IMG/VR virus record: IMGVR_UViG_3300025079_000003
Coordinates: 1 to 64,000 of that record
Source of the DNA: a virus
Strand: one strand, 5' to 3'
Length of the DNA stretch: 64,000 nucleotides
Below are positions 1-64,000 of the stretch, in pieces. How positions within the stretch are numbered: position 1 is the stretch's first letter; every line of letters starts with the position of its first letter. The translations under genes and the position numbers were made by a program. Below the pieces are notes generated by a model. The model searched no databases, was not told the DNA's origin, and saw nothing but the letters and a program-made list of their open reading frames with translations.

Positions 1-54
1 TATATATAGCTAGCAACAATACAAGTGTAACTATTACACACAACAATACAACAA

Positions 55-100
55 GGGTAGTCTTTGTCTCTCTCTCTATAGGATAATAGACATAGTACCC
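55..100 (+). promoter_or_regulatory. Structured leader ahead of the LRR gene
   Basis: The arms GGGTA (55-59) and TACCC (96-100) pair, followed inside by GTCT (60-63) with AGAC (88-91) across a four-base bulge. The loop holds a CT-rich tract and a small CTAT/ATAG hairpin. No coding sequence is visible here. It may be a structured 5' leader of the gene at 145. The role is not known and pairing was judged by eye. Confidence 0.35.
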
Positions 101-144
101 GGAATCTTAATCAAATAATCTCTAACTAAATAACAAAAACAATT

Positions 145-765
145 ATGAAAAAACTATTAATAATCTTATTCATGCCATTAATATCTATGGCACAACAACA
201 AACATATGTACCAGATGATAACTTTGAGGCTGCCTTAGAGTATCTTGGTATAGGTAACGGAATACCAAATGATGACTTTGTCACTACATCTAACATAAGT
301 GACATAACAAATCTATTAATATATAGTCAAGGTATAGCTGACCTAACAGGCATAGAAGACTTCCTTAGTTTAAGAGGCCTGAGTGTTCAGGATAACCAAT
401 TAACAAGTATAGATCTCAGTAATAATATTGCTTTAAAGATTTTAGATATTAATGATAACCAGCTTACACAACTTGATCTAAGCAATAATCCTTTGATAGA
501 AGTACTTCATGCATTCAACAATCCAGGCTTGGAATGTATAAATGTGTATGATATAACACAAGCAAATACTTGGTATCCTGCTGTTCTTGATAACAATCAA
601 TACTTCAGTGAATCATGCATGTTAACAGACGTAGCTGAAACATACCAGTATAGGAGACTCGTAAAGATAATAGATCTATGGGGTAATGATGTAGTCAAAT
701 ATAATCAGGCTGTCTTCTTTATCTATGATGATGGAAGCGTAGAAAGAAAAGTAATAATCCAATAA
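145..765 (+). CDS. Secreted leucine-rich-repeat protein with T9SS-like C-terminus
   Basis: The protein has 206 aa. It starts with a clear signal peptide (MKKLLIILF... with cleavage probably near residue 16, SMAQ). Residues about 25-125 hold irregular leucine-rich repeats of the Bacteroidetes type, seen as LTSIDLSNN and LTQLDLSNN copies about 21 residues apart. The last 40 residues (RLVKIIDLWGNDVV ... ERKVIIQ) resemble the type A sorting domain read by the type IX secretion system, which exports and anchors proteins on the surface of Flavobacteriia. The product is therefore probably sent through the inner membrane by Sec and then across the outer membrane by host T9SS. A role in surface exclusion or host interaction is inference. 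The start is supported by the signal peptide and the A-rich leader. It could also be host-derived cargo. Confidence 0.75.
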   Translation: MKKLLIILFMPLISMAQQQTYVPDDNFEAALEYLGIGNGIPNDDFVTTSNISDITNLLIYSQGIADLTGIEDFLSLRGLSVQDNQLTSIDLSNNIALKILDINDNQLTQLDLSNNPLIEVLHAFNNPGLECINVYDITQANTWYPAVLDNNQYFSESCMLTDVAETYQYRRLVKIIDLWGNDVVKYNQAVFFIYDDGSVERKVIIQ

Positions 766-775
766 ATCCGTTATC

Positions 776-1009
776 ATGAATCAAAAACAATATGAATCTT
801 TATTAAGATATCTTAGTGAAGAAAGAGCACACCTCAAATTTAAGGAGGATGCAGTAGAATTAAACACGTATACGGGTGACATTGAGTTTACCCATCATGC
901 AAATAAATATATCAGAGCTGAAGAAGGAGTGTTAGAAATGACCTTTGAACAGTTCGGATTCAAACCCAAGCAAAGCTTATTAGATAGACTTAAGTGTCTG
1001 TTTAATTAA
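776..1009 (+). CDS. Hypothetical protein, 77 aa
   Basis: This is a small charged protein of 77 aa beginning 11 bases after the LRR gene, so it is probably cotranscribed with it. No domain is recognised. The N-terminal half looks helical and charged, the middle is rich in aromatic and His residues (EFTHHANKYIRAEE), and there is no signal peptide or membrane segment. Codon use resembles the neighbours. Confidence 0.6.
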   Translation: MNQKQYESLLRYLSEERAHLKFKEDAVELNTYTGDIEFTHHANKYIRAEEGVLEMTFEQFGFKPKQSLLDRLKCLFN

Positions 1010-1013
1010 AAAC

Positions 1014-1158
1014 CTATTAGTGATAATAGACTAACAACACCAGCTATTTATGTTAGATAATAACATGAGTAGTTAGGTCTTGTTTTTGTTTTTGTTAATT
1101 GTGGTTAGTTGATATGGCACCTGATACCTTTTCTTAACTTGTTTTGGTGTTAGGTGCC
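1014..1158 (+). ncRNA. Structured non-coding RNA or 5' leader
   Basis: The 190-base gap between genes holds no ORF but three hairpins. CTATTA (1014-1019) pairs with TAATAG (1024-1029) around a GTGA, GNRA-type tetraloop. ATGTTA (1050-1055) pairs with TAACAT (1061-1066). A 13-bp stem pairs 1116-1128 (GGCACCTGATACC) with 1146-1158 (GGTGTTAGGTGCC); every position pairs and two are G-U. CTAAC (1031-1035) can also pair with GTTAG (1072-1076) around the second hairpin. The G-U pairs hint at selection on the RNA fold. It lies directly ahead of the start codon at 1199, so it may be a leader element or a stand-alone RNA. No known RNA family is recognised. Confidence 0.5.
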
Positions 1159-1198
1159 CTCTATCATAAATCAAAATACTAATACTAAATTTAAATAT

Positions 1199-1705
1199 AT
1201 GCCAAATACTTATAACATATCAAAACAAGCACTAATGAAGTTGCTTAATAAAATACTAAATGTACAGGGTCACATGAACACTGATCACATATTCTCTATA
1301 CTAATGACAGATCTAACTGATCATGCTAAAGAATCTATATTACATCTTGCATACATGGATGATGAGTATGCACCATTACAAGTAGGAGACTATTGTATTG
1401 TTAAACCTAGATCATATCATCCAGGAAGTGAATTTGAATGGGACATACTAGATGATCTCAAACTTAATCCAGGTAATGGCTATGTATATGCCAAAGTTAT
1501 AGGAGATGGAGGTTGGAGTAGTACTGAGCCATACAATCCATTTCGTTCAACACTAGAATTAGAACTATTATATCATGATGCTGATGGTGTGCTCAGACCA
1601 TTCAAAGATTCAATCAACCCAATGGAGTTAACATACGTTGACGTGGATGAGATTAAATACTTTGATATACTTGATACAGATAAACCAATATCAAATTATG
1701 CCTAG
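1199..1705 (+). CDS. Hypothetical protein, 168 aa
   Basis: The function is not recognised. The frame is open from a GTG at 1154, but that codon lies inside the right arm of the 13-bp hairpin. The ATG at 1199 has a typical A/T-rich leader, so it is chosen as the start. The protein is soluble and acidic, with a central segment (VGDYCIVKPRSYHPGSEFEWD) that reads like a small beta-domain. Its end overlaps the next start by 8 bases, pointing to one transcript with the genes that follow. Confidence 0.6.
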   Translation: MPNTYNISKQALMKLLNKILNVQGHMNTDHIFSILMTDLTDHAKESILHLAYMDDEYAPLQVGDYCIVKPRSYHPGSEFEWDILDDLKLNPGNGYVYAKVIGDGGWSSTEPYNPFRSTLELELLYHDADGVLRPFKDSINPMELTYVDVDEIKYFDILDTDKPISNYA

Positions 1706-1892
1706 ACTATCATCAGAACTCATAAGAGATGAGTATAACAAATGGAGAAAGACTGGTGAAGAAACCGGTTTTGGTCCTTATATGAATCAGAAGTACTTCC
1801 TTAAAGATATAGAATTAATTAAAGAATTAGATACCAATATGGCTTTACTTAGACTATTAAAAGATCATGTACAAGAACAAGACACACTATAA
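1698..1892 (+). CDS. Hypothetical protein, 64 aa
   Basis: This small helical, charged protein begins at ATG 1698, overlapping the stop of the gene before it, and its end overlaps the next start at 1867. The overlaps favour this start over the upstream ATG at 1638, which lies deep inside the preceding gene. No domain is recognised. A 9-bp hairpin with two G-U pairs lies 52-75 bases into the frame (1749-1757 with 1764-1772, loop GAAGAA). Confidence 0.55.
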   Translation: MPRLSSELIRDEYNKWRKTGEETGFGPYMNQKYFLKDIELIKELDTNMALLRLLKDHVQEQDTL

Positions 1893-2124
1893 GTTTGGAA
1901 TAGTAACCCAAAAGGTTATATCTGATCCAAGCTTAAGTATACAAGCAAAAGGATTGTATTCATTACTATCCTGTTATGCAGACAAAGAGAGAAGTTGCTT
2001 TCCTTCTTTGTCAACACTAGCTGATACTCTAAATGTAACGCCTGACACAGTCAGCAGGTACATTAGAGAGTTAAAAGCACATAAATACATAAAGAGAGTT
2101 GGTAGAAAGCTATACATAATTTAA
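1867..2124 (+). CDS. Winged helix-turn-helix DNA-binding protein
   Basis: This 85 aa protein is almost entirely one winged-helix domain of the HTH_36 / replication-initiator type. The signature is visible: a lead-in ending SIQAKGLYSLLSCYADK, then CFPSLSTLADTLNVTPDTV as helix-turn-helix, then SRYIRELKAHKYIKR leading to the wing. Such domains bind DNA in plasmid and phage initiators and regulators. No effector domain follows, so it may act as a transcription regulator of the early module or as an origin-binding protein; the sequence does not decide. It overlaps the gene before it by 26 bases and is followed by a 109-base gap with a promoter. Confidence 0.8.
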   Translation: MYKNKTHYKFGIVTQKVISDPSLSIQAKGLYSLLSCYADKERSCFPSLSTLADTLNVTPDTVSRYIRELKAHKYIKRVGRKLYII

Positions 2125-2182
2125 GCGTTAGCTATTATACTGCACTTTATTTTTGAATTTGAACCAAGATATTTAATTATTA

Positions 2183-2214
2183 TTGTCTCAGAGCAATTTA
2201 TTATTTTACTTTTG
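2183..2214 (+). promoter_or_regulatory. Bacteroidetes-type promoter
   Basis: TTG at 2183-2185 and TACTTTTG at 2207-2214 are 21 bases apart, fitting the Bacteroidetes TTG/TTTG and TAnnTTTG boxes. The expected start of transcription is near 2222, giving a leader of about 12 bases for the gene at 2234. Confidence 0.5.
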
Positions 2215-2233
2215 TTAGTATTAAATTAGTAAA

Positions 2234-2506
2234 ATGATAGTACAATTGCCCAATGGTAGAATAATTGAATGTTCATTAGAACAGTATCTCTCTCTTACAG
2301 ATCAAGAGGTGCAGGATCTAAATGGATTAAGTTCAGCCTATACCAAAGAAGTGGGTAATCCTTTTTATAACAGCTTCTCCAGTACAACAACACCTAAGGA
2401 AATCAAAGATTCTATAGAGTTTATAGAAGAGTTTGAGCCAGCCTTAGATGAGATGGAGGCGTTTGAAAAGTTGGAAGACCCGTATTTCCATTCAGATGAT
2501 GTCTAA
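2234..2506 (+). CDS. Hypothetical acidic protein, 90 aa
   Basis: This small acidic protein is placed behind its own promoter and 45 bases ahead of the acidic-tailed protein at 2552. The N-terminus (MIVQLPNGRIIECSLEQYLSLTDQEVQDLNG) is seen in many phage genomes as a short uncharacterised module; the C-terminal third is strongly acidic. No catalytic motif, signal peptide or membrane segment is visible. Confidence 0.6.
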   Translation: MIVQLPNGRIIECSLEQYLSLTDQEVQDLNGLSSAYTKEVGNPFYNSFSSTTTPKEIKDSIEFIEEFEPALDEMEAFEKLEDPYFHSDDV

Positions 2507-2551
2507 TAGTTAGACACATTAATCATTTATTAATTTAATAATCAAGAAAAA

Positions 2552-3118
2552 ATGCAAAATTTAAATCAAGAAGTTTCAATCGTAGCTGATGACATGGGTA
2601 ATGTTATCAGACAATCACAAAACAATGCAGAGTATGGTCACATTAGACTAGTACAAGACAGAATCACAATCAATAATGGTTTTGTAAACAAGAAAGCTGT
2701 ATCTACACTGCTACAGGGCCAAATGGAAGTGTTACAATCATTAGGTTGGGATGCTGATACTAAGCCAGGAGGTAGAATAGTAGTTCTAGAGTCTTTTACA
2801 GGTGATGACCGTAATCTAAAGATGGCTGGTCAGACAGGTGTAATCTGCAAGAGTGTAGATCAGGAGACTGGTGAAGAAAGAAACATCTATAGAACAACTA
2901 AGTTCAAGTCAGACCCAAATGCACAAGATACATTCATTGATCATACTAATGCTGATGAAATCAGAACAGCAAATGGTGTCACTGTTAATAATGAAACTAT
3001 GACACAGACTCCAGACCAAGCGTTTGAAGAAAGTGTAGAAGATGAAGTAGTAGAAGATGTAGTTGATGATAACAAAGAAGTTGAAGTAGAAGACCTAGAA
3101 AAGGAATTCTCACTATAA
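2552..3118 (+). CDS. Probable DNA-binding or SSB-like protein with acidic tail
   Basis: The 188 aa protein has a compact N-terminal domain of about 120 residues rich in beta-type sequence (YGHIRLVQDRITINNGF, GGRIVVLESFTGDD, GVICKSVDQETGEERNIYR). An unstructured tail from about residue 150 is almost all Asp, Glu and Val and ends EKEFSL. A basic or beta domain plus an acidic tail ending in a hydrophobic tip is the plan of phage single-stranded DNA-binding proteins, which use the tail to recruit partners. That is the basis of the call, and no family motif confirms it. It is followed by a strong intrinsic terminator, so it ends the 2.2-3.1 kb transcript. A 10-bp hairpin lies 35-59 bases into the frame. 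Confidence 0.45.
   Translation: MQNLNQEVSIVADDMGNVIRQSQNNAEYGHIRLVQDRITINNGFVNKKAVSTLLQGQMEVLQSLGWDADTKPGGRIVVLESFTGDDRNLKMAGQTGVICKSVDQETGEERNIYRTTKFKSDPNAQDTFIDHTNADEIRTANGVTVNNETMTQTPDQAFEESVEDEVVEDVVDDNKEVEVEDLEKEFSL
2586..2610 (+). other. Start-proximal coding hairpin
   Basis: CTGATGACAT (2586-2595) pairs with ATGTTATCAG (2601-2610) around GGGTA, giving 10 bp with one G-U. It lies within codons 12-20 of the gene at 2552. Confidence 0.5.
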
Positions 3119-3140
3119 TTTAATTTGTTGGAGATACAGT

Positions 3141-3174
3141 AGGGCTGGGGTAGGGTAATACCTCAGCTCTTTTG
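3141..3174 (+). terminator. Intrinsic terminator
   Basis: AGGGCTGGGGTA (3141-3152) pairs with TACCTCAGCTCT (3159-3170) around GGGTAA, giving 12 bp with two G-U pairs. It is followed directly by TTTTG. It lies 22 bases after the stop of the gene at 2552 and is the clearest intrinsic terminator in the early module. Confidence 0.8.
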
Positions 3175-3212
3175 TATTATTAAAAAATCATTAACTAAAA
3201 ACCACTACTAAA

Positions 3213-3734
3213 ATGCTATCACAAAAACAATTACAAAAACTAGATCAACAGAAACAACTAAATCTCTTAAAGTTGAGAGAAGAACGTTACCAATACTATG
3301 GTTTACTCAGTGAGTATCAATTACATCCTGAATCTATAGTAAATTCACTAAATTATTCAAAACTAAACAAGTATCAAGTGTTCTTATTTAAAAGAGTACT
3401 ACATGGTCTCAATGTCTACAAGCCTGATGAAGTTCAAAAGCTTCACTGGGATAAGAAACGTAGAATAAGCAGAGTATGGAGAAGAGCACAAAAAGAAATA
3501 AATGCTTGGAAACAAACCATTTGTAATAAGAAAGTAAATGCTTATCTTCGTAAGACTTTTACAGGTAAAACAGTAGAATATATACTGTCTGTACCTGCAG
3601 AAGAAACATTAGAGGATTACAATAACACTATGACTTTCAAGGAGTTAGGTATTAACTATGAAGATGTTATACTTAAGTTCTTATCATTAGGGTTATTGCC
3701 TAGAAACTTTTTTACAATAACAAATGGGAATTAA
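3213..3734 (+). CDS. Hypothetical protein, 173 aa
   Basis: The function is not recognised. The protein is basic and helical, with an N-terminal Gln/Leu/Lys-rich stretch likely to form a coiled coil (about residues 1-25) and a lysine/arginine-rich middle (WDKKRRISRVWRRAQKEIN, about residues 79-97) that could bind nucleic acid. It starts a new run of genes after the terminator at 3141 and overlaps the HNH gene by 11 bases, which ties it to that gene. Confidence 0.6.
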   Translation: MLSQKQLQKLDQQKQLNLLKLREERYQYYGLLSEYQLHPESIVNSLNYSKLNKYQVFLFKRVLHGLNVYKPDEVQKLHWDKKRRISRVWRRAQKEINAWKQTICNKKVNAYLRKTFTGKTVEYILSVPAEETLEDYNNTMTFKELGINYEDVILKFLSLGLLPRNFFTITNGN

Positions 3735-4005
3735 TAATTATTCTAAAAAGATGTCTAAGTTAAATGCGGCATACACCAAGATGCGTGTGCCGTATTTAAC
3801 AGACAATCCAGTATGTCATGCTAATATACACAACTGTAGTATTAAGGCCACAGACATACATCATAAACAAGGCAGAGGTTTAAACCATTTAAATGTAAAC
3901 ACATGGTTAGCTGTCTGTAGAAATTGTCACATGTGGATAGAAGAAAACACAGTTGAAGCAATTGAGCTGGGATTTTCTCTTCCAAGAATACAAGAAAATA
4001 AATGA
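3724..4005 (+). CDS. Small HNH-type zinc protein
   Basis: The 93 aa protein holds the compact HNH/zinc-finger layout common in phage replication modules: Cys31 and Cys38 (CHANIHNC), then DIHHKQGRG at about 44-52, then CRNCHMWIEEN at about 65-75. The His-His-Lys core and two Cys pairs fit an HNH nuclease domain in which paired cysteines hold zinc. Small stand-alone proteins of this type sit beside helicases and recombination genes, and nuclease activity has not been shown for most of them. It overlaps both neighbours. A 13-bp hairpin (3759-3800) falls within codons 12-26, so the RNA around the start is strongly folded. Confidence 0.7.
   Translation: MGINNYSKKMSKLNAAYTKMRVPYLTDNPVCHANIHNCSIKATDIHHKQGRGLNHLNVNTWLAVCRNCHMWIEENTVEAIELGFSLPRIQENK
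3759..3800 (+). other. Long start-proximal coding hairpin
   Basis: GTTAAATGCGGCA (3759-3771) pairs with TGCCGTATTTAAC (3788-3800): 13 bp, one G-U. An inner CAC/GTG stem (3774-3776 with 3785-3787) caps it. This is the longest stem in the early coding region and begins 36 bases after the ATG of the HNH gene. Confidence 0.6.
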
Positions 4006-5105
4006 CCAACAGAGAAATAGTACAAGAAGATGCATTAGATATTGCATTAAAAAATAAAAGATGTGGGTTAGGTATATCTATGGGTGTAGGCAAGACAAGA
4101 ATTGCAATACAACACCTTATGGTTAACTATAATCCTTTAATAGAAGCCTTGGTAGTGATACCAAAACACTCAGTATCTCAATCATGGGTAGATGAGTTAG
4201 GCAAAATGAATTTAGAAAAGCTAGTAAAGCATATAACATTTACTACATACCTATCATTAAAAAAACATAATCCTAATAACTATGATATAGTATATCTGGA
4301 TGAATGTCATTCATTATTACCATCACATGAGCAGTTCTTAAGTTTGTTTAAGGGTAGAGTATTGGGTTTAACTGGTACACCACCAAGAGATAAACAATCA
4401 GATAAAGGTAGACTAGTAAATAAGTATTGCCCAATCAAATATGAATTCAGTGTTGATGATGCAACAGACTCTAACATATTAAATGATTATCAGATCATTA
4501 TACATGAATTAGAACTGTCTAAGTTACCAACATTAAAGAAGACTAATAAAACAACAGGCGGTACATGGTGGACTAATGAACTAAAAGACTATGGTTATGT
4601 AACTAATAGAGTTGCTGAAGCACAGACTCAAAAACAAAAACAATTTGCAGCTATAATGAGGATGAGGGCGCTCATGGAATATACAACTAAAGAAGACTAT
4701 ACTAAATCATTACTAAAGAACTTAGGTTCCAAGTGTATTATATTTGCTAATACTCAGAAGCAAGCGGATAGAATATGTAAGTATAGTTATCACTCTACCA
4801 ATAAGAAGTCAGAAGATAATCTGGAAATGTTTATTGATGGAAGAATAAACCAACTTTCTTGTGTGTTACAGTTATCAGAGGGTGTTACAATAAAAAACCT
4901 GAAGCAAGGTATTATTATGCATGCATATGGTAATGAAAAGAAAACTGCACAGAGAATAGGAAGACTGCTCAGGTTAAATCCAACTGAGACTGCAACATGT
5001 CACATACTATGTTACAAAGGAACTCAGGATGCATCATGGGTCAAGTCTTCATTAAAAGGATTTGATCAAAACAAAATTAAATACTATAACCCACTAAAAA
5101 GATAA
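4002..5105 (+). CDS. Superfamily 2 DNA helicase (DEAD/SNF2-like)
   Basis: The 367 aa protein carries the SF2 motifs in order: Walker A SMGVGKT (residues 26-32), DECH box (100-103), LTGTPP as motif III-like (123-128), and QRIGRLLR as motif VI (317-324). It therefore couples ATP hydrolysis to movement on DNA, like the small phage helicases related to T4 UvsW that remodel forks and recombination intermediates. It is short for the family; both RecA-like lobes are present but there is no accessory domain. Its ATGA start overlaps the HNH gene, and the pairing of an HNH protein with a helicase suggests recombination-linked replication. Specificity cannot be read from sequence. Confidence 0.85.
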   Translation: MTNREIVQEDALDIALKNKRCGLGISMGVGKTRIAIQHLMVNYNPLIEALVVIPKHSVSQSWVDELGKMNLEKLVKHITFTTYLSLKKHNPNNYDIVYLDECHSLLPSHEQFLSLFKGRVLGLTGTPPRDKQSDKGRLVNKYCPIKYEFSVDDATDSNILNDYQIIIHELELSKLPTLKKTNKTTGGTWWTNELKDYGYVTNRVAEAQTQKQKQFAAIMRMRALMEYTTKEDYTKSLLKNLGSKCIIFANTQKQADRICKYSYHSTNKKSEDNLEMFIDGRINQLSCVLQLSEGVTIKNLKQGIIMHAYGNEKKTAQRIGRLLRLNPTETATCHILCYKGTQDASWVKSSLKGFDQNKIKYYNPLKR

Positions 5106-5108
5106 CTA

Positions 5109-5273
5109 ATGGAAATAATATATATCATAATATCAATATCAAGCTTATTACTATGTAGACTAGCCTATGACCTAGGTAAAAGAACAGGCAAAATAAGATT
5201 TATAAATAAAATTAATAGACTAACAGTAAGCAAGATGCTTGAGCACAAGAGAACTTGTTTTAAAAAATTATAA
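5109..5273 (+). CDS. Small single-pass membrane protein, 54 aa
   Basis: Starting at ATG 5109, three bases after the helicase stop, the frame codes for 54 aa. There is an N-terminal hydrophobic helix (EIIYIIISISSLLLC) followed by a basic tail ending CFKKL. It is probably anchored in the inner membrane with the basic part in the cytoplasm. Spacing to both neighbours (3 and 2 bases) and a matching leader support it as a real gene. The function is unknown. Confidence 0.55.
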   Translation: MEIIYIIISISSLLLCRLAYDLGKRTGKIRFINKINRLTVSKMLEHKRTCFKKL

Positions 5274-5275
5274 CT

Positions 5276-5524
5276 ATGGGAAGAATGAAAGAAATATTTA
5301 TGGCCCAAATGGAAGAGAAATACCAGGGTGATCATGATGCAATGATACAAGACATGGCACGTGTAACATGTGAAGAATTAGTTCCAGACATGGATCACGT
5401 TTGTCCTAACTGTTTTGGAAAAAATAAAATACATAGCATGGTACGTAATGAAACAGAAGCTGGTTGCTTAGATTGTGGACAGGAGTTTGTTATAATAGAT
5501 GATAACGTATTAAGATTTAAGTAA
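5276..5524 (+). CDS. Zinc-ribbon protein, 82 aa
   Basis: The second half of this 82 aa protein is a zinc ribbon: CPNC at about residues 42-45 and CLDC at about 63-66, separated by 17 residues of beta-type sequence. The first half is acidic and helical. Such ribbons bind DNA, RNA or protein partners, and the target is unknown. The stop overlaps the next ATG (TAATG). Confidence 0.65.
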   Translation: MGRMKEIFMAQMEEKYQGDHDAMIQDMARVTCEELVPDMDHVCPNCFGKNKIHSMVRNETEAGCLDCGQEFVIIDDNVLRFK

Positions 5525-5790
5525 TGGCTAGATATACATATCATATAGATAAAACCTTATATTGTGAGGTTGACTATACATATCATAAAAAAGAAGAAGA
5601 GGTATGGACAGAAAGCAATGGTGATCCTGGTACGCCAGGTCATCCTGCTTATGTAGAAGTACATGCAGTGTACATGCCTTTAAAAGATGAGATAGGTAAT
5701 GTAGTAGGTGTTGATGTAATGCCTTTACTACATGAAATGGATATAGATTTAGAAAACATAGAAGAAATAATAGAAAATAATTATGAGTGA
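5524..5790 (+). CDS. Hypothetical protein, 88 aa
   Basis: A small acidic protein with no recognised domain. It opens with alternating aromatic residues (ARYTYHIDKTLYCEVDYTYH) typical of a small beta-sheet fold, then a Gly/Pro turn (NGDPGTPGHP) and an acidic end. The codons of that turn form a hairpin: GGTGA-T-CCTGG (5620-5630) pairs with CCAGGTCATC (5635-5644) around TACG, giving 10 bp with one bulged T. It overlaps both neighbours by a few bases. Confidence 0.55.
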   Translation: MARYTYHIDKTLYCEVDYTYHKKEEEVWTESNGDPGTPGHPAYVEVHAVYMPLKDEIGNVVGVDVMPLLHEMDIDLENIEEIIENNYE

Positions 5791-5962
5791 AGAAATAGAA
5801 AAAGACATGCAAGACATGCAAGGTAGTAATATAGAAGAAGATATAAAGTATAGACAAGGCAGGCCTAGATGGAAGGTTGAACAAACTGAAGTTGCAGCAT
5901 GCATATGTCTATTGATGTGTCTATTAGGATTAACAATAATTTGGTATATTACACACATATGA
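5783..5962 (+). CDS. Small membrane protein, 59 aa
   Basis: Starting at ATG 5783 inside the end of the gene before it, the frame codes for 59 aa. There is an acidic, Met/Gln-rich N-terminus, a basic stretch, and a C-terminal hydrophobic helix (ACICLLMCLLGLTIIWYI) ending TH. It is likely a tail-anchored inner-membrane protein. Its stop overlaps the next start as ATGA, a junction seen repeatedly in this module, which supports both genes. The function is unknown. Confidence 0.5.
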   Translation: MSEEIEKDMQDMQGSNIEEDIKYRQGRPRWKVEQTEVAACICLLMCLLGLTIIWYITHI

Positions 5963-6342
5963 AAGATCAACTATTTATAAAAGCAACAATCAAGGAAGGT
6001 AAATTACACTTCCCTATAAAAGCCTTTGAAAATAAATATAATAATTTCTTTAAGAAGCAGCCAGATGGCGCTAAGATAGAAATCTTTATTGGAGTTCAAG
6101 ATGGTAAAGGAAGTAATCCTCAATTAGCTAGACTACATGTTATGATAAGAGAGATTGCAAATGAAATAGGATACACATTTGAAGAAATAAAACTACAAGT
6201 TAAGCGTAAAGCTGGCCTATGTTTTAATAAGAATAATGTTGAGTACTGTAAGTCATTTGGTGACTGTGATAAAGAAGAACTAAATTTAGCTATACAAGCT
6301 TGTGTTGAAATAGGAGACTTTAATAATATGCAGCTAAGATAG
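5959..6342 (+). CDS. Hypothetical protein, 127 aa (possible recombination accessory)
   Basis: The ATG at 5959 (ATGA with the preceding stop) is preferred over an in-frame ATG at 5899 that would overlap the membrane protein. The 127 aa product has a basic N-terminal half and a segment ARLHVMIREIANEIGYTFEEIK, then CxSFGDCDKEELNLAIQ. The order of these elements faintly recalls NinB-type recombination proteins of lambdoid phages, but key residues were not matched, so this is only a suggestion. Its end overlaps the convergent gene at 6334 by 9 bases. A stem with a bulged A lies 36-55 bases into the gene (5994-6013). Confidence 0.5.
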   Translation: MKDQLFIKATIKEGKLHFPIKAFENKYNNFFKKQPDGAKIEIFIGVQDGKGSNPQLARLHVMIREIANEIGYTFEEIKLQVKRKAGLCFNKNNVEYCKSFGDCDKEELNLAIQACVEIGDFNNMQLR

Positions 6343-6756
6343 TTTAGCTATCTCTTGTGCTAAGAAGGCTAGTCCTTCACCAGCAGATTCTTTAGTCTTA
6401 GCTATTTCAGCTAACTCAGCTAGCTTCTCCTCATCAACTGGTAGTTCTTGTTCAATCTCTAGACCTTGTTGTTTAGCAAAAGATTTGAGTAAGTGTGTTA
6501 AGGAATATATAGTATATAGCTCATGCTCTATAGGTGTCAAAGTTTTATCATTACCTTTAAGTTTACCACTAATAATATTATGGAACTTTTCAGTTAACTC
6601 ACCTATCTTACTATAATCATTATAGAATTCAGAAATGTATCTATAGTATACATTTTGTAAACCAGGAATAAAAGCAGGAGATACTTCAATATCTTTAATG
6701 ACTTTGCTGAAGTTATAAGTAACTACTTTACGTACAGGCTGTTTCTTTTCTTCCAT
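6334..6756 (-). CDS. Hypothetical protein, 140 aa, lone reverse-strand gene
   Basis: This is the only gene on the minus strand within the early module. The frame is open from 6786, but the ATG at 6756 (MEEKKQPVRK) follows a promoter box at 6776-6783 and is the better start. The product is helical and acidic at the C-terminus (EEKLAELAEIAKTKESAGEGL), with no recognised domain. Its own promoter facing away from the operon suggests expression at a different time, for instance as a regulator or anti-host factor. That is inference from position alone. Confidence 0.6.
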   Translation of the reverse strand: MEEKKQPVRKVVTYNFSKVIKDIEVSPAFIPGLQNVYYRYISEFYNDYSKIGELTEKFHNIISGKLKGNDKTLTPIEHELYTIYSLTHLLKSFAKQQGLEIEQELPVDEEKLAELAEIAKTKESAGEGLAFLAQEIAKLS

Positions 6757-6775
6757 AATAATAAGATTTAATAAA

Positions 6776-6783
6776 CAAATATA
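6776..6783 (-). promoter_or_regulatory. -7 box for the reverse-strand gene
   Basis: Read on the minus strand this is TATATTTG, a full match to TAnnTTTG. It lies 20 bases ahead of the ATG at 6756 in the 36-base divergent gap before ung. No good TTG is found at the usual upstream distance, so only the -7 part is supported. Confidence 0.45.
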
Positions 6784-6792
6784 CAATAATAT

Positions 6793-7482
6793 ATGAAAAA
6801 ATTAGAAATAGACATCAATAATTTAAGAGAAAGAATAAATGATACACTAGAAGAATCAGGGTGGACACCTGCATTAGCTCCTTTTATAAATGGATTAAGC
6901 TTTGACATAATATTAAATAATTTAATTAGTATGTATGAGTCTGGTAAAAGATTTACACCAAGGTTTAAAGATATATTTAATGCATTTAAAGAATGTCCAT
7001 ACAAAGAAATTAAAGTTATTGTAATAGGCCAAGATCCATATCCACAACTAGGATCAGCTGACGGAATAGCTTTTAGTTGTTCAAAGAAAGGTAAGGCTGA
7101 AAAATCCTTACAATATATACTTAAAGCACTAAATGATGAAGATGGTGATGTTGACTTAAGACGTTGGTCAAACCAAGGCGTGCTGCTTCTTAACACAGCA
7201 TTTACATGTGAAATAAATTCAATAGGTTCACATATAAACTTATGGAAACCATTTGCTATATATCTGTTTGAGTTATTAAACAGACATCACAGAAATATAC
7301 CTGTTATAATGATGGGAAAGAAAGCAGAAGACTGGCAAGTATATTTATCAAACCAAAAATTATATAAAGTAGCACACCCGGCCTCAGCTGCATATAGAGG
7401 AGGACAATGGGATTGCAAAGATGTGTTTAATCAAGTAAATATAGAGCTTGAAAAGCAACAAAAGACTTGTATAAAATGGTAA
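6793..7482 (+). CDS. ung: Uracil-DNA glycosylase, family 1
   Basis: This enzyme removes uracil from DNA by cleaving the glycosidic bond. The 229 aa protein is normal length for family 1. Visible motifs are GQDPYP (residues 79-84, containing the water-activating Asp81), LLLN (131-134), MGKKAEDW (174-181) and the DNA-intercalating loop HPAS (His195 onward). The last His of the classical GQDPYH is Pro here, a change at the edge of the site. A phage glycosylase could protect the genome from misincorporated dUTP or attack uracil-containing competitors. The phage also encodes ribonucleotide reductase but shows no dUTPase or thymidylate synthase in this window. It starts 36 bases from the divergent gene at 6756. 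Confidence 0.9.
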   Translation: MKKLEIDINNLRERINDTLEESGWTPALAPFINGLSFDIILNNLISMYESGKRFTPRFKDIFNAFKECPYKEIKVIVIGQDPYPQLGSADGIAFSCSKKGKAEKSLQYILKALNDEDGDVDLRRWSNQGVLLLNTAFTCEINSIGSHINLWKPFAIYLFELLNRHHRNIPVIMMGKKAEDWQVYLSNQKLYKVAHPASAAYRGGQWDCKDVFNQVNIELEKQQKTCIKW

Positions 7483-7497
7483 AATTACTTATATTTA
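7467..7497 (+). promoter_or_regulatory. Promoter for the replication genes
   Basis: TTG (7467-7469) and TATATTTA (7490-7497) are separated by exactly 20 bases; only the last base of the -7 box departs from consensus. Transcription should start near 7504, ahead of the gene at 7521 and the replicative helicase. The same 20-base spacing is found at 22479-22510. Confidence 0.55.
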
Positions 7498-7520
7498 TAA
7501 CCTTAAAAAACCAATAAAAT

Positions 7521-8117
7521 ATGTGGGATTTATTCCAAGTGATGTTAAAAAAAAACGTCACACCTAATCAAGTACTTCTTATGTTTGGTATTAAAAATGG
7601 TGTAACTACACCACCAAAAGATACTAGACTATTAGATAAAAATCATTTAGTTTCAATAGGTTTTTTAGAACATAAAAATGGAGTATACCTTATGACTGCA
7701 GAAGCTAAAGCATTCTGTGTTAGACTTGATAATTACTTTATTAAAGCAAAAAAGAAAACAGATATACAACTTATGGGTAAGAACTTTGTAGATAAAATAA
7801 ATAAATACAGAGAGATATTCCCAGCTAAGAAATTACCAAGCGGTAAACCAGCAAGAAATAATGTAAAAGCTCTAGGAGAAGCATTCAGGTGGTTATTTCA
7901 GACTTATGAGTATACATGGGATGAAGTACTTAAAGCTACCAGAATGTACGTAAATGAGTATAGAGATGCTGAATACTTATATATGCAAACAAGTCAGTAC
8001 TTTATCTGTAAACAAGATAAACACAGAGTAAAGCACTCTACACTGGCTGATTATTGTGATATGATTAAAGAAGGTGTTAGTAATGAAGATGATCATTTTA
8101 AAGAAAACGTAGTATGA
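7521..8117 (+). CDS. Replication-associated protein next to DnaB-type helicase
   Basis: The 198 aa protein is not assigned to a family. The first 80 residues read like a winged-helix domain (LLMFGIKNG ... LVSIGFLEHKNGVYLMTAEAKAF). The second half is helical and aromatic (WLFQTYEYTWDEVLKATRMYVNEY, then QTSQYFICKQD), recalling DnaT/DnaD-type helicase-loading or primosome proteins. The ATGA overlap with the helicase gene at 8114 supports a partner role, perhaps loading it; this is inference. A hairpin GTGATGTT/AACGTCAC with a poly-A loop lies 19-41 bases after the start, and a second, TGGTGT/ACACCA, at 7598-7613. Confidence 0.55.
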   Translation: MWDLFQVMLKKNVTPNQVLLMFGIKNGVTTPPKDTRLLDKNHLVSIGFLEHKNGVYLMTAEAKAFCVRLDNYFIKAKKKTDIQLMGKNFVDKINKYREIFPAKKLPSGKPARNNVKALGEAFRWLFQTYEYTWDEVLKATRMYVNEYRDAEYLYMQTSQYFICKQDKHRVKHSTLADYCDMIKEGVSNEDDHFKENVV

Positions 8118-9067
8118 AAGCAAAAGAATCATGGGTTGGACAATATGCTGCCTTTAATGAGGCGCTTAAATATATGTATGCCAGATCAACTGGTGAAGAG
8201 AAATCAATATATACTCCTTGGCCTAAGTTTAATGACGCAGCTACTGATGGTATAGAGTGGAACACATTGACTGTAATTGGTGGTAGACCTGGTTCAGGTA
8301 AAACATTAATTAAAGATCAAATTATTAGAGAATCATTTGCACTTAATCCTCATGATAAATTTAGGGTATTAGAATTTCAATTTGAGATGGTTGGTAGAAC
8401 ATCAGCCATTAGAGAATTTAGTTCTATAACTGGTAAAACATATAAAGAATTATGTAGTGCTGGATCAACACTAAATACTGACACACTTAATCAATGTCAT
8501 CAATATGCAAAGGAAAGAGTTAAACATCCGGTAGACATCATTAGTACACCAATGACTGTTAATCAGATGCGTGAGCAGATAGATGCATATATGAATTTGC
8601 ATAAAGGAGTAAATACAATGATAACTCTTGATCATACAATGTTAGTAAAGAGAGCACCATATCAGAATAGTACATTAGATATGCTATTTGAGTTAGGTGA
8701 GTTCTTTACTCAGTGTAAAAGAGATTATCCTTGTTTGTTTCTGGCCTTATCACAACTTAATAGAAACATAGACAACCCGGATAGGGCTATAGATGGCAAG
8801 TATGGTAACTATATATTAGAGTCAGATATATTTGGTTCAGATGCAATGCTACAGCATGCAGATATGTTAATAGGTATCAACAGGCCAGCTAAACAGAAGA
8901 TTAGGTTTTATGGACCTGATAGATATATAATAGAAAATGATAGAACATTAGTACTACACTTTCTTAAGGCAAGAAATGGTGATGCAAGAATGAGTTTCTT
9001 TAGAGCAAAGTTTGAGCAAATGCAAATTGAAGAGATGGCTACACCTGGACAACAAGAACGTAGATGA
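8114..9067 (+). CDS. dnaB: Replicative DNA helicase, DnaB/RecA fold
   Basis: The 317 aa protein is the ATPase half of a DnaB-type hexameric helicase, without the N-terminal primase-binding domain of the cellular enzyme. Walker A is GRPGSGKT (57-64), Walker B lies in ITLDHTML (about 171-178), the motif SQLNR follows at about 216-220, and KARNGDARMSFFRAKF near the end fits the arginine-finger region. It would unwind the fork ahead of the family B polymerase at 19970, supported by the primase at 11158. It overlaps both neighbours as ATGA, so the three genes are translationally coupled. A GC-rich hairpin with a bulged T (8147-8165) lies 34-52 bases into the gene. Confidence 0.88.
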   Translation: MKAKESWVGQYAAFNEALKYMYARSTGEEKSIYTPWPKFNDAATDGIEWNTLTVIGGRPGSGKTLIKDQIIRESFALNPHDKFRVLEFQFEMVGRTSAIREFSSITGKTYKELCSAGSTLNTDTLNQCHQYAKERVKHPVDIISTPMTVNQMREQIDAYMNLHKGVNTMITLDHTMLVKRAPYQNSTLDMLFELGEFFTQCKRDYPCLFLALSQLNRNIDNPDRAIDGKYGNYILESDIFGSDAMLQHADMLIGINRPAKQKIRFYGPDRYIIENDRTLVLHFLKARNGDARMSFFRAKFEQMQIEEMATPGQQERR

Positions 9068-9642
9068 TAAATACTAAAAATATAAACAATAAAGATATGG
9101 GACTAACACCCGCACAACGTAAAGAAAAAGTTGCAAAACTTAAAGAAGAGCATCAGGAATACTTTGATATAAATAATATTCCTAGTGCACTATATATTCC
9201 TAAGATGGCTTATAGACCATCTGGTAAGGATGAGCTACATGTTAGCTTTTTTCCTAGTGAATTTGATAAAGACTCAGATATATATACAGAATTTGTAAGT
9301 ATAGATTATGACTCTGAAGATCCTAAAAGAACATTATATTTGTTAAAGCATAACCCTCATTGGAAAGAGGAGTATGAGCTAATTACAAGTAACTCAGGAT
9401 TTCAAAGACACATGGTACCCGCTAGTGAGCTTAAGGTGATCAATGACGTAGTAACTAGGTCCAATGACAAAACAACTGCTATGGAAGAAGGTTATGATCA
9501 CAAAGGAGAAATTGATTTTGCAAATCCAAGTATACCAAATCCGGATGATAAGGTAATCAATGATCCTTTAATAGATAAGCTAGAAGAGATTAATCAAACA
9601 TTAATAACATTAACTAAAGTAATCAATAAAATAGTAAAATAA
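9064..9642 (+). CDS. Hypothetical protein, 192 aa
   Basis: The function is not recognised. The N-terminus is basic and helical (PAQRKEKVAKLKEEHQEYFD), the middle reads as a beta-rich domain (DELHVSFFPSEFDKDSD, YTEFVSIDYDSED), and the C-terminus ends in a probable coiled coil (IDKLEEINQTLITLTKVINKI). It overlaps the helicase stop as ATGA and ends one base before the Sak4-like gene, so it belongs to the replication operon. Confidence 0.6.
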   Translation: MINTKNINNKDMGLTPAQRKEKVAKLKEEHQEYFDINNIPSALYIPKMAYRPSGKDELHVSFFPSEFDKDSDIYTEFVSIDYDSEDPKRTLYLLKHNPHWKEEYELITSNSGFQRHMVPASELKVINDVVTRSNDKTTAMEEGYDHKGEIDFANPSIPNPDDKVINDPLIDKLEEINQTLITLTKVINKIVK

Positions 9643-10326
9643 ATGGCACAAAGCGTATTAGTAATTGCAGATTCAGGTACAGGAAAGTCTACCTCAATCA
9701 GGACATTAAATCCAAAAGAGACTTTCATAATAAACATAGCAAATAAACCTCTACCTTTTAAAGGTTATAAGAGTAAGTATACTCAGATAACTAAAGATAA
9801 TCCTAAAGGTAATATAACATCAGCAGCCTCAGCAGCTGGTATTATTAAGGCTATAAAACATGTTGATGAAAAAATGCCACACATTAAAACTCTAGTGGTA
9901 GATGACTGGCAATATATGAGCTCCTTTGAATACTTTGATAGAGCTAATGAGAAAGGTTATGATAAGTTTACACAAATAGCAGCAAATTTAGCAATGGTTG
10001 CTAAGATGCCTAAAGACTTAAGAGATGACCTTACTGTTATATTTCTGACACACTCAGAAGATTCAACAGATATAAATGGAAATAGAAAAATCAAAGCAAA
10101 AACTATTGGTAAAATGATAGATAATACTTTAACTTTGGAAGGTCTATTTTCAATTGTTTTATTTGGAAAAGTAAATAAAAATGATGATGGTGTACTTGAA
10201 TATGGTTTTGAAACTCAAAACAATGGAGAGAACACATGTAAATCACCTATGGGTATGTTTGAGGATATGTTTATCCCTAATGACCTTAAGTATGTAAAAG
10301 AATGCATACAAAAATATGAAGAGTAA
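9643..10326 (+). CDS. Sak4-like P-loop ATPase (recombination)
   Basis: The 227 aa protein begins with a P-loop, ADSGTGKS (9-16), followed by a Walker B-like segment TLVVDDWQYM (about 84-93) and a polar sensor region FLTHSED. The length, early Walker A and WQYM-type strand fit the Sak4/AAA_24 family, single-domain RecA-like ATPases that stimulate annealing of single-stranded DNA in phage recombination. The next gene is a probable SSB, the usual partner. It lacks the DNA-binding loops of full RecA. A role in annealing-type repair and recombination-dependent replication follows from the family. Confidence 0.75.
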   Translation: MAQSVLVIADSGTGKSTSIRTLNPKETFIINIANKPLPFKGYKSKYTQITKDNPKGNITSAASAAGIIKAIKHVDEKMPHIKTLVVDDWQYMSSFEYFDRANEKGYDKFTQIAANLAMVAKMPKDLRDDLTVIFLTHSEDSTDINGNRKIKAKTIGKMIDNTLTLEGLFSIVLFGKVNKNDDGVLEYGFETQNNGENTCKSPMGMFEDMFIPNDLKYVKECIQKYEE

Positions 10327-10352
10327 TAATCAATTAATTAAAAAGAAAAATT

Positions 10353-11027
10353 ATGTTAAGTACTAAAGACATGTCTGTTGGATCAGGCACTATCAAACCA
10401 GTAATTGGAACAGGTAATCACAAATTAAAAATCAATTCAATTACTTTTGACCAAACGCCTTATGATGCAGACGCATTTAATATTATGTTACATGTAGAAG
10501 GTGAACCAGTATCTGGAGATTTCAATGGATTCTTAAAAGATATGAATAACCCTAATGGTGACCGTTATGTTGGTCAGGTGGGTAGAGTTAGATTCTCACC
10601 GTATCCATATAAAGATGCCACATTAAATAATGGTAATGAAATCAAGAGAGATACTGAAGTATTAAAAGCTATGGTATTTTTATCTGAAGTTGTTGGTAAA
10701 AGAAATGAGCTAGATGCTATTGAAGCAAATACAATTGAAGAGTTTATGTCTGCAGCTGGAGCTGTATGTTCAGAAACTGGATTCATTAATGCATGCTTAG
10801 GTGCACGTGAATGGGAAAACAAAGAAGGTTATGTAAATAATGATTTGTTTTTACCTAAGATGAATAAAGAAGGTGTACCATTAGAAGCTCTAGAAACAGA
10901 GAATTCTAAAATGTTAACGTTTGACAAAACAAACACACAACATTTTAGACCATTAATGAAAAAAGAGTCAACTGCAGCTGCTAGCTTTGAACCAGCTAAA
11001 GCAAAAGGAGATGACTTTGATTTATAA
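10353..11027 (+). CDS. Probable single-stranded DNA-binding protein
   Basis: The 224 aa protein lies just downstream of the Sak4-like ATPase. Residues about 20-90 read as beta-strands of an OB-type domain (NHKLKINSITFDQTPYDADAFNIMLHVEG; GRVRFSPYPYKD). The C-terminus is a flexible linker ending KGDDFDL, the acidic-hydrophobic tip by which SSB proteins bind helicases, polymerases and recombinases. It would coat single strands made by the DnaB-type helicase. It is larger than bacterial SSB and no exact family was matched, so the call rests on tail and neighbour. It is followed by the structured RNA at 11037. Confidence 0.6.
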   Translation: MLSTKDMSVGSGTIKPVIGTGNHKLKINSITFDQTPYDADAFNIMLHVEGEPVSGDFNGFLKDMNNPNGDRYVGQVGRVRFSPYPYKDATLNNGNEIKRDTEVLKAMVFLSEVVGKRNELDAIEANTIEEFMSAAGAVCSETGFINACLGAREWENKEGYVNNDLFLPKMNKEGVPLEALETENSKMLTFDKTNTQHFRPLMKKESTAAASFEPAKAKGDDFDL

Positions 11028-11036
11028 ATAAAAAAT

Positions 11037-11140
11037 ATGAGGAGAGAGTGTGGATGAACGGCATTTTGCCAACCAACTTTAACCGGGAGTATAAGAGCTT
11101 CCTGTTTTTAATTAGATTTTATACCCACTCTCTCTCTTTA
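11037..11140 (+). ncRNA. Structured leader with possible attenuator ahead of primase
   Basis: An outer stem joins GAGAGAGTG (11042-11050) with CACTCTCTC (11126-11134), continued by GG/CC past a bulged T. Inside lie GGC/GCC (11060-11062 with 11068-11070) and GGGAG (11085-11089) with CTTCC (11098-11102), the latter followed by TGTTTTT, as in a terminator. GGG..TATAA (11085-11094) can pair instead with TTATACCC (11119-11126), which would break both other stems. Two exclusive folds are the hallmark of attenuators or riboswitches. Caveat: an ORF of 35 codons (11054-11161, MNGILPTNFNREYK...) also crosses the region and joins the primase start as ATGA, so it could be a small gene. A six-codon ORF begins at 11037. 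Confidence 0.5.
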
Positions 11141-11157
11141 TATAATAATAAGAATAT

Positions 11158-12132
11158 ATGATAAGCACAAAGAACTTAGTATTACAACCTGCTGATGTTC
11201 CAAGTTATTGGGTGTTTCAATATTATTTAAATCTACCAGAAACCTTAACAGGACAGGATATAAAGATTAAGTCTATCTTTAATCCTAATGAGAATACACC
11301 TAGTTTTTGTATTTATGTTGATAAATTAGTAATGCAATATAAATTTAAAGATTTCTCAACCGGTAAGAGTGGTGATAAAGTTGATCTAGTTAAACAAATG
11401 TTTGATATAGATTTTCCTAAAGCTTCAATGAAAATAATAAATGACTACAATCAATATGTAAAGACTTCAGATTATAAAACACAAACCTTAAAGCCTGTAG
11501 CTAAGTGGGAAGTTGACTTTATTAAAAATAGAGAGTGGACAACTGATGATAGCGCCTTTTGGTTAGACTTTAATATAGGTAAAACTATGTTAGATAACTA
11601 TAACGTTAGACCAATTGAGTATTATAACTTAGTTAAAGAAGAGAACTTTAAAGTTAAGTCACTTAAAATAGAAGGTAAGTATATGTACGGATACTATGAT
11701 AAAAATGGTAAGGCCTATAAGTTATATCAACCTCATAGTAAACATAAGTTTCATAAGATTAATAAACATCTACAAGGATTTGATCAGCTTAAATATAATA
11801 AACCATATTTGGTAATATGTTCATCTCTTAAGGATGCAATGTGTCTTGCCAGTATTGGCTATAATATAGAGGTAATAGCTCCTGACTCAGAGAATACTAT
11901 GATTAAACCACATGTAATAGAATATCTTAAGAAGAAGTACAAAAAAGTAATAACACTTTTTGACAATGATGATGCAGGTAAAGCTGCTATCATGAAGTAT
12001 GGTTCTATGTACAAACTAGATGGTCTAATATTTCCTACCGCCAAAGATATTTCTGATGGTATGAAAGAAAATGGTCTTGATTATGTGCATCTTATAATAC
12101 AACCAATACTAAAAAAAGTAATAAATAAATAA
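11158..12132 (+). CDS. DnaG-type primase with Toprim domain
   Basis: The 324 aa protein should make RNA primers for replication. The first 80 residues match the core of the CHC2-like region (NPNENTPSFCIYVDK; FKDFSTGKSGDKVDLV) but lack zinc ligands. A Toprim fold follows: CSSLKDAMCL at 221-230 stands where the acidic motif normally lies, with Ser in place of the usual Glu. TLFDNDDAGKAA at 266-277 supplies the Asp-x-Asp metal site (Asp269, Asp271), and KDISDG closes the domain. The Ser variant is seen in other small phage primases, so activity is plausible but unproven. The gene lies behind the structured leader at 11037 and one base before the resolvase. Confidence 0.8.
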   Translation: MISTKNLVLQPADVPSYWVFQYYLNLPETLTGQDIKIKSIFNPNENTPSFCIYVDKLVMQYKFKDFSTGKSGDKVDLVKQMFDIDFPKASMKIINDYNQYVKTSDYKTQTLKPVAKWEVDFIKNREWTTDDSAFWLDFNIGKTMLDNYNVRPIEYYNLVKEENFKVKSLKIEGKYMYGYYDKNGKAYKLYQPHSKHKFHKINKHLQGFDQLKYNKPYLVICSSLKDAMCLASIGYNIEVIAPDSENTMIKPHVIEYLKKKYKKVITLFDNDDAGKAAIMKYGSMYKLDGLIFPTAKDISDGMKENGLDYVHLIIQPILKKVINK

Positions 12133-12133
12133 T

Positions 12134-12529
12134 ATGAGAAAAATAAGATGGTGGATACCAGGTAACGTACCCTCTAGTAAAAATGGAAGACGTTGGACAG
12201 GTAAATACTTTATTGCTAGCAAAGCTGTAATGAATTATAGAAAAGCTACTAAAGATATATATTTAAAATATACTGAGGATTTTAAGCAAGAACTAGAGAA
12301 GTTAGAATTACCAGTAAAAATATCTTTTGAATTTATCAGAGGCAGCCGTCATAAGTTTGACTATATAAATCCTGCACAGACAGTGCAAGATGATATGGTT
12401 AAGTATGGGTGGATTGAAGATGATAATGCTGAATATATAATTCCTGCATTTGAACAATATACATATGATAAAGAAAACCCTGGTGTATGGATAGAACTAA
12501 TTTTAGATGAAGAAAATAATATCACTTGA
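12134..12529 (+). CDS. rusA: RusA-like Holliday junction resolvase
   Basis: The 131 aa protein has the RusA length and pattern: the N-terminal strand with IPGNVPSSKNGRR, then RGSRHKFDYINP with Asp76, then VQDDMVKYGWIEDDNAEY giving Asp86/87 and Asp96/97. Clustered acidic residues of this kind bind magnesium and cut four-way junctions symmetrically. In a phage this resolves recombination intermediates and branched DNA before packaging, in line with the Sak4-like and SSB-like genes upstream. It overlaps the next gene by 23 bases. Confidence 0.85.
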   Translation: MRKIRWWIPGNVPSSKNGRRWTGKYFIASKAVMNYRKATKDIYLKYTEDFKQELEKLELPVKISFEFIRGSRHKFDYINPAQTVQDDMVKYGWIEDDNAEYIIPAFEQYTYDKENPGVWIELILDEENNIT

Positions 12530-12821
12530 TGAGTTTTTTATGCTAAAGAAAATGATCTCAGCTTCCAAAGAAGACTTAGAAGTTGCTTTGGCTATATGGA
12601 CTACCCAGTTTAAAGATAGAGAAATTTTAGATAGATTAATGTGTAAGGCATTAGCTTTTGATAAAAGAGTAAACTTCTCTATTGCTGTAGAGTATACTTT
12701 TACATACAAGGGATACAATTCTATGTCTGATATGAGTACACATAAAATACATGCATATATAAATGGAAAGAAACTAAATGATGTATATAATAAAATATTA
12801 AAAAAGATAACAGATGATTAA
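12507..12821 (+). CDS. Hypothetical protein, 104 aa
   Basis: The gene starts inside the resolvase gene and ends inside the next, so it is read from the same transcript. The 104 aa product is helical and basic with no known domain; the C-terminal half (NFSIAVEYTFTYKGYNSMSDM) is aromatic and beta-like. There is no signal peptide or membrane segment. Confidence 0.55.
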   Translation: MKKIISLDEFFMLKKMISASKEDLEVALAIWTTQFKDREILDRLMCKALAFDKRVNFSIAVEYTFTYKGYNSMSDMSTHKIHAYINGKKLNDVYNKILKKITDD

Positions 12822-13977
12822 TATACAAGATCAGGTTGCTAGAACAACTAAAACTCTAATATTTGATGAGCCCTTTTATGGGCTCTTTTTGATTGGTATC
12901 AATAAGAAGTACAGTTTACATATACCTACTGCTGGTGTAAGCAAACATGGTATTGGTATGCAATTGACTATAAACCCAGAGTTCTTTACAGAGCTCAAGC
13001 CGGAAGAAAGATATGGCTTAATAAAACATGAGTTATTACATATAGCTTTTGGACACTTAATTTTAAGAGACAAGTATTCTAATCATAAACTATTTAATAT
13101 AGCTGCTGATTTAGAAATTAACCAATACATATTGGAAAGCAATCTACCAGAAGGAGGATTGTTATTGTCAAGTTTCCCAGAGCTTAATTTACCTAAAAAA
13201 GCAGGTACAAGTAAATATTATGAACTTTTACAACAAGCACAGCAAGATGGTACAAGCCCTACGTTAGATTCTTTAATGAGTCAAATGGATGGTACTACAC
13301 CACATTGTCATAGCACATGGAATGAGTTTAATGATTTATCTGAAGCTGAGAAGAAGCTAGTAGAAAAACAAATTGAACATCAACTAAAAGAATCTGCTGA
13401 ACAAACCATTAAAAGATCTGGTACGGTACCTGGTGAGTTAGCTGATCTTATAAGGAAGCTTACACATGTTGAGCCTGCTAAATTTGATTGGAAAGGATAC
13501 TTAAGAAGATTTGTTGGTAATTCTAGTGTGGTGTATACTAAAAAGTTAAGACGTAAGTATAACAAACGGTATGCAGCTAATCCTGGCCTTAAAATTAAGT
13601 TTAAGAATCATATACTCGTTGGTGTTGATACTAGTGGTTCAGTCAACAATGAAGAGTTAACAGAATTCTTTAGTGAATTAACACACATGCACAAGACAGG
13701 CCACAAAATTACCGTAGCACAATGTGATACACGCTTAGGAAGCGTGAAGGAATTTAAACCTAATCAAGATTGGGAAATACATGGTCGTGGTGGAACTAGC
13801 TTTCAACCAGTTATTGATCACTACAATGAAAAGAAAGGGCAATATACAGCTCTAATATATTTAACAGATGGTGAAGCATATGCACCTGAAGATTGTCCAA
13901 AGAATACCTTATGGTGTTTGAGTAGTATATCTCAGATGAATGATGAGTTACCAGGAAAAGTAATAAAATTTAATTAA
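12814..13977 (+). CDS. Metallopeptidase-VWA fusion (DUF2201 type)
   Basis: The 387 aa protein joins two domains. Residues about 20-130 hold a zincin-like site, HELLHIAFGH (72-81), with the NIAADLEIN segment typical of the DUF2201 N-terminal domain. Residues about 265-387 form a von Willebrand A-type fold with an intact metal site, DTSGS (272-276), followed by the conserved GRGGTSF and LTDGEA strands. Proteins of this type work with MoxR-type AAA+ ATPases, here the very next gene, as chaperone-like machines that remodel or cleave target proteins. The target is unknown; a host factor or a virion precursor is possible. A perfect hairpin GAGCCC/GGGCTC followed by TTTTT lies at codons 19-26 and looks like an intragenic terminator. 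Confidence 0.8.
   Translation: MINIQDQVARTTKTLIFDEPFYGLFLIGINKKYSLHIPTAGVSKHGIGMQLTINPEFFTELKPEERYGLIKHELLHIAFGHLILRDKYSNHKLFNIAADLEINQYILESNLPEGGLLLSSFPELNLPKKAGTSKYYELLQQAQQDGTSPTLDSLMSQMDGTTPHCHSTWNEFNDLSEAEKKLVEKQIEHQLKESAEQTIKRSGTVPGELADLIRKLTHVEPAKFDWKGYLRRFVGNSSVVYTKKLRRKYNKRYAANPGLKIKFKNHILVGVDTSGSVNNEELTEFFSELTHMHKTGHKITVAQCDTRLGSVKEFKPNQDWEIHGRGGTSFQPVIDHYNEKKGQYTALIYLTDGEAYAPEDCPKNTLWCLSSISQMNDELPGKVIKFN
12868..12890 (+). other. Terminator-like hairpin inside a coding sequence
   Basis: GAGCCC (12868-12873), loop TTTTAT, GGGCTC (12880-12885), then TTTTT. It has the form of an intrinsic terminator but begins 55 bases into the metallopeptidase-VWA gene. It could limit read-through into the 12.8-19.4 kb genes unless translating ribosomes melt it. 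Confidence 0.55.
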
Positions 13978-13984
13978 TAAAAAA

Positions 13985-15253
13985 ATGGCACAAGTAAATT
14001 TAAACGTAACAGAATTAAAAGGTTTTGTAAATCATATAATAACTAATAATAGATTTCTACAACAAGGAGGAAAACATCCTGTATCAGTAGAAGTAGTAGG
14101 TGAATCAGGTATTGGTAAAACCTCAAGTATTGTTGAACTAGCATCAGAAAATAATCTGAAATTTGTTAAGTTAAACTTGGCTCAGATAGAAGAGCTAGGT
14201 GATCTTGTTGGCTTTCCAGTACGTCAGTTTCAAATGTATAAAGAAAAGATAGTACAACCAAAAAACAATAATGTAAACATGGTAACTGCAACACAAAGAG
14301 CAGCAGGTACTAGTCTAGCTAATCTAAACTCTTCAGTAACTAAAAAAGTAGGAATGTGGGTTGATGAGTTGGCTGTACAAGAGTACTTAAAGCAGGGTTA
14401 TAAAATGACAGGTAAGAATAGAATGTCTTATTGTGCTCCAGAGTGGATTGCTGATGCAAAGGCCGGTGGTATCTTATTACTAGATGACTGGAACCGTGCA
14501 GATACAAGGTTTATTCAAGCAGTTATGGAATTAATAGACAGACAAACATATATCTCATGGACTTTACCAAAGGATTGGCATATTATACTTACAGCTAACC
14601 CAGATAACGGAGACTACATGGTTAATACTGTAGACAGTGCACAGAAGACTAGATATATTACTGCAAACTTAAAGTTTGATGTAAATGTATGGGCACAGTG
14701 GGCAGAGGGTGCAGGTATTGACACAAGATGTATTAACTTCTTACTGTTGAATCCAGAACTAGTAACTCAAGAAACAAATGCAAGGTCTATTACAACATTC
14801 TTTAATGCTATATCAAGTTTTGATAACTTTGAAGATAATCTAAGTATTATACAAATGATTGGTGAAGGTAGTGTTGGTGATGAGTTTGCATCAATGTTTA
14901 CAACGTTTATAAATAATAAACTAGATAAGCTGGTTACTCCTAAAGATTTATTGACACATGATAATGAGTCATATATTCTTGGTGAGTTAAGAGGTTGTAT
15001 AGGAGAGGATGATAGTTACCGTGCAGACATTGCATCAACGTTATCAACTAGGCTAGCTAACTTTGCAGTTGTATATTCAAAAGAAAATACAATAAACCAA
15101 AAGATTACTGACAGACTTATATCATTATGTACAAAAGATTATTTTACTAATGACCTTAAGTACTTGATAGTTAGAACAATCTTCAGTGGTAATAAACAGA
15201 AGTTTAATAAAATGATGATGAATCCAGAAATAATTAAAATGACAATTAAATAA
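13985..15253 (+). CDS. MoxR-type AAA+ ATPase
   Basis: The 422 aa protein has Walker A GESGIGKT (39-46), Walker B ILLLDDWNR (163-171) and a sensor-1 region ILTANPDNG (about 201-209) followed by arginines. This is the AAA_5/MoxR class, whose members pair with VWA proteins (RavA-ViaA, NorQ-NorD) to activate or dismantle complexes. Between Walker A and B there is an insertion of about 80 residues that probably binds the partner. The gene starts seven bases after the metallopeptidase-VWA gene and one base before the next unknown, so these genes most likely act together. What they act on cannot be told from sequence. Confidence 0.82.
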   Translation: MAQVNLNVTELKGFVNHIITNNRFLQQGGKHPVSVEVVGESGIGKTSSIVELASENNLKFVKLNLAQIEELGDLVGFPVRQFQMYKEKIVQPKNNNVNMVTATQRAAGTSLANLNSSVTKKVGMWVDELAVQEYLKQGYKMTGKNRMSYCAPEWIADAKAGGILLLDDWNRADTRFIQAVMELIDRQTYISWTLPKDWHIILTANPDNGDYMVNTVDSAQKTRYITANLKFDVNVWAQWAEGAGIDTRCINFLLLNPELVTQETNARSITTFFNAISSFDNFEDNLSIIQMIGEGSVGDEFASMFTTFINNKLDKLVTPKDLLTHDNESYILGELRGCIGEDDSYRADIASTLSTRLANFAVVYSKENTINQKITDRLISLCTKDYFTNDLKYLIVRTIFSGNKQKFNKMMMNPEIIKMTIK

Positions 15254-15254
15254 A

Positions 15255-16292
15255 ATGGCAAATAAATCAGTATACCAGGTTTATAGTACTGATGCTTTGA
15301 CACACTTTGACCTAACTAGTGATCCCAAATACGGGATCCTAGTTGGTAATGAGTTTGAAGAAGTATTATGTACTCAAGACCAAACAACATATGAGAAAAT
15401 ACACAGCATATTAACTGTCCCTACAGAAGATGGACAAACTTTTAGAAATAAAAAGAAAGCTTTTATATTACCTAAGTGTAAGGTATCACAAGATAGATTA
15501 AAAGCAGCTTTAAAAGAGCATAGTATAACTGTAACTAATGATTATGAAAAAGCAGATTTAATTGTAGGTCATGATTCTATAGCTGATAGTTTGCAAAATG
15601 GTAATAGCATTGCCTCTACACTTATGTTAACTAAGTTATGGAACTATGAACTTACTGGCGGATCAAGTCAGATCACTAGTGTATTAAATACACAAATACA
15701 AAATTTAAACTGTCTAGCAATAATTACAGATAAAATTCTTGATAAAATTAGCTATTACAAATTAGATGTAGAACAGGATAGTTTATATGATAGTTGGATG
15801 ATAACAGGTATGGCTATGAACATAGCTCATCTTATTGAAACTACTGATTTAAGTGTAATAGATACTGAAACCATCTTGCGTAGTTCATCAAATATGATTA
15901 CTTTAGATGAGCAATTATTAAAGGATCTTAAGTCTCAATTAAATACTAATCATTGGACAGATGATAAAGGTTTAGCAGCTAAAATTATACCTAGTATAGA
16001 TTATAAAACTAACTATCATCTACTGTGGGAGCTGGCTACACAATGTGGAAATTTATTCCATGACTTCAATAGAGATAAAGACTTATGGTTTTGGATTGAA
16101 GAGTCTAACCTGCGTACATTCAGCCGCAAGAGTGCACAGGACATGATCCTTTGGTTAGAAAAAAAAGAGTTACTTAATAAAAGAAACTTTAAACATTTAG
16201 AGCCAATAGTTAGACAAGAGATTAGTATACATAACAGAGACCTTTATACATTTAAAGTGGCTGTAAAAAAAGAATATTTAAAATACTTATAA
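15255..16292 (+). CDS. Hypothetical protein of the MoxR-VWA cluster, 345 aa
   Basis: The family is not known. Residues about 70-105 (ILPKCKVSQDRLKAALKEH ... KADLIVGHD) resemble the same region in the next gene (about 68-102), so the two look like diverged paralogues. This part has the rhythm of a small alpha/beta domain (basic residue, helix, strand, Asp-Leu-Ile). The C-terminal half is helical. Immediate linkage to the AAA+ gene suggests it is a client or adaptor of that machine. A 12-bp hairpin lies at 15314-15344. Confidence 0.6.
   Translation: MANKSVYQVYSTDALTHFDLTSDPKYGILVGNEFEEVLCTQDQTTYEKIHSILTVPTEDGQTFRNKKKAFILPKCKVSQDRLKAALKEHSITVTNDYEKADLIVGHDSIADSLQNGNSIASTLMLTKLWNYELTGGSSQITSVLNTQIQNLNCLAIITDKILDKISYYKLDVEQDSLYDSWMITGMAMNIAHLIETTDLSVIDTETILRSSSNMITLDEQLLKDLKSQLNTNHWTDDKGLAAKIIPSIDYKTNYHLLWELATQCGNLFHDFNRDKDLWFWIEESNLRTFSRKSAQDMILWLEKKELLNKRNFKHLEPIVRQEISIHNRDLYTFKVAVKKEYLKYL
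15314..15344 (+). other. Start-proximal coding hairpin
   Basis: AACTAG (15314-15319) and GATCCC (15321-15326) pair with GGGATC (15333-15338) and CTAGTT (15339-15344): 12 bp with a single bulged T, loop AAATAC. It begins 60 bases into the gene at 15255. Confidence 0.6.
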
Positions 16293-16293
16293 A

Positions 16294-17451
16294 ATGACTG
16301 AAAATCAAAATTATATAATAAACTTTAGAACTGACCAGCAATTTTGGTCCAATGATCAATTGAATGAGAACGGTGTGTCTTCAGAAGAAGCTGGCATATT
16401 CTTATTGCATGGTGCCAGTTGGCAAATAACAGGTGATGACTTAGAATTCTTGGGGATTAATAAATTACCAAATGACTTTGACATTACTGATAAAAAACTA
16501 TATAGATATCCTAAGTTAGATTTACCTAGACAAAAGGTAGATCTTTTAAAAGAAAAGTATAATGTTAAAGTAATCAGAGATCCAAATAAATCTGATATAC
16601 AAATTACATCTCTTAAGTTTTTTAATAGTATAGCACATAGTAGTTGGAATAAATCATTTAGTAAAAATGATTTTTATGAAATATGTAAAGAGTTAGTTAA
16701 AAGAAATCTTTTGTCTGATAATGCAAAGAAATCTATTGGTAATATTTTACAAAATTCACATTCAACTGCTGTATTTGATATACGTTGTCATAAAAAAAAT
16801 TGGGAATCTGCACAAGCAAACAAATCTAAAACTTTAGAGGAGGTTGTACATGCAATGAAAAAAGAATTGGAAGGTAAATATTGCAAGAGCTATATAATCA
16901 AAGAACCTAAACACATTGATACATATAATGAGCTTATAAAAGCAAAGATGCTTGTTCTTGATAGAGATATAAGTAAAATATGTTCAGAAGGTTTGGCAAT
17001 ACTTACTAAAGATGATTATACTCAGATGTATAAAATGATAACAAGTAATGATATAGAAAATAGAACTTTGGCTTTAGAAACTTTAGCTAATTGTAATGTA
17101 GAAGCTTCTTTTGATGTTGTAGCTTTACTAATGTATTATGAATTTGAGTGGGTTAAATCAACAAGCAACTGGAATACTGTTAATGTTAAAGCTTTAAGAA
17201 ATAGATTCTCTGCTATGTCAACTTACGGAAACAGTAGTAATGGAAACTATCATACTCAGATTGTCATGTATTTATACAATGAAGGATACTTAACTAAGTT
17301 TGCAGCTGATACTATTAAAGAAAAAGTTTTTAGTAAAGTTTTAGCATCTGCAGGAATAGGTTCACCTACTTCAGCTTGGGAAATAAATCTTGATGATATA
17401 AAATTTAAAACTCCATTTAAAGAATCAATAATAGATAACATATGTTTATAA
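16294..17451 (+). CDS. Hypothetical protein of the MoxR-VWA cluster, 385 aa
   Basis: The gene follows its paralogue by one base. The N-terminal third (YPKLDLPRQKVDLLKEKYN ... SDIQITS) mirrors residues 70-105 of that protein. The rest is helical and lysine-rich, with a segment of repeated helices at about 225-275 (MITSNDIENRTLALETLANCNVEASFDVVALL) that could be a HEAT-like scaffold. No catalytic motif is visible. It is probably a structural or adaptor partner in the AAA+/VWA system; this is inference from linkage. A hairpin AGCTGGCA/TGCCAGTT lies at 16389-16420. Confidence 0.55.
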   Translation: MTENQNYIINFRTDQQFWSNDQLNENGVSSEEAGIFLLHGASWQITGDDLEFLGINKLPNDFDITDKKLYRYPKLDLPRQKVDLLKEKYNVKVIRDPNKSDIQITSLKFFNSIAHSSWNKSFSKNDFYEICKELVKRNLLSDNAKKSIGNILQNSHSTAVFDIRCHKKNWESAQANKSKTLEEVVHAMKKELEGKYCKSYIIKEPKHIDTYNELIKAKMLVLDRDISKICSEGLAILTKDDYTQMYKMITSNDIENRTLALETLANCNVEASFDVVALLMYYEFEWVKSTSNWNTVNVKALRNRFSAMSTYGNSSNGNYHTQIVMYLYNEGYLTKFAADTIKEKVFSKVLASAGIGSPTSAWEINLDDIKFKTPFKESIIDNICL

Positions 17452-18434
17452 CAAATAAAGAAAAGGAAGAGGTTTTCTATGCAAATAAAGATTTTTGCTT
17501 TAGTTACTCTTCCTTAAATAAATTATTATTTTCACCATCCTTATTCTATAAGGACTATATATTATTTGACCGTGAGGTTAGAACAGATAAACATCTGATT
17601 GAAGGAAAGCTTATACACTGCCTGCTATTTGAAGCAGAGAACGTTGATAAAAAATTCAGCGTTGTTCCAGGTAAAAGCCCAAGTGATAACATTAGAAAGG
17701 TATTAAAAGACATGTCTCTTCATACTGATGCAAAAACTCTAGCTAGCTGTGAGGATTTTATAATTTTAGATTCACTTAAATCTTTAAATCTGTATCAGTC
17801 TCTAAAAGCGGATGAGTCAAGAATAGCTAAGATAAGAACTGAAGACAATGAACCATATTGGAAGTTCCTGGGTAATAATAACATTGATGTTGTTGACCAG
17901 GATACTTTATCAAGATGTGAAGAAAGAGTTGAAGTACTTAAACAAAATAAAGATGTAATGTCTTTGTTTAATGAAGTACAAACAGACTTTGATTTAGATC
18001 CTATTGAAACATTTAGTGAGAAGTATCTAAAATCTGAACTAATTGATTGTGATTTTGGCCTGCACGGATATGTAGATTACTATTCAGTAGATACAGATAA
18101 AAAGGAAGTTGTTATATGTGATCTTAAAACAACAGGGAAGACCGTCTCTGAGTTTAAAGACACTGTAGATTTTTATAATTACTGGCTCCAAGCTGCTATT
18201 TATATGAAACTTGTTTATGATACTTTAGGTGATGATAAAGAAGAATATAATATAGATTTTAAATTCATTGTAATAGACAAATATGATCAGGTTTATGTTT
18301 TTGATGTATCAAATAATACAGTAAATGATTGGGCGGATGGTCTTGGAGGTGCAATAAATACTGCAAAATTTCATTATAATAGTAGAAATTACTCATTACC
18401 TATTGAATTCTTAACAAATAAGATTAAATTATAG
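17442..18434 (+). CDS. PD-(D/E)XK exonuclease
   Basis: The 330 aa protein has the layout of the phage PD-(D/E)XK exonucleases (DUF3799/RecB-like). FSYSSLNKLLFSPSLFYKDYI comes near the start, then EGKLIHCLLFE (54-64, motif I), and GYVDYYSVDTDKKEVVICDLKTT (209-231), in which Asp212, Asp227 and Lys229 form the metal site. The Asp-x-Lys variant replaces the common Glu-x-Lys. Such enzymes resect DNA ends to feed annealing recombination, matching the Sak4-like ATPase upstream. It overlaps the preceding gene by 10 bases. A 9-bp stem (17463-17471 with 17507-17515) encloses a smaller hairpin in codons 8-25. Confidence 0.8.
   Translation: MFITNKEKEEVFYANKDFCFSYSSLNKLLFSPSLFYKDYILFDREVRTDKHLIEGKLIHCLLFEAENVDKKFSVVPGKSPSDNIRKVLKDMSLHTDAKTLASCEDFIILDSLKSLNLYQSLKADESRIAKIRTEDNEPYWKFLGNNNIDVVDQDTLSRCEERVEVLKQNKDVMSLFNEVQTDFDLDPIETFSEKYLKSELIDCDFGLHGYVDYYSVDTDKKEVVICDLKTTGKTVSEFKDTVDFYNYWLQAAIYMKLVYDTLGDDKEEYNIDFKFIVIDKYDQVYVFDVSNNTVNDWADGLGGAINTAKFHYNSRNYSLPIEFLTNKIKL
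17463..17515 (+). other. Nested start-proximal hairpin
   Basis: AAGGAAGAG (17463-17471) pairs perfectly with CTCTTCCTT (17507-17515); GCAAA (17481-17485) pairs with TTTGC (17494-17498) inside. It begins 21 bases after the exonuclease ATG. Confidence 0.55.
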
Positions 18435-18435
18435 T

Positions 18436-19020
18436 ATGAGTAATGTATATACAGAATATTTTCAGAAGAGTAAAGTTTTTCTATACCCCTTGCTAGATTT
18501 AGGTAGGGGTATAAAGTATGTACCTAAGGAAACTTATTGTGCATGGGAAGATGTATACTCTACTGATGATATGATGTTCTTATGTGTATATAAATGTAAG
18601 CTTACCCTTGATTTTAAAAAGTTTGCAAATAGACATCTAATAGCACACCCTTTGTTTAGGGATCATATCTCTTTAGGTACAAACAGACAGTTGTTTGTAT
18701 TTAATTTTGATAAATATTCTCATGATTATAAGAACTTTCTTAAAGGGAAGTATTCTCAATACTCAATAAATGGAAAGATTTCAATACTAGAATTCTTTGA
18801 GACAGCTGAAGAAGAGCAAGTACAATATATACAAGGTTTTTTGCAGCCAGATGAAGTACATGAAGCATATGCTATAGACTTAAATGTAGACATAGAGTTA
18901 TTAGAAGATGTTTATGAAGTCTGTTCTGCACCAAACATGGAAAAGGAAATATTAATTGATAATAATCATATTTTGACTCAATTATTAAAAGAAAGTTCCA
19001 TATATTTGACAAATAAATAA
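18436..19020 (+). CDS. Hypothetical protein, 194 aa
   Basis: The function is not recognised. The N-terminal segment (KVFLYPLLDLGRGIKYVPKETYCAWEDVYS) occurs in small phage proteins of unknown role. The product is soluble, rich in aromatic and acidic residues, with no signal peptide. It begins one base after the exonuclease stop. A perfect 9-bp hairpin TATACCCCT/AGGGGTATA lies 47-78 bases into the gene, in the codons for that conserved stretch. Confidence 0.6.
   Translation: MSNVYTEYFQKSKVFLYPLLDLGRGIKYVPKETYCAWEDVYSTDDMMFLCVYKCKLTLDFKKFANRHLIAHPLFRDHISLGTNRQLFVFNFDKYSHDYKNFLKGKYSQYSINGKISILEFFETAEEEQVQYIQGFLQPDEVHEAYAIDLNVDIELLEDVYEVCSAPNMEKEILIDNNHILTQLLKESSIYLTNK
18482..18513 (+). other. 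Start-proximal coding hairpin
   Basis: TATACCCCT (18482-18490) pairs perfectly with AGGGGTATA (18505-18513), 14-base loop. Such C/G runs are rare in this AT-rich DNA. Confidence 0.55.
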
Positions 19021-19028
19021 TATATAAA

Positions 19029-19445
19029 ATGGCACAAATAGGACAAAATATGATGTTAGTAAATTCTACATTTAGAAATGCTAAATCATTTACATTAATT
19101 CCAGTGAGTATGGACTCACCTTATACAGAAGCTATGTTTGACCCTGCGTCAGGCATCTTAGCTGTCATCAGCAAAGTGATGAAACAATCTTATCATATGG
19201 TACCTAAGTTAGATGATGATGGTCAGCCACAAAGACTTAAAACACCTAACCAGCAAACAGGTAAGACACATAAAGAAGAGAGAAGATTGGTTGACACATT
19301 CTCTGAGTTCTATCTTAGTGATAGAGCTGATATTGAAACTTTTATTCATATGTTTGCTGTAAATGCAGAAAACTTTTCAGTTGAAGAATTCTTTGTAGAC
19401 TTAAAGAAAACTGAACCATCAAAAATTATATTACCTGGTCAATAG
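19029..19445 (+). CDS. Hypothetical protein, 138 aa
   Basis: No domain is recognised. The N-terminal half is beta-like (TFRNAKSFTLIPVSMDSPYTEAMFDPASGILAVISKV), the middle is basic and polar (RLKTPNQQTGKTHKEERR), and the end acidic-helical. It is the last gene before the terminator at 19484, so it closes the operon that runs from the replication genes. GTGAGT/ACTCAC with an ATGG loop folds at 19104-19119, 75-91 bases into the frame. Confidence 0.6.
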   Translation: MAQIGQNMMLVNSTFRNAKSFTLIPVSMDSPYTEAMFDPASGILAVISKVMKQSYHMVPKLDDDGQPQRLKTPNQQTGKTHKEERRLVDTFSEFYLSDRADIETFIHMFAVNAENFSVEEFFVDLKKTEPSKIILPGQ

Positions 19446-19483
19446 TGTTGAGTTGAGTAATATCCTTATTGACTAAAAAAAAG

Positions 19484-19510
19484 AAAGCTCATTGATTTGG
19501 GCTTTTTTTG
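19484..19510 (+). terminator. Intrinsic terminator
   Basis: AAAGCTC (19484-19490) pairs with GGGCTTT (19499-19505), one G-U, loop ATTGATTT, followed by a run of seven T. It lies 39 bases after the stop at 19445 and ends the operon. The A-rich run on the left arm would let it work on the other strand as well. Confidence 0.8.
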
Positions 19511-19528
19511 GCTCTAATAAAAAAAATC

Positions 19529-19813
19529 ATGGCAGAAATAACTAATGAACAAATAATGGATGTAAATATTCTATTAGCAATGAATAGATGTATGTCTGAA
19601 ATAGCACATAATTTACAATATATACACACTCAACAGGTCAAACAAAGAATTAAGCACGTTATAAAAACTGTAGACCTATATGATAGAGAAGTTAAAAGAA
19701 AGTTAAACACAGATCAGTCACAAGCAATAGAAGATATATATGACTGTATAATGGACTTAGTTCTAGAAGCTAGAGAAGTTACTCTTAAAAATGCCAAGAA
19801 TGAAAGAGTATAA
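19529..19813 (+). CDS. Hypothetical helical protein, 94 aa
   Basis: The ATG at 19529 is chosen over an in-frame TTG at 19508 that lies in the T-run of the terminator. The product is helical, with repeated Ile, Arg and His (MNRCMSEIAHNLQYIHTQQVKQRIKHVIKTVDLY), and reads as a helix bundle that may form oligomers. It overlaps the next gene by 23 bases and lies just ahead of the DNA polymerase, so a replication accessory role is possible but not shown. Confidence 0.6.
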   Translation: MAEITNEQIMDVNILLAMNRCMSEIAHNLQYIHTQQVKQRIKHVIKTVDLYDREVKRKLNTDQSQAIEDIYDCIMDLVLEAREVTLKNAKNERV

Positions 19814-19973
19814 TACATATATCATGCAAATAGGAGAAGGTATGGCCGGTGCTCTTAAAGCTCCTGAAAAGAAGAAGTATACACGTATAGATAAGAGGAC
19901 TAAGAAATATGGTAATCCTAGAAAACGTAAAGATGATTGGCAAGGTACAATATATAAAACAAAAAAAGTATGA
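19791..19973 (+). CDS. Small basic protein, 60 aa
   Basis: This Lys/Arg-rich protein (EKKKYTRIDKRTKKYGNPRKRKDDW) has a short hydrophobic or small-residue stretch near the N-terminus. It overlaps the gene before it and joins the polymerase gene as ATGA, which supports it as real. The charge suggests nucleic-acid contact. No family is known. Confidence 0.55.
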   Translation: MPRMKEYNTYIMQIGEGMAGALKAPEKKKYTRIDKRTKKYGNPRKRKDDWQGTIYKTKKV

Positions 19974-21964
19974 AAAATCATTGGGTAATGGATTATGAAA
20001 CTCTATTTGATTGTTTCACTGCCGTATTTGAAGATTACAAAACTAACAAAACAGAAGTCTTTGTAATATGCAGGCTAAGAAATGATCTGACAGAGTTTAT
20101 ACAATTTTTACAACAAAATATAGAAAAGAAAGAATGGCATATATCATATAATGGTTTAGGATTTGATGCTCAGGTTACACACTATATCTTAGACAACCAT
20201 AAAAGTTGGTGGAATATAGATGGTAATGACGTAGCTTACACTATATATAAATATGCACAGAGAACAATTGAGAAAAGTAATAATAGAGAGTTCAGTGATT
20301 ATCCACAATGGAAAATGCAGATAGGTCAGATAGACTTATTTAAGTTACATCATTGGGATAACCCGGCTAAACGTTCAAGTCTTAAGTGGATACAATATAG
20401 TATGGACTGGGAGAATATCCTAGACATGCCTATACATCATACATCTAAGATAGATAACCAAGAAGATCTAGACACTATTCTAGAGTATTGCGTTAATGAT
20501 GTAAGATCTACTAAAGAAATATTTAATAGGTCTACTGATTTAATAAGACTAAGGAAAGAACTAACTAATACATATGGTATTAATATGTTTAGTGCATCAG
20601 AGCCAAGGATTAGTAAAGAAGTATTTGGTTATTTCTTAACACGTATGTTAAATATACCTAAGAGAGATCTTAGAAACATGAAGACTTATCGTGATACTGT
20701 AAAAGTAAAAGATATAATATTACCATACATCTCTTTCACATCACCAGAGTTTAATATGTTACTTGATAGGTTTAAATCTATTGAAGTAAAAGGAGATAAA
20801 CTTAAAGGTAGTTTTAAATATAGTGTAAACTATAAAAATGTTAAGACACACTTTGGTTTAGGTGGTGTTCATGGTGCTGCTAGCAAAGGAGTATATGAGT
20901 CTTCAGATGATATGGTTATAATGTCTTCTGACGTAACAAGTTTTTACCCTAATCTAGCAATTAAGAATCAATTTGCTCCTGCACATTTTCCAAAGAAAGC
21001 ATTTTGTGATCAGTATGAGTGGTTCTTTACTGAAAGAAAGAAAATACCTAAAAGCAACCCTATGAATTATGTATATAAAATTATACTTAACTCAACGTTT
21101 GGTCTTAGTAATGATGAAAAGAGTTTCTTTTATGACCCTGAGCTGTGTTTACGTATTACAATTAATGGCCAGCTTACTCTAATGATGTTATATGAACAGA
21201 TTATGGAAAGAATACCTGGTGCTGTTCCTTTGTTACAGAATACAGACGGTGTAGAGACTTTAATACCAAGAGAATACGTGGATGATTATATGGGTATCTG
21301 TAAAGAATGGGAAGAAAAGACAAATCTTAACCTAGAACATGATGAATATCAAAAACTAGTATTAGCTGATGTCAACAATTATATAGGTGTGAATAACTTT
21401 ATAGATGTTGATATTACTAAATGGAGAGAAGTTAAACAAAGTCAACCTCATTACCTATTTAAGGTAGAGAATGACAAGTTTAGCTTTGCTCCTGTTAAGT
21501 TAAAGGGACGTTTTGATTTTCATAATTTACAATTGCATAAGAATAAGTCCAAACTAGTTATACCAAAAGCTATATATCAATACTTTGTTAATAATATATT
21601 GCCTGAAGACTATCTAGATGAAAATAAAAATATTCTAGATTACTGTATAGGAGGTAAATCAAAAGGTGATTGGGAACAAGTAGCTAGATACATTAAAGAT
21701 GGTGCATTTGCTGAAGATAAATTACAAAAGATAAATAGATATTTCATCTCTAATGATGGAGTAAAGATTATCAAAGTAAATAAAAAAGACAATAGAGAAA
21801 TACAACTAGAGTCTGGCAGATGGGTTCAAACTATTTTTAACGTATTAAAGGTAGAGCCTAAGTGGGAAAACTATAATATTAATAAAGCATATTACATGCA
21901 AGCAATAGAGACTGAGATCAATAGTATCTTGACAGTCTCAACTAATCAATTAAAACTATTTTAA
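19970..21964 (+). CDS. Family B DNA polymerase
   Basis: The 664 aa protein holds proofreading and polymerase domains. Exonuclease motifs: DYET with Asp8 and Glu10 (Exo I), NGLGFD with Asp66 (Exo II), YCVND with Asp177 (Exo III). Polymerase motifs: DVTSFYP with Asp321 (motif A), KIILNSTFG with Lys370 (motif B), and QNTDG with Asp426 (motif C, where Gly stands after the Asp in place of the usual Ser). All catalytic acids are present. It is short for family B, with a compact fingers and thumb, as in phage replicases. It is not clearly of the protein-primed class, and the DnaG-type primase and DnaB-type helicase upstream argue for RNA-primed fork replication. No terminal-protein gene was seen. 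Confidence 0.88.
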   Translation: MKNHWVMDYETLFDCFTAVFEDYKTNKTEVFVICRLRNDLTEFIQFLQQNIEKKEWHISYNGLGFDAQVTHYILDNHKSWWNIDGNDVAYTIYKYAQRTIEKSNNREFSDYPQWKMQIGQIDLFKLHHWDNPAKRSSLKWIQYSMDWENILDMPIHHTSKIDNQEDLDTILEYCVNDVRSTKEIFNRSTDLIRLRKELTNTYGINMFSASEPRISKEVFGYFLTRMLNIPKRDLRNMKTYRDTVKVKDIILPYISFTSPEFNMLLDRFKSIEVKGDKLKGSFKYSVNYKNVKTHFGLGGVHGAASKGVYESSDDMVIMSSDVTSFYPNLAIKNQFAPAHFPKKAFCDQYEWFFTERKKIPKSNPMNYVYKIILNSTFGLSNDEKSFFYDPELCLRITINGQLTLMMLYEQIMERIPGAVPLLQNTDGVETLIPREYVDDYMGICKEWEEKTNLNLEHDEYQKLVLADVNNYIGVNNFIDVDITKWREVKQSQPHYLFKVENDKFSFAPVKLKGRFDFHNLQLHKNKSKLVIPKAIYQYFVNNILPEDYLDENKNILDYCIGGKSKGDWEQVARYIKDGAFAEDKLQKINRYFISNDGVKIIKVNKKDNREIQLESGRWVQTIFNVLKVEPKWENYNINKAYYMQAIETEINSILTVSTNQLKLF

Positions 21965-21965
21965 A

Positions 21966-22283
21966 ATGACGTATAGACCATTGCCTGAAGGGACTACTAT
22001 TAAAGAGTCCCTTCTCCATGGCCTTGGATTATATTCTACTAAATCTATTAGTAAGGATACAGTCCTAGGCATATCACATATTAGAAATACAAAATATCAA
22101 AACAATTATATTAGAACCCCGCTAGGAGGTTTTATAAATCATAGTGACACACCTAATCTAAGAAAGATTGGTAGTGCTGAATCAAGAGATATAGAAGCAG
22201 GGGTTATGATGATCCAAACAACTAAAGACATCCTCCCCGGGGAAGAGCTAACACTTAAATATAATCTATATGCAATTGAATGA
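21966..22283 (+). CDS. Small SET-domain protein (putative lysine methyltransferase)
   Basis: The 105 aa protein is a minimal SET domain. HGLGLYSTKSISKDTVLG (18-35) matches the opening strand; FINHSDTPNL (56-65) holds the Asn-His of the cofactor pocket; and GEELTLKYNLY (92-102) ends in the tyrosine expected at the active site. SET enzymes move a methyl group from S-adenosylmethionine to lysine. Stand-alone SET proteins this small are known in bacteria and large viruses; the substrate here is unknown and could be a virion protein or host regulator. It overlaps the next gene by 14 bases. A perfect 9-bp hairpin (21987-22014) covers codons 8-17. Confidence 0.75.
   Translation: MTYRPLPEGTTIKESLLHGLGLYSTKSISKDTVLGISHIRNTKYQNNYIRTPLGGFINHSDTPNLRKIGSAESRDIEAGVMMIQTTKDILPGEELTLKYNLYAIE
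21987..22014 (+). other. Start-proximal coding hairpin
   Basis: GAAGGGACT (21987-21995) pairs perfectly with AGTCCCTTC (22006-22014), ten-base loop ACTATTAAAG. It begins 21 bases after the SET gene ATG. Confidence 0.6.
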
Positions 22284-22497
22284 AGTCAAGAAAGGAACAA
22301 AACTAAAATTAATTAAAAGAATGCATTACTTAGGTAAAAAACCTGAGGCAATGAATATATTAGATGGAGAGCTTCTGGTATTTGAAGCTAATGATGGCTT
22401 ATATTCTATTTGTACAGATAGAGAAGGCAACCAATACAACATTCCAGGATGGTCTAAGGTAGAAATAATTGAAGAACCTTTGGCTGACTCAGAATAA
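22270..22497 (+). CDS. Hypothetical small beta-domain protein, 75 aa
   Basis: The sequence KKGTKLKLIKRMHY ... GELLVFEANDGLYSICTDREGNQYNIPGWSKVEII has the strand-turn rhythm of an SH3-like barrel. It may bind nucleic acid or protein. It starts inside the SET gene, so the two are probably made together. A CTTAGGT/ACCTGAG hairpin (22329-22347) lies in codons 20-26. No family is assigned. Confidence 0.5.
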   Translation: MQLNEVKKGTKLKLIKRMHYLGKKPEAMNILDGELLVFEANDGLYSICTDREGNQYNIPGWSKVEIIEEPLADSE

Positions 22498-22510
22498 TTT
22501 ATTATATTTA
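22479..22510 (+). promoter_or_regulatory. Bacteroidetes-type promoter
   Basis: TTTG (22479-22482), 20 bases, TATATTTA (22503-22510). Transcription is expected near 22517, a short leader ahead of ATG 22531. The upstream box lies within the end of the previous gene. Confidence 0.55.
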
Positions 22511-22530
22511 CACTTTAAAAGTTTATAATT

Positions 22531-23385
22531 ATGGGGTATACAAAACCTAAAGAAACAACAAGATGGCATTTAGAAAATGCACCCTTACCTAACCATGGTG
22601 AGTCATATACAGTAATATCACATGGAGAAGTGATAGAAAACACATATAAATTATTATCAGATAGTGGATTTATGGTCTCTAGAGAGATGTATAGATCCAG
22701 TAAGAATGCTAACATAGCTCAAGGAGTATATCATATATACCCAACTAATCCAACAGATGGAGACATTATAATGGAAAAGGAACTTGGAATGATGTTTGCT
22801 TGGACTAATTCATATGATAAAACAAAAAGCTTTGCTTCAGCAATTGGGGCCTACGTTGCAGTTTGTAACAACGGTATGATAGCCGGAGACATGATGAACT
22901 ATAAAAGAAAACATAGATGGTCTGCCTCACATGATATACATGTTCACATGAGTGATCAGATGAAGTCAGCAGAGAAGTACTATAAAAGACTGATAAAAGA
23001 TAAAGAGGCACTAAAGAATGTTATAGTTACACATAAAGAAGCAGCTGAACTAGCTGGCCGTTTATTTATTGAAGAGGAGTTGCTTGATTCACAACAGTTA
23101 TCTTGTGTTAAACAAGAACTAATCAAGCCTTCTTATAACTATTCAGTAGGTGCAGAGTCAGGATGGGCCTTTTATAATCATATAACACATGCATTAAAGA
23201 AAGCACATCCACGGGACTGGGTCAATGATCAGCAGAACTTTCATGACTTTATAACTGTTGAGTTATTAGGATCACCTGCATCTAAACCTATGTTTGAAAA
23301 GCCTGCAGAGTATGTAGACATGGGTCAACTTAGTATTGATGTGGATTTAGTAGAGCAAGATAAATTTACATTTGATATATTATAG
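22531..23385 (+). CDS. DUF932-like protein
   Basis: The 284 aa protein resembles the DUF932 family carried by many phages and plasmids. It shows the segment YTVISHGEVIENTYKLL near residue 28, an aromatic and glycine-rich middle (AWTNSYDKTKSFASAIGAYVAVCNNGM), and RKHRWSASHDIHVHM followed by long helices. The family has no proven function. It is expressed from its own promoter at 22479, separate from the polymerase operon, and is followed by a tiny membrane peptide and a structured RNA. Confidence 0.65.
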   Translation: MGYTKPKETTRWHLENAPLPNHGESYTVISHGEVIENTYKLLSDSGFMVSREMYRSSKNANIAQGVYHIYPTNPTDGDIIMEKELGMMFAWTNSYDKTKSFASAIGAYVAVCNNGMIAGDMMNYKRKHRWSASHDIHVHMSDQMKSAEKYYKRLIKDKEALKNVIVTHKEAAELAGRLFIEEELLDSQQLSCVKQELIKPSYNYSVGAESGWAFYNHITHALKKAHPRDWVNDQQNFHDFITVELLGSPASKPMFEKPAEYVDMGQLSIDVDLVEQDKFTFDIL

Positions 23386-23388
23386 AGT

Positions 23389-23466
23389 ATGCTAGAGGAT
23401 ATGCTATTATTTTTTTTATTTCTATTCCTCTTATGGTTTGCTTTAACAGATCAAATGGACAAATAG
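23389..23466 (+). CDS. Possible 25-residue membrane peptide
   Basis: ATG 23389 opens 25 codons: MLEDML, a Leu/Phe-rich helix (LFFLFLFLLWFAL), then TDQMDK. This reads as a one-pass membrane micropeptide of the type often made by phages. The start lies three bases after the upstream stop. Evidence is limited to composition and spacing. Confidence 0.35.
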   Translation: MLEDMLLFFLFLFLLWFALTDQMDK

Positions 23467-23517
23467 GGAGAAACCAACTGGGGTCTGAGTTTTTGCATTC
23501 TTAGGCCCCGCCCTCCC
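23466..23517 (+). ncRNA. GC-rich structured RNA element
   Basis: GGGAG (23466-23470) pairs with CTCCC (23513-23517). Inside, GGGGTCTGAG (23480-23489) pairs fully with CTTAGGCCCC (23500-23509), 10 bp with two G-U pairs, loop TTTTTGCATT. It is the most GC-rich spot in the early region and no T-run follows, so it does not look like a terminator. The single-stranded part ACCAACT (23473-23479) also occurs in the leader at 11037 (11073-11079). The remaining 30 bases to the next ATG show nothing else. Confidence 0.5.
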
Positions 23518-23547
23518 AATATAATACCTGTAAAGATTTAGTAACAC

Positions 23548-23739
23548 ATGAAAAAATTTATTGAGTTTGCACTAATTTGGTACAGTCAACAGATGGCCAT
23601 ACCATTTTGGATCGTTGGTCATATACATTTAAGCGTAAACATATATCAAGACATACATGAAATACTAGCTAGCATGGGGTTAAATCTAATCGTACTAGTT
23701 GGGTTTATAATAGACTATAAAAAAAATAAAGACAAATGA
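23548..23739 (+). CDS. Small membrane protein, two TM segments
   Basis: The 63 aa protein has two hydrophobic stretches (about 7-28 and 37-55) and a basic C-terminal end (DYKKNKDK). It is probably an inner-membrane hairpin with the tail in the cytoplasm. The role is unknown; it could be superinfection exclusion or lysis control. It overlaps the next start by four bases. Confidence 0.55.
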   Translation: MKKFIEFALIWYSQQMAIPFWIVGHIHLSVNIYQDIHEILASMGLNLIVLVGFIIDYKKNKDK

Positions 23740-24038
23740 ATTCAAAAGAAAGAAAAGAGAGACCAGTCTATACTGGAGTATTAAAATATTTTCCTGATGC
23801 TATCCTGGAAGTAGCAAGGGTATCGTTAGCTGGGAACAAACAACATCATCCTGATCAACCATTACACTGGGATCGTACAAAGTCTAATGATGACCTAGAT
23901 GCTTTATCTAGACATCTTATAGATGCTGGTAAAATAGATAATGATGGTATACGTCACTCTGCTAAAGTAGCGTGGAGGGCCTTGGCTAACTTACAGAAAG
24001 AAATAGAAAAAGCTTATATAATTAAAAATGACTTATGA
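23736..24038 (+). CDS. dATP/dGTP diphosphohydrolase-like protein
   Basis: The 100 aa protein matches the small phage domain annotated as the N-terminal domain of dATP/dGTP diphosphohydrolases (DUF5664 type). Visible features are YFPDAILEVARVSLAGNKQH (18-37), HWDRTKSNDDLDALSRHL and GIRHSAKVAWRALANLQKEIE. The acidic and His residues in these helices fit a metal-dependent nucleotide hydrolase. Related enzymes trim purine nucleotide pools, in some phages to favour a modified base; no adenylosuccinate-synthetase-like PurZ gene is seen here, so a modified genome is not supported. ATGA-type overlaps join both neighbours. Confidence 0.65.
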   Translation: MNSKERKERPVYTGVLKYFPDAILEVARVSLAGNKQHHPDQPLHWDRTKSNDDLDALSRHLIDAGKIDNDGIRHSAKVAWRALANLQKEIEKAYIIKNDL

Positions 24039-24217
24039 TATACTGGGATATATACTATATACCGTGGGATAAACTTTTATTAAAAGATCCTGCTCGTTAT
24101 ACTGAATGGATGATAATAATGGCAGATGATAAAGGAAGTGCTAAAGAGGCAGGAAGACAAGAAGGCATGGTAACTAAGGTAACTCATCTTAATAAAAATA
24201 GAGATACAAGATTTTAA
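24035..24217 (+). CDS. Hypothetical protein, 60 aa
   Basis: This small protein has an aromatic start (IYWDIYYIPWDKLLL) and a polar end. It overlaps the gene before it as ATGA and is the last plus-strand gene of the module. No family is known. A hairpin GG-A-TATAT/ATATACC lies 11-29 bases into it. Confidence 0.5.
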   Translation: MIYWDIYYIPWDKLLLKDPARYTEWMIIMADDKGSAKEAGRQEGMVTKVTHLNKNRDTRF

Positions 24218-24229
24218 ATATGATAAGGG

Positions 24230-24300
24230 ATAAGAAGGAGTGGGAATAATCCCATAATTTTACAGGCGTAAGATGCCTTAATATTAAATGTTTTACTCCT
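24230..24300. terminator. Branched hairpin between convergent operons
   Basis: AAGAAGGAGT pairs with ACTCCTTTTT (right arm near 24294-24304), enclosing TGGGA/TCCCA around ATAA and AGGC/GCCT around GTAAGAT. The right arm runs into a T-rich tract. It lies between the end of the plus-strand operon and the end of the minus-strand fibre operon, so a two-way terminator is the simplest reading. Confidence 0.5.
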
Positions 24301-24302
24301 TT

Positions 24303-24479
24303 TTATTTCTTATTATATCCTTCTTTAATAATTGTATTCATAGTACCTAGTACTGTAGAATCAGGATTAGGTCTAAAACCACCTTTACCTCCACCTTCTG
24401 AATACTTTACAACAGAACCAGATTCTCTTTTTATACCTGGTTCTACATTACCTAATACTTTATTTGTTTTATTGCTCAT
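24303..24479 (-). CDS. Hypothetical small Gly/Lys-rich protein, 58 aa
   Basis: ATG at 24479 opens 58 codons seven bases after the stop of the gene at 24487. The sequence (NVEPGIKRESGSVVKYSEGGGKGGFRPNPDS) is polar and glycine-rich with a helical, basic end, like the small virion-linked proteins elsewhere in this module. It is the last gene of the fibre operon. The function is unknown. Confidence 0.55.
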   Translation of the reverse strand: MSNKTNKVLGNVEPGIKRESGSVVKYSEGGGKGGFRPNPDSTVLGTMNTIIKEGYNKK

Positions 24480-24486
24480 AATTTAT

Positions 24487-24906
24487 TTATTTCCAGAATA
24501 TACCACCTACAACATCACCTGCTCCTACTGCATTAGTATTACCATTGGCAGATCCTGATGTTAAATTCATACCTATTCCTAATTTAAATGCAATACCAAT
24601 TGGTAAGGATACATCTAAATAACTATCTGCTGCTACACAAAAGATTGCTGCAGGTATATCTGCATTGACTGGTGCACTAGCTTTATCAAATAATCTTACA
24701 AATACATCAGAGCTGGTATTGTTATGTAAGCTTATAGAATACACACTACCTCCCCCTTTTTTTATAAAATCTAAATTAGTTGATGCTGTTGAAATTATTT
24801 TATGAACTTCTAGTCCTCCAAATCCATATTGGTTTGGAACTGACATGCTTTTTGGATAGTCTGAGTTTAGACTAGATGATTCTGATGTGTTAAATTGTAC
24901 TCCCAT
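24487..24906 (-). CDS. Putative virion accessory protein, 139 aa
   Basis: The 139 aa protein reads as a beta-sandwich: SVYSISLHNNTSSDVFVRLFDKASAPVN, AAIFCVAADSYLDVSLPIGIAFKLGIGMNLTSG. This layout (strand, Asp, Pro-rich loop, Pro-x-Gly before the last strands) is common in phage decoration and tail-tip proteins. It lies just downstream of the largest fibre gene. The role is inferred from fold rhythm and position. Confidence 0.5.
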   Translation of the reverse strand: MGVQFNTSESSSLNSDYPKSMSVPNQYGFGGLEVHKIISTASTNLDFIKKGGGSVYSISLHNNTSSDVFVRLFDKASAPVNADIPAAIFCVAADSYLDVSLPIGIAFKLGIGMNLTSGSANGNTNAVGAGDVVGGIFWK

Positions 24907-24925
24907 TTTATTTTATTTTTAATTG

Positions 24926-27900
24926 TTATATGCTAAATCCTATGGCTATTAGCTCTTGTCTTACAAGATTGTAGTAATATACACTACCATTAGATGGCTG
25001 ATTTGATACACTACCAACATAAGTTATTCTTTTTGGTGCTGTACTTGAAAAACTTTGTAAACTTTGTGTATTTACAGTATATGCTAATGCTTCTGGGTTG
25101 TAACTAGTATTATAACCTAAAGCATTACGTCCTCCTGTTTCAGCAAAACCACCTGGACCCATTATTTCTTCCAAGTCATTGTTGGCATTAGTTAGTACCC
25201 TAAAGGCTATACCTCTATATATTGAATTGTTACCAGCTACTCCTTCTAGTGCATTAATAAATCCTCTTGTTGCGGATACATCTGCTACTAATACTGTATT
25301 TACTGAACCTCCAGGCATTCCTCTATCATTCCAAGTATCAGCACCAACTTCAGTAGGACCAGCCTTGTAAGTATTGGTTTGTGGGGGAGGTCCAGTGTTA
25401 GTGCCTGATTCATCAGCCCATGCCATTACAACAATGCTTTCTGCATCTGGAAAATATCCTGTTGAACCTATTGTTGCTACTTGGAAACCACCTTGTGCTT
25501 GGAAACCTAAATAACCAATCGGTCTTTCTTGAGGATTGTGGTACCAATATAAATGACTATCATACATATCTTGTCCATTAGTTGCTGAATTTGTATTACC
25601 ACTAGCAAATGTACCACCTGTTGCATAGTAATCTTGAAGTAAGTTTCTAAAGTTATTAGAACCATTGTAGGCTGTTTCTTTTTGATCTTGAGTTAAAGTA
25701 AATGTTAGAACATCATTAGCAGTTGCAAAATGTACCTGGTCTAACTCTAAGTCAAGCGTTGCATTACTAGGGGTGCCTCCACCACCTGAATCTACTTTAG
25801 TACCTGCAGTAATTCCATTACCTGAAACTTCCATACCATCTATAATACATAAAAAAGAATCATCTACTAATCCTGATGGATCATTAACTCTTCCTGCTTG
25901 ATTTCCACTAGCCAGTCTTAGAGTTTTAGAACCAGTAAAACCCCCATTAGATTTACTTGTTACTACAGGTACACTACTCATTTGTGCTGTCTCTTGAATT
26001 GTGGTAATCATAGATCCTGAAGTATCACTACAGAATACAAAGTATGAATCTTTTGTTACTGTTAATCCACCAATAGTAAATGATTGTGAACCTAAATTAG
26101 GATCTGGATCTCTAACTTCCATTATAACTTCAAAGTTACCACCAGCAATTGGATAAGTTCCTGCTAAAGTTCCTGTACAGTTATTAGTTGGATCAGGAGT
26201 AAAAGTTAACCAACTAGGACTTGGTTGTCCAGAAGGTAAAGGCCATATTTGTACAGCCCCAGTACTATTTGCATTTACTGTAATTACATAAGTTAAGAGA
26301 TTACATGGATGATCTGCATCAGATGTAGTCCAGGTATATGTCCAAGCATCTCCGCCTGTTAAGTTAGGATATGTGTTTGCATCTACTGGATCTTGGGAAG
26401 TCCATATTGGAGGTTCAGCTACTGGTGTAATATTTAAGACAATTGTACCTGGAGCACTATCACAGTAACCATCATTATAAGTATATGTAAATGTTGTACT
26501 TCCATTAAAGTTTGTAGTAGGTGTAAATACAAATGCACCCGTACTTGAATTAAAAACTAATGTTCCTGCTGCAGGATTAGCTAATGCACTTGCTGTATAT
26601 ACCCCTGTATACCCTCCATAACCATCATCTACTGCAGTAACAGTTTGAGATATAGGATTGTCTTCAAGCGCAGTATAGGTTGCATTACTAACAGTTGGAC
26701 ATGTGTTTAAAGAAAATAATTTACAACAAGACTCCCAGTATAACACATATTTATATGCAAAACCTCCTCCAGGGATCTCGTAGTTATGATATTTGAATTT
26801 AAGTGACTCACCATATTTAAGTGTTGATGTAGGATAACCGTTATCAAATCCTGCTGCCCAGCTTATTTTACTATTATATAGATTACCAACAGTACCCCAC
26901 CCAATAGGAAATCTTAGTACATCATCTGCTAGAAATGTTCCTTGCTTTACATTTTCTGCTATAACAACTCCTGTCTGACCATCAGTTAATGTAGTCATAC
27001 CTTTAATTGATCTATACGGTACTGTAGTATCATCTAGTGATATGTATGCATTTAAAAATGTCTGATTCCAATCTGCTGTAGTACTCATTGTAAGAGTATC
27101 AAATCCTACAGGAGGAACAATTGTAGCAACATTTCTAAATTTAACTTCATTAGCAGAACTCGCATCTCTTACTAATACTTCTGTAAGTGTGTCATCTTGT
27201 GTTACAGTATCTAGATATAGTTCTTTTGTTTGTTGTAGACTACCATCATTAGTAAGTTTTTGATTAGTAAAATTAGGATCAGCCACTGGATAATTTGCAG
27301 GAGGTTGAACCATACCACTTTGTATTAATAGTGAACTCTGTAAATTTAATCCATCAGGAGACCATAAAGGTACTCTTCTAAGTGTGCTAGTTCCTGTAAG
27401 ACCAATACTATTTGCAAATCTAAATTTAACTTGACCTGTACTTGTATCTAGTACAAGAACCTTTTCTTGTGTAGCATCTTGAGGTACATCTAGTAATTTC
27501 ATTGTACCTGTATTTATCCACTTACCAGAATTTGTAATTGTTTGAGTAGCAAAACTTGGATCTACAATTGGAAGATTATTATCTTGAACTAATAGAGAAT
27601 CTATTAACGTATTAGTAGTATTAAATGCAGATAATCTGAATGGAGTTCCACTACCATTAATTCCTGGATTGGGAGCCCAGCTAGGGAAACCATTTGGTCC
27701 TCCAGATGTTAAAACATCATTATTATTACCTGTCCCAAGTGCTCCAGAAGTGAAAGATCCAACTGCTGGAACAATAGTACCAGAAGGTGGCTGAGGGTTT
27801 TTATATCCTATAATTAATTCACCAAATTGTAAATCTGGTATTGCCTGATCTCCCCATAAAACTCTTCCGTCTGATACACCTGCGTTGTTTGGATCTTCTC

Positions 27901-28597
27901 TTGCTATAAGTACTTGACCTATATTTGGTAATCCCGTACCACCACCTGATGAAGCAGCATCAAACACAGGACCACTTAAAATAAGTTTGTTATTAACTCT
28001 AGTACTAGTAGGTGGTGAGCTAGCACCAGTAGTAATACTTCCAAAACTAGTATTTACAAATCCATTAACTAAAAAGTTGTTGCCGTTAGTAAAAGTAAAA
28101 CTATCATTTGTTTGTAGTTCTCCATCTTTATCTGCAAAAACCACTTGACCACGGAAATTTGGGAAAGGATTGTTTGGTTGTAACTTAGGAATAAAAACTC
28201 TATCATAAACAGTGAGTGAAGCGGGTTTAAATGATGTGCCAACATATATCATTGGATCTCCAACACCTATTTCCTGACTCATTATAGAATTCTTTATTGT
28301 ATCCCAATTACATTGTCCTGATGGGACAGTATATACAGGAATTATACCAGGTTCTCCAGAATATTTTTCAGTGCTTGTAAATCTACCAAGACCCATGGGT
28401 CCTGTTTGACTACATAACCAACTACCAGCACTAATTGATAAAGCCTGACCTTGAGGAGCAAAACCTCCTGCTGAAGTTTTTGCTCTAGACAAAGCACCTT
28501 TTCTTACAAACTGAAAATAATCATCAGTTGGATTTAAAGATGTCTTAACAAAATTTCTTTTTAATAGTCCTAGTACTTCCTGTACAAATATGCTCAT
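24926..28597 (-). CDS. Large tail fibre with Ig-like and VWA-like domains
   Basis: The 1223 aa protein starts with the anchor shared by the three fibre proteins (VQEVLGLLKRNFVKTSLNPTDDYF). Residues about 60-600 hold glycine/threonine-rich beta repeats. About 632-727 is a cadherin-like or bacterial Ig-type domain (YTALEDNPISQTVTAVDDG ... FVFTPTTNFNGSTTFTYTYNDG). Another Ig-like part follows to about 845. Then FVFCSDTSGSM has a von Willebrand A metal site at 858-862 (DTSGS), with the rest of the domain to about 1223 containing an inserted beta segment. Fibres bind host surface polymers or proteins; VWA and Ig domains are adhesive folds. A TATATTTG box on the minus strand lies at 28613-28620. 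Confidence 0.75.
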   Translation of the reverse strand: MSIFVQEVLGLLKRNFVKTSLNPTDDYFQFVRKGALSRAKTSAGGFAPQGQALSISAGSWLCSQTGPMGLGRFTSTEKYSGEPGIIPVYTVPSGQCNWDTIKNSIMSQEIGVGDPMIYVGTSFKPASLTVYDRVFIPKLQPNNPFPNFRGQVVFADKDGELQTNDSFTFTNGNNFLVNGFVNTSFGSITTGASSPPTSTRVNNKLILSGPVFDAASSGGGTGLPNIGQVLIAREDPNNAGVSDGRVLWGDQAIPDLQFGELIIGYKNPQPPSGTIVPAVGSFTSGALGTGNNNDVLTSGGPNGFPSWAPNPGINGSGTPFRLSAFNTTNTLIDSLLVQDNNLPIVDPSFATQTITNSGKWINTGTMKLLDVPQDATQEKVLVLDTSTGQVKFRFANSIGLTGTSTLRRVPLWSPDGLNLQSSLLIQSGMVQPPANYPVADPNFTNQKLTNDGSLQQTKELYLDTVTQDDTLTEVLVRDASSANEVKFRNVATIVPPVGFDTLTMSTTADWNQTFLNAYISLDDTTVPYRSIKGMTTLTDGQTGVVIAENVKQGTFLADDVLRFPIGWGTVGNLYNSKISWAAGFDNGYPTSTLKYGESLKFKYHNYEIPGGGFAYKYVLYWESCCKLFSLNTCPTVSNATYTALEDNPISQTVTAVDDGYGGYTGVYTASALANPAAGTLVFNSSTGAFVFTPTTNFNGSTTFTYTYNDGYCDSAPGTIVLNITPVAEPPIWTSQDPVDANTYPNLTGGDAWTYTWTTSDADHPCNLLTYVITVNANSTGAVQIWPLPSGQPSPSWLTFTPDPTNNCTGTLAGTYPIAGGNFEVIMEVRDPDPNLGSQSFTIGGLTVTKDSYFVFCSDTSGSMITTIQETAQMSSVPVVTSKSNGGFTGSKTLRLASGNQAGRVNDPSGLVDDSFLCIIDGMEVSGNGITAGTKVDSGGGGTPSNATLDLELDQVHFATANDVLTFTLTQDQKETAYNGSNNFRNLLQDYYATGGTFASGNTNSATNGQDMYDSHLYWYHNPQERPIGYLGFQAQGGFQVATIGSTGYFPDAESIVVMAWADESGTNTGPPPQTNTYKAGPTEVGADTWNDRGMPGGSVNTVLVADVSATRGFINALEGVAGNNSIYRGIAFRVLTNANNDLEEIMGPGGFAETGGRNALGYNTSYNPEALAYTVNTQSLQSFSSTAPKRITYVGSVSNQPSNGSVYYYNLVRQELIAIGFSI

Positions 28598-28627
28598 AAT
28601 ATGTGTTTTTTACAAATATATTAAATT

Positions 28628-31600
28628 TTATGCATATACTGTAATGTTAATATTTGGGTTAATACCACTTGGTGTACCATTAGCACATGTTTTTAATACT
28701 ACAATAAAGCCTGATGTTGTTTTAGTTCTTATTTCACAATATACACAACCACCAGCATTTTCTATTTCTGGATTAGCATTAACTAAATATGTAGCATTAG
28801 ATCTTGTTTGGTTAAAAGTTACTTCATATACATAACCTGTTACAGATACAGTGTTATTTCCAGAAAATAAAGATTTTCCTTGATTTTCAATTCCTCCTGT
28901 GCTCATAGCAAAGTAATCAGTTGGTTGTCTATCTACTGCTACTGCAGCTCCACTTGATGCAGCAGTAAGTCTTCCTTGTTGGTCTACTGTAATAGTAGAA
29001 CTAGTATACGTACCTGGAGTTACAGATGTATCAGAAATTTTAATTTCTATAGTGTCATTACCTGCTGATGTTGTTGCTACACCAGTTCCTCCAGATAAAA
29101 TTAATGTATTTCCATCTGTAATTGAATTTGTAGTTCCAGTATCTCCTTTAGCACTAAATGAATACTGAGCAGTATCTGTCCACGGAACATTAACTACTAA
29201 TTGTTCAGCAGCGTTAATTTGTAATCCATATGTTCTACTAGCTATAGCACTTACTGCATTTGCAGCAACTGTCTGAGTTATATCTGAACTTAATTCAGCA
29301 CCACCACGTGCAGTAGCTGTCATTAAAGGTAATGCGTAATCATTCCATGGTACATTAACTACCATCTGACCTGCAGCATTTAATTGGATACCATATGTTC
29401 TAAGTGCAGTAGTACTTATTGAAGCAGAAGCAACTGTTTGAACTGTATTTGAAAACAATTCAACTCCACCAAGTACAGTTGCTGTTGCAACTGGTAAAGT
29501 GTAAGCTCCAGCATACTGGGGTATGTTAAGAACACCACTACTTAATGTAGCTGCACCTGAAGTTCCTGTCGTAGTTAAACTAACAAATGTTGGTGCTGAA
29601 CCTGCTACAACACTAGTTACATGTCCTTGTGCATCTGTAACTACTGAACTTGGATAAGCAAATGTACCTGCTGTACCAAACGCATTATGATTAACTGTAA
29701 TTGTGTCTGGAGCTGAAGTAACTGAAGTTAATGCAGTTCCTCCTAATACCTTAACGGCATTTCCACTTGCAACAGTTTGTGCAAGTCCTGAATCTCCTTG
29801 TATAGTAAAGCCTTCATAGTAACCAGGCATAGTATTAATTGCAACCTTATAAACATTAGTATCAGTTAGATCACTAAATGCTATAAAGTCTTCTGGTGCT
29901 GCTACTACTGTAGATCTTAAGTTAATATAGTTATCAGCACCTAAATAATCCAAGTTAAAAGTAATTCCGGATGCTGTATTTAGTGTTGTTATACCTAGTC
30001 CTCCTGCAAAATCTACTATGTTACCACTATTTATAGTAACATTTGATCCTGCATCTGCTTGAGTTACCCAAGTATAACCACCTGCAGGACCATTTGCTGC
30101 TGCTGTTAGTCTACCTTGTGCGTCAACTGTTATATTAGCATTTGTATATGAACCAGCTGTTACTGCTGTGTTATCTAAATCAAGTGTAAGCTTTCTTGTA
30201 CCTGCTAAAGTTGATGTTAAACCAACGCCTCCTAAAACTTCTAATATTTCACCATTAGCTACTGTTTGATTTGCTCCTACATCAGAACCAACAGTCCATG
30301 ATGTCATTCCAGCACCACCACTGCTTGCTGTAGTTATTCTTCCATATGTATCAACAGTTACATTTGCATTTGTATAAGATCCTGCTACTACACCACTTGC
30401 TGTGCTGTTTATATTAATTGTATCTCCTCCTGAGTTTACAGTAGTTAGAGTACCTGTAGTATTTCTAAATTTAATTACTTCATCCTTTAAAACCTCTATA
30501 TTAGTACCTGTTACTGAATCTGCAAGCCATCTATAGTTAGTTGGAAAACTTGATAGTAATGATTTTTTAATAGTGCTGTCTGTTGCATCACTAAACCAAA
30601 AGAAATCATCTGGATCTGGTGCAGCTGTGTTTGCAAATAATATTGCATTAGTTGCACTAGCATATGTTATATTTACTGTAGGCGTTAGCGTTGCTGTTCC
30701 TGTTACAGTTATCCCATTTCCACCTGATACTGAAGTCACTGTACCACCAGATGCATAATTAGGAATATTTAATACTCCTGAATTTAATGTTGCAGCTCCT
30801 GATGTTCCAGTAGTTGTTAAACTTGTGAAAGGAATTGTTAACGTAGCTAAATTACCTTGACCTGTTATATATTGAGCTGCGCTTCCTGCCCATGTAAATC
30901 CTAAAGCTGGTGCAGTTGTAGGGTTTGCAACAGTTACATCAAAAGCATCTCCTGCAATTGTTGCACTTACTGTAGTTACACTACCAGATCCTGCCGGTAT
31001 TGCCCATGTATTATCTCCTCTAAGGAATGTAGTATTACCTGGAGTTCCTGTTGCTGATAAATCTCCTGTAATTGTACCTGCAGCTGTTATTGTTCCACCA
31101 GTTACATTTACAAATGTTCCATTAGATGTTGCTACAGAAGTTACTGTACCTGCAGGAATAGCCGGAAAAGTAACTAAGTCTCCCTCTCCATTTATATATT
31201 GAGAAGCTGTACCTGCCATTGTAAAAGATACATTTCCTGCAGTTGTTACAGCAGATCCGTCAATAAATGCATTACCATCAGTTTGTAAACCAACAGAAGT
31301 TACTGTCCCAGTTCCTACTGTAGGAAAGGTTACTAAATCACCTGCACCATTCACATATTGAGATGATGAACCTGCCCAAGTAAAAGCTAATGTACCAGAA
31401 GAAGTAATAGGAGTTCCTGCCACATCTAATGCATTACCAGCTGTTGATGCTGCAACACTTGTAACTGTTCCAGTTCCACCAGAAGCAGTAATTGTAACTT
31501 GGTTTGATCCGTTATCTGATAGTGTTATATTATTACCAGCTACTAATTTTACTGTATCTACACTTGCATCTGACCCTGTAAGTTTTAAATCTACACTCCC

Positions 31601-31843
31601 TCCAGGTGCTTGTATACTACTATAATCATAAGTAGTATTTGCAGCTACTACAATAGCATCTGCAAATTGTTTAGCTGAAATTAAATTTTGATCTACTTTA
31701 GGTAAGTAAGCCATTACATTTAATGAACTATCTCCTTTATTAGATAGTACAAAATAATCATCCTCGCTTGGTACATAAGGTAGAGGTTTTACAAATTTTT
31801 TCTTTGAAAATAGTGTTAAAACATCTTGAAGTAGTGAGCCCAT
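28628..31843 (-). CDS. Repetitive tail fibre
   Basis: The 1071 aa protein has the shared anchor at its N-terminus (LQDVLTLFSKKKFVKPL ... EDDYFVLSNKG, residues 4-37) and is otherwise built of short beta repeats. One unit, GTVTSV ... GSSSQYVNGAGDLVTFP, recurs at least three times. Units of the type SGAATLSSGVLNIPQYA and SYTNANITVDAQGRLTAA recur with variation. Repeats of this kind build long trimeric shafts in marine phages. The end (about 960-1071) is not repetitive and may be the receptor-binding tip. It shares modules with the 540 aa fibre at 33610, suggesting exchange between them. Confidence 0.75.
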   Translation of the reverse strand: MGSLLQDVLTLFSKKKFVKPLPYVPSEDDYFVLSNKGDSSLNVMAYLPKVDQNLISAKQFADAIVVAANTTYDYSSIQAPGGSVDLKLTGSDASVDTVKLVAGNNITLSDNGSNQVTITASGGTGTVTSVAASTAGNALDVAGTPITSSGTLAFTWAGSSSQYVNGAGDLVTFPTVGTGTVTSVGLQTDGNAFIDGSAVTTAGNVSFTMAGTASQYINGEGDLVTFPAIPAGTVTSVATSNGTFVNVTGGTITAAGTITGDLSATGTPGNTTFLRGDNTWAIPAGSGSVTTVSATIAGDAFDVTVANPTTAPALGFTWAGSAAQYITGQGNLATLTIPFTSLTTTGTSGAATLNSGVLNIPNYASGGTVTSVSGGNGITVTGTATLTPTVNITYASATNAILFANTAAPDPDDFFWFSDATDSTIKKSLLSSFPTNYRWLADSVTGTNIEVLKDEVIKFRNTTGTLTTVNSGGDTININSTASGVVAGSYTNANVTVDTYGRITTASSGGAGMTSWTVGSDVGANQTVANGEILEVLGGVGLTSTLAGTRKLTLDLDNTAVTAGSYTNANITVDAQGRLTAAANGPAGGYTWVTQADAGSNVTINSGNIVDFAGGLGITTLNTASGITFNLDYLGADNYINLRSTVVAAPEDFIAFSDLTDTNVYKVAINTMPGYYEGFTIQGDSGLAQTVASGNAVKVLGGTALTSVTSAPDTITVNHNAFGTAGTFAYPSSVVTDAQGHVTSVVAGSAPTFVSLTTTGTSGAATLSSGVLNIPQYAGAYTLPVATATVLGGVELFSNTVQTVASASISTTALRTYGIQLNAAGQMVVNVPWNDYALPLMTATARGGAELSSDITQTVAANAVSAIASRTYGLQINAAEQLVVNVPWTDTAQYSFSAKGDTGTTNSITDGNTLILSGGTGVATTSAGNDTIEIKISDTSVTPGTYTSSTITVDQQGRLTAASSGAAVAVDRQPTDYFAMSTGGIENQGKSLFSGNNTVSVTGYVYEVTFNQTRSNATYLVNANPEIENAGGCVYCEIRTKTTSGFIVVLKTCANGTPSGINPNINITVYA

Positions 31844-31853
31844 TGTTTATTGT

Positions 31854-32198
31854 TTATAAGTACAGAGCAGATAGCTTTACGCTTGTCTGTGCTGAACATG
31901 TTATTGTTATATTACCAGTAGCATCATTAAAAGCATCAACTTCAAAAGGTCCTAAAAATCCTTCCTCACCAGCCGCTAAGCTAAGTACTGCATTTTCTTT
32001 TTTAAGTGTACCCAATAAAGGATCCACTACTGTTGTAACAACTGGAACTACTGTAGCTGTCATAGTTACACCTCCACCATTTTCAACATGAAAAAATTGT
32101 ATTGCTGTATTTGCAAGTGTATCACCACTTACACCTGGAGTAACCGTTACAGGTTTTAATCCAGCTTGAGTTATTTGTTGTGCTGTTAATACTGCCAT
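31854..32198 (-). CDS. Putative virion structural protein, 114 aa
   Basis: This small beta-rich protein (AIQFFHVENGGGVTMTATVVPVVTTVVDP; FLGPFEVDAFNDATGNITITCSAQTSVKLSALYL) has no signal peptide. The pattern of strands with an FGPF-type loop is common in phage head-fibre or decoration subunits. It lies between fibre and basic virion-type genes. Confidence 0.55.
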   Translation of the reverse strand: MAVLTAQQITQAGLKPVTVTPGVSGDTLANTAIQFFHVENGGGVTMTATVVPVVTTVVDPLLGTLKKENAVLSLAAGEEGFLGPFEVDAFNDATGNITITCSAQTSVKLSALYL

Positions 32199-32208
32199 AA
32201 TATTTTAT

Positions 32209-32454
32209 TTATTTACCGTTTACATATCCACTTCTAAAAGCAGCTGACTGAACTGGTTCTGCAGCTCTAGTAGACTTTTGTGGTGGATTTAAATTTGTTT
32301 TCTTTGCTAGCTTAATTCTAGCTGCAACTTTTTTCTTATTCTCAGCATTCTGTAATGATTGTTGAATAGATGTAGGATTATAATATCCATTAGTTGTTTC
32401 TCTGTTATACACCTCTCCTTGCATAGGAAAGGATGCTTTATTTGCTTTACCCAT
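32209..32454 (-). CDS. Small basic protein, 81 aa
   Basis: The protein is polar, Lys- and Asn-rich, with a central helix (SIQQSLQNAENKKKVAARIKLAKK) and a loose C-terminus ending SGYVNGK. It is probably carried in the virion or acts in assembly, as inferred from its place among fibre and basic proteins. No domain is recognised. Confidence 0.5.
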   Translation of the reverse strand: MGKANKASFPMQGEVYNRETTNGYYNPTSIQQSLQNAENKKKVAARIKLAKKTNLNPPQKSTRAAEPVQSAAFRSGYVNGK

Positions 32455-32459
32455 TTTTT

Positions 32460-32543
32460 TTATTTTTTAAGTAAGTGTGATCCATCACAAATTCCTTCAG
32501 AATTCTGCGTGCCACCACATGTACATTGATTTCTATTATTCAT
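32460..32543 (-). CDS. CDGSH-type iron-sulfur mini-protein, 27 aa
   Basis: ATG at 32543 opens 27 codons between two small structural genes, five bases after the former's start and one base before the latter's stop. The product holds CTCGGTQNSEGICDGSH (residues 7-23). CDGSH iron-sulfur domains use C-x-C-x2-(S/T)-x3-P-x-C-D-G-(S/A/T)-H, with three Cys and one His binding a 2Fe-2S cluster. Here Cys7, Cys9, Cys19 and His23 are present and CDGSH is exact; the Pro is missing and the spacing is one residue longer. It is far smaller than the known proteins of about 70 aa or more. It may bind iron or zinc, perhaps as a dimer. Whether it is virion-borne is unknown. Confidence 0.55.
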   Translation of the reverse strand: MNNRNQCTCGGTQNSEGICDGSHLLKK

Positions 32544-32544
32544 T

Positions 32545-32742
32545 TTATTTTTTCATTTTACCTAATGTTAAAGCAAGCCTAGCACGCTGTGCAGTCTTAC
32601 CACTTCCTTTTGCTTTCTCTCTCAACCAGCTTTTTTTAATTGTACCATCTGCCTTCATGGCTCCTGCTCTTTTTGCAGTTGCTTTTAAAGCACCAGGCTT
32701 TTTAATTGCCCCTTTGATCCAATTTTTTTTCTTAGCTGCCAT
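32545..32742 (-). CDS. Small basic virion-type protein, 65 aa
   Basis: A very basic 65 aa protein (KKKNWIKGAIKKPGALKATAKRAGAMKADGTIKKSW). The KKPGAL ... GAMKADGTI pattern is widespread in small phage proteins of unknown role near structural genes, where DNA binding in the capsid is often supposed. No domain is proven. Confidence 0.6.
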   Translation of the reverse strand: MAAKKKNWIKGAIKKPGALKATAKRAGAMKADGTIKKSWLREKAKGSGKTAQRARLALTLGKMKK

Positions 32743-32747
32743 CCTTA

Positions 32748-33191
32748 TTATTTTTTACGTCCACTTGATCTGTTACCAGAATAAGCTCTTTTACCTGCAG
32801 CTTTTTTAGCTCCTTTACTTTCATCTCTTCTAGACTTCATAGATTGTTTCTTCTTTCCGTTTCTCATTCCTAAAGACTCATTTAATCTAGAATTGTAACC
32901 CTGCTTTTTCTTTTTCTTTTTAACAGCTCCACCTTTTTTCATCATTCCTTGTACAGGATCTAATACTGAACCACCATTATCTTTAAACATTTCTAAACCA
33001 CCAGCTGCAGCCATTGTATCCATAGCCATAGCTTGTGGAGTAAGATCTCTCATTCCATCAATTGATGATGTAAAGCCTCCCATTCCGGTTCCTCCCATAT
33101 CATATCTTTTCATGTTATTTACTTTTTTCTTTTTTTTCTTTGCTGAAGAGCTTCCACCTATTTTGTAAGCATTTCTCATATTGTTTGGCAT
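32748..33191 (-). CDS. Lysine/glycine-rich protein, 147 aa
   Basis: Several lysine runs, low-complexity glycine and methionine patches (MGGTGMGGFTSSIDGM; MMKKGGAVKKKKKK), and an arginine-rich end (RRDESKGAKKAAGKRAYSGNRSSGRKK). This is not a globular enzyme. Such proteins bind DNA or line phage capsids. It lies just downstream of the holin. The KKGG motif recurs in the partial protein at the right end of the window. Confidence 0.55.
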   Translation of the reverse strand: MPNNMRNAYKIGGSSSAKKKKKKVNNMKRYDMGGTGMGGFTSSIDGMRDLTPQAMAMDTMAAAGGLEMFKDNGGSVLDPVQGMMKKGGAVKKKKKKQGYNSRLNESLGMRNGKKKQSMKSRRDESKGAKKAAGKRAYSGNRSSGRKK

Positions 33192-33203
33192 AATTTCTAA
33201 ATT

Positions 33204-33605
33204 TTATTTGTTATTGTTTTTTACTTTTTCTAATGAACGTCCTCCAAAGTATGCACCTATTACTGTAATTAAAACTAATTGTAATAAATCCACCCAAGAA
33301 GCTTTGACATCAAATGAAATAAAACCTGCATCAACAAATACTAATAGTACTGTTGATACAACTAAAAATATTAATGTCATTGGTCTTACGTTCTTACTTA
33401 ACCAACTATCTGAATTCATATCTGAACTCCATCTTGTTGAAATTTCTTTCTCCATATCTACTTCATGCTTGGAGATTAACTCTTTTATCTTTAACTCAGC
33501 AGCAAGCTTTTCATCAGCTGAAGTATGTAGCTCGTCTATAACTCCACCAATACCTTTAACTAATTCTTTAGCTCCTCCTGAAAATATTTTACTTAGTATA
33601 CTCAT
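33204..33605 (-). CDS. Holin, three-TM type
   Basis: The 133 aa protein fits the holin family described as 3TM, for gene-transfer release. It has an amphipathic N-terminal part (KIFSGGAKELVKGIGGVIDELHTSADEKLAAELKIKELI), then WSSDMNSDSWLSKNVRPMT leading into hydrophobic helices (LIFLVVSTVLLVFVDAGFI and WVDLLQLVLITVIGAYFGGRSLEKV). Holins collect in the inner membrane and open it at a set time, releasing the endolysin. No endolysin is seen next to it. It lies between a fibre gene and basic virion-type genes. Confidence 0.75.
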   Translation of the reverse strand: MSILSKIFSGGAKELVKGIGGVIDELHTSADEKLAAELKIKELISKHEVDMEKEISTRWSSDMNSDSWLSKNVRPMTLIFLVVSTVLLVFVDAGFISFDVKASWVDLLQLVLITVIGAYFGGRSLEKVKNNNK

Positions 33606-33609
33606 AATT

Positions 33610-35232
33610 TTATGGATAAATTATAATTTCTATTCCTGTTCTTTCTAATACACTATCAGCTTGAGTTAAAGATGAAGTCTCATAGGTAAATATATTAAAG
33701 CTATTAGTAGTTGCTGATGTTATATTTGTTAATGAAGGTCCGTTCTTATAATTTCCTGTTGCAGCTGTCATATATACTTTATTTACATCAGCTAATGCAG
33801 ATGACCATGTAGCTCTATAATTTCCTACTCCTACACGTACATAAGTTAATGTTTTACCTGTTGTGTTTTCTAAAACTGTTTCTACTGGATTTCCATTTGT
33901 TGTCTGAGTTAACAGAGCTCTATAAACTGTAGAACCAACAGAACCTGCTGTTATAGAAGTAACATGTCCTTGTGCATTTGTTGTAATTGATGAAGGAGAT
34001 GCATATGTTCCCGCTGTACCATAATCATTATGATTTATAGTTACTCTTTTCTGTTGAGCTTGACCAGTTGGTGTGAGCTCAGCACCAACAGTACCTAAGG
34101 CTGTACCTCCTACAATATTTAAATCTTCTTCATTTGTTACAGCACTGCTTCCTACAAGTATATTATTAGCTCTAACTAAAAAACCATTATAAAAACCAGG
34201 CATAAGATAAATCTGTTGCTTTATAAGTTGATCACCTGCACTACTATCACTATACATTATATAGTCTACAGTTGCTGGAGTAACTGTAGGTCTTGACATT
34301 ATTAAGTTATCTGTACCTAAAGCATTCACACCTATTGTTACTGTGTCAGCTGCACTTACTCCTATTTTAAGACCACCTTCTGTTGATGATAAATTTGATT
34401 GTGTAAAAGTTACTGTATCATTATTAGCTATAGCCTGTGTTGTAGATCCATCTGTTATATTAAATGTATAACTACCTCCTCCACCTGATCCATTACTTGC
34501 TGCAGTCAATCTACCCTGTTGATCTACAGTAATGTTTGCATTGGTGTAAGATCCCGGTGTAACAGCGGTGTCATCTAAGTCAATTTCTAATGTACCATTT
34601 AGACCTGATGCAGCCATACTAGTTGTAATTCCTGTATCTCCACTAATCAATAAACTAAATCCTGACCCTACACTTATGCTAGGGTTTAAACCACCATCTG
34701 ATCTTACTACCCAATTATATGTATTAGTAATTGTTAGCTCATCAGCAGTTTGTCCAATAGTAATATTAGTTCCCTCAACTAATGTTCTAAAGTTAAGTGT
34801 CTCACCAACTTTATTTTTCCATACTTCTTTACCAGTTCCTACATTAGCTGCAAGATTAGGTTCACCTGTTGTTGTAATTTCTATATAATCATCATCTGCA
34901 GAAGTAGCAAGAGTAAGGTTGCTGCTCATTGATTTAAGGGATCTATAAAATACAGTACACTTTTGTGTAGTTGGATCAACTACAGTTTTTTGATATACTT
35001 GCCCTGTACCAGCAGCTGGTATAGCTGGAGAATTTGCATGGTCACAATGTTCAGCAGCAACCTTAAAATCTCTTACCTTTATTACTTTTATGCTTTTATA
35101 AGGAATAGGAGAGGCAACACCAGTCATATCTGGTTCTTCATTCACACCTAAAACTAATACATCATCAAGACCTGCTGTCTTTGCATATACAGATCTTTTT
35201 ATTAAACTTAATACATCAGTTAAAATGTTCAT
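33610..35232 (-). CDS. Tail fibre, 540 aa
   Basis: This is the shortest of the three fibres. The anchor is ILTDVLSLIKRSVYAKTAGLDDVLVLG (residues 3-29). The shaft shares modules with the 1071 aa fibre: SYTNANITVDQQGRLTAASNG, a segment ending YLMPGFYNGF, and SSITTNAQGHVTSITAGS. It ends in a unique beta-like stretch (YETSSLTQADSVLERTGIEIIIYP). It is probably assembled with the other two fibres on the tail. The start is the ATG nearest the anchor; the frame is open for about 28 codons upstream but has no start codon there. Confidence 0.7.
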   Translation of the reverse strand: MNILTDVLSLIKRSVYAKTAGLDDVLVLGVNEEPDMTGVASPIPYKSIKVIKVRDFKVAAEHCDHANSPAIPAAGTGQVYQKTVVDPTTQKCTVFYRSLKSMSSNLTLATSADDDYIEITTTGEPNLAANVGTGKEVWKNKVGETLNFRTLVEGTNITIGQTADELTITNTYNWVVRSDGGLNPSISVGSGFSLLISGDTGITTSMAASGLNGTLEIDLDDTAVTPGSYTNANITVDQQGRLTAASNGSGGGGSYTFNITDGSTTQAIANNDTVTFTQSNLSSTEGGLKIGVSAADTVTIGVNALGTDNLIMSRPTVTPATVDYIMYSDSSAGDQLIKQQIYLMPGFYNGFLVRANNILVGSSAVTNEEDLNIVGGTALGTVGAELTPTGQAQQKRVTINHNDYGTAGTYASPSSITTNAQGHVTSITAGSVGSTVYRALLTQTTNGNPVETVLENTTGKTLTYVRVGVGNYRATWSSALADVNKVYMTAATGNYKNGPSLTNITSATTNSFNIFTYETSSLTQADSVLERTGIEIIIYP

Positions 35233-35334
35233 TGTTTTATTTTTTACTATCTTTGGTTTTACATAAGTGCTTTCTACAATAACCCATACAGATTTTTCCT
35301 CTTGAAAGCCATTGTATTAATAAACATAAGTTTC

Positions 35335-35469
35335 TCATCTTCCTTGACCTCTATATTTTTTTTTATAATTCTTACTACTTACTAAATTTGAGTTTTTAGA
35401 CTTAGAGTGTACTCCTGGTCTTTTAGCTCTACTAGGTTTAGCATATGTAGTGTGTAATATCCTAGACAT
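35335..35469 (-). CDS. Small basic protein, 44 aa
   Basis: ATG at 35469 overlaps the stop of the gene upstream (TAATG) and opens 44 codons: MSRILHTTYAKPSRAKRPGVHSKSKNSNLVSSKNYKKKYRGQGR in two halves, both Lys/Arg/Ser-rich. KRPGVHSKSKNS-type stretches are frequent in small virion-linked phage proteins. The 100 bases between it and the fibre start at 35232 hold only weak ORFs. Confidence 0.5.
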   Translation of the reverse strand: MSRILHTTYAKPSRAKRPGVHSKSKNSNLVSSKNYKKKYRGQGR

Positions 35470-35723
35470 TACTTTATTTCTTTTTTCTTTCTGCCTTTTC
35501 TAGCATTACCTTTTACTGCACCTGCAATATCACCCATTTGATTTCCTACTTCTTTAAGTGCTTTAGCAACATCTTGAATTTCAGATGCTGTCAAACCATA
35601 TCTGTACTGTAAGTCAGAAGCTAACGCTCTTACTTTTTCATCTAAAGATGTTTTAGACCAAAGTTTTATCCAATAGTCTTGTGGGCTATATGTCCATAAT
35701 ATACTTACAAATTTTTTAAACAT
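35469..35723 (-). CDS. Hypothetical protein, 84 aa
   Basis: This is the first gene of the minus-strand fibre module. The N-terminus is aromatic (FKKFVSILWTYSPQDYWIKLW), the middle helical (LTASEIQDVAKALKEVGNQM), and the end basic (GNARKGRKKKEIK). No domain is recognised. It is separated from the divergent nrdB by a 283-base gap. It may be a small virion or chaperone protein. Confidence 0.5.
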   Translation of the reverse strand: MFKKFVSILWTYSPQDYWIKLWSKTSLDEKVRALASDLQYRYGLTASEIQDVAKALKEVGNQMGDIAGAVKGNARKGRKKKEIK

Positions 35724-35762
35724 AATAATTAATTTTAAACACTATATTAATAATATACAAAA

Positions 35763-35797
35763 TTTGAAGCACTCAGTCAAATAATATATTATATTTG
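35763..35797 (+). promoter_or_regulatory. Promoter region ahead of nrdB
   Basis: TTTG (35763-35766) and TATATTTG (35790-35797) are 23 bases apart, slightly wide but with a perfect -7 box. It lies in the 283-base divergent gap (35724-36006), which is very AT-rich and has no ORF. The leader to ATG 36007 would be about 200 bases, long for this genome, so a regulated leader or a second, closer promoter is possible. A clear counterpart for the minus-strand genes was not found. Confidence 0.45.
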
Positions 35798-36006
35798 TTC
35801 TATAAGTGTAATTAGTGTATAATAATAATATACAAAATATATTACAATTATAAAATCATTAAGTAAGTAAATGCAAAATATGAAAATATCATCTGTAAGG
35901 TTTTTTTGTCTTACCAATTTTTCTTAAATTATAATTACTCAATGGCTACATTTCTTACTCAGGAGGTGTGGCTTTTGTGTCCTTAACAATTAAATACATA
36001 TAAAAT

Positions 36007-36984
36007 ATGAAAGACATCTTTAAACCCAGACTAAATATACTACCCTATCAATATCCACAATTATTAGAATACAAAGATGCAATAAGACATTCATATTGGA
36101 TAGATACAGAATTTAATTTCACAGAAGACATACAAGACTTTAAAATCACTATAACACCTAAAGAAAAAGATGTTATTAAAAAAACAATGTTGGCCATTGC
36201 TCAGATAGAAGTTAATGTAAAAACTTTTTGGGGAGACTTATATAAGCGTATGCCTATTACAGAAATAGGAGATGTAGGTTTTACTTTTGCAGAATCTGAA
36301 GTAAGACATAAAGATGCCTATGCTAGACTGTTGAGGATCTTAGGTTTAGAAAAAGAATTTGAAACTGTTGTTGAGGTACCAGCTATTAAAGGTAGAATTA
36401 AATACTTAAAAAAATATTTAGATGGTACAAGAAGTAGTGATGATAAAATGTATACTAAGTCTGTCCTTCTATTCTCTTTGTTTATAGAGCATGTTAGTTT
36501 GTTTAGTCAGTTCTTAATCATGATGTCTTTTAACAAAGAGAAAAACCTTTTTAAAGGAATCTCTAACGTTGTTGAAGCCACCAGTAAAGAAGAAGAAATA
36601 CATGGAAACTTTGGTGCAGAATTAATAAACATAATAAAAAAAGAAAACCCACATTGGTTTAACTCACAGTTCAGGCAGTTAATTTATTCTGCTTGTCACA
36701 AGGCTTATGAAGCAGAATGTAAAATATTAGACTGGATATTTGAAAAAGGTGAACTATCTTTTCTTCCAAAAGAAACAATTGAAAACTTTATAAAGAATAG
36801 ATTCAACAACTCACTACAAAAAATAGGAATGAAAACTATATTTGAAGTAGATGAAAACAAATTAAAACAAGTAGAATGGTTTGATATAGAGATAACAGCT
36901 ACTAAAGAAGGAGATTTCTTCTATAAAAAAAGTGTAGACTACAATAAAAAAAGTAAAAGCATAACTGAAGATGATCTCTTCTAA
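36007..36984 (+). CDS. nrdB: Ribonucleotide reductase beta subunit, class I
   Basis: The 325 aa protein has the iron-binding residues and radical tyrosine of a class I small subunit: Asp77 (in FWGDLYK), Glu98, His101 and Tyr105 (EVRHKDAY), Glu161 (FIEHVSLF), Glu196 and His199 (EEIH). It makes the stable radical used by the alpha subunit to reduce ribonucleotides to deoxyribonucleotides, supplying phage replication. The gene comes before nrdA, opposite to the order in E. coli, and overlaps it by 14 bases. The C-terminal tail (SITEDDLF) is the docking peptide. Confidence 0.92.
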   Translation: MKDIFKPRLNILPYQYPQLLEYKDAIRHSYWIDTEFNFTEDIQDFKITITPKEKDVIKKTMLAIAQIEVNVKTFWGDLYKRMPITEIGDVGFTFAESEVRHKDAYARLLRILGLEKEFETVVEVPAIKGRIKYLKKYLDGTRSSDDKMYTKSVLLFSLFIEHVSLFSQFLIMMSFNKEKNLFKGISNVVEATSKEEEIHGNFGAELINIIKKENPHWFNSQFRQLIYSACHKAYEAECKILDWIFEKGELSFLPKETIENFIKNRFNNSLQKIGMKTIFEVDENKLKQVEWFDIEITATKEGDFFYKKSVDYNKKSKSITEDDLF

Positions 36985-38620
36985 AAAAGCAAACATGGAA
37001 TACAAAAAATATTACTGGCTTAATCAAGATAGCAGAACGTTTCTGTCTAGAGGTTATATAACTGAAACACCAGAACAAAGAATAAAAGACATTGCTATTA
37101 AGGCAGAAAAATATTTAAACATCAAAGGCTTTGCTGAAAAGTTTGAAGACTATATGGCACGTGGTTTTTACTCTTTATCTACTCCTGTATGGATTAACTT
37201 TGGTAAACAAAAAGGTTTGCCTATTAGTTGTTATGGTTCTAATATAGATGATAACTTAGATAGTATACTAAACGCAGGCCGTGAAATAGGTATGATGTCT
37301 AAGTATGGCGGAGGGACAAGTGCTTTCTTAGGAAACATTAGACCAAGAGGTAGTGAGATATCTACAGGCGGTCATGCTGATGGTCCTATTCACTATGCTA
37401 GGATGTATGATACAGTAGTTGATGTATGTAAACAATCAGAAGCTAGACGTGGTGCATGTGCAGTATATTTACCTGTAGAGCATCCAGATATTGCTGAGTT
37501 CCTAGACATAGGTACTGAAGGTAACCCTATACAAAACTTACAGTATGGTATTACTGTTACTGATGAATGGATGAAAGAAATGAAAGAAGGAGACAGAAAA
37601 AAACGTAAAGTTTGGGCTAAGATTATACAGCGTAGATCTGAGTTTGGATATCCTTATATAATGTTTAAAGATAATAGTAATAATAATTCTCCATATAAAG
37701 AAATAGGACTTGAAATTACAGCATCAAATCTATGTTCAGAGATACAGCTGCCAACAGATAGTTATAATTCTTTTGTGTGTTGTTTAGGATCTATAAATCT
37801 ATTACACTGGGATGAGATCAAAGAGACTGATGCAGTACAAACTTATGTATACTTTTTAAATGCTGTTATGGATGAGTTCATTATCAAGTCAGAAACAATG
37901 CCCGGAATGAAAAGAGCATATAACTTTGCAGAAAAACACAGAGCAATTGGCTTAGGTGTATTAGGATACCATTCTTTATTTCAATCAAAGCTTATAGAGT
38001 TTGAATCACTAGAAGCTAAACAACTTAACTCAGAGATATTTAGAACAATAAAAGATAGAAGTGAAATAGCCTCAAGAAAACTAAACTCTGAATATGGATA
38101 TAGGTGTTTAAGAGAAGGTTATGCTAACACTACACTTATGGCTATTGCTCCTACTAAATCTAGCTCCTTTATACATGGTGCAGTCTCTATGGGTATAGAA
38201 CCTATTAAGTCTAACTACTTTATTAAGGATCTTGCTAAGTCTAAAACAGTTTATAAAAATCCTTTTTTAGAGTGTGAGTTAGAAAAACATGGTATTAATA
38301 ATGATAAGACATGGAAGTCTATACTTAAAAAAGACGGAAGTGTACAACACTTGGACTTTCCTACTAAGGCTGTGTTTAAATCATTTGTAGAGATAACACC
38401 AAAGGAACTCGTACTACAAGCAGCACAAAGACAAAAGTATATTGATCAATCACAATCACTTAACTTAATGATAGACCCTTCTGTATCAGCTAAACAAATT
38501 AATCAGTTATATTTGTATGCACATGAGGAAGGAGTAAAAACCTTATACTATCAGTTTAGTAAGAGTTCTGCACAGGACTTTGCAAGAAACATTTTAGAGT
38601 GTGGTAGCTGTGAGGGTTAG
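36971..38620 (+). CDS. nrdA: Ribonucleotide reductase alpha subunit, class I
   Basis: The 549 aa protein is short because it lacks the N-terminal ATP-cone, so it probably escapes dATP shut-off. Key residues are present: Cys87 (PISCYGS), the triad Asn253, Cys255, Glu257 (NLCSE), a second redox Cys at 270 or 271 (VCCLGSIN), Tyr526-Tyr527 for radical transfer, and a C-terminal Cys544/Cys547 pair (ECGSCEG) for regeneration by thioredoxin-like proteins. The start overlaps nrdB. Its end overlaps the convergent zinc-ribbon gene by four bases. Confidence 0.92.
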   Translation: MISSKKANMEYKKYYWLNQDSRTFLSRGYITETPEQRIKDIAIKAEKYLNIKGFAEKFEDYMARGFYSLSTPVWINFGKQKGLPISCYGSNIDDNLDSILNAGREIGMMSKYGGGTSAFLGNIRPRGSEISTGGHADGPIHYARMYDTVVDVCKQSEARRGACAVYLPVEHPDIAEFLDIGTEGNPIQNLQYGITVTDEWMKEMKEGDRKKRKVWAKIIQRRSEFGYPYIMFKDNSNNNSPYKEIGLEITASNLCSEIQLPTDSYNSFVCCLGSINLLHWDEIKETDAVQTYVYFLNAVMDEFIIKSETMPGMKRAYNFAEKHRAIGLGVLGYHSLFQSKLIEFESLEAKQLNSEIFRTIKDRSEIASRKLNSEYGYRCLREGYANTTLMAIAPTKSSSFIHGAVSMGIEPIKSNYFIKDLAKSKTVYKNPFLECELEKHGINNDKTWKSILKKDGSVQHLDFPTKAVFKSFVEITPKELVLQAAQRQKYIDQSQSLNLMIDPSVSAKQINQLYLYAHEEGVKTLYYQFSKSSAQDFARNILECGSCEG

Positions 38621-38724
38621 TCTTTAATAAAAACTACAATATCACAACCATGACAAAAGTAATATTTGTCATCACCTGCACCAGAATAATAAGTCATTGC
38701 TGAATTGCATTTTTTACATCTCAT
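38617..38724 (-). CDS. Zinc-ribbon micro-protein, 35 aa
   Basis: ATG at 38724 opens 35 codons ending tail to tail over the nrdA stop. The sequence has CKKC (residues 3-6) and CHGC (24-27) with 17 residues of beta-type sequence between, the layout of a rubredoxin-like or zinc-ribbon knuckle. It is too short for the usual track but well formed. It may bind RNA polymerase or another partner, as zinc ribbons often do; that is inference. Confidence 0.55.
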   Translation of the reverse strand: MRCKKCNSAMTYYSGAGDDKYYFCHGCDIVVFIKD

Positions 38725-38813
38725 GTTTATTTTTGTTTTAAGTCATCTATTAATAGTTGACAAACTGTAAAAATAATAAATATATAAAATACTAAAAGTG
38801 TATACTTTTCCAC

Positions 38814-39233
38814 TTAGTAACTTGCTTCACGCCTAACTACTTCTATAGCTCTGACCATTTTGTTATAGTCTACAGGGCATAATAGATCAAGCTTAGCTCT
38901 TGCTGTAAATTTAATGTATGCATCACCCTTTAAATATAATAGTAGGGTTGGTGCCATTCTAATTCTAAGTTCTTTTTTTAATTTTGGTGATGTTGCAATA
39001 TCACATCTATAATATGTGACTCCTTCAAGTTTGTTAATTTTTTCCCAGTCTTGAAACGCATTATCTTTATTAAACTCTGCCCAGAATTCTACTACAATTA
39101 CATCATCTTCTTCATTTTCATCAAAAGCTGATCCTGCTGTAACTTTTTCTTCAAAGTTTTTATCTGTTATCCATTCCTGAGACAGTACAGTTGTTGTTGT
39201 TAAAAGCAATAATACTGTAAGGAGATACTTCAT
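38814..39233 (-). CDS. Secreted thioredoxin-fold protein lacking the CxxC site
   Basis: The 139 aa protein starts with a signal peptide (MKYLLTVLLLLTTTTVLSQ, cut near residue 18-19). A thioredoxin-like fold follows: VIVVEFWAEFNKDNAFQDW lies where the WCxxC site is expected but has no cysteine, and IRMAPTLLLYLKGD carries the conserved cis-proline loop. It therefore cannot be a normal disulfide enzyme and is more likely a periplasmic binding or structural protein. It follows a one-TM protein and a beta-barrel gene, which suggests an envelope cassette. One hairpin AAAAGT/ACTTTT lies just past its end. Confidence 0.7.
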   Translation of the reverse strand: MKYLLTVLLLLTTTTVLSQEWITDKNFEEKVTAGSAFDENEEDDVIVVEFWAEFNKDNAFQDWEKINKLEGVTYYRCDIATSPKLKKELRIRMAPTLLLYLKGDAYIKFTARAKLDLLCPVDYNKMVRAIEVVRREASY

Positions 39234-39234
39234 T

Positions 39235-39525
39235 TTAATTCTTTTTAGTTAACTCGTAGATTCTCTCTTCCATTTTGTCAAACTTTTCTAATAAAGCTTC
39301 TACATCTTCTTGAGTATCCATAATGGTTTGTCTAATAAGCTCATCTTTTAAATCATACTCTACTCTTTCTATTGGAGGTTTTGGATTCTCCATTGCCGTA
39401 GCTATGTCTGCTTTTAATGTAAACCACATTGTAGAAAGTGAGATTGTAAAGCCCACAACCATACCAATTGTTTTTAAATCTAAAGTTATTTTTGTTTTTT
39501 CTCCTATTTCTGGTACTCCTGCCAT
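39235..39525 (-). CDS. Single-TM protein with coiled coil, 96 aa
   Basis: Residues about 18-38 form a membrane helix (TIGMVVGFTISLSTMWFTL), after which the chain is acidic and helical with a coiled-coil end (TQEDVEALLEKFDKMEERIYELTK). The shape fits an inner-membrane protein with a long periplasmic helix, such as a lysis spanin-type or tail-scaffold protein. No lipobox is seen. It lies one base from the thioredoxin-fold gene and 12 bases from the barrel gene. Confidence 0.55.
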   Translation of the reverse strand: MAGVPEIGEKTKITLDLKTIGMVVGFTISLSTMWFTLKADIATAMENPKPPIERVEYDLKDELIRQTIMDTQEDVEALLEKFDKMEERIYELTKKN

Positions 39526-39537
39526 TGTTTTATTTTT

Positions 39538-40740
39538 TTACTTGAATGTATAATTTAATCCTAATGTTGTTTGAAACAGCTCACTGTCCCACATCTTAGA
39601 GTATTCTCCTTCCATAAATAACCCTATATTTTTATTTATCTTCCAGCCTAAGTTAGCACCAAAAGAATAGTCTGCCCATTGTTCTGGGTCATTATCCTCT
39701 ATCAATCCTCCCTTACCCCAATTATTTCTGTTTAAATAAGAAACAACCTCATCACCTTTTAAGTAGTTATGGTAAGGTAATATATAGTTAGCATATGCAT
39801 GCAACCAAAAGTTTCTTTTATAATGATAAAAGTCCATCCCTACTATTGGTGCTATCTCACCAAATGCAGGCACCTCTTCTAACATTTCTCTATTATAACG
39901 GTTCATTAAATCTGTAAATACAGTTTCTCTAAAATCAATATCAGAATAAGCTACAATAGTTCCATCTTGATCTCTCCATATCCAGTCTTGCATTTGTTGA
40001 CCTGTTTCAGCATCTGTGTATGTAGTAAGATGATCAGTATAACCATATTCAAACCCTAATGTATACCAATAGTTAACTGGATATTCTTGACCGTTAATTA
40101 TTTGTGTTTCATTTAACCAGATTTCAATAGGGTTATAACCATATGCACGGCTATGAGTTCTATAAATTGCACCTGCAGAGATACTAAACTTTTCTCCTAA
40201 AGGCAACCTTAATCTTGCTTCTGCTGATTCATAGGCTAGATTTATCTTTCCTACCTCTCTTGACTCAACTTTAAAGATGTGATGGTCTCCTGTATGCTTT
40301 ATGAAGAATCTGTGATTTCTAAACATCTCACCTCTCCAACGTTCTTTCTCCCAATGTAATTGATATTCTAAGCCTTTTAATGCAGAACTTGGAGCACTAA
40401 ACGCTAACTGTTCTTCTGTACCATCATAAAAGTTTCTTGGTTTTCTCTCGTAACTAAACCTTGCTAGCTTTCTAATACCAAAACCAATTCTATAATCATA
40501 TGGATAGTCAGGTGTATTGTCTACTACAACAGGTATATCATACAGACCATTGCCATCTCCTGTTCTTACAAAATAGGTTGACACATCTTCTTCTATAGAG
40601 TTGTTTATATCAACAGCTCCGTATACAGTACCATATTTAATAAAATCTTTATATAGGGATTTAAAAAATGGTGAACCATCTTGAGCAGAAGCACCATTCA
40701 TAACCAATATACACACTAATAAACTTACATATCTTTTCAT
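39538..40740 (-). CDS. Outer-membrane beta-barrel protein
   Basis: The 400 aa protein has a signal peptide (MKRYVSLLVCILVMNGASAQ, cut after residue 19-20) and then many alternating strands: RIGFGIRKLARFSYER, YQLHWEKERW, FSISAGAIYRTHSRAYGY, WYTLGFEYGYT, FWLHAYANYILPYH, SFGANLGWKINKNIGLFMEGEYSKM. It ends LGLNYTFK, close to the aromatic C-terminus read by the BAM machinery. It should be placed in the host outer membrane. A phage may use this to block receptors or exclude other phages, or it may be a virion protein; which one is not decided by sequence. The 93-base gap upstream shows only an AAGAACTT direct repeat. Confidence 0.75.
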   Translation of the reverse strand: MKRYVSLLVCILVMNGASAQDGSPFFKSLYKDFIKYGTVYGAVDINNSIEEDVSTYFVRTGDGNGLYDIPVVVDNTPDYPYDYRIGFGIRKLARFSYERKPRNFYDGTEEQLAFSAPSSALKGLEYQLHWEKERWRGEMFRNHRFFIKHTGDHHIFKVESREVGKINLAYESAEARLRLPLGEKFSISAGAIYRTHSRAYGYNPIEIWLNETQIINGQEYPVNYWYTLGFEYGYTDHLTTYTDAETGQQMQDWIWRDQDGTIVAYSDIDFRETVFTDLMNRYNREMLEEVPAFGEIAPIVGMDFYHYKRNFWLHAYANYILPYHNYLKGDEVVSYLNRNNWGKGGLIEDNDPEQWADYSFGANLGWKINKNIGLFMEGEYSKMWDSELFQTTLGLNYTFK

Positions 40741-40833
40741 ATTGTAGTTTTGTTATGTTAATACTATTGGTTTATATAATAATATAAGAACTTTTTATGA
40801 ATCTAAGAAGAACTTAACCTGAAAATTTGGCAT

Positions 40834-43800
40834 TTAATTACCAATATACCAACTGTCAAGTTTCTCAAAAGATTCCCACTTTTGTATGCTTGATAGAATT
40901 GGTGCTGCGTCAGCCAAGTTTTTCCAGAACTTTAAGTCTCCTTTTCTTGGTTTATTTTGATACACAAGATCACTATCCTCTCTAAACTCTGGGCTATCAA
41001 AACCATAATATGATCCATATGCTAAAGTACCTAGACCTACAGAAAAGGCTTCTGCTAACTCACCAAGAGTTCTTGTAGAAGCAATTGGACTACCAATCAT
41101 AGCAAAGAGTTCTTGTACACCATCAGGTGATATTGGAACAAACATTACCATTTCTTTATATGTTCTTTGTGTTTGATATTTTGCAAAGTTCTTTATTTTC
41201 TTAACCCATAGCGGCTCATCACCTTCATCATCATCCCATGCATTTTCTAATAGTGACATCATCATCATGCTTAATATAATCATAGATGCTTCACCAACAG
41301 TTCTATTTATATTACCAACTTTGTTTTGTACTAAAGCTTCCATATCTGAAGCACTTATTTCCCCACCACTATCTGTTTGATTGTTTTCTCTGACAGAGTT
41401 TTTATATTCTGATACTACCTCACTCATTTTTACTTTTCCTGTTGCCACTTGTTTAAGTGAATATCTAAGAAACTGTAAAGATGATCTATATCTTCCTTCC
41501 ATCCAACCTAAATTCTGATCATAGTACTGTTGTTGAAATCTAGCTCTCATTGCTGGTGGAAACCACTTATGAAACTGAAATAGTACTACACCCAACCAAT
41601 GATTCTGTGCAACCGTTCTATCTATTCTAGCATAGTTACCATGTGTCTGTTTGTTTACTTCTCTTATTTCATTTCTTATATCAGCAAAGGCTTTAGTAGA
41701 TTGAGTCAGAGGCCCTCCTATTTCAACTTCTATTCCTGTTACTTTATTAGGAACATACTTAATCCACTTTTTATCATATGTAATCTCTTTCTTAACAGGA
41801 TCCCATTGTGCAGCATCATACATACTAGCACTTGTGCCATCCTTTGCTATAAGCTGAGTATCAAATAATACAGCAGATCCAATTTTAGTTTGTACAGCAT
41901 ATTCAAATCCATCCTGTAATGTATAACCTATAGCTTTAAATCTTTCCCAAATAGTTTTTTGTCCAGATGATTCTCTACCAGATTCTCTTATATCTTGACT
42001 GTCATCCATCATTCTCCAGAACTCATTTACACCTTCATATTTATTTGTAGGTTTATTTGGATCATATGAACGTCCTGCAAAGTTTGTTGCACCTATAGTA
42101 GATACATCCACAACCTCTGGAATACCATACATTGCTGTTCTTTTAATAATTCCAGCCATTCCTTCTGTATTAAACTCTTTTTCTGCCCGCAAGTATGCTT
42201 TTCTTGAAAAGAATCTACCACCTATACCTTCTATTGTATTATTGACTTGACCTAATACAAAGTTATTTATGTTACCAAAAGGGTTAAAGGCTACATAAGC
42301 TAAGGATGAAACTGAAACTAACACCTCAACAAATCTGTCAACAAAACCTTTACTATCTTTAGCATTATTATATAATACCATCTTTTGCCACATTCGTGCT
42401 CTACGTACTACATTCTTTTGAAGTCCTTCATTACCAGCTTCACCTTTAATATTCCATTTTTCTGGTGTAACTTTATCTAACATTCCTGTAACTAAATTTC
42501 CTCCTGATTCAATGTATGATCTTTTTTCTAATACTTTTATTAATGCATTAATTGTATCTTCTACAGCACCCATAGTCTCAAAATGTTCAGCCATTCTATT
42601 AAACTGTAATAAACTATCTGTTAAATCAGTGCTTACCTCACCTATAGTAGGCTGGCTTCTTTGTTTTTGTACTAAGCCTTCTAATATATTTCTTTGTTTA
42701 TTATATTCTTTTAGTTTTATCTTTTTGTTTTTATAATCCTCTTTGAGCTGTGTAATTTTATTTTCTAACTGAGTAAGTCTTTCTTCTACTCTAGGGTTAC
42801 CAGTAAAAAATATAGGCATGCTATCCACTCTTTCTCCTAATTCATTAACAACAACAGTTTTCTGTTCTGTAGTAGATGTAAATAAATTTTTCATACTTCT
42901 ACTTGACTTAGCCCACATTCTGGTAAAGAATCCTCCATAAGCGTTTTTCTTTAAGTCATCTGCAATATTACTTTTTACCAACGGTATACTACCTAACATC
43001 TTTTGTCTTGTCTGTGGGGGTAATTTACTAAGCATCTCTCCTTCATACAACTCTATAAACATATCATAGTATTCTCTACGTGCTACAGCTAATGCATCAT
43101 TAACCTTAGGATCCATTATATCTATGTACTTTTGACTTCGCATATCTTCTGGCTTACCTGTTTTTGGATCTATAGGTCTAGCTATTAGTCTAGGTTCAAT
43201 GTAATCTTGCTTTACAGATGGATAAGTTTCATCACGTTTAATTTGACCTGTAGGCTCACCTGCCTTTTTAAAAGCTTTTACATAATCTGTAGTTCTATAA
43301 TACTTAGCTCTATATTTAGTGTAGTCATTTTTTGATACACCACTACGCTTTTCCCAACTAAAAGACCTAGAGTTCCACTCTTCATAAACATTACGCACAT
43401 CTTTAAACTCTTGTGTATATCTATGATAGTCACCATCTATTGGTTGTTTCTGATCATTGATTATTTCAGCTCTCATAAACTGATTCACATTAGTCTTTAA
43501 TCTAGATAGTTTTTTATTCCATTCTATATCTTTTCTACCTTGAGCTGTCTTTTTTGCTTCTTCAAGATTTGTAACATCTGCATATTGAAAAGGTACACCC
43601 GCTTCATCTTGTGTTGCAGCAAACAAATCTCTACGTCTTTCACGGAATTTTAAACTTAATGGTTGTACATATGCATCAGGTTTTAGCTGACCGTTCTCAT
43701 CAAAATTTAACATGAAATCATAGAGCCTATTTTTAGATACACCAGGTTGAAGTAATCTAAGCTTTTCAGCTGCAGCTATAACTTTGCTATCACGCATAGA

Positions 43801-46623
43801 AATATTAGTTAATAACTTTTGCATTTGAGCTTTATAGATTTTATCCATTGTTGCTAATATAGCATCTTTACTTGTTGATAAATCTTTTGAATATAAGGCT
43901 GAATTAGATATATCAGGAACTGTTGTTAAAAGGGCTTGAAAGTCTGCCAAAGTAAATGTCATACCTGAATGATCTTGAATAATAACTTTATCAGTTGGAT
44001 CAAAACCATCTCTCATGTTTACTCTAACAACTTCTTCAGCAAAATCAAACAGTGCTCTATTTACTAATCCTTGTCTATCAATCTTTCTATTAACTACTGA
44101 GGCAGGACCATTTAGTTCAATTAATACTGCATTAATATTATTTATTAAATATCTTTGTGTAGCATTTAATTGTTCTATTAAACCTTTGTTTTGTTTAAAG
44201 CTATACAAACCCTCAAAGGTTGTCATAAATCTATTAAAACCTAATACTTTATTAATAAAACCATCTTCTTTGACATTATCTGGATTACTAATATAATCTT
44301 TGTATTCTTTCATTTGTCTTAATGAATCCTGCAACAATGTTGTATATGTAGTAGATATATCTTTATTATTTTCTGGATCAATCAATGCTAGATCTATAAT
44401 AGCTAAAGTATTATCTATTTGTTCTTTAGCTTCTGCACTACTTCTTTCCATGTAGATATTACTTTTTACTTTGTCTAACATTTCTTGTTTAGTAACAATA
44501 GCTAATCTATAATCTTTGATTGCACCAAATACAGAACTTAAAGCTACATTTTCATATGGATCTACAACTTCTATGTCTTCCATTAATGCATCTTCTATTT
44601 CTTCTTTTCTTGAATCATATGCAATTCCATCAGTACCACCTTCGTCTAATTTTTGATCTAGCATTTCTCCTTCAACATTATAAACTGTCTCAGGAATTAA
44701 ATAGTCTACATTAATACCATTATCCATTTCATTATGCGGAACTGTACTTGTATATTCTAGTTTAGGGAGTGTAGATATATCATCATTTATTTGAATATTT
44801 ATAGTTGATCTAGCAAATTTATCCATATCCACCTTATATCCCATGTTGGTAGCCATTCTAGCTATAAGATTTATCTGAATAGCATCTTGTACTCTAAGAG
44901 GTAGCTCAGAAACATTATTATTTTTTAATCTGTTACCAGATGCTAATGGAACTAAGACATCTTCATATCCAGATGCTTGATCAGAATTAATTATATTAAT
45001 TTTTATAATTTTTAAATTACCAAACTTATCAACTAATACTATATCTGCTTTTGCAGCAACATTAGTTTTAGGGTCAGAAAAAATAACATTAGTTAATATA
45101 ACATCACTATCATTTTTGATTGTTACAATATCAGCTTTAATGTTTTCAAATGCTGCTTGTGCTAATTCTTTGTCCAATGATAAACCTTCAGATATTTCTT
45201 CAAAAGTTTTATATGATGCCACTGCATCAACTATAGTACTAATATCATTTTTAATTGCTGTAGAAAACTTATCAGTTTTACCTATAACCTCACCAGCTGA
45301 TTGATATGCTTCTCTTGTATTTATATCATAAAAAGTATTATTGTCTTTGTTAAGAACCACTAGGTTGTTAATAAAGTTATTAGGTGTGTTAGCAGATAAT
45401 GAATCTGATAAAGCAGCTGTTTCTTTTATATTATGAAACATTTCATTAATAACTGTTTTTTGTTGGTCTGTCCTAGAAGACTTCAAAGCTTGATTTACTA
45501 AACTTTGTTTTTCTGGTGTAAGATTATATCTTACTCTACCATTGATAGATTGACCTGTTTCAAAAGATATACCTGAAGTATTTAATAACTTAGCTACGTC
45601 AGACAAAGTTAGATCAGATCTTATTGCTTGTACTGGTAATTTTCTACCAGTTATATATTGATTAAGGTTTTCAATTATATTTTTAAACCACTTAAGCAAT
45701 TCTTCTATACTATTTAAAAAAGACTGTGTAGGACTTTCTTCATACTCTTTATTAAAATGTCTTGACAAAGCTTGAGTAACTACTTCCATTTCCCTTTCCT
45801 CTGCAGTTATATTTCTTTTCTTATTATATGCATCTTCTATTTGTTGAGTCATCTCAGGAAACATACGTCTAGATTCATCTAATAAAGTTTCATACAATGG
45901 AATGTTATCTACCTTTACTGCCTCTATAAAAGGATGTAGCATTTCTTCAATTAGTATTTCATCAGTGACTCTACCTTTAATTAAAATAGCATTATTAGCA
46001 ACATAAAAAGAATTAACCTGTGAAAAAGGTACTTTAGCTTTTCTCCACTGTGGTAATAAATCATACTTCTTTTTTGCTTCTGTAGGTGTAAGTAATTGTA
46101 CACTTACATCAGGAAACATCCTCATTAAATGTTTTACTACTTGCCTTGCTCTAGGGGTGTCCCAAGATCTTGATTGAGGAAGCATGTCTTTTGCTGTAAA
46201 TAAATTACTATTAACTGACACTGCATATGTTTTAGGAGTCTTATCTATATTTAATGAGTCTGCTGGTAAATTATTAGCCTCTAAATATCTTTTTGCTCTT
46301 CTAACATTTGAATCTATTAATGAATCACTTATCTGTAATGTATCTTGATCAGTATTATTTATATAGTAAGAACCTTGATGACTATGAATAATCTTTTCTC
46401 TACTTAGATTATTTAATAAGGCTTGTCCAAATTCTTTTTGCTTTAAATTGTTTAAAGCTCTTTTATCTTTAACATATGAAGCAGCCTCTACTACAGTAGG
46501 AATTGCATCACTATCAGTTGATTCTTGCCAACTATTAATAACATTAGTAGTTATAAGATCTGTTTTATAAACTTCTAATAATGCTATATACTCTGCCGTG
46601 TTTTTATTTGGACATTTTGCCAT
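40834..46623 (-). CDS. Giant virion-associated protein, 1929 aa
   Basis: The protein begins two bases downstream of the 4387 aa gene. It shows a degenerate zincin-like site near residue 226 (EILIEEMLHPFIEAV, with EEMLH where HExxH would be) followed by EREMEVVTQALSRHF, matching the HEAFH ... EEYMADQF arrangement of the 4387 aa protein. The middle holds long helical and coiled-coil stretches (about 1270-1320, LENKITQLKEDYKNKKIKLKEYNKQ). The C-terminal part has hydrophobic helices (FVEVLVSVSSLAYVAFNPFGNINNFV; EASMIILSMMMMSLLENAW). Large proteins of this sort are packed in virions and injected. The active site seems dead, so a structural or pilot role is more likely than proteolysis. Confidence 0.55.
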   Translation of the reverse strand: MAKCPNKNTAEYIALLEVYKTDLITTNVINSWQESTDSDAIPTVVEAASYVKDKRALNNLKQKEFGQALLNNLSREKIIHSHQGSYYINNTDQDTLQISDSLIDSNVRRAKRYLEANNLPADSLNIDKTPKTYAVSVNSNLFTAKDMLPQSRSWDTPRARQVVKHLMRMFPDVSVQLLTPTEAKKKYDLLPQWRKAKVPFSQVNSFYVANNAILIKGRVTDEILIEEMLHPFIEAVKVDNIPLYETLLDESRRMFPEMTQQIEDAYNKKRNITAEEREMEVVTQALSRHFNKEYEESPTQSFLNSIEELLKWFKNIIENLNQYITGRKLPVQAIRSDLTLSDVAKLLNTSGISFETGQSINGRVRYNLTPEKQSLVNQALKSSRTDQQKTVINEMFHNIKETAALSDSLSANTPNNFINNLVVLNKDNNTFYDINTREAYQSAGEVIGKTDKFSTAIKNDISTIVDAVASYKTFEEISEGLSLDKELAQAAFENIKADIVTIKNDSDVILTNVIFSDPKTNVAAKADIVLVDKFGNLKIIKINIINSDQASGYEDVLVPLASGNRLKNNNVSELPLRVQDAIQINLIARMATNMGYKVDMDKFARSTINIQINDDISTLPKLEYTSTVPHNEMDNGINVDYLIPETVYNVEGEMLDQKLDEGGTDGIAYDSRKEEIEDALMEDIEVVDPYENVALSSVFGAIKDYRLAIVTKQEMLDKVKSNIYMERSSAEAKEQIDNTLAIIDLALIDPENNKDISTTYTTLLQDSLRQMKEYKDYISNPDNVKEDGFINKVLGFNRFMTTFEGLYSFKQNKGLIEQLNATQRYLINNINAVLIELNGPASVVNRKIDRQGLVNRALFDFAEEVVRVNMRDGFDPTDKVIIQDHSGMTFTLADFQALLTTVPDISNSALYSKDLSTSKDAILATMDKIYKAQMQKLLTNISMRDSKVIAAAEKLRLLQPGVSKNRLYDFMLNFDENGQLKPDAYVQPLSLKFRERRRDLFAATQDEAGVPFQYADVTNLEEAKKTAQGRKDIEWNKKLSRLKTNVNQFMRAEIINDQKQPIDGDYHRYTQEFKDVRNVYEEWNSRSFSWEKRSGVSKNDYTKYRAKYYRTTDYVKAFKKAGEPTGQIKRDETYPSVKQDYIEPRLIARPIDPKTGKPEDMRSQKYIDIMDPKVNDALAVARREYYDMFIELYEGEMLSKLPPQTRQKMLGSIPLVKSNIADDLKKNAYGGFFTRMWAKSSRSMKNLFTSTTEQKTVVVNELGERVDSMPIFFTGNPRVEERLTQLENKITQLKEDYKNKKIKLKEYNKQRNILEGLVQKQRSQPTIGEVSTDLTDSLLQFNRMAEHFETMGAVEDTINALIKVLEKRSYIESGGNLVTGMLDKVTPEKWNIKGEAGNEGLQKNVVRRARMWQKMVLYNNAKDSKGFVDRFVEVLVSVSSLAYVAFNPFGNINNFVLGQVNNTIEGIGGRFFSRKAYLRAEKEFNTEGMAGIIKRTAMYGIPEVVDVSTIGATNFAGRSYDPNKPTNKYEGVNEFWRMMDDSQDIRESGRESSGQKTIWERFKAIGYTLQDGFEYAVQTKIGSAVLFDTQLIAKDGTSASMYDAAQWDPVKKEITYDKKWIKYVPNKVTGIEVEIGGPLTQSTKAFADIRNEIREVNKQTHGNYARIDRTVAQNHWLGVVLFQFHKWFPPAMRARFQQQYYDQNLGWMEGRYRSSLQFLRYSLKQVATGKVKMSEVVSEYKNSVRENNQTDSGGEISASDMEALVQNKVGNINRTVGEASMIILSMMMMSLLENAWDDDEGDEPLWVKKIKNFAKYQTQRTYKEMVMFVPISPDGVQELFAMIGSPIASTRTLGELAEAFSVGLGTLAYGSYYGFDSPEFREDSDLVYQNKPRKGDLKFWKNLADAAPILSSIQKWESFEKLDSWYIGN

Positions 46624-46625
46624 AA

Positions 46626-49600
46626 CTATAAATTACATTTTTTAATTTGATCAATTAATTCTTGTGGGCTACCCCACATAGAGTTAGGATTCCTATCATA
46701 CAAATCTAATAAATCTTCTAAACTATTAATATTATTTTCTCTTTTAAAGTTTTTAACCTCTGTACTAAATGAACCATCTTCTATATTGCTATCCCAAAAC
46801 TCTGTTATTTCAGGATGACTAATAAAAGGATCAAACATATCTAACTGACCTATCAACTCCTGTCTATTCTCACTAATAGGAAGCTCTTCTACTTCTAATA
46901 TACCTAGTTCTTCAGAAGTAATATTGTCTGTTGCCTCTGCAATTGATGCCGCAATAGCATCTAATTCTGCAGTGTCTACTATATTTACACTATCTATAAT
47001 TACTGATTCGTCTGTTACATCCAGATTAATAGATTGATTACGGAATATTTGTGGTACAGTTTTACTTGTATCTTCTGTTTCTTTAACAACCTCTGGTGTG
47101 CTTTTTGATACTTCAGGTTTCTCCATCATTTGTTTTAGAGTAGGTCTATTACCAAACATAAATCCTGCACCAAACTGTAAAGGAGAACCTATCAAATCAA
47201 CTGATGTTTTTTCTTGATCATTTCTTTGATATATAGTTGATTCTATACCGGTCTGACGGTCTATAGTATCCATCCTTTTTATTGCAATTGAATCAGTTTC
47301 AGAATTAAACTTTCTTGGTAATAACTTAGCATTAGATGCAGATAGCAAATAGTTTTCTACAAAAGATGTCGTACCTCCAGCATCTGTAAATTCTTTAGAT
47401 CTTAAATATTTTTCTGTAGAATTAATTTCAGATAAATAGTCTTCTAGAACATACGGGCTAATTGATTCTAATAAACCACCCGGTGCTAATTGTAAACCAT
47501 CTTTAACCATAATATAATTTATAACAGTTTTTGCAAATTGTCTTGTATCAGGGTTATTGTATAATTTATTAAATGAGGTTTGTAGATCATATTTTTGTAA
47601 TCTATTTAGCTTTCTCCATGTGTTTGCTTGAGCTAGATACAAACCTGATCTATTACCCTTATCAGTTGGTTTGTATGTTGTAACAAAATCAAATAAAAAG
47701 AAATTGCCAGGATCACTTATTCTAAGTTGTTCTACTGCATGCCATACATTACCTTGTTCATTATCTTGTCCTGGATATAGTATACCGTTACTTAAAGGAT
47801 TATTTTTATCTATATTTTGATATGCACTTAATGTGACAAATGCTAATACATCTTTTTTAACTTTTGTTCTAACGGCCTCACTATTCTTATATAAGTTTGT
47901 ATCTAATCTTCCAACTAATTCTGATGTAATTCTTTTTACACCTGGTGTCTGTGATAAAAACATCTTTGGTAAAATATTTACATTTATGTCTGATAGTTGT
48001 TCAGATAATCCAGATAGATATGAACTACTCAACATATTTCTTACCTTTATAAAATAAGGATTTTTTATAAAATCATTTATGCTTTCTACCCTTTGAGAAA
48101 TACTATCAATGTTTTTTCCTAATCCATTGTTAAGACTTACTAGACTATTTAATTTAACCGTAAAATTAGATATAGTAATTACTTTTGCAAAAACCTGTAA
48201 GGCCCCTTGTAATTCAAGTACTTCTAAATTATCAGCTACTCCTCTTTCTAAAGCATCTTTATCAGGAACTATACCCTTTACTATTTTTCCTTTATCATCT
48301 CTTTCTATTAGATCATTTATTCTATCTCCAATAGAAGGAGATATACCATCACTATTATCAATTTGTCTATATATATCTTGTATAATTTTTTGATTTAAAA
48401 GTAGTATAGAAGTTTCTAACGGAACACCAAGTTGAATCATATTTGATAACATACGTGTAGCATGAGCGTTCAAACCTAACTTACTTACCAAAAACTCTTT
48501 AGCATTGTCTGTCATAGCAACTATTAGAGAAGACATTAAATCTTGTTTTCTCATTCCGTTTTCATTTAAAGTTCCACCAAAAGACTTATACTCTTTACCA
48601 TCAAGCTCAAACTTTAAAGTACCTAAACCTATTTTATATTCTTTAAATAAAGACAAATATAAATTTGGTGAAACTACTGAACCAATTGAAGCACCCTTAT
48701 TGTTTGTAAAAGCAACAGTTTGTCCAGTAAGGGTATCTATATCTTTACCTGCTTGGTTAGTTCTTTCTGAAAAACCAGGTAATTTTCTAACACTCTCCCA
48801 AACATTCTTTAATAAATCTAAGTTAGACGGTCTATAAGCTATTGGATATGTACCTGATGTTAAATAATCATTACTTACTAATTGACGTTTATAATCTACT
48901 AGTTTATTGCTTACAGGTGCTTCATAAGGAGCCTGCTTATTATCTTTTACAAATTGATTAAACTCACTTTGAGTAATAGGCATACCTAATACTTTTAAAG
49001 CACCAACAGCATTCTTACTAAAGCCAGCATTTTCAGCAGGTGTTTGATCTATATCAACTAATGAATCAGATATTATAACACCTTGTAGTTTATATAATTT
49101 TATAGCTTCAGAATATTGGTTTCCTGTTTCATTAACCTTTTTGTTTACATAATTAATATAACTAGAATAATTATTTTCATATGCTTTAAACTCACCTTTC
49201 TCTACATAAAACTCCTTCATGTGTATGTATGCTTGATCTATATCAAAATCTGCACCAGACACTTCTATAAGTTCATTTGAAAACATTGCTGAACCTCCCA
49301 TGAAGTTGGGTAAAAAATCTACAACCTTTACATTAAAGGCAGAATGATAGTCTTCACTAGGTATACGTACAGCATACATCTCACTAACTACATCAGGTAT
49401 AGTATTTTTATATCTTCTATATTTACTCTTATAAGCCAATAAGTCATTTACTTCTTTTGATTGAGGAGGCATAATTGCTTCAGAATATCTTTGACCTTGA
49501 TATTCACCACCTTTATATTCTTTTAAGTTATATCTTAAACGGTCTACTATAATAACACCTTCAGCTGGTAAAGGATCACCAGTGTTTAATTCTTCAAGGC

Positions 49601-52600
49601 TTCTATTATCTAATGTAAAGTTTCCATTAAGAAATTCATTTTCTCTTATTACTTCTTGTCTATCAGGAGTAACTTTACCATTAAAGGTTTCTATACTAAA
49701 TACTCTTCTGTATACATTCTTTCCTAATGATGATACTAATGCAACACTAGTTCCATTTACTTTTTCTTGAAAAACACCTTGACTAAAGTATGTCAAGAAC
49801 AGCTGTTCATATTTACTTATAGTATAAGGGTTATCTAAATTATATTTAAGTTGATTGTTTTCATCAGAACTAAAAAATTCAATTAGATTACTAGTTGATT
49901 GACCAGCCTGTAAAGAATTAACTGCATACTTAGAAAACAATACTAAGTTAGGACTTACTATCTTATTTAATTTTGATGCATCTATTTCTGATCTTACATC
50001 TTCTACATTAAATGTTAATTTAACTTTAGCATTATACTTTAATCTTGATCTATATTTTAAATCATTATTATAGTTTATAATTGTTTGTTGAATATCCTTA
50101 TTTCTAGGATCTTGTTCAGATGTGTTTAGAGTTTTCATCTGACTTTGTAAAGTAATCTGTTTTTTATTTGATGGATTAATTTGTTGTAAGCCAAAGTACT
50201 TAGCATAAATAGTTGTGGCATTGTTTGTAAAACCACTAGGTTGACCATTTAAATCACTAATAGGATTTAAATTTTGTTTCATCATTTTTAGTGCTGATTC
50301 AGGTGCTGCTATACTTACAGTTTGATTTTCTTTATCTAATTCTTCTAAGTTGACTCTTAAGTTGTGTAGTTTTTCTTGACCTGGCTTAGCAACCCACATA
50401 TCATCAGAGTTCTGCATAGATGTTAACTCTTTGGTTAAAGTAGTATAAGACATCTTTATATATGTTTCACCATCAAAATACGCATACTTTTTAGAATTTA
50501 ACATGTTGCCTTGAGATATAAGCTCACCAATCTCTTCCCATTGTAGAACTTCTCCTTGTTCAATTTTATTTAATGCAGCAGCTAATGCTGGTGTCATTTC
50601 ACCAATACCAAATTGAAAATGTCTAGTGGCTTTTACAGTACCATATACTTGTGCATCTGCAATCTGAATAGAATTTGAACTTAATCCAGACATTAATGTT
50701 GGCTCATTAAAAGCAACTAAATTTATTTTGTTTGTCTCATGCATTACCCCCAAACGTGGGTCAGTTAAATATGTTTCAGCAGGTATAAAAGAGTTATTAT
50801 TACCCTTTGCTCTTTTACTTTTATCAGTAAAGTCTTTTAAAACTTTAGCTTGATCACTTAAATAAAGCTCATTTAATGATTTAACATTTAAGTAATTATT
50901 AAAAAACACTTGTTTAAGGTTATAAATAGGATCCATGTCAATTAGATTATACATAGCTGCAGTTGACTTAGCAGCTTCTTTAACAGCTCCAGTAGTACCT
51001 CTACTTATACCACGTACAATTTTCTTATCTATTCTATTTCTAACGTTTAGTGTATCTATTAAGTTATCAAACTCATTAAACTTACTATCTAAGTTGGCTT
51101 CTAATTGTTTCTTAAATGACTTTTTATTTAGCTTAGCTGCTCTTAAAGCTTGTTCAAATGCAGCTGGCTCTTCTGAAAGTGCTTCTTTTATTAGCCCGCT
51201 TCTAGTATCTATATTTAAAAGTGTCTCATTATTGGCAAATGTTTTTGATCTAAACTCTCCAGTGTTATACCCTTCTATTACATCAGTAGTTCTATTTGGA
51301 CCATTCTCTCTTACTATTCTATTGTACTCATTCTCAACAAAATTATAAAAGGCCTCTAATACTTCATCAGTAATAACGTCTCTTCCTTGTATTTTTTCTA
51401 CTGCTTTTATAATAGGTAAAGTTGTTTGATCACCTGTATTTGAAGACTCCATAACTCTAATTAAATTTGGAGATATAGCAAATCTACTATCTGTACCATT
51501 TACAGGATTCTTAACCAGTACAGATTTCAAAGGTTTTCTATTAAGAGAATTGTAAAAAGCTAAATAGTTGTTTATGTTAGTAACTAAAAATTCAGCAGGA
51601 GTATATTTCCCATAGTCTGTACTCTTTAATGTTAAACTAGATTTTACATCTAAGTCAGCAGATAAACTTCTTAAAACTTTTGTGCCAGATATTCTAGATA
51701 TCTTTACTTGATTATTGTCTGCTAAAGCATTAAATGCAGGTGAGTTCAATAAAAAGTTATTACTTAAATAATCATCCTGTAATAATCTTGCCCTCTCACT
51801 TGCAGAGTTTAATGCTCTTGTCTTTCTTAAATTAAATGTTGGTTGTTGATGTGAATTAACTAAATCATTATTTGAATTCTTAAATACTGTAGCTCCAATT
51901 GTTTCATCAAATGATGCATTACCTAAAGCTAATTTTTTTAATTTGCTTTCTGCTCCCTCAGGTGAAAATAAATCTACTCCTTCTTTAATCAACTCAAAAA
52001 ACACCTCTATATCATTAAGTGTCATTGGTTGTACATCAGGATGAAAAGATAGCAATTGTTCTTGTGCTTTAGTAAGATTCTCTCTTGCCATAAGCCTACT
52101 ATAAGACATATAACCTGGACTAATAGAAATACCTAAATTATCAAATAAAAGTTTAGATAATTTTCTAGATCGTTCATTTAATGCATTGTTTCTTATTGTA
52201 GTTTTTTTAGGTCTTAACTCTGTTTGTAATGTAACAAGTGCTTTTAATGCATCCTTTCTTATATTTAAATCATCTTGCCATAACTGTAGCTTAGATGAAT
52301 ATCCTTCTGACCATGAGTCTAATTGATTATTAGAATCATCTCTTTGAGATGCTGAATGAACAATTGAATTACCCAACATATCTCTTTGAGTAAAAAACCA
52401 CTCTACTCTAAAGTTTGTAAATGAATTAAGTACTTTAATCAAAAAGTTTGGGTTAGTAATACCTTCAGGAAACTGTTCAAAAGTAAAGTCTTCTGTATAA
52501 CTCTCTGGCATATTAATACCTGAGTTTTCAAATATTTGGTTTACAACAGCTTCAGTCTGTGGATTAGTTTGTGAAAAAGCATACATAGCTTGTAGCATTT

Positions 52601-55600
52601 CTACTGGATCCTCAAGACCTTCTAATGATTTAAGCATTCCATTGTATACTACATTAGCATTAACAGGTACTGTAATAGGCGTACCATTAACTAAAGTAGT
52701 ATTACCAAAATAATCCTTTTCAATATATGTTACTGTTCCTATGTACTTTCTTACTGCAGCAGGTAAATTATCTAAACCACCACTAAGATATGTTTCTTTA
52801 CCATACTGCTGTACAGTTCTTAAACCTTCATTATCTATAAACTCATCATTTCTTTCTACTTGTTGTGCTGACTGTAGATCTATTATATCTAATACGTCTG
52901 TAACAGATTGTTTTATTTGAGGAATAAAATCTTCAAATGCTGCTGTAAGCAACTTAAGCATGTCATGCTCTTTGCTTCCTTCTAAAAATTGTGAGTTAGC
53001 ATTACTAAATACATCATATGTCTCAGCAAACTCATCAACTATAACATCTAGTTCTTCATCTTGATTGAACTTTAGCTTTTCTTCTGTAGGTATAAAATTA
53101 AATTTTCTATCTATTAACACTCCTGCCATAGAAGATATTATACCATTTGCTACAAAGCTTGGTACATATAGCTCACCTATACCAGCATTTCTATCTACCA
53201 TTTGATATGGTATAAGTTTGTTAGCTTCAACAGATGATCCTAAAGTAGTAAACTCATTTGTTGCTATAGGAGCAGATTGAAATTTACCTCCATCTATGTT
53301 TTCAAATAATGAAGTTAGTTCATTTTTATAGAATTGATTTAGTACTCCTTTAATCCAATCTAATATTTTTGTAAACAAAGATTTTACTTCTGAAGAAGTC
53401 TTAGTGTTTTTTGGTCCAGTTTTAAACAGCTCAAACTGATCTGCCATATATTCTTCAAAGTATTCTCTTTCTAATCTCTCTTGACTCATATTAGTATATG
53501 TATCAGCAGAGTTTCTAAATTTTTGTAATTCAGATGCTAGACTTTTTCCTTCCTTTCTTAGGTTGGCTCTTTGTTCTTTTCTGGCTATTCTTAAATACTT
53601 AGCTTGTTCTTGTGGCGTAAGTATCATTCTGTATACACCGTGGAAAGCCTCATGATATCTAAATGGACTATTTGCTCCTGTGTATATAGTTCCTGAAACA
53701 TCAAGTCCACCAGCTATATCATTTATGTTTAAAACAAATGATCCTACACGTGTACCTGTAGTTATTAAATTACTTCTTAGTGTAGCTATATCAGCTATAC
53801 CTATATAATCAGGTAATGTTTGTGAAGCCCATACAGAAAAAGAATCAATACTTTCTACATCAGTAGAGTTAAAAGATCCTTTAACAATCTTATTAGCACC
53901 TCTTAGTTCATCTCTTTTCTTAAATAAATCTTGTAGTTCCTTGTTTTCTTTATATGCTTGTCTTAATCTCTTCCTATTTGTAGGACCGTACTGATCTTCT
54001 AATTGAGCTTTTAATATGCTTATCTTAGTTAAAATAGAATTTAAATCACTTACCTCTTCTAAAACTTCTACCTCTTCTGCTATATCTGGTAATACTTCTA
54101 CATTCTCTGGTGCACTTTCTTCTATTAAAGGTGTGACAGATATGTTACCTTTAGATAACTCTCTTCCAATTGATTTAGGATTAGCTGTTGTTAAAAGTCT
54201 AAATCCTTTTCTTAATTGATTAGGGTCTATAGCTGTTTCCAAGTCTACTAAGAAATCAGTTATACTTGCGTCTTCTGCTATAGATGTTGTAAAGTTTTTT
54301 AAAGATATTGTACCCTCTCCTAAATTTTCATCTCCATTAATTTTATCTAACAAAAGTTGTATTAAATCTTGTGGTGATTTTCTTGTTTCTTCTGCAACAC
54401 CTAGATTAAGATCTGCCGGATATAAATATTGTGTCTTTCCTGTCTGCTTATATAATGCACCACCTAATGTTCTGTTTTCATTAGCTATAGCATCTTTAAC
54501 TCTCATTCTAATATTACCATACTGATCTACATCTAAAAATACTTTTCTTTTAGATCCAGGTTTGCTTGTTATAAATATTTTACTTAAAGTTTCTTTATTA
54601 AACTCTTCATTAAAGTTTATGTCTTTTGGTTTTTTATCTTTATCAAGATTGCTTTCTACAGTTGTCTGAGCTCTATTGATAAGTCTTAAAAGTTCTATGT
54701 CTAAGTCTACTTTCTGTTGTAATTTTGGTTTTGAAGTAACAACTGAATAAACTCCATTAGGCTGCTTAAGAACAACCATATATCTATTAGTTCCGCCCTC
54801 TACACTTTGTTTCCATAAGCCGTTTCTTTTTAATGCAGCTTCAGTCTCTTCTCTTAACACATCTAATGCATCACCTTCTAAATTACTAATAACTTTTGGT
54901 GCTGAATTATTTCCTCCTACACTAATATCATATATTAAATAGTTACCTAAACCATCAGAACTATATTTTAAATCTTTTAATGAAGTAAAAGTATTTGGTG
55001 ATGTATAGTTATCATAACCCTCAAATAAATTTATTCTTATTCCATCTGGTAATTCACCAAATATAGCCTCTCCTCTACCATCTTGATTAGCTAGTTTTTG
55101 TATTGCTTGATTTAAAACTGCAGCCTTAGCAAAATTTTCTTGTATATATTGTAGAGTCTGCACACCAGGTGATAAATTAGATTGAGAATCTATTTCCACT
55201 CCAGTTAAGTCTTTATCAAATTTAATTACACTCTTCATAAACTCTACATCAAAGTCATGTGGCATAACTGCTTTTCCATCTTTATCAAAAAAACTGAATC
55301 TTTGACTTGGTAAATATGCAAATACATTATTAGCTGATTCTTCTAGTCTAGTTATATCAGGATTTGTATCATATAAGTTATTGATCTTATCTATAACATT
55401 AACATCAATAACTTGTATTCCTATATTATAACTATTAGTATTCTCTTTTATATAAGGATTAGGTTTTAATCCATCAGCAGGTATTACATAATTTTTTGAT
55501 GGTGATTGTGTTACTGGTGTTATAAATAAATTTAATCCATTTAGTTCTTCTGTAGTTAAATTACTAATAATTAAATCTGTTCTTTCATTAGCACTGTCTT

Positions 55601-58600
55601 TAGGCTCAGTAAAATTATTTTTATGTGACCATGCCTCTATCATTTCATTAGGGCGTATTTTAGAATAAGTTTTACCTAAACTATCAAAATTAATTGGTGC
55701 TGCTAAAACAAAATTATTTATAAAGTCTTGTTCTGAAATAGGTATTGAGTTCTCTAGGTTAGTATAATAGTCATTACTAAACTTATTAAAAGGAATAATA
55801 AATATACTTTGTTGAGAGCCTTTATCAAATGATGTTTTACCTGTATTAACTACAAATACTTCCCCTTGCTTATTAATTATTCTTTCATTCTTACTTATAG
55901 ATAGCCCATTTATTCCACCAAATCTATATACTCCTCCTGTATCAACCTCTTTTTCTAATTTTTCAGCAGCTTGAATTGCATCAGCTTTTATACTATATAC
56001 ACCTAAACTATTGGCACCAATAATTTGTCTAAGCTCTTGAGATATCTTGTTACCTTTCTTATCTAGTATTGTATAAATAGATGTATTTGCTTTATCTCTT
56101 TTATTTATAACCTTTTCTTCTACATCAACTATTGCCCCTTCAAAAATAATATTTGAAGGCTTCTGTCTTACTGTTTGAAAAATAGACAGATTTAAATTTA
56201 ATTGATCTAGTATATTTAATATATCTGCATTCTCTGCTGCAGGTCCGTTTATAAAATCTTGAAAGCCTGTTTCATTTTTTATATCACTCTCTGTTGGAAT
56301 TAATTCTGCAACCTGACCATTAACCAATACTGGATATCCTTTTGACCATATTTTCTTAATAGCATCATAGGCTGTTTGTATGTTAATCCCAGCAGCGCTT
56401 TCTTTCCATTCTTCTATACTTAATGAATCTCTATTAGGTATAGCCTGATATTGTCTAAACTGGTCTTCTAATGTTCTATTTAATACAACAGAATTGATTG
56501 TTGGTATTACTTCTACATTTTCTATACCAGCATCATCTAAAATCTGATTAACATCCTTTGCACTCTCATCAGCAACTTCTTCTTGTGACCTCTCTGCTTT
56601 TGCAAGTTCTTCTGTTTGTAGATTATAACTATTTATTATTGGATTAATTATATTATTGATAATTATAGCATCTTCCAGTATAGATGGATCTAGTAATCTG
56701 CCTGCAAATAAATATGAATTTGACTGGTCTATTGAAGATGTTTCTCCTGTTTCTAAAAAAGCTTGAGTAGCTTCCGGTGTTAAATAAACATCTTCTGCAG
56801 CTAAACTATTTAGCATCTGGTTTTGTTTATCTAATACTAGCTGGGCTTTAGTTTGTTCTATTATTATTTGTTTTTGATTAGCCTCTAATACTTTAAAATA
56901 TTCTGCAGATCTATTTATTAAGTCTTCCATTTTATTAGGATCTAATAAATAATCTATAGTATTGTTAAACAAGAATGCATCTTGAGATAAAGCTGCGTAG
57001 TCTACTATTTCATTAATTGCATTATCCACTGCATCAGCATCAACAAACGTTCCTTTAGAAGCAGCTAATGAATTCAAATAGTTTTCTATTGGGCCCTTTA
57101 ACTTATTCTTTTTACGCTGATCAAAAAATCCTTTTGCTGTTAGATTATCATTATATACTTTATTAATTCTATCTAGATTCTTTTTCCTTCTTTTCTTTTC
57201 CTTAAGAGATTTTTTATTTCTCTTAATTGCAATCTCATCTAATCCAGATTCATTATTAGCATTTTGTTCTAGTATTAATATCTCTTGTTGTAATCTATCT
57301 ACTTCTACTTCTAAAGATTCTTTATCTAATAAAGGTGTAACATCATTAGCAGCCATATTACCAAACAATGGAGTAGACTCTAATGACTGAGCAATTTTTA
57401 CTTTTCTATTTAGTGCATCTTTAAATGCATTCTGAGTAAACATATAAAACATTTCTTGATGTTCATATGCCTTTTTTAATCTTTGCTCATCTCTATATTT
57501 TCTTGTTCCAGGCGTAAACATTTCTGGCTTGTATCTAGGTTTAAATATGCTTTTCTTATTATTAAACATATCACCATACTCAGTAATAAGATCTAATTGT
57601 TTTTGTATCTTTGATCTTACTTGTTCTATACTACCATAATCCTTTTTAGGAAATGCCTCACCTAAAGCTTTATCATCAAGCTGACTAAAATCTACCATCT
57701 CTTGTTGATAAAATCCTATTGAGCCTTTTTTATATTTATCATGTAAATTTTTAAACTCTAAGAAATTTCTACCATTAAAGTAATCATACTTATCATTCCT
57801 TGAAATAGCATCATCCATAGCATTGGATGTTTGTTTCATAGTTGACATCATTAGCTGATCATTATTTAAGATAGCATCTAAACCATCTACACCTTTTTCA
57901 GACATATCTTCTGATTGGCGTATAATATCTGCTATTACTTTTTCCTCTGCTGTTCTTGCGTTTGCATAATCCGCTCTAGAAGCTTTACTTCTCAAAGCAT
58001 AGAGTTTAGGAACTTGTTGAAATAAAACATTTTGATAAGGCCCAGCTAAACCACCCATCAAAAATCCGGATAAAAATGTATTTAATCCTTGTGCTGTAAA
58101 CTGATCCTGTATACCATCCATTGCAAATGAACCATATAAATTCTTTGTACCTGCACCAGGCTCTCTAAGCAAGGCACCATAGTAGCCTTCATTAGTTGCA
58201 GCAATAGCTTCTTGTGAAACTTCTTGTAGTCCCTCTGCTATTCCTGCTGCACCGTATCTTAACATCATACCTCCAAAAACTCTTGGAGCATTTTTTATTC
58301 CACCAGCTGTAAATTGTCTAACAATATTTGTAGGAGTAGGCATACCTAAAAAAGTTGCACCCTTTTGATAAGTTCCTTTTAAAGCTTTTCCTGTAACAGC
58401 ATCTACTAGTGGATTAGTTCTAAATACTTTTTCTGATAGATTCTTATATCCTCTTCTCCAACTTCCAAAGGCACCTCTTAAAACAAACTTGTTTGATAAA
58501 TATATTATACCAAAGTTTTGCATTTGTGTTCTAAATGCAGCTTGAGCAGCTTTTACTTTTGTATCAGATAGTTGATCTGCTGTAATAGCTTTACCAGGAT

Positions 58601-59789
58601 TTTGTTGTGCTAAATATTTTAAATGATTTTGTTCTACTCTATTACTAACCATACCAGCTTCTAGTTTAGCTTCAGATAAAGCAATATTAAATTGTCTTAT
58701 ATCTCTATAGAAAGCACCAAAAGCATTACCACTTTTAGTAATATTAAATAAATTTTGTGCAGCATTACCTGTTGTTTGCCAATTCTTTATAGCATAAGTT
58801 AGTTCTGGTGCAACAAATCTTCCAAAAGCTTCTGCACCACCATAATAGAATTGTTTAGCGTTTTCAGCATTATTAAGTGTTCTAACCAATGCTTCACCAG
58901 AACTTGCATATCTTTTTACATCAAATAAATTAGCAATAGCTTTTCCTGTCCTGACTAAATTTCTACCTGTGCCTGCCACAAAAGCAGCAAAACCTGCTGG
59001 TGCTCCTGCGCCTGTTGATGTTAATGCAGCTGATCCCATTGCTAACACTAACTCTTCTACTGCTATAGATGCAATAATACCTGCTGTATAACCAAAGCTT
59101 AAACCAGTATTAGTTAATAAACCAAAAGGTCCTCCTTTGCTTGTTGAACCTATTCTCATAGCATCTTCCATAGTATTTGCTGCTTCTAAGTCTGGAGCTG
59201 ACCAATAACCATCTCCATCAAATGCATCTGCTATAGATCTATAAGAAGAACCAAGACCTATAGAAAATTGACTGCCTAATTGATTCCAAGCTCTAGAAAA
59301 ATCATCATACTTGCTACTATTAGCATTATAAAAAGATTCATTGTTTGAATAAGGGTTAAAGCCTAACTCACTATAATTAGGACTAGCATAAAATCTATCA
59401 AAATTACTATTCTTAATATTACCATAATCTGGTGCAGCAGCCACTAAATTATTTTGTGATGGTGCGTTTGCTGTTGCTTTCATCTGCTCACCTAAACTAA
59501 GATCTGATATTTGAGTCTTAGATGGATTATATCCTATATCTAATAAACCAGGATTGTTGCTAGAAACATTACCAATTACTTCAGGACCATACTTAAACAT
59601 ATCACGTTGATACCTGTCTACATTTAATAAAGCAGCTGGGTCAGCCATATTTAAAAAGTCTGGACCATATTGTTCTGTATCCATTAAAGACTGCATTGTC
59701 TTATATGGTTTAGCATCATTTACTAAATCAACCTTAGGATTGTTGCCTGTAAGGTTCTCCTGAAGGGCTTGTGGATCTTGGTTTTCCAT
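46626..59789 (-). CDS. 4387 aa virion polyprotein with RNA polymerase active-site motif
   Basis: This is one of the largest phage proteins. Residues about 220-275 are a glycine/alanine-rich hydrophobic stretch (GYTAGIIASIAVEELVLAMG) suited to crossing a membrane. HEAFH at 2046-2050, with EEYMADQF downstream, is a zincin metallopeptidase motif with possible third ligand. Near residue 3460-3520 RIPS ... FLPNFMGGSAMFSNELIEV leads to SGADFDIDQAYIHM (Asp3514, Asp3516, Asp3518). This aligns with the beta-prime catalytic loop NADFDGDQMAVH and its lead-in (RAP, FEP, EG-AI, L). In crAss-like phages a related single-chain RNA polymerase is packed in the virion and transcribes early genes after injection. 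Here Ile replaces the middle Gly. A possible later segment, NNKGASIGSVVSPN (about 3700), resembles the conserved part after the catalytic loop in that family. A hairpin lies 34-60 bases after the ATG (59730-59756). Confidence 0.72.
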   Translation of the reverse strand: MENQDPQALQENLTGNNPKVDLVNDAKPYKTMQSLMDTEQYGPDFLNMADPAALLNVDRYQRDMFKYGPEVIGNVSSNNPGLLDIGYNPSKTQISDLSLGEQMKATANAPSQNNLVAAAPDYGNIKNSNFDRFYASPNYSELGFNPYSNNESFYNANSSKYDDFSRAWNQLGSQFSIGLGSSYRSIADAFDGDGYWSAPDLEAANTMEDAMRIGSTSKGGPFGLLTNTGLSFGYTAGIIASIAVEELVLAMGSAALTSTGAGAPAGFAAFVAGTGRNLVRTGKAIANLFDVKRYASSGEALVRTLNNAENAKQFYYGGAEAFGRFVAPELTYAIKNWQTTGNAAQNLFNITKSGNAFGAFYRDIRQFNIALSEAKLEAGMVSNRVEQNHLKYLAQQNPGKAITADQLSDTKVKAAQAAFRTQMQNFGIIYLSNKFVLRGAFGSWRRGYKNLSEKVFRTNPLVDAVTGKALKGTYQKGATFLGMPTPTNIVRQFTAGGIKNAPRVFGGMMLRYGAAGIAEGLQEVSQEAIAATNEGYYGALLREPGAGTKNLYGSFAMDGIQDQFTAQGLNTFLSGFLMGGLAGPYQNVLFQQVPKLYALRSKASRADYANARTAEEKVIADIIRQSEDMSEKGVDGLDAILNNDQLMMSTMKQTSNAMDDAISRNDKYDYFNGRNFLEFKNLHDKYKKGSIGFYQQEMVDFSQLDDKALGEAFPKKDYGSIEQVRSKIQKQLDLITEYGDMFNNKKSIFKPRYKPEMFTPGTRKYRDEQRLKKAYEHQEMFYMFTQNAFKDALNRKVKIAQSLESTPLFGNMAANDVTPLLDKESLEVEVDRLQQEILILEQNANNESGLDEIAIKRNKKSLKEKKRRKKNLDRINKVYNDNLTAKGFFDQRKKNKLKGPIENYLNSLAASKGTFVDADAVDNAINEIVDYAALSQDAFLFNNTIDYLLDPNKMEDLINRSAEYFKVLEANQKQIIIEQTKAQLVLDKQNQMLNSLAAEDVYLTPEATQAFLETGETSSIDQSNSYLFAGRLLDPSILEDAIIINNIINPIINSYNLQTEELAKAERSQEEVADESAKDVNQILDDAGIENVEVIPTINSVVLNRTLEDQFRQYQAIPNRDSLSIEEWKESAAGINIQTAYDAIKKIWSKGYPVLVNGQVAELIPTESDIKNETGFQDFINGPAAENADILNILDQLNLNLSIFQTVRQKPSNIIFEGAIVDVEEKVINKRDKANTSIYTILDKKGNKISQELRQIIGANSLGVYSIKADAIQAAEKLEKEVDTGGVYRFGGINGLSISKNERIINKQGEVFVVNTGKTSFDKGSQQSIFIIPFNKFSNDYYTNLENSIPISEQDFINNFVLAAPINFDSLGKTYSKIRPNEMIEAWSHKNNFTEPKDSANERTDLIISNLTTEELNGLNLFITPVTQSPSKNYVIPADGLKPNPYIKENTNSYNIGIQVIDVNVIDKINNLYDTNPDITRLEESANNVFAYLPSQRFSFFDKDGKAVMPHDFDVEFMKSVIKFDKDLTGVEIDSQSNLSPGVQTLQYIQENFAKAAVLNQAIQKLANQDGRGEAIFGELPDGIRINLFEGYDNYTSPNTFTSLKDLKYSSDGLGNYLIYDISVGGNNSAPKVISNLEGDALDVLREETEAALKRNGLWKQSVEGGTNRYMVVLKQPNGVYSVVTSKPKLQQKVDLDIELLRLINRAQTTVESNLDKDKKPKDINFNEEFNKETLSKIFITSKPGSKRKVFLDVDQYGNIRMRVKDAIANENRTLGGALYKQTGKTQYLYPADLNLGVAEETRKSPQDLIQLLLDKINGDENLGEGTISLKNFTTSIAEDASITDFLVDLETAIDPNQLRKGFRLLTTANPKSIGRELSKGNISVTPLIEESAPENVEVLPDIAEEVEVLEEVSDLNSILTKISILKAQLEDQYGPTNRKRLRQAYKENKELQDLFKKRDELRGANKIVKGSFNSTDVESIDSFSVWASQTLPDYIGIADIATLRSNLITTGTRVGSFVLNINDIAGGLDVSGTIYTGANSPFRYHEAFHGVYRMILTPQEQAKYLRIARKEQRANLRKEGKSLASELQKFRNSADTYTNMSQERLEREYFEEYMADQFELFKTGPKNTKTSSEVKSLFTKILDWIKGVLNQFYKNELTSLFENIDGGKFQSAPIATNEFTTLGSSVEANKLIPYQMVDRNAGIGELYVPSFVANGIISSMAGVLIDRKFNFIPTEEKLKFNQDEELDVIVDEFAETYDVFSNANSQFLEGSKEHDMLKLLTAAFEDFIPQIKQSVTDVLDIIDLQSAQQVERNDEFIDNEGLRTVQQYGKETYLSGGLDNLPAAVRKYIGTVTYIEKDYFGNTTLVNGTPITVPVNANVVYNGMLKSLEGLEDPVEMLQAMYAFSQTNPQTEAVVNQIFENSGINMPESYTEDFTFEQFPEGITNPNFLIKVLNSFTNFRVEWFFTQRDMLGNSIVHSASQRDDSNNQLDSWSEGYSSKLQLWQDDLNIRKDALKALVTLQTELRPKKTTIRNNALNERSRKLSKLLFDNLGISISPGYMSYSRLMARENLTKAQEQLLSFHPDVQPMTLNDIEVFFELIKEGVDLFSPEGAESKLKKLALGNASFDETIGATVFKNSNNDLVNSHQQPTFNLRKTRALNSASERARLLQDDYLSNNFLLNSPAFNALADNNQVKISRISGTKVLRSLSADLDVKSSLTLKSTDYGKYTPAEFLVTNINNYLAFYNSLNRKPLKSVLVKNPVNGTDSRFAISPNLIRVMESSNTGDQTTLPIIKAVEKIQGRDVITDEVLEAFYNFVENEYNRIVRENGPNRTTDVIEGYNTGEFRSKTFANNETLLNIDTRSGLIKEALSEEPAAFEQALRAAKLNKKSFKKQLEANLDSKFNEFDNLIDTLNVRNRIDKKIVRGISRGTTGAVKEAAKSTAAMYNLIDMDPIYNLKQVFFNNYLNVKSLNELYLSDQAKVLKDFTDKSKRAKGNNNSFIPAETYLTDPRLGVMHETNKINLVAFNEPTLMSGLSSNSIQIADAQVYGTVKATRHFQFGIGEMTPALAAALNKIEQGEVLQWEEIGELISQGNMLNSKKYAYFDGETYIKMSYTTLTKELTSMQNSDDMWVAKPGQEKLHNLRVNLEELDKENQTVSIAAPESALKMMKQNLNPISDLNGQPSGFTNNATTIYAKYFGLQQINPSNKKQITLQSQMKTLNTSEQDPRNKDIQQTIINYNNDLKYRSRLKYNAKVKLTFNVEDVRSEIDASKLNKIVSPNLVLFSKYAVNSLQAGQSTSNLIEFFSSDENNQLKYNLDNPYTISKYEQLFLTYFSQGVFQEKVNGTSVALVSSLGKNVYRRVFSIETFNGKVTPDRQEVIRENEFLNGNFTLDNRSLEELNTGDPLPAEGVIIVDRLRYNLKEYKGGEYQGQRYSEAIMPPQSKEVNDLLAYKSKYRRYKNTIPDVVSEMYAVRIPSEDYHSAFNVKVVDFLPNFMGGSAMFSNELIEVSGADFDIDQAYIHMKEFYVEKGEFKAYENNYSSYINYVNKKVNETGNQYSEAIKLYKLQGVIISDSLVDIDQTPAENAGFSKNAVGALKVLGMPITQSEFNQFVKDNKQAPYEAPVSNKLVDYKRQLVSNDYLTSGTYPIAYRPSNLDLLKNVWESVRKLPGFSERTNQAGKDIDTLTGQTVAFTNNKGASIGSVVSPNLYLSLFKEYKIGLGTLKFELDGKEYKSFGGTLNENGMRKQDLMSSLIVAMTDNAKEFLVSKLGLNAHATRMLSNMIQLGVPLETSILLLNQKIIQDIYRQIDNSDGISPSIGDRINDLIERDDKGKIVKGIVPDKDALERGVADNLEVLELQGALQVFAKVITISNFTVKLNSLVSLNNGLGKNIDSISQRVESINDFIKNPYFIKVRNMLSSSYLSGLSEQLSDINVNILPKMFLSQTPGVKRITSELVGRLDTNLYKNSEAVRTKVKKDVLAFVTLSAYQNIDKNNPLSNGILYPGQDNEQGNVWHAVEQLRISDPGNFFLFDFVTTYKPTDKGNRSGLYLAQANTWRKLNRLQKYDLQTSFNKLYNNPDTRQFAKTVINYIMVKDGLQLAPGGLLESISPYVLEDYLSEINSTEKYLRSKEFTDAGGTTSFVENYLLSASNAKLLPRKFNSETDSIAIKRMDTIDRQTGIESTIYQRNDQEKTSVDLIGSPLQFGAGFMFGNRPTLKQMMEKPEVSKSTPEVVKETEDTSKTVPQIFRNQSINLDVTDESVIIDSVNIVDTAELDAIAASIAEATDNITSEELGILEVEELPISENRQELIGQLDMFDPFISHPEITEFWDSNIEDGSFSTEVKNFKRENNINSLEDLLDLYDRNPNSMWGSPQELIDQIKKCNL

Positions 59790-59798
59790 ACTTACCTA

Positions 59799-62700
59799 TT
59801 AATTATTTTTTGATTCTTTGCTTTTTGCTGTATAAGCTGCGTCATTGTTTATTTTTTGCTTAGATAATATACCTAATACATAATCATAATATTCATCATA
59901 ACCCGTTTTGTTTTCTTGCTCACCACCTAATATTGTTGAAATTGGCTCTTGTCTATAACCTTTAGGAAATTTAGTAGCATCAGATTCATAATGATTCAAA
60001 TAACCATTTACATTTATTCTACCACCAACTTTCTGGAAACTAAAAGAACCGTGTCCAGCATTACCTGCAAAATATGGTGCAGCATAAGCAGATGGATCAA
60101 TTGTAAGTATGTTATTATTTGTGCTAGCAATTCTTTTCTCTAATGTAGTATTACTTTGTGTAACATCATAACCTAATGGGTTTGCTTTTATAGTAGAGCT
60201 TCTAGGAAATATATATGTAAATCCTGATCTTAAAACTTCAGTTACATCACTTGCATCCACATCTGCAGGATAAACTGAATTATCTTTATCTGTTAATGCT
60301 TTTATTAACTCTTGAGAAAAATTACTTAATTCATATGCAGCGTAAGGTTCATTTTGTAGTTCACCTGTCTTATCTCTTATCTCTGGACCATAGCTATCAT
60401 AAAAAGTTAATCTCATTGCTAGTTTATCTGCACCTAAGCTTTGTTCATTTGTTATTCTATCATAAATATACATAGCAGCTTTACTTTTAGTGCTTGATAC
60501 ATCCATAGCATCAGCTGTTAAAATATCTACAAAATCATCACTGTCTTCTGAACCTATTGTTGTACCTATAAAACCATAGTTACCACTTCCGCTTGCTTTA
60601 TTAGAATTAATTTGTGCATAAAAATCACCTAAAAATTTATTTTGTGTTGATCCAGCTTTTGGTGCCAATGTTAAGTCTGATGAGTTTGCTACATCAAATC
60701 TTATATTACTAGCTGGTATAGCACCCAGTCCTTGACTGTTATTCATAAATGTTCTAGAAGGAGTAGTTGACATTAATTTGTTTATGTCTGCTTTAAATCT
60801 TTTATATATTTTTCCTAAATTCTTATCTAATTGATTTTCATCAAAAGCAGTTACAAACTTATATGGACTAGAAAACTTATCATTACCATATCTAGACATC
60901 ATGTCCAATTCATCTTGTGACTTTAACACTTGTTTGGTAGTCATTAAATCATCATTATTGAAAATACCATAAAAGTCAATTGTTTTATTTGGGTCTATAT
61001 CACCTGATTGAATACGTGCCATGTTAGCATCCTTAAACTGCTCCTCAGTCATAATGCTTTTAGAATCATTGTCTATTGGAAAAATATATCCATTCTCTAG
61101 TAATAAATGAATATTTTTTTCTGCAGGAGTAAGGTCCTTTTTATTAGTATTTGATAAAGCAAGTTCAATTAATCTTGCTTTGTCATATTGATCTTTCATA
61201 GCTAGATCTACAGCAGTATTATAAAGTTCAATCTGTGTTGATAAACCAGGAGTTGTTATGCTTGTTCCACTATTAAATAGTTTATTACTTATAGACATAA
61301 ATGGACTATTAGGAGATGTATCAATACCATTTGCATGTGCACCTGTTGCATCAGTATAATATTTTTGTAAATCACCAAATAAAGATTCTATACCGTTTGC
61401 ATATTGATAATTGTCTGTTTCTAATTGATCATCATCTAATTGTCTATTGCTTAATTTTTTAACAACATCTTGTAAGTTAGCGGTGTAATAATCTTCTGGT
61501 TGATTTGGATCAGGGTTTTCAACTAAAGGAACAGTATAAAAACCAGGTCTATCAGGAACATCATATAAACCAGAACCTGCTATCATCTCTTCTAACATAC
61601 CTAAACGTTCAGTTAAAAGTTCATTACCACGTTCTTGTATTGCAATGACGTCCATTTCAAGTGGGTTGTCTGTTCCAACAAAATTATTATTTTTATCTAC
61701 AGCAAAAGTTGCACCAAGACCTTTTACATCTTGTACAGTGTTTCTCATCTGTTGTGCATAATCTATTCCTCCAAGTTCCATTAGTTTTAAGGATTGATCT
61801 CTTTTATACTTTATAGTAGCTGCATCAGCATCTATTTCGGCTTTTTGTACTTGTAGATTCCATTTATTTGTATACTTAAGATTTTCTAATTCAAAGTTAT
61901 TTTGTTCTTGAGTCACTTCCATCTCTCTCATACTAAATTGTCTAGCAGCTTTACGTACATCTGTATCAATATTGTAATTAGATAAAAGAGCCATTGCTTT
62001 ATTAAACAATGCTTCATCATCAGGATCAGATGTAGCAGCAAACTGATTAAGTTTAAATAGCCTATCTAAATCAATCTTCATTCTTTCTGCATCACTCAAG
62101 TTTTGATTTTTAATATTCTCATCTAAACTGCCAGGAACTATACCATGATTAGCTGCATAATTATCCCAGTTTACATTTACTTCATTTTGCTTTCTTAATT
62201 CATATTCTTTTTTTGTTTGGTATTCAAGATTCTTGTTTTCTATTCTAGAAATTTGTTCTGAAGCCCAAGCATTTAGCCCTTCTTGTTCTGTTGCAAACAC
62301 ACCTTTGCCAACCATAGTTTCAGCAAAGTCATAAGCTTGTACGTAAGACTTAGCATTATAAAACTTTTGCACTCTTGGATCATCTATTAAAGCAGACATA
62401 ATCTGTTCATAAGCAGGTCCTTCTACTAAGCTTCCATTTTTTTGTGTTATTATAAAATTCTTATCTTCCATTAGGATAGGGTTTCCTTGTCCATCTACTT
62501 TACCTGTATCTTTGATGTTTGGTATAGGTAAAGATATAGTTAATCCAGGATCTAATTCTGATAAATATTTTTGTGCATTTTGCACTAAATCAGCATCTAA
62601 AATTAATTCAGGAAGCGGTTGACTTTGTAATTCACCTCTTCCAGCTTCCATAAACTTTCTTCTATCTATTTCAAGTTTACGTAAACTTACTTCACTATTT

Positions 62701-63110
62701 GCTAACTCTCTTGTTTCTTGATTATTACTTGATGCTAAATTCTGGTATTTTTTTATAGCATCATTATATGATCCAGTCCATACCATATCATACACTACTT
62801 CATCATCCTCAAAAAATGGTGCAAATGCTGACTTAGCAGCTTGTACATTTTGTTCTAAAGAAAGATCCATACCAGATATTTTTTCTAGTGATGGTCCTAA
62901 TTTTTCAGCATATTGTCTTTGATACTCTAAGCTGTTTGGGTTAGTAAGTGGTGAATATACAACTTTATTATATAAATCATTCTGTGCTTTCCACCCTGCA
63001 TCATATTTAGCCTGACGTGCATCTAATGTAGCAGACAAAAATTTATAGTCTGGTGTAAATGGTTTTATGTCTGGGTAAAAATTCTTTTGTCCTTTAATGT
63101 ATGTTGCCAT
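59799..63110 (-). CDS. Large virion-associated protein, 1103 aa
   Basis: No catalytic motif is recognised. The N-terminus (KGQKNFYPDIKPFTPDYKFLSATLDARQAKYDAGW) is a conserved opening in proteins of related phages, and the middle is helical with long charged stretches (QEQNNFELENLKYTNKWNLQVQKAEIDADAATIKYKRD). There is no membrane helix. It lies between the partial gene at the right edge and the 4387 aa gene with spacings of 59 and 9 bases, so it is probably part of the same packaged or ejected set. The starting ATG has an A/T-rich leader. Confidence 0.6.
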   Translation of the reverse strand: MATYIKGQKNFYPDIKPFTPDYKFLSATLDARQAKYDAGWKAQNDLYNKVVYSPLTNPNSLEYQRQYAEKLGPSLEKISGMDLSLEQNVQAAKSAFAPFFEDDEVVYDMVWTGSYNDAIKKYQNLASSNNQETRELANSEVSLRKLEIDRRKFMEAGRGELQSQPLPELILDADLVQNAQKYLSELDPGLTISLPIPNIKDTGKVDGQGNPILMEDKNFIITQKNGSLVEGPAYEQIMSALIDDPRVQKFYNAKSYVQAYDFAETMVGKGVFATEQEGLNAWASEQISRIENKNLEYQTKKEYELRKQNEVNVNWDNYAANHGIVPGSLDENIKNQNLSDAERMKIDLDRLFKLNQFAATSDPDDEALFNKAMALLSNYNIDTDVRKAARQFSMREMEVTQEQNNFELENLKYTNKWNLQVQKAEIDADAATIKYKRDQSLKLMELGGIDYAQQMRNTVQDVKGLGATFAVDKNNNFVGTDNPLEMDVIAIQERGNELLTERLGMLEEMIAGSGLYDVPDRPGFYTVPLVENPDPNQPEDYYTANLQDVVKKLSNRQLDDDQLETDNYQYANGIESLFGDLQKYYTDATGAHANGIDTSPNSPFMSISNKLFNSGTSITTPGLSTQIELYNTAVDLAMKDQYDKARLIELALSNTNKKDLTPAEKNIHLLLENGYIFPIDNDSKSIMTEEQFKDANMARIQSGDIDPNKTIDFYGIFNNDDLMTTKQVLKSQDELDMMSRYGNDKFSSPYKFVTAFDENQLDKNLGKIYKRFKADINKLMSTTPSRTFMNNSQGLGAIPASNIRFDVANSSDLTLAPKAGSTQNKFLGDFYAQINSNKASGSGNYGFIGTTIGSEDSDDFVDILTADAMDVSSTKSKAAMYIYDRITNEQSLGADKLAMRLTFYDSYGPEIRDKTGELQNEPYAAYELSNFSQELIKALTDKDNSVYPADVDASDVTEVLRSGFTYIFPRSSTIKANPLGYDVTQSNTTLEKRIASTNNNILTIDPSAYAAPYFAGNAGHGSFSFQKVGGRINVNGYLNHYESDATKFPKGYRQEPISTILGGEQENKTGYDEYYDYVLGILSKQKINNDAAYTAKSKESKNN

Positions 63111-63169
63111 AATTCAAAATTAATATAATTTATTAAGTTTACTAATATTAGTTAATAAACCTTTATTGT

Positions 63170-64000
63170 TTAACGCCCCATCTTTCCTACTGTCATCCAG
63201 TATGGGTATGCTGTACGTTTAAGTTTAGTCATGCCTCCTTTTTTTGCAGTAGGTTGATTCACATCTGTTCTTACGCTTGGTACATTATATTGCTCAAAAG
63301 GATTATCATCATCTTTATTTGCATTCTTCTTACTATTCTCTCCCATAATAAGTTGTATATAATCTATTTTATTTTTTTCATCTTTTACTCCTTGTTCATC
63401 TGCTTTGTTCCATAACCTAAGTACTTCCTCTTCTCTTTTCTCACTTTCAGTTCTTTGATCTGTTTTTGCATTTGGATTATTAGTAGAATCAGTAAATGTA
63501 TTTAAACCATATAGTTCAGGTCTAATTTGGAATTCAGGAGATTTGGTTTTATTAAGGTTAGAAGTATTGGCCATATTAGTTTGCATAGTGTTCCACAACT
63601 CATTACTTTTAATAGTATCCCAGTTCTTAAAGTCAGTAAACCTTTGTAAAGCTAAATTAGTACCTTCATCTTGTAACTCTCTTTGTTTCATATTAAACTG
63701 ATTGTTTCTCATGTTTAAATCAGCATTTACTCTTCCAGCTTGATTAATAATGTTAATGTTATTTGTATTAGTCTTATTAATAGCATCCTCACTTAAAGCT
63801 ACAGCTTTACCAAAGTCTGATCCAGCTACTGCACCTCTACCAAAAGCTTTCATAGCATCTAGCTTAGAATTTAAAGCTGCATTAATATTATTTACTTTAC
63901 CTGTCCAGTCATCTAAAGCTATATCTAATTGTACTGGTGGTGCTTGTCCTAATACTGGTAATATTAAAGGATTATCTAATCTATTTTGTGCTGCTATATT
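63170..64000 (-). CDS. Partial virion-type protein, C-terminal part of at least 276 aa
   Basis: The frame is open without stop from 63170 to the window edge, so the start lies outside. An internal ATG at 63853 would give 227 aa, but the 49 codons before it (ending NNINAALNSKLDAM) read as normal protein, so a longer gene is more likely. The visible part is helical, with Asn/Gln-rich stretches (NNINIINQAGRVNADLNMRNNQ) and a C-terminus AKKGGMTKLKRTAYPYW. The KKGG element recurs in the 147 aa protein at 32748. The function is unknown; it is probably virion-associated. Confidence 0.55.
   Translation of the reverse strand, partial: NIAAQNRLDNPLILPVLGQAPPVQLDIALDDWTGKVNNINAALNSKLDAMKAFGRGAVAGSDFGKAVALSEDAINKTNTNNINIINQAGRVNADLNMRNNQFNMKQRELQDEGTNLALQRFTDFKNWDTIKSNELWNTMQTNMANTSNLNKTKSPEFQIRPELYGLNTFTDSTNNPNAKTDQRTESEKREEEVLRLWNKADEQGVKDEKNKIDYIQLIMGENSKKNANKDDDNPFEQYNVPSVRTDVNQPTAKKGGMTKLKRTAYPYWMTVGKMGR

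Follow-up and report, generated by a model that had tools for sequence, protein, structure and literature searches.

A MoxR-like ATPase and a metallopeptidase-VWA protein with three related partners in a crAss-like phage: a possible remodelling machine of the replication module

Introduction

MoxR-VWA pairs remodel protein complexes (PMC9976466, PMC13036017), and the pairing of a MoxR ATPase with a metallopeptidase-VWA protein is itself already known in phages. In N4-like phages the two are core genes 24/25 (gp24/gp25; PMC4193335), and for the pair in jumbo phages a role in virion assembly has been proposed (Iyer et al. 2021, PMC7824862), with the Acidianus two-tailed virus, whose tails need a MoxR-vWA system, cited there as a precedent. 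An earlier note on the DNA analyzed here, which took phage use of such a pair to be undescribed, is contradicted by both reports. MoxR-VWA pairs are widespread in other phages as well, and no function is established for them in the cited literature. In the clade considered here, the pair is fixed in a replication operon together with three paralogous partners, which offers small, expressible proteins and clear predictions of binding and cleavage; the clade makes the question of how phages use a MoxR-VWA machine a testable one.

Results

The window that we analyzed (64,000 nucleotides, positions 1 to 64,000 of IMG/VR record IMGVR_UViG_3300025079_000003) is, on the evidence of its predicted proteins, part of a crAss-like phage (Crassvirales). 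It encodes a giant RNA polymerase of 4387 aa, in which the DxDxD motif is present as DFDID at residue 3514 and whose matches are to crAss-like phages only, and it has a crAss-type replication block with a gene order that matches phi14:2. The phages that carry the genes described below form a large, mostly marine virus group related to gut crAssphage.

Four adjoining genes occupy positions 12814-17451 of the + strand and encode a metallopeptidase-VWA protein (12814..13977, 387 aa), a MoxR-like AAA+ ATPase (13985..15253, 422 aa), and two uncharacterised proteins, P3 (15255..16292, 345 aa) and P4 (16294..17451, 385 aa). The earlier note had reported these four back-to-back genes, and their open reading frames are exactly as it claimed, but it left out a fifth, related gene (small, 104 aa; 12507..12821, + strand), whose reading frame overlaps that of RusA on the upstream side and that of the VWA protein on the downstream side. 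The block is thus five genes in the order small-VWA-AAA-P3-P4, all with touching or overlapping reading frames. It is flanked on the left by a gene for a RusA-like resolvase (12134..12529, + strand; PF05866, E = 0.0021, slightly under the cut-off), with a strong homologue at the matching position in phi14:2, and on the right by one for a PD-(D/E)XK exonuclease (17442..18434, + strand; PF12705, E = 1.5e-7), which the P4 gene overlaps. Neighbors within the replication module are Sak4, a gene in the SSB position, primase, RusA, the exonuclease and PolB.

Because both of its domains match above the curated cut-offs, we assign the VWA protein to the DUF2201 metallopeptidase-VWA family (zincin domain DUF2201_N, PF13203, E = 1.5e-19, 71.1 bits against a cut-off of 23.2; VWA domain DUF2201, PF09967, E = 7e-15, 55.7 bits against 26.4); phrog_1314 covers residues 4-386 (E = 7e-66). 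The zinc motif HELLHIAFGH lies at residues 72-81 (13027..13056, + strand) and the MIDAS motif DTSGS at residues 272-276 (D272-T-S274-G-S276; 13627..13641, + strand), completed by T328 and D352. Both are intact, as the earlier note had said of this MoxR-VWA type pair, and H72, E73, H76, H81, N95, D99, D272, S274, S276, T328 and D352 are invariant in 101 distinct relatives. With its zinc site intact and invariant, the metallopeptidase domain is active-looking; the HExxH and the following H are also retained in a Moorella phage, N4, PBS1 and others. The label of HNH endonuclease that phrog_1314 and RefSeq attach to this protein is ruled out by the DUF2201 metallopeptidase and VWA domains and motifs, and phage members of the family are frequently mislabelled in this way. 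Matches to the VWA protein occur in 368 phage records, many of them N4-like. A fecal contig (L192) has an adjacent DUF2201-type VWA/MoxR pair, with rpsF-ssb-like genes on the same contig; it is bacterial and was ruled out as a viral match.

The ATPase matches phrog_1297 (ATPase, E = 1.8e-34), aligns with MoxR-like ATPases of S-TIM5, PBS1, Vibrio, Alteromonas and Moorella phages, and has a PDB profile match to midasin (E = 6e-7); its match to Pfam AAA_5 is under the cut-off (19 bits against 22; E = 0.0015). Walker A (GESGIGKT, residues 39-46; 14099..14122, + strand) is invariant, and the Walker A, sensor and arginine residues of an AAA+ ring ATPase (G39..K45-T46, N205, R223, R267) do not vary. 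The Walker B catalytic Glu that marks MoxR AAA+ proteins is absent: Walker B reads LLLDD (residues 164-168; 14474..14488, + strand), with D167 and D168 in all 91 distinct copies, whereas other phage ATPases have E at the aligned position. Because of this replacement of Glu by Asp we name the protein 'MoxR-like'; the change is conservative, and a remodelling function would therefore be compatible with it.

The three fast-changing partners have not been described before. P3 yielded no gathering-level family match in Pfam or the other profile searches, Pfam profiles gave no match of the VMAP kind among P3 and P4 members, and no homologue of either was found in the annotated phage collection (for P3, even at E = 10). 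Profile comparisons show P3 and P4 to be distant paralogues. Single-sequence BLASTP gives a weak match (E = 0.088), profile-profile comparison of residues 55-115 reaches E = 0.0014 (a value attained by 0 of 200 column shuffles), and with about 100 sequences per side the shared segment reaches E = 0.00015. The earlier note had placed a shared region at about residues 70-105 and 68-102, which this comparison bears out and extends to residues 67-111 of both proteins (P3, 15453..15587; P4, 16492..16626; + strand) and to their C-terminal helices (E = 0.00048). Residues 67-106 are the best-conserved stretch of P4 (0.76 vs. 0.51 for the whole protein). In the small protein, residues 3-38 form a helical, HEAT-like motif in common with P4 235-272 (E = 1.2e-5, probability 81%, 0 of 20 shuffles) and P3 218-256 (E = 0.002); all three partners are mutually related.

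AF2 models of P3 and P4 have pLDDT values of 87 and 88. The P3 model has four full-length fold matches in BFVD at probability 1.00 (A0A8S5QMV2, A0A6J5LXR8, A0A8S5TKB2, A0A8S5TL70), and P3 and P4, which in distant phages are detected by fold only, here gain their first genomic context. In Foldseek searches both models match the PARP1 BRCT domain weakly (probability 0.77-0.84 and E of about 0.3-0.6 for P3, probability 0.77 for P4; E of 0.3-0.7 over both models), and P4 has HEAT/alpha-Rep-like matches that are also weak; against PARP1 BRCT 2le0 the two models align over 44-46 columns with an rmsd of about 2 Å and weak E values. Pfam BRCT matches 7 of 40 P3 members, at E = 0.0083-0.1 and all under the gathering cut-off, and none of the P4 members. 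Because the BRCT and HEAT assignments fall under formal thresholds, we call residues 67-111 of the models only 'BRCT-like'; in P3 this segment is followed by a helical C-terminus and in P4 by a HEAT-like helical one.

The genome-neighborhood survey that the earlier note had offered as a check found the expected linkage across IMG/VR (small-VWA in 244/244 loci, VWA-AAA in 249, AAA-P3 in 233, P3-P4 in 230 of 230 assessable), although these counts come from one phage clade, in which synteny extends over the entire replication module, and linkage alone is therefore no proof of joint function. The order small-VWA-AAA-P3-P4 is kept in about 240 loci, exceptions being limited to contig ends and intron-split genes, and one locus has additional DNA between P4 and the exonuclease gene. 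Group I introns split the VWA gene inside HELLH and the AAA gene just after Walker B, insertion sites consistent with strong conservation of those motifs. Since all neighboring genes are equally syntenic, and the pair is found without P3 and P4 elsewhere, the three partners might be separate replication accessory proteins that act independently of the pair. We regard such independence as improbable: besides having touching or overlapping reading frames, the five genes are absent together, at the exact site and with both flanks retained, from phi14:2 and cr128_1. There, the exonuclease homologue directly follows RusA and a single ORF of 90-92 aa; these ORFs (92 aa in phi14:2, 90 aa in cr128_1) show no relation to small, and the possibility that small is an ancestral neighbor gene was thereby ruled out.

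In other phages the surroundings of the pair differ. Helicase or DNA polymerase genes are found close to it in N4-like, Rhizobium and Moorella phages, and structural or heat-shock genes around it in K64-1, PA5oct and S-TIM5 (the PA5oct ATPase record carries an ESI-MS/MS note). The latter setting, together with the published proposal for the homologous jumbo-phage pair and its two-tailed virus precedent (PMC7824862), would fit a machine for virion assembly or maturation, in which the pair acts as a chaperone of structural proteins and also trims them, while P3, P4 and small serve as scaffolding or substrate adaptors. For the present clade this seems unlikely, because the block sits on the + strand inside the replication module while the giant RNA polymerase and large late-type proteins are encoded on the - strand, because replication genes also flank the N4-like, Rhizobium and Moorella loci, and because the related crassvirus phi14:2 has none of the five genes and yet makes virions. 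Virion-packaged RNA polymerases are a feature of N4, AR9/PBS1 and crAss phages. As a rule, a tie between such polymerases and the pair was rejected, since phi14:2 has a giant RNA polymerase and no pair.

The five genes evolve at very different rates, with dN/dS of 0.088 for AAA, 0.13 for VWA, 0.34 for P3, 0.59 for small and about 0.65 for P4, which retains conserved patches. If P3, P4 and small recognised host proteins that the AAA+/metallopeptidase core then unfolds or cleaves, in host takeover or counter-defence, we would expect partners that change far faster than the core and an accessory, host-dependent block that related phages of other hosts lack, and both are observed. We judge this quite unlikely: the block is present in all sampled clade members and its core is very slow, more like a core function; there is no notable match in the defence library; and the dN/dS values of the partners are below 1, for which relaxed constraint is also possible. 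The block itself was rejected as a defence system, its padloc scores being trivial only.

Discussion

We find it plausible, if somewhat short of probable, that the block encodes a phage AAA+ remodelling or proteolysis machine with dedicated adaptors, one that works on the protein complexes surrounding phage DNA. This reading is favored because the catalytic residues are intact and invariant in about 100 distinct copies, because the genes keep a fixed order, touch or overlap and are missing as a unit from two relatives, because the partners are interrelated and change fast around a slow core, and because remodelling is the activity ascribed to MoxR-VWA pairs. A role in replication is favored by the replication genes that neighbor the pair here and in N4-like, Rhizobium and Moorella phages, and disfavored by its place among structural and heat-shock genes in K64-1, PA5oct and S-TIM5. 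By HMM, no P3/P4-like partners were found next to the pair in N4, Moorella, PBS1, PA5oct, K64-1, Alteromonas, Rhizobium, Vibrio, Raoultella or S-TIM5 phages; elsewhere, therefore, the pair works without them, which counts against this reading.

We infer the physical complex, proteolysis, the adaptor role and the targets as follows. The MoxR-like protein would form an ATP-driven ring, with the VWA protein as an AAA+ cochaperone that carries the zinc metallopeptidase domain, and the three partners, as target-recognition adaptors, may steer the pair. Their conserved surfaces, BRCT-like and HEAT-like, would hold on to it, and their fast-changing parts would bind targets. Made together with the replication and recombination genes, the machine would most likely dismantle or trim protein complexes around replicating phage DNA, and its targets could be the phage's own replisome or recombination proteins or DNA-bound proteins of the host. 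The most specific form of this proposal, a multi-adaptor AAA+ remodelling protease for the replication and recombination nucleoprotein complexes of crAss-like phages, with three diversifying BRCT/HEAT-like specificity factors, is more doubtful.

Among the closest described systems is the group 2.2 jumbo-phage pair (PMC7824862), which likewise consists of an AAA+ MoxR and an adjacent VWA protein whose N-terminal domain is a zincin and is homologous by profile search (K64-1). Unlike that pair, the one described here has the VWA gene before the AAA gene, lies in a replication module, has three additional paralogous partners, and has Asp in place of the Walker B Glu. The gp24/gp25 pair of N4 (Schitoviridae) is also homologous (VWA HMM E = 9e-18; ATPase E = 3.6e-4), but its order is reversed and no neighbors resembling P3, P4 or small were found. 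MoxR-vWA-VMAP ternary conflict systems (Kaur et al. 2020, PMC7159879) similarly join the pair to additional protein(s), which the pair is proposed to restructure; here, in contrast, the VWA protein has a metallopeptidase instead of C-terminal effectors, the partners are without a family match, and the locus belongs to a phage and not to cellular immunity. RavA-ViaA, NorQ-NorD and the DUF2201 pairs of Firmicutes likewise join an AAA+ protein to a VWA cochaperone that remodels protein complexes, although RavA/ViaA and NorQ/NorD act on enzymes and cofactors and lack BRCT/HEAT-like partners. A multi-adaptor protease of the kind proposed is undescribed in phages, and its logic would be analogous to that of an unfoldase with exchangeable adaptors.

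A constant five-gene block

The zinc-metallopeptidase/VWA gene (VWA, 12814-13977, +), the MoxR-like AAA+ ATPase gene (AAA, 13985-15253, +) and the genes of two partner proteins (P3, 15255-16292, +; P4, 16294-17451, +) lie, as an ORF check confirmed, where the earlier note had placed them. That observation can be enlarged: with an upstream gene for a 104-aa protein (small, 12507-12821, +), the block comprises five genes, three of them encoding paralogous partners. HMM surveys of IMG/VR loci gave a clade order of Sak4, SSB-position gene, primase, RusA, small, VWA, AAA, P3, P4, exonuclease, two unknowns and PolB. Small and VWA were linked in 244 of 244 cases, and the four genes first noticed also proved constantly linked (VWA-AAA at 249 loci, AAA-P3 at 233, P3-P4 at 230), counts that are not independent since many of the loci come from the same contig as others and overlap them; each family comprises about 90-105 distinct proteins. 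The next gene was absent only at contig ends or where introns split genes, and at one locus extra DNA separated P4 from the exonuclease. Neighbouring genes of the block abut or overlap, with median gaps of -19 to +12 bases. That partners and pair merely share a neighbourhood is nevertheless a live alternative. In part of the clade, a 128-aa gene with weak similarity to Imm70 lies between VWA and AAA (L206 6322-6708; L219 3578-3964).

In phi14:2 and cr128_1, RusA (by annotation) is separated from the exonuclease only by an unrelated ORF of about 90 aa. Searches of all of phi14:2 and of 41 kb of cr128_1 found no homologue of VWA, AAA, P3 or P4. Thus, the block is acquired or lost as a whole at one specific site.

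The host phage

The IMG/VR record from which the window is taken is 67,259 bases long, and a near-identical gene set occurs in contigs of up to 108-118 kb. PolB, Sak4, primase, RusA and exonuclease have homologues in Cellulophaga phage phi14:2 (Crassvirales), the last four in the same order. A 4387-aa protein (46626-59789, -) matches solely among crAss-like phages and has DFDID at residue 3514, DxDxD being the RNA polymerase motif of crAss-like phages (PMC7886860); it exceeds the RNAP proteins of phi14:2 and cr128_1 (2,000-2,400 aa). Contigs of the clade (L182, L183) have been binned with bacteria (Pseudomonadales, Campylobacteraceae) in metagenomes, probably by mistake. Directly after the DNA polymerase gene lies a 105-aa SET-domain protein (21966-22283, +; Pfam E 2e-9), possibly a protein lysine methyltransferase; a thioredoxin-fold protein (38814-39233, -) and a 400-aa protein (39538-40740, -), both with signal-peptide-like N-termini, adjoin ribonucleotide reductase genes.

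A conserved core and its related partners

The VWA protein consists of a DUF2201_N metallopeptidase and a DUF2201 VWA domain, each over the Pfam cut-off, and the AAA product is an AAA+ ATPase (phrog_1297, E 1.8e-34; Pfam AAA_5 slightly under cut-off). Among 101 distinct VWA proteins, H72, E73, H76, H81, N95, D99 and the MIDAS residues do not vary, and HExxH, the next His, N-x-A-x-D and MIDAS are kept in relatives from distant phages. Walker A, N205, R223 and R267 do not change among 91 AAA proteins of the clade, and in every one of these Asp replaces the usual Glu of Walker B. Other phage MoxR-like ATPases have no counterpart to a stretch of about 60 residues that AAA carries between Walker A and B. 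The family of VWA homologues, phrog_1314, is named 'HNH endonuclease', a label widespread in RefSeq phage annotation, which we reject: the family is that of a metallopeptidase-VWA protein. Both genes are in places interrupted by group I introns, VWA between the HELLH codons with LAGLIDADG homing endonuclease genes (L206-L208; L206 4273-5405) and AAA directly after LLLDDWNRA (Walker B) with GIY-YIG homing endonuclease genes (L215, L219; L219 4499-5597); Rfam Intron_gpI gave E 4.6e-20 for L219 and E 1.6e-8, under the gathering score, for L206.

P3 and P4 had no gathering-level Pfam match, none in PHROGs, NCBIfam or PADLOC, and none among 50,697 phage records. The region that the earlier note saw in both was recovered at residues 55-115 (E 0.0014, reached by 0 of 200 column shuffles); deeper alignments gave E 0.00015 there and E 0.00048, in collinear order, for the C-terminal halves. 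Small resembles P4 235-272 (E 1.2e-5, prob 81%) and P3 218-256 (E 0.002), scores that no shuffle reached. Confident AlphaFold2 models (pLDDT 88 for P4, 87 for P3) have in common a strand-helix-strand-strand segment at 68-105 followed by a helical C-terminus. Each model separately matched the PARP1 BRCT domain (Foldseek, PDB; prob 0.77-0.84, E 0.3-0.7) and Pfam BRCT weakly matched 7 of 40 P3 members (best E 0.0083), so that the BRCT-like label is suggestive only. A Foldseek search of viral models yielded four matches over the full length (prob 1.00, E 5e-7 to 2e-6, identity 9-14%). A crAss-like virus accounts for one of them and a single phage, ctz6O13, for two, so that a pair of P3-like proteins is present far outside the clade.

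Possible function

Crude pairwise dN/dS was 0.088 for AAA, 0.11 for PolB, 0.13 for VWA, 0.34 for P3, 0.59 for small and 0.65 for P4, ranks weighing more than values because dS is near saturation. Within P4, conservation is 0.76 in the BRCT-like segment, 0.72 at 276-304 and a poor 0.35 at 107-215. Because a slow core is accompanied by fast, related partners that retain conserved patches, these sequence comparisons fit most readily a remodelling machine, in which the AAA+/metallopeptidase-VWA core would act with small, P3 and P4 as specificity adaptors. DNA-associated proteins are the favoured targets, given that the block sits in a replication operon and that N4-like, Rhizobium and Moorella phages have the pair close to genes for a helicase or polymerase. 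Structural or heat-shock genes surround the pair in S-TIM5, K64-1 and PA5oct, and the PA5oct ATPase bears an ESI-MS/MS note, so that virion maturation is a live rival for the role of the pair, as is host-directed proteolysis.

Comparison with known systems

VWA relatives occur in 368 phage records, many of them N4-like. N4 genes 24 and 25 are family core genes, listed as 'unknown' and 'vWFA domain', respectively (PMC4193335), and by HMM they are homologous to our pair (VWA E 9e-18, AAA E 3.6e-4). Iyer et al. (2021) described jumbo phages with a MoxR AAA+ and a metallopeptidase-vWA partner, for which they proposed virion assembly (PMC7824862). Given these precedents, the MoxR/metallopeptidase-VWA pair in phages is already known, and the suggestion that it was undescribed does not hold. 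Three crAss papers (PMC7886860, PMC10136315, PMC10172136) mention neither MoxR nor VWA. What appears to be new, as far as our search shows, is the constant five-gene block of crAss-like phages, in which the pair is joined by three paralogous partners of predicted BRCT/HEAT-like character.
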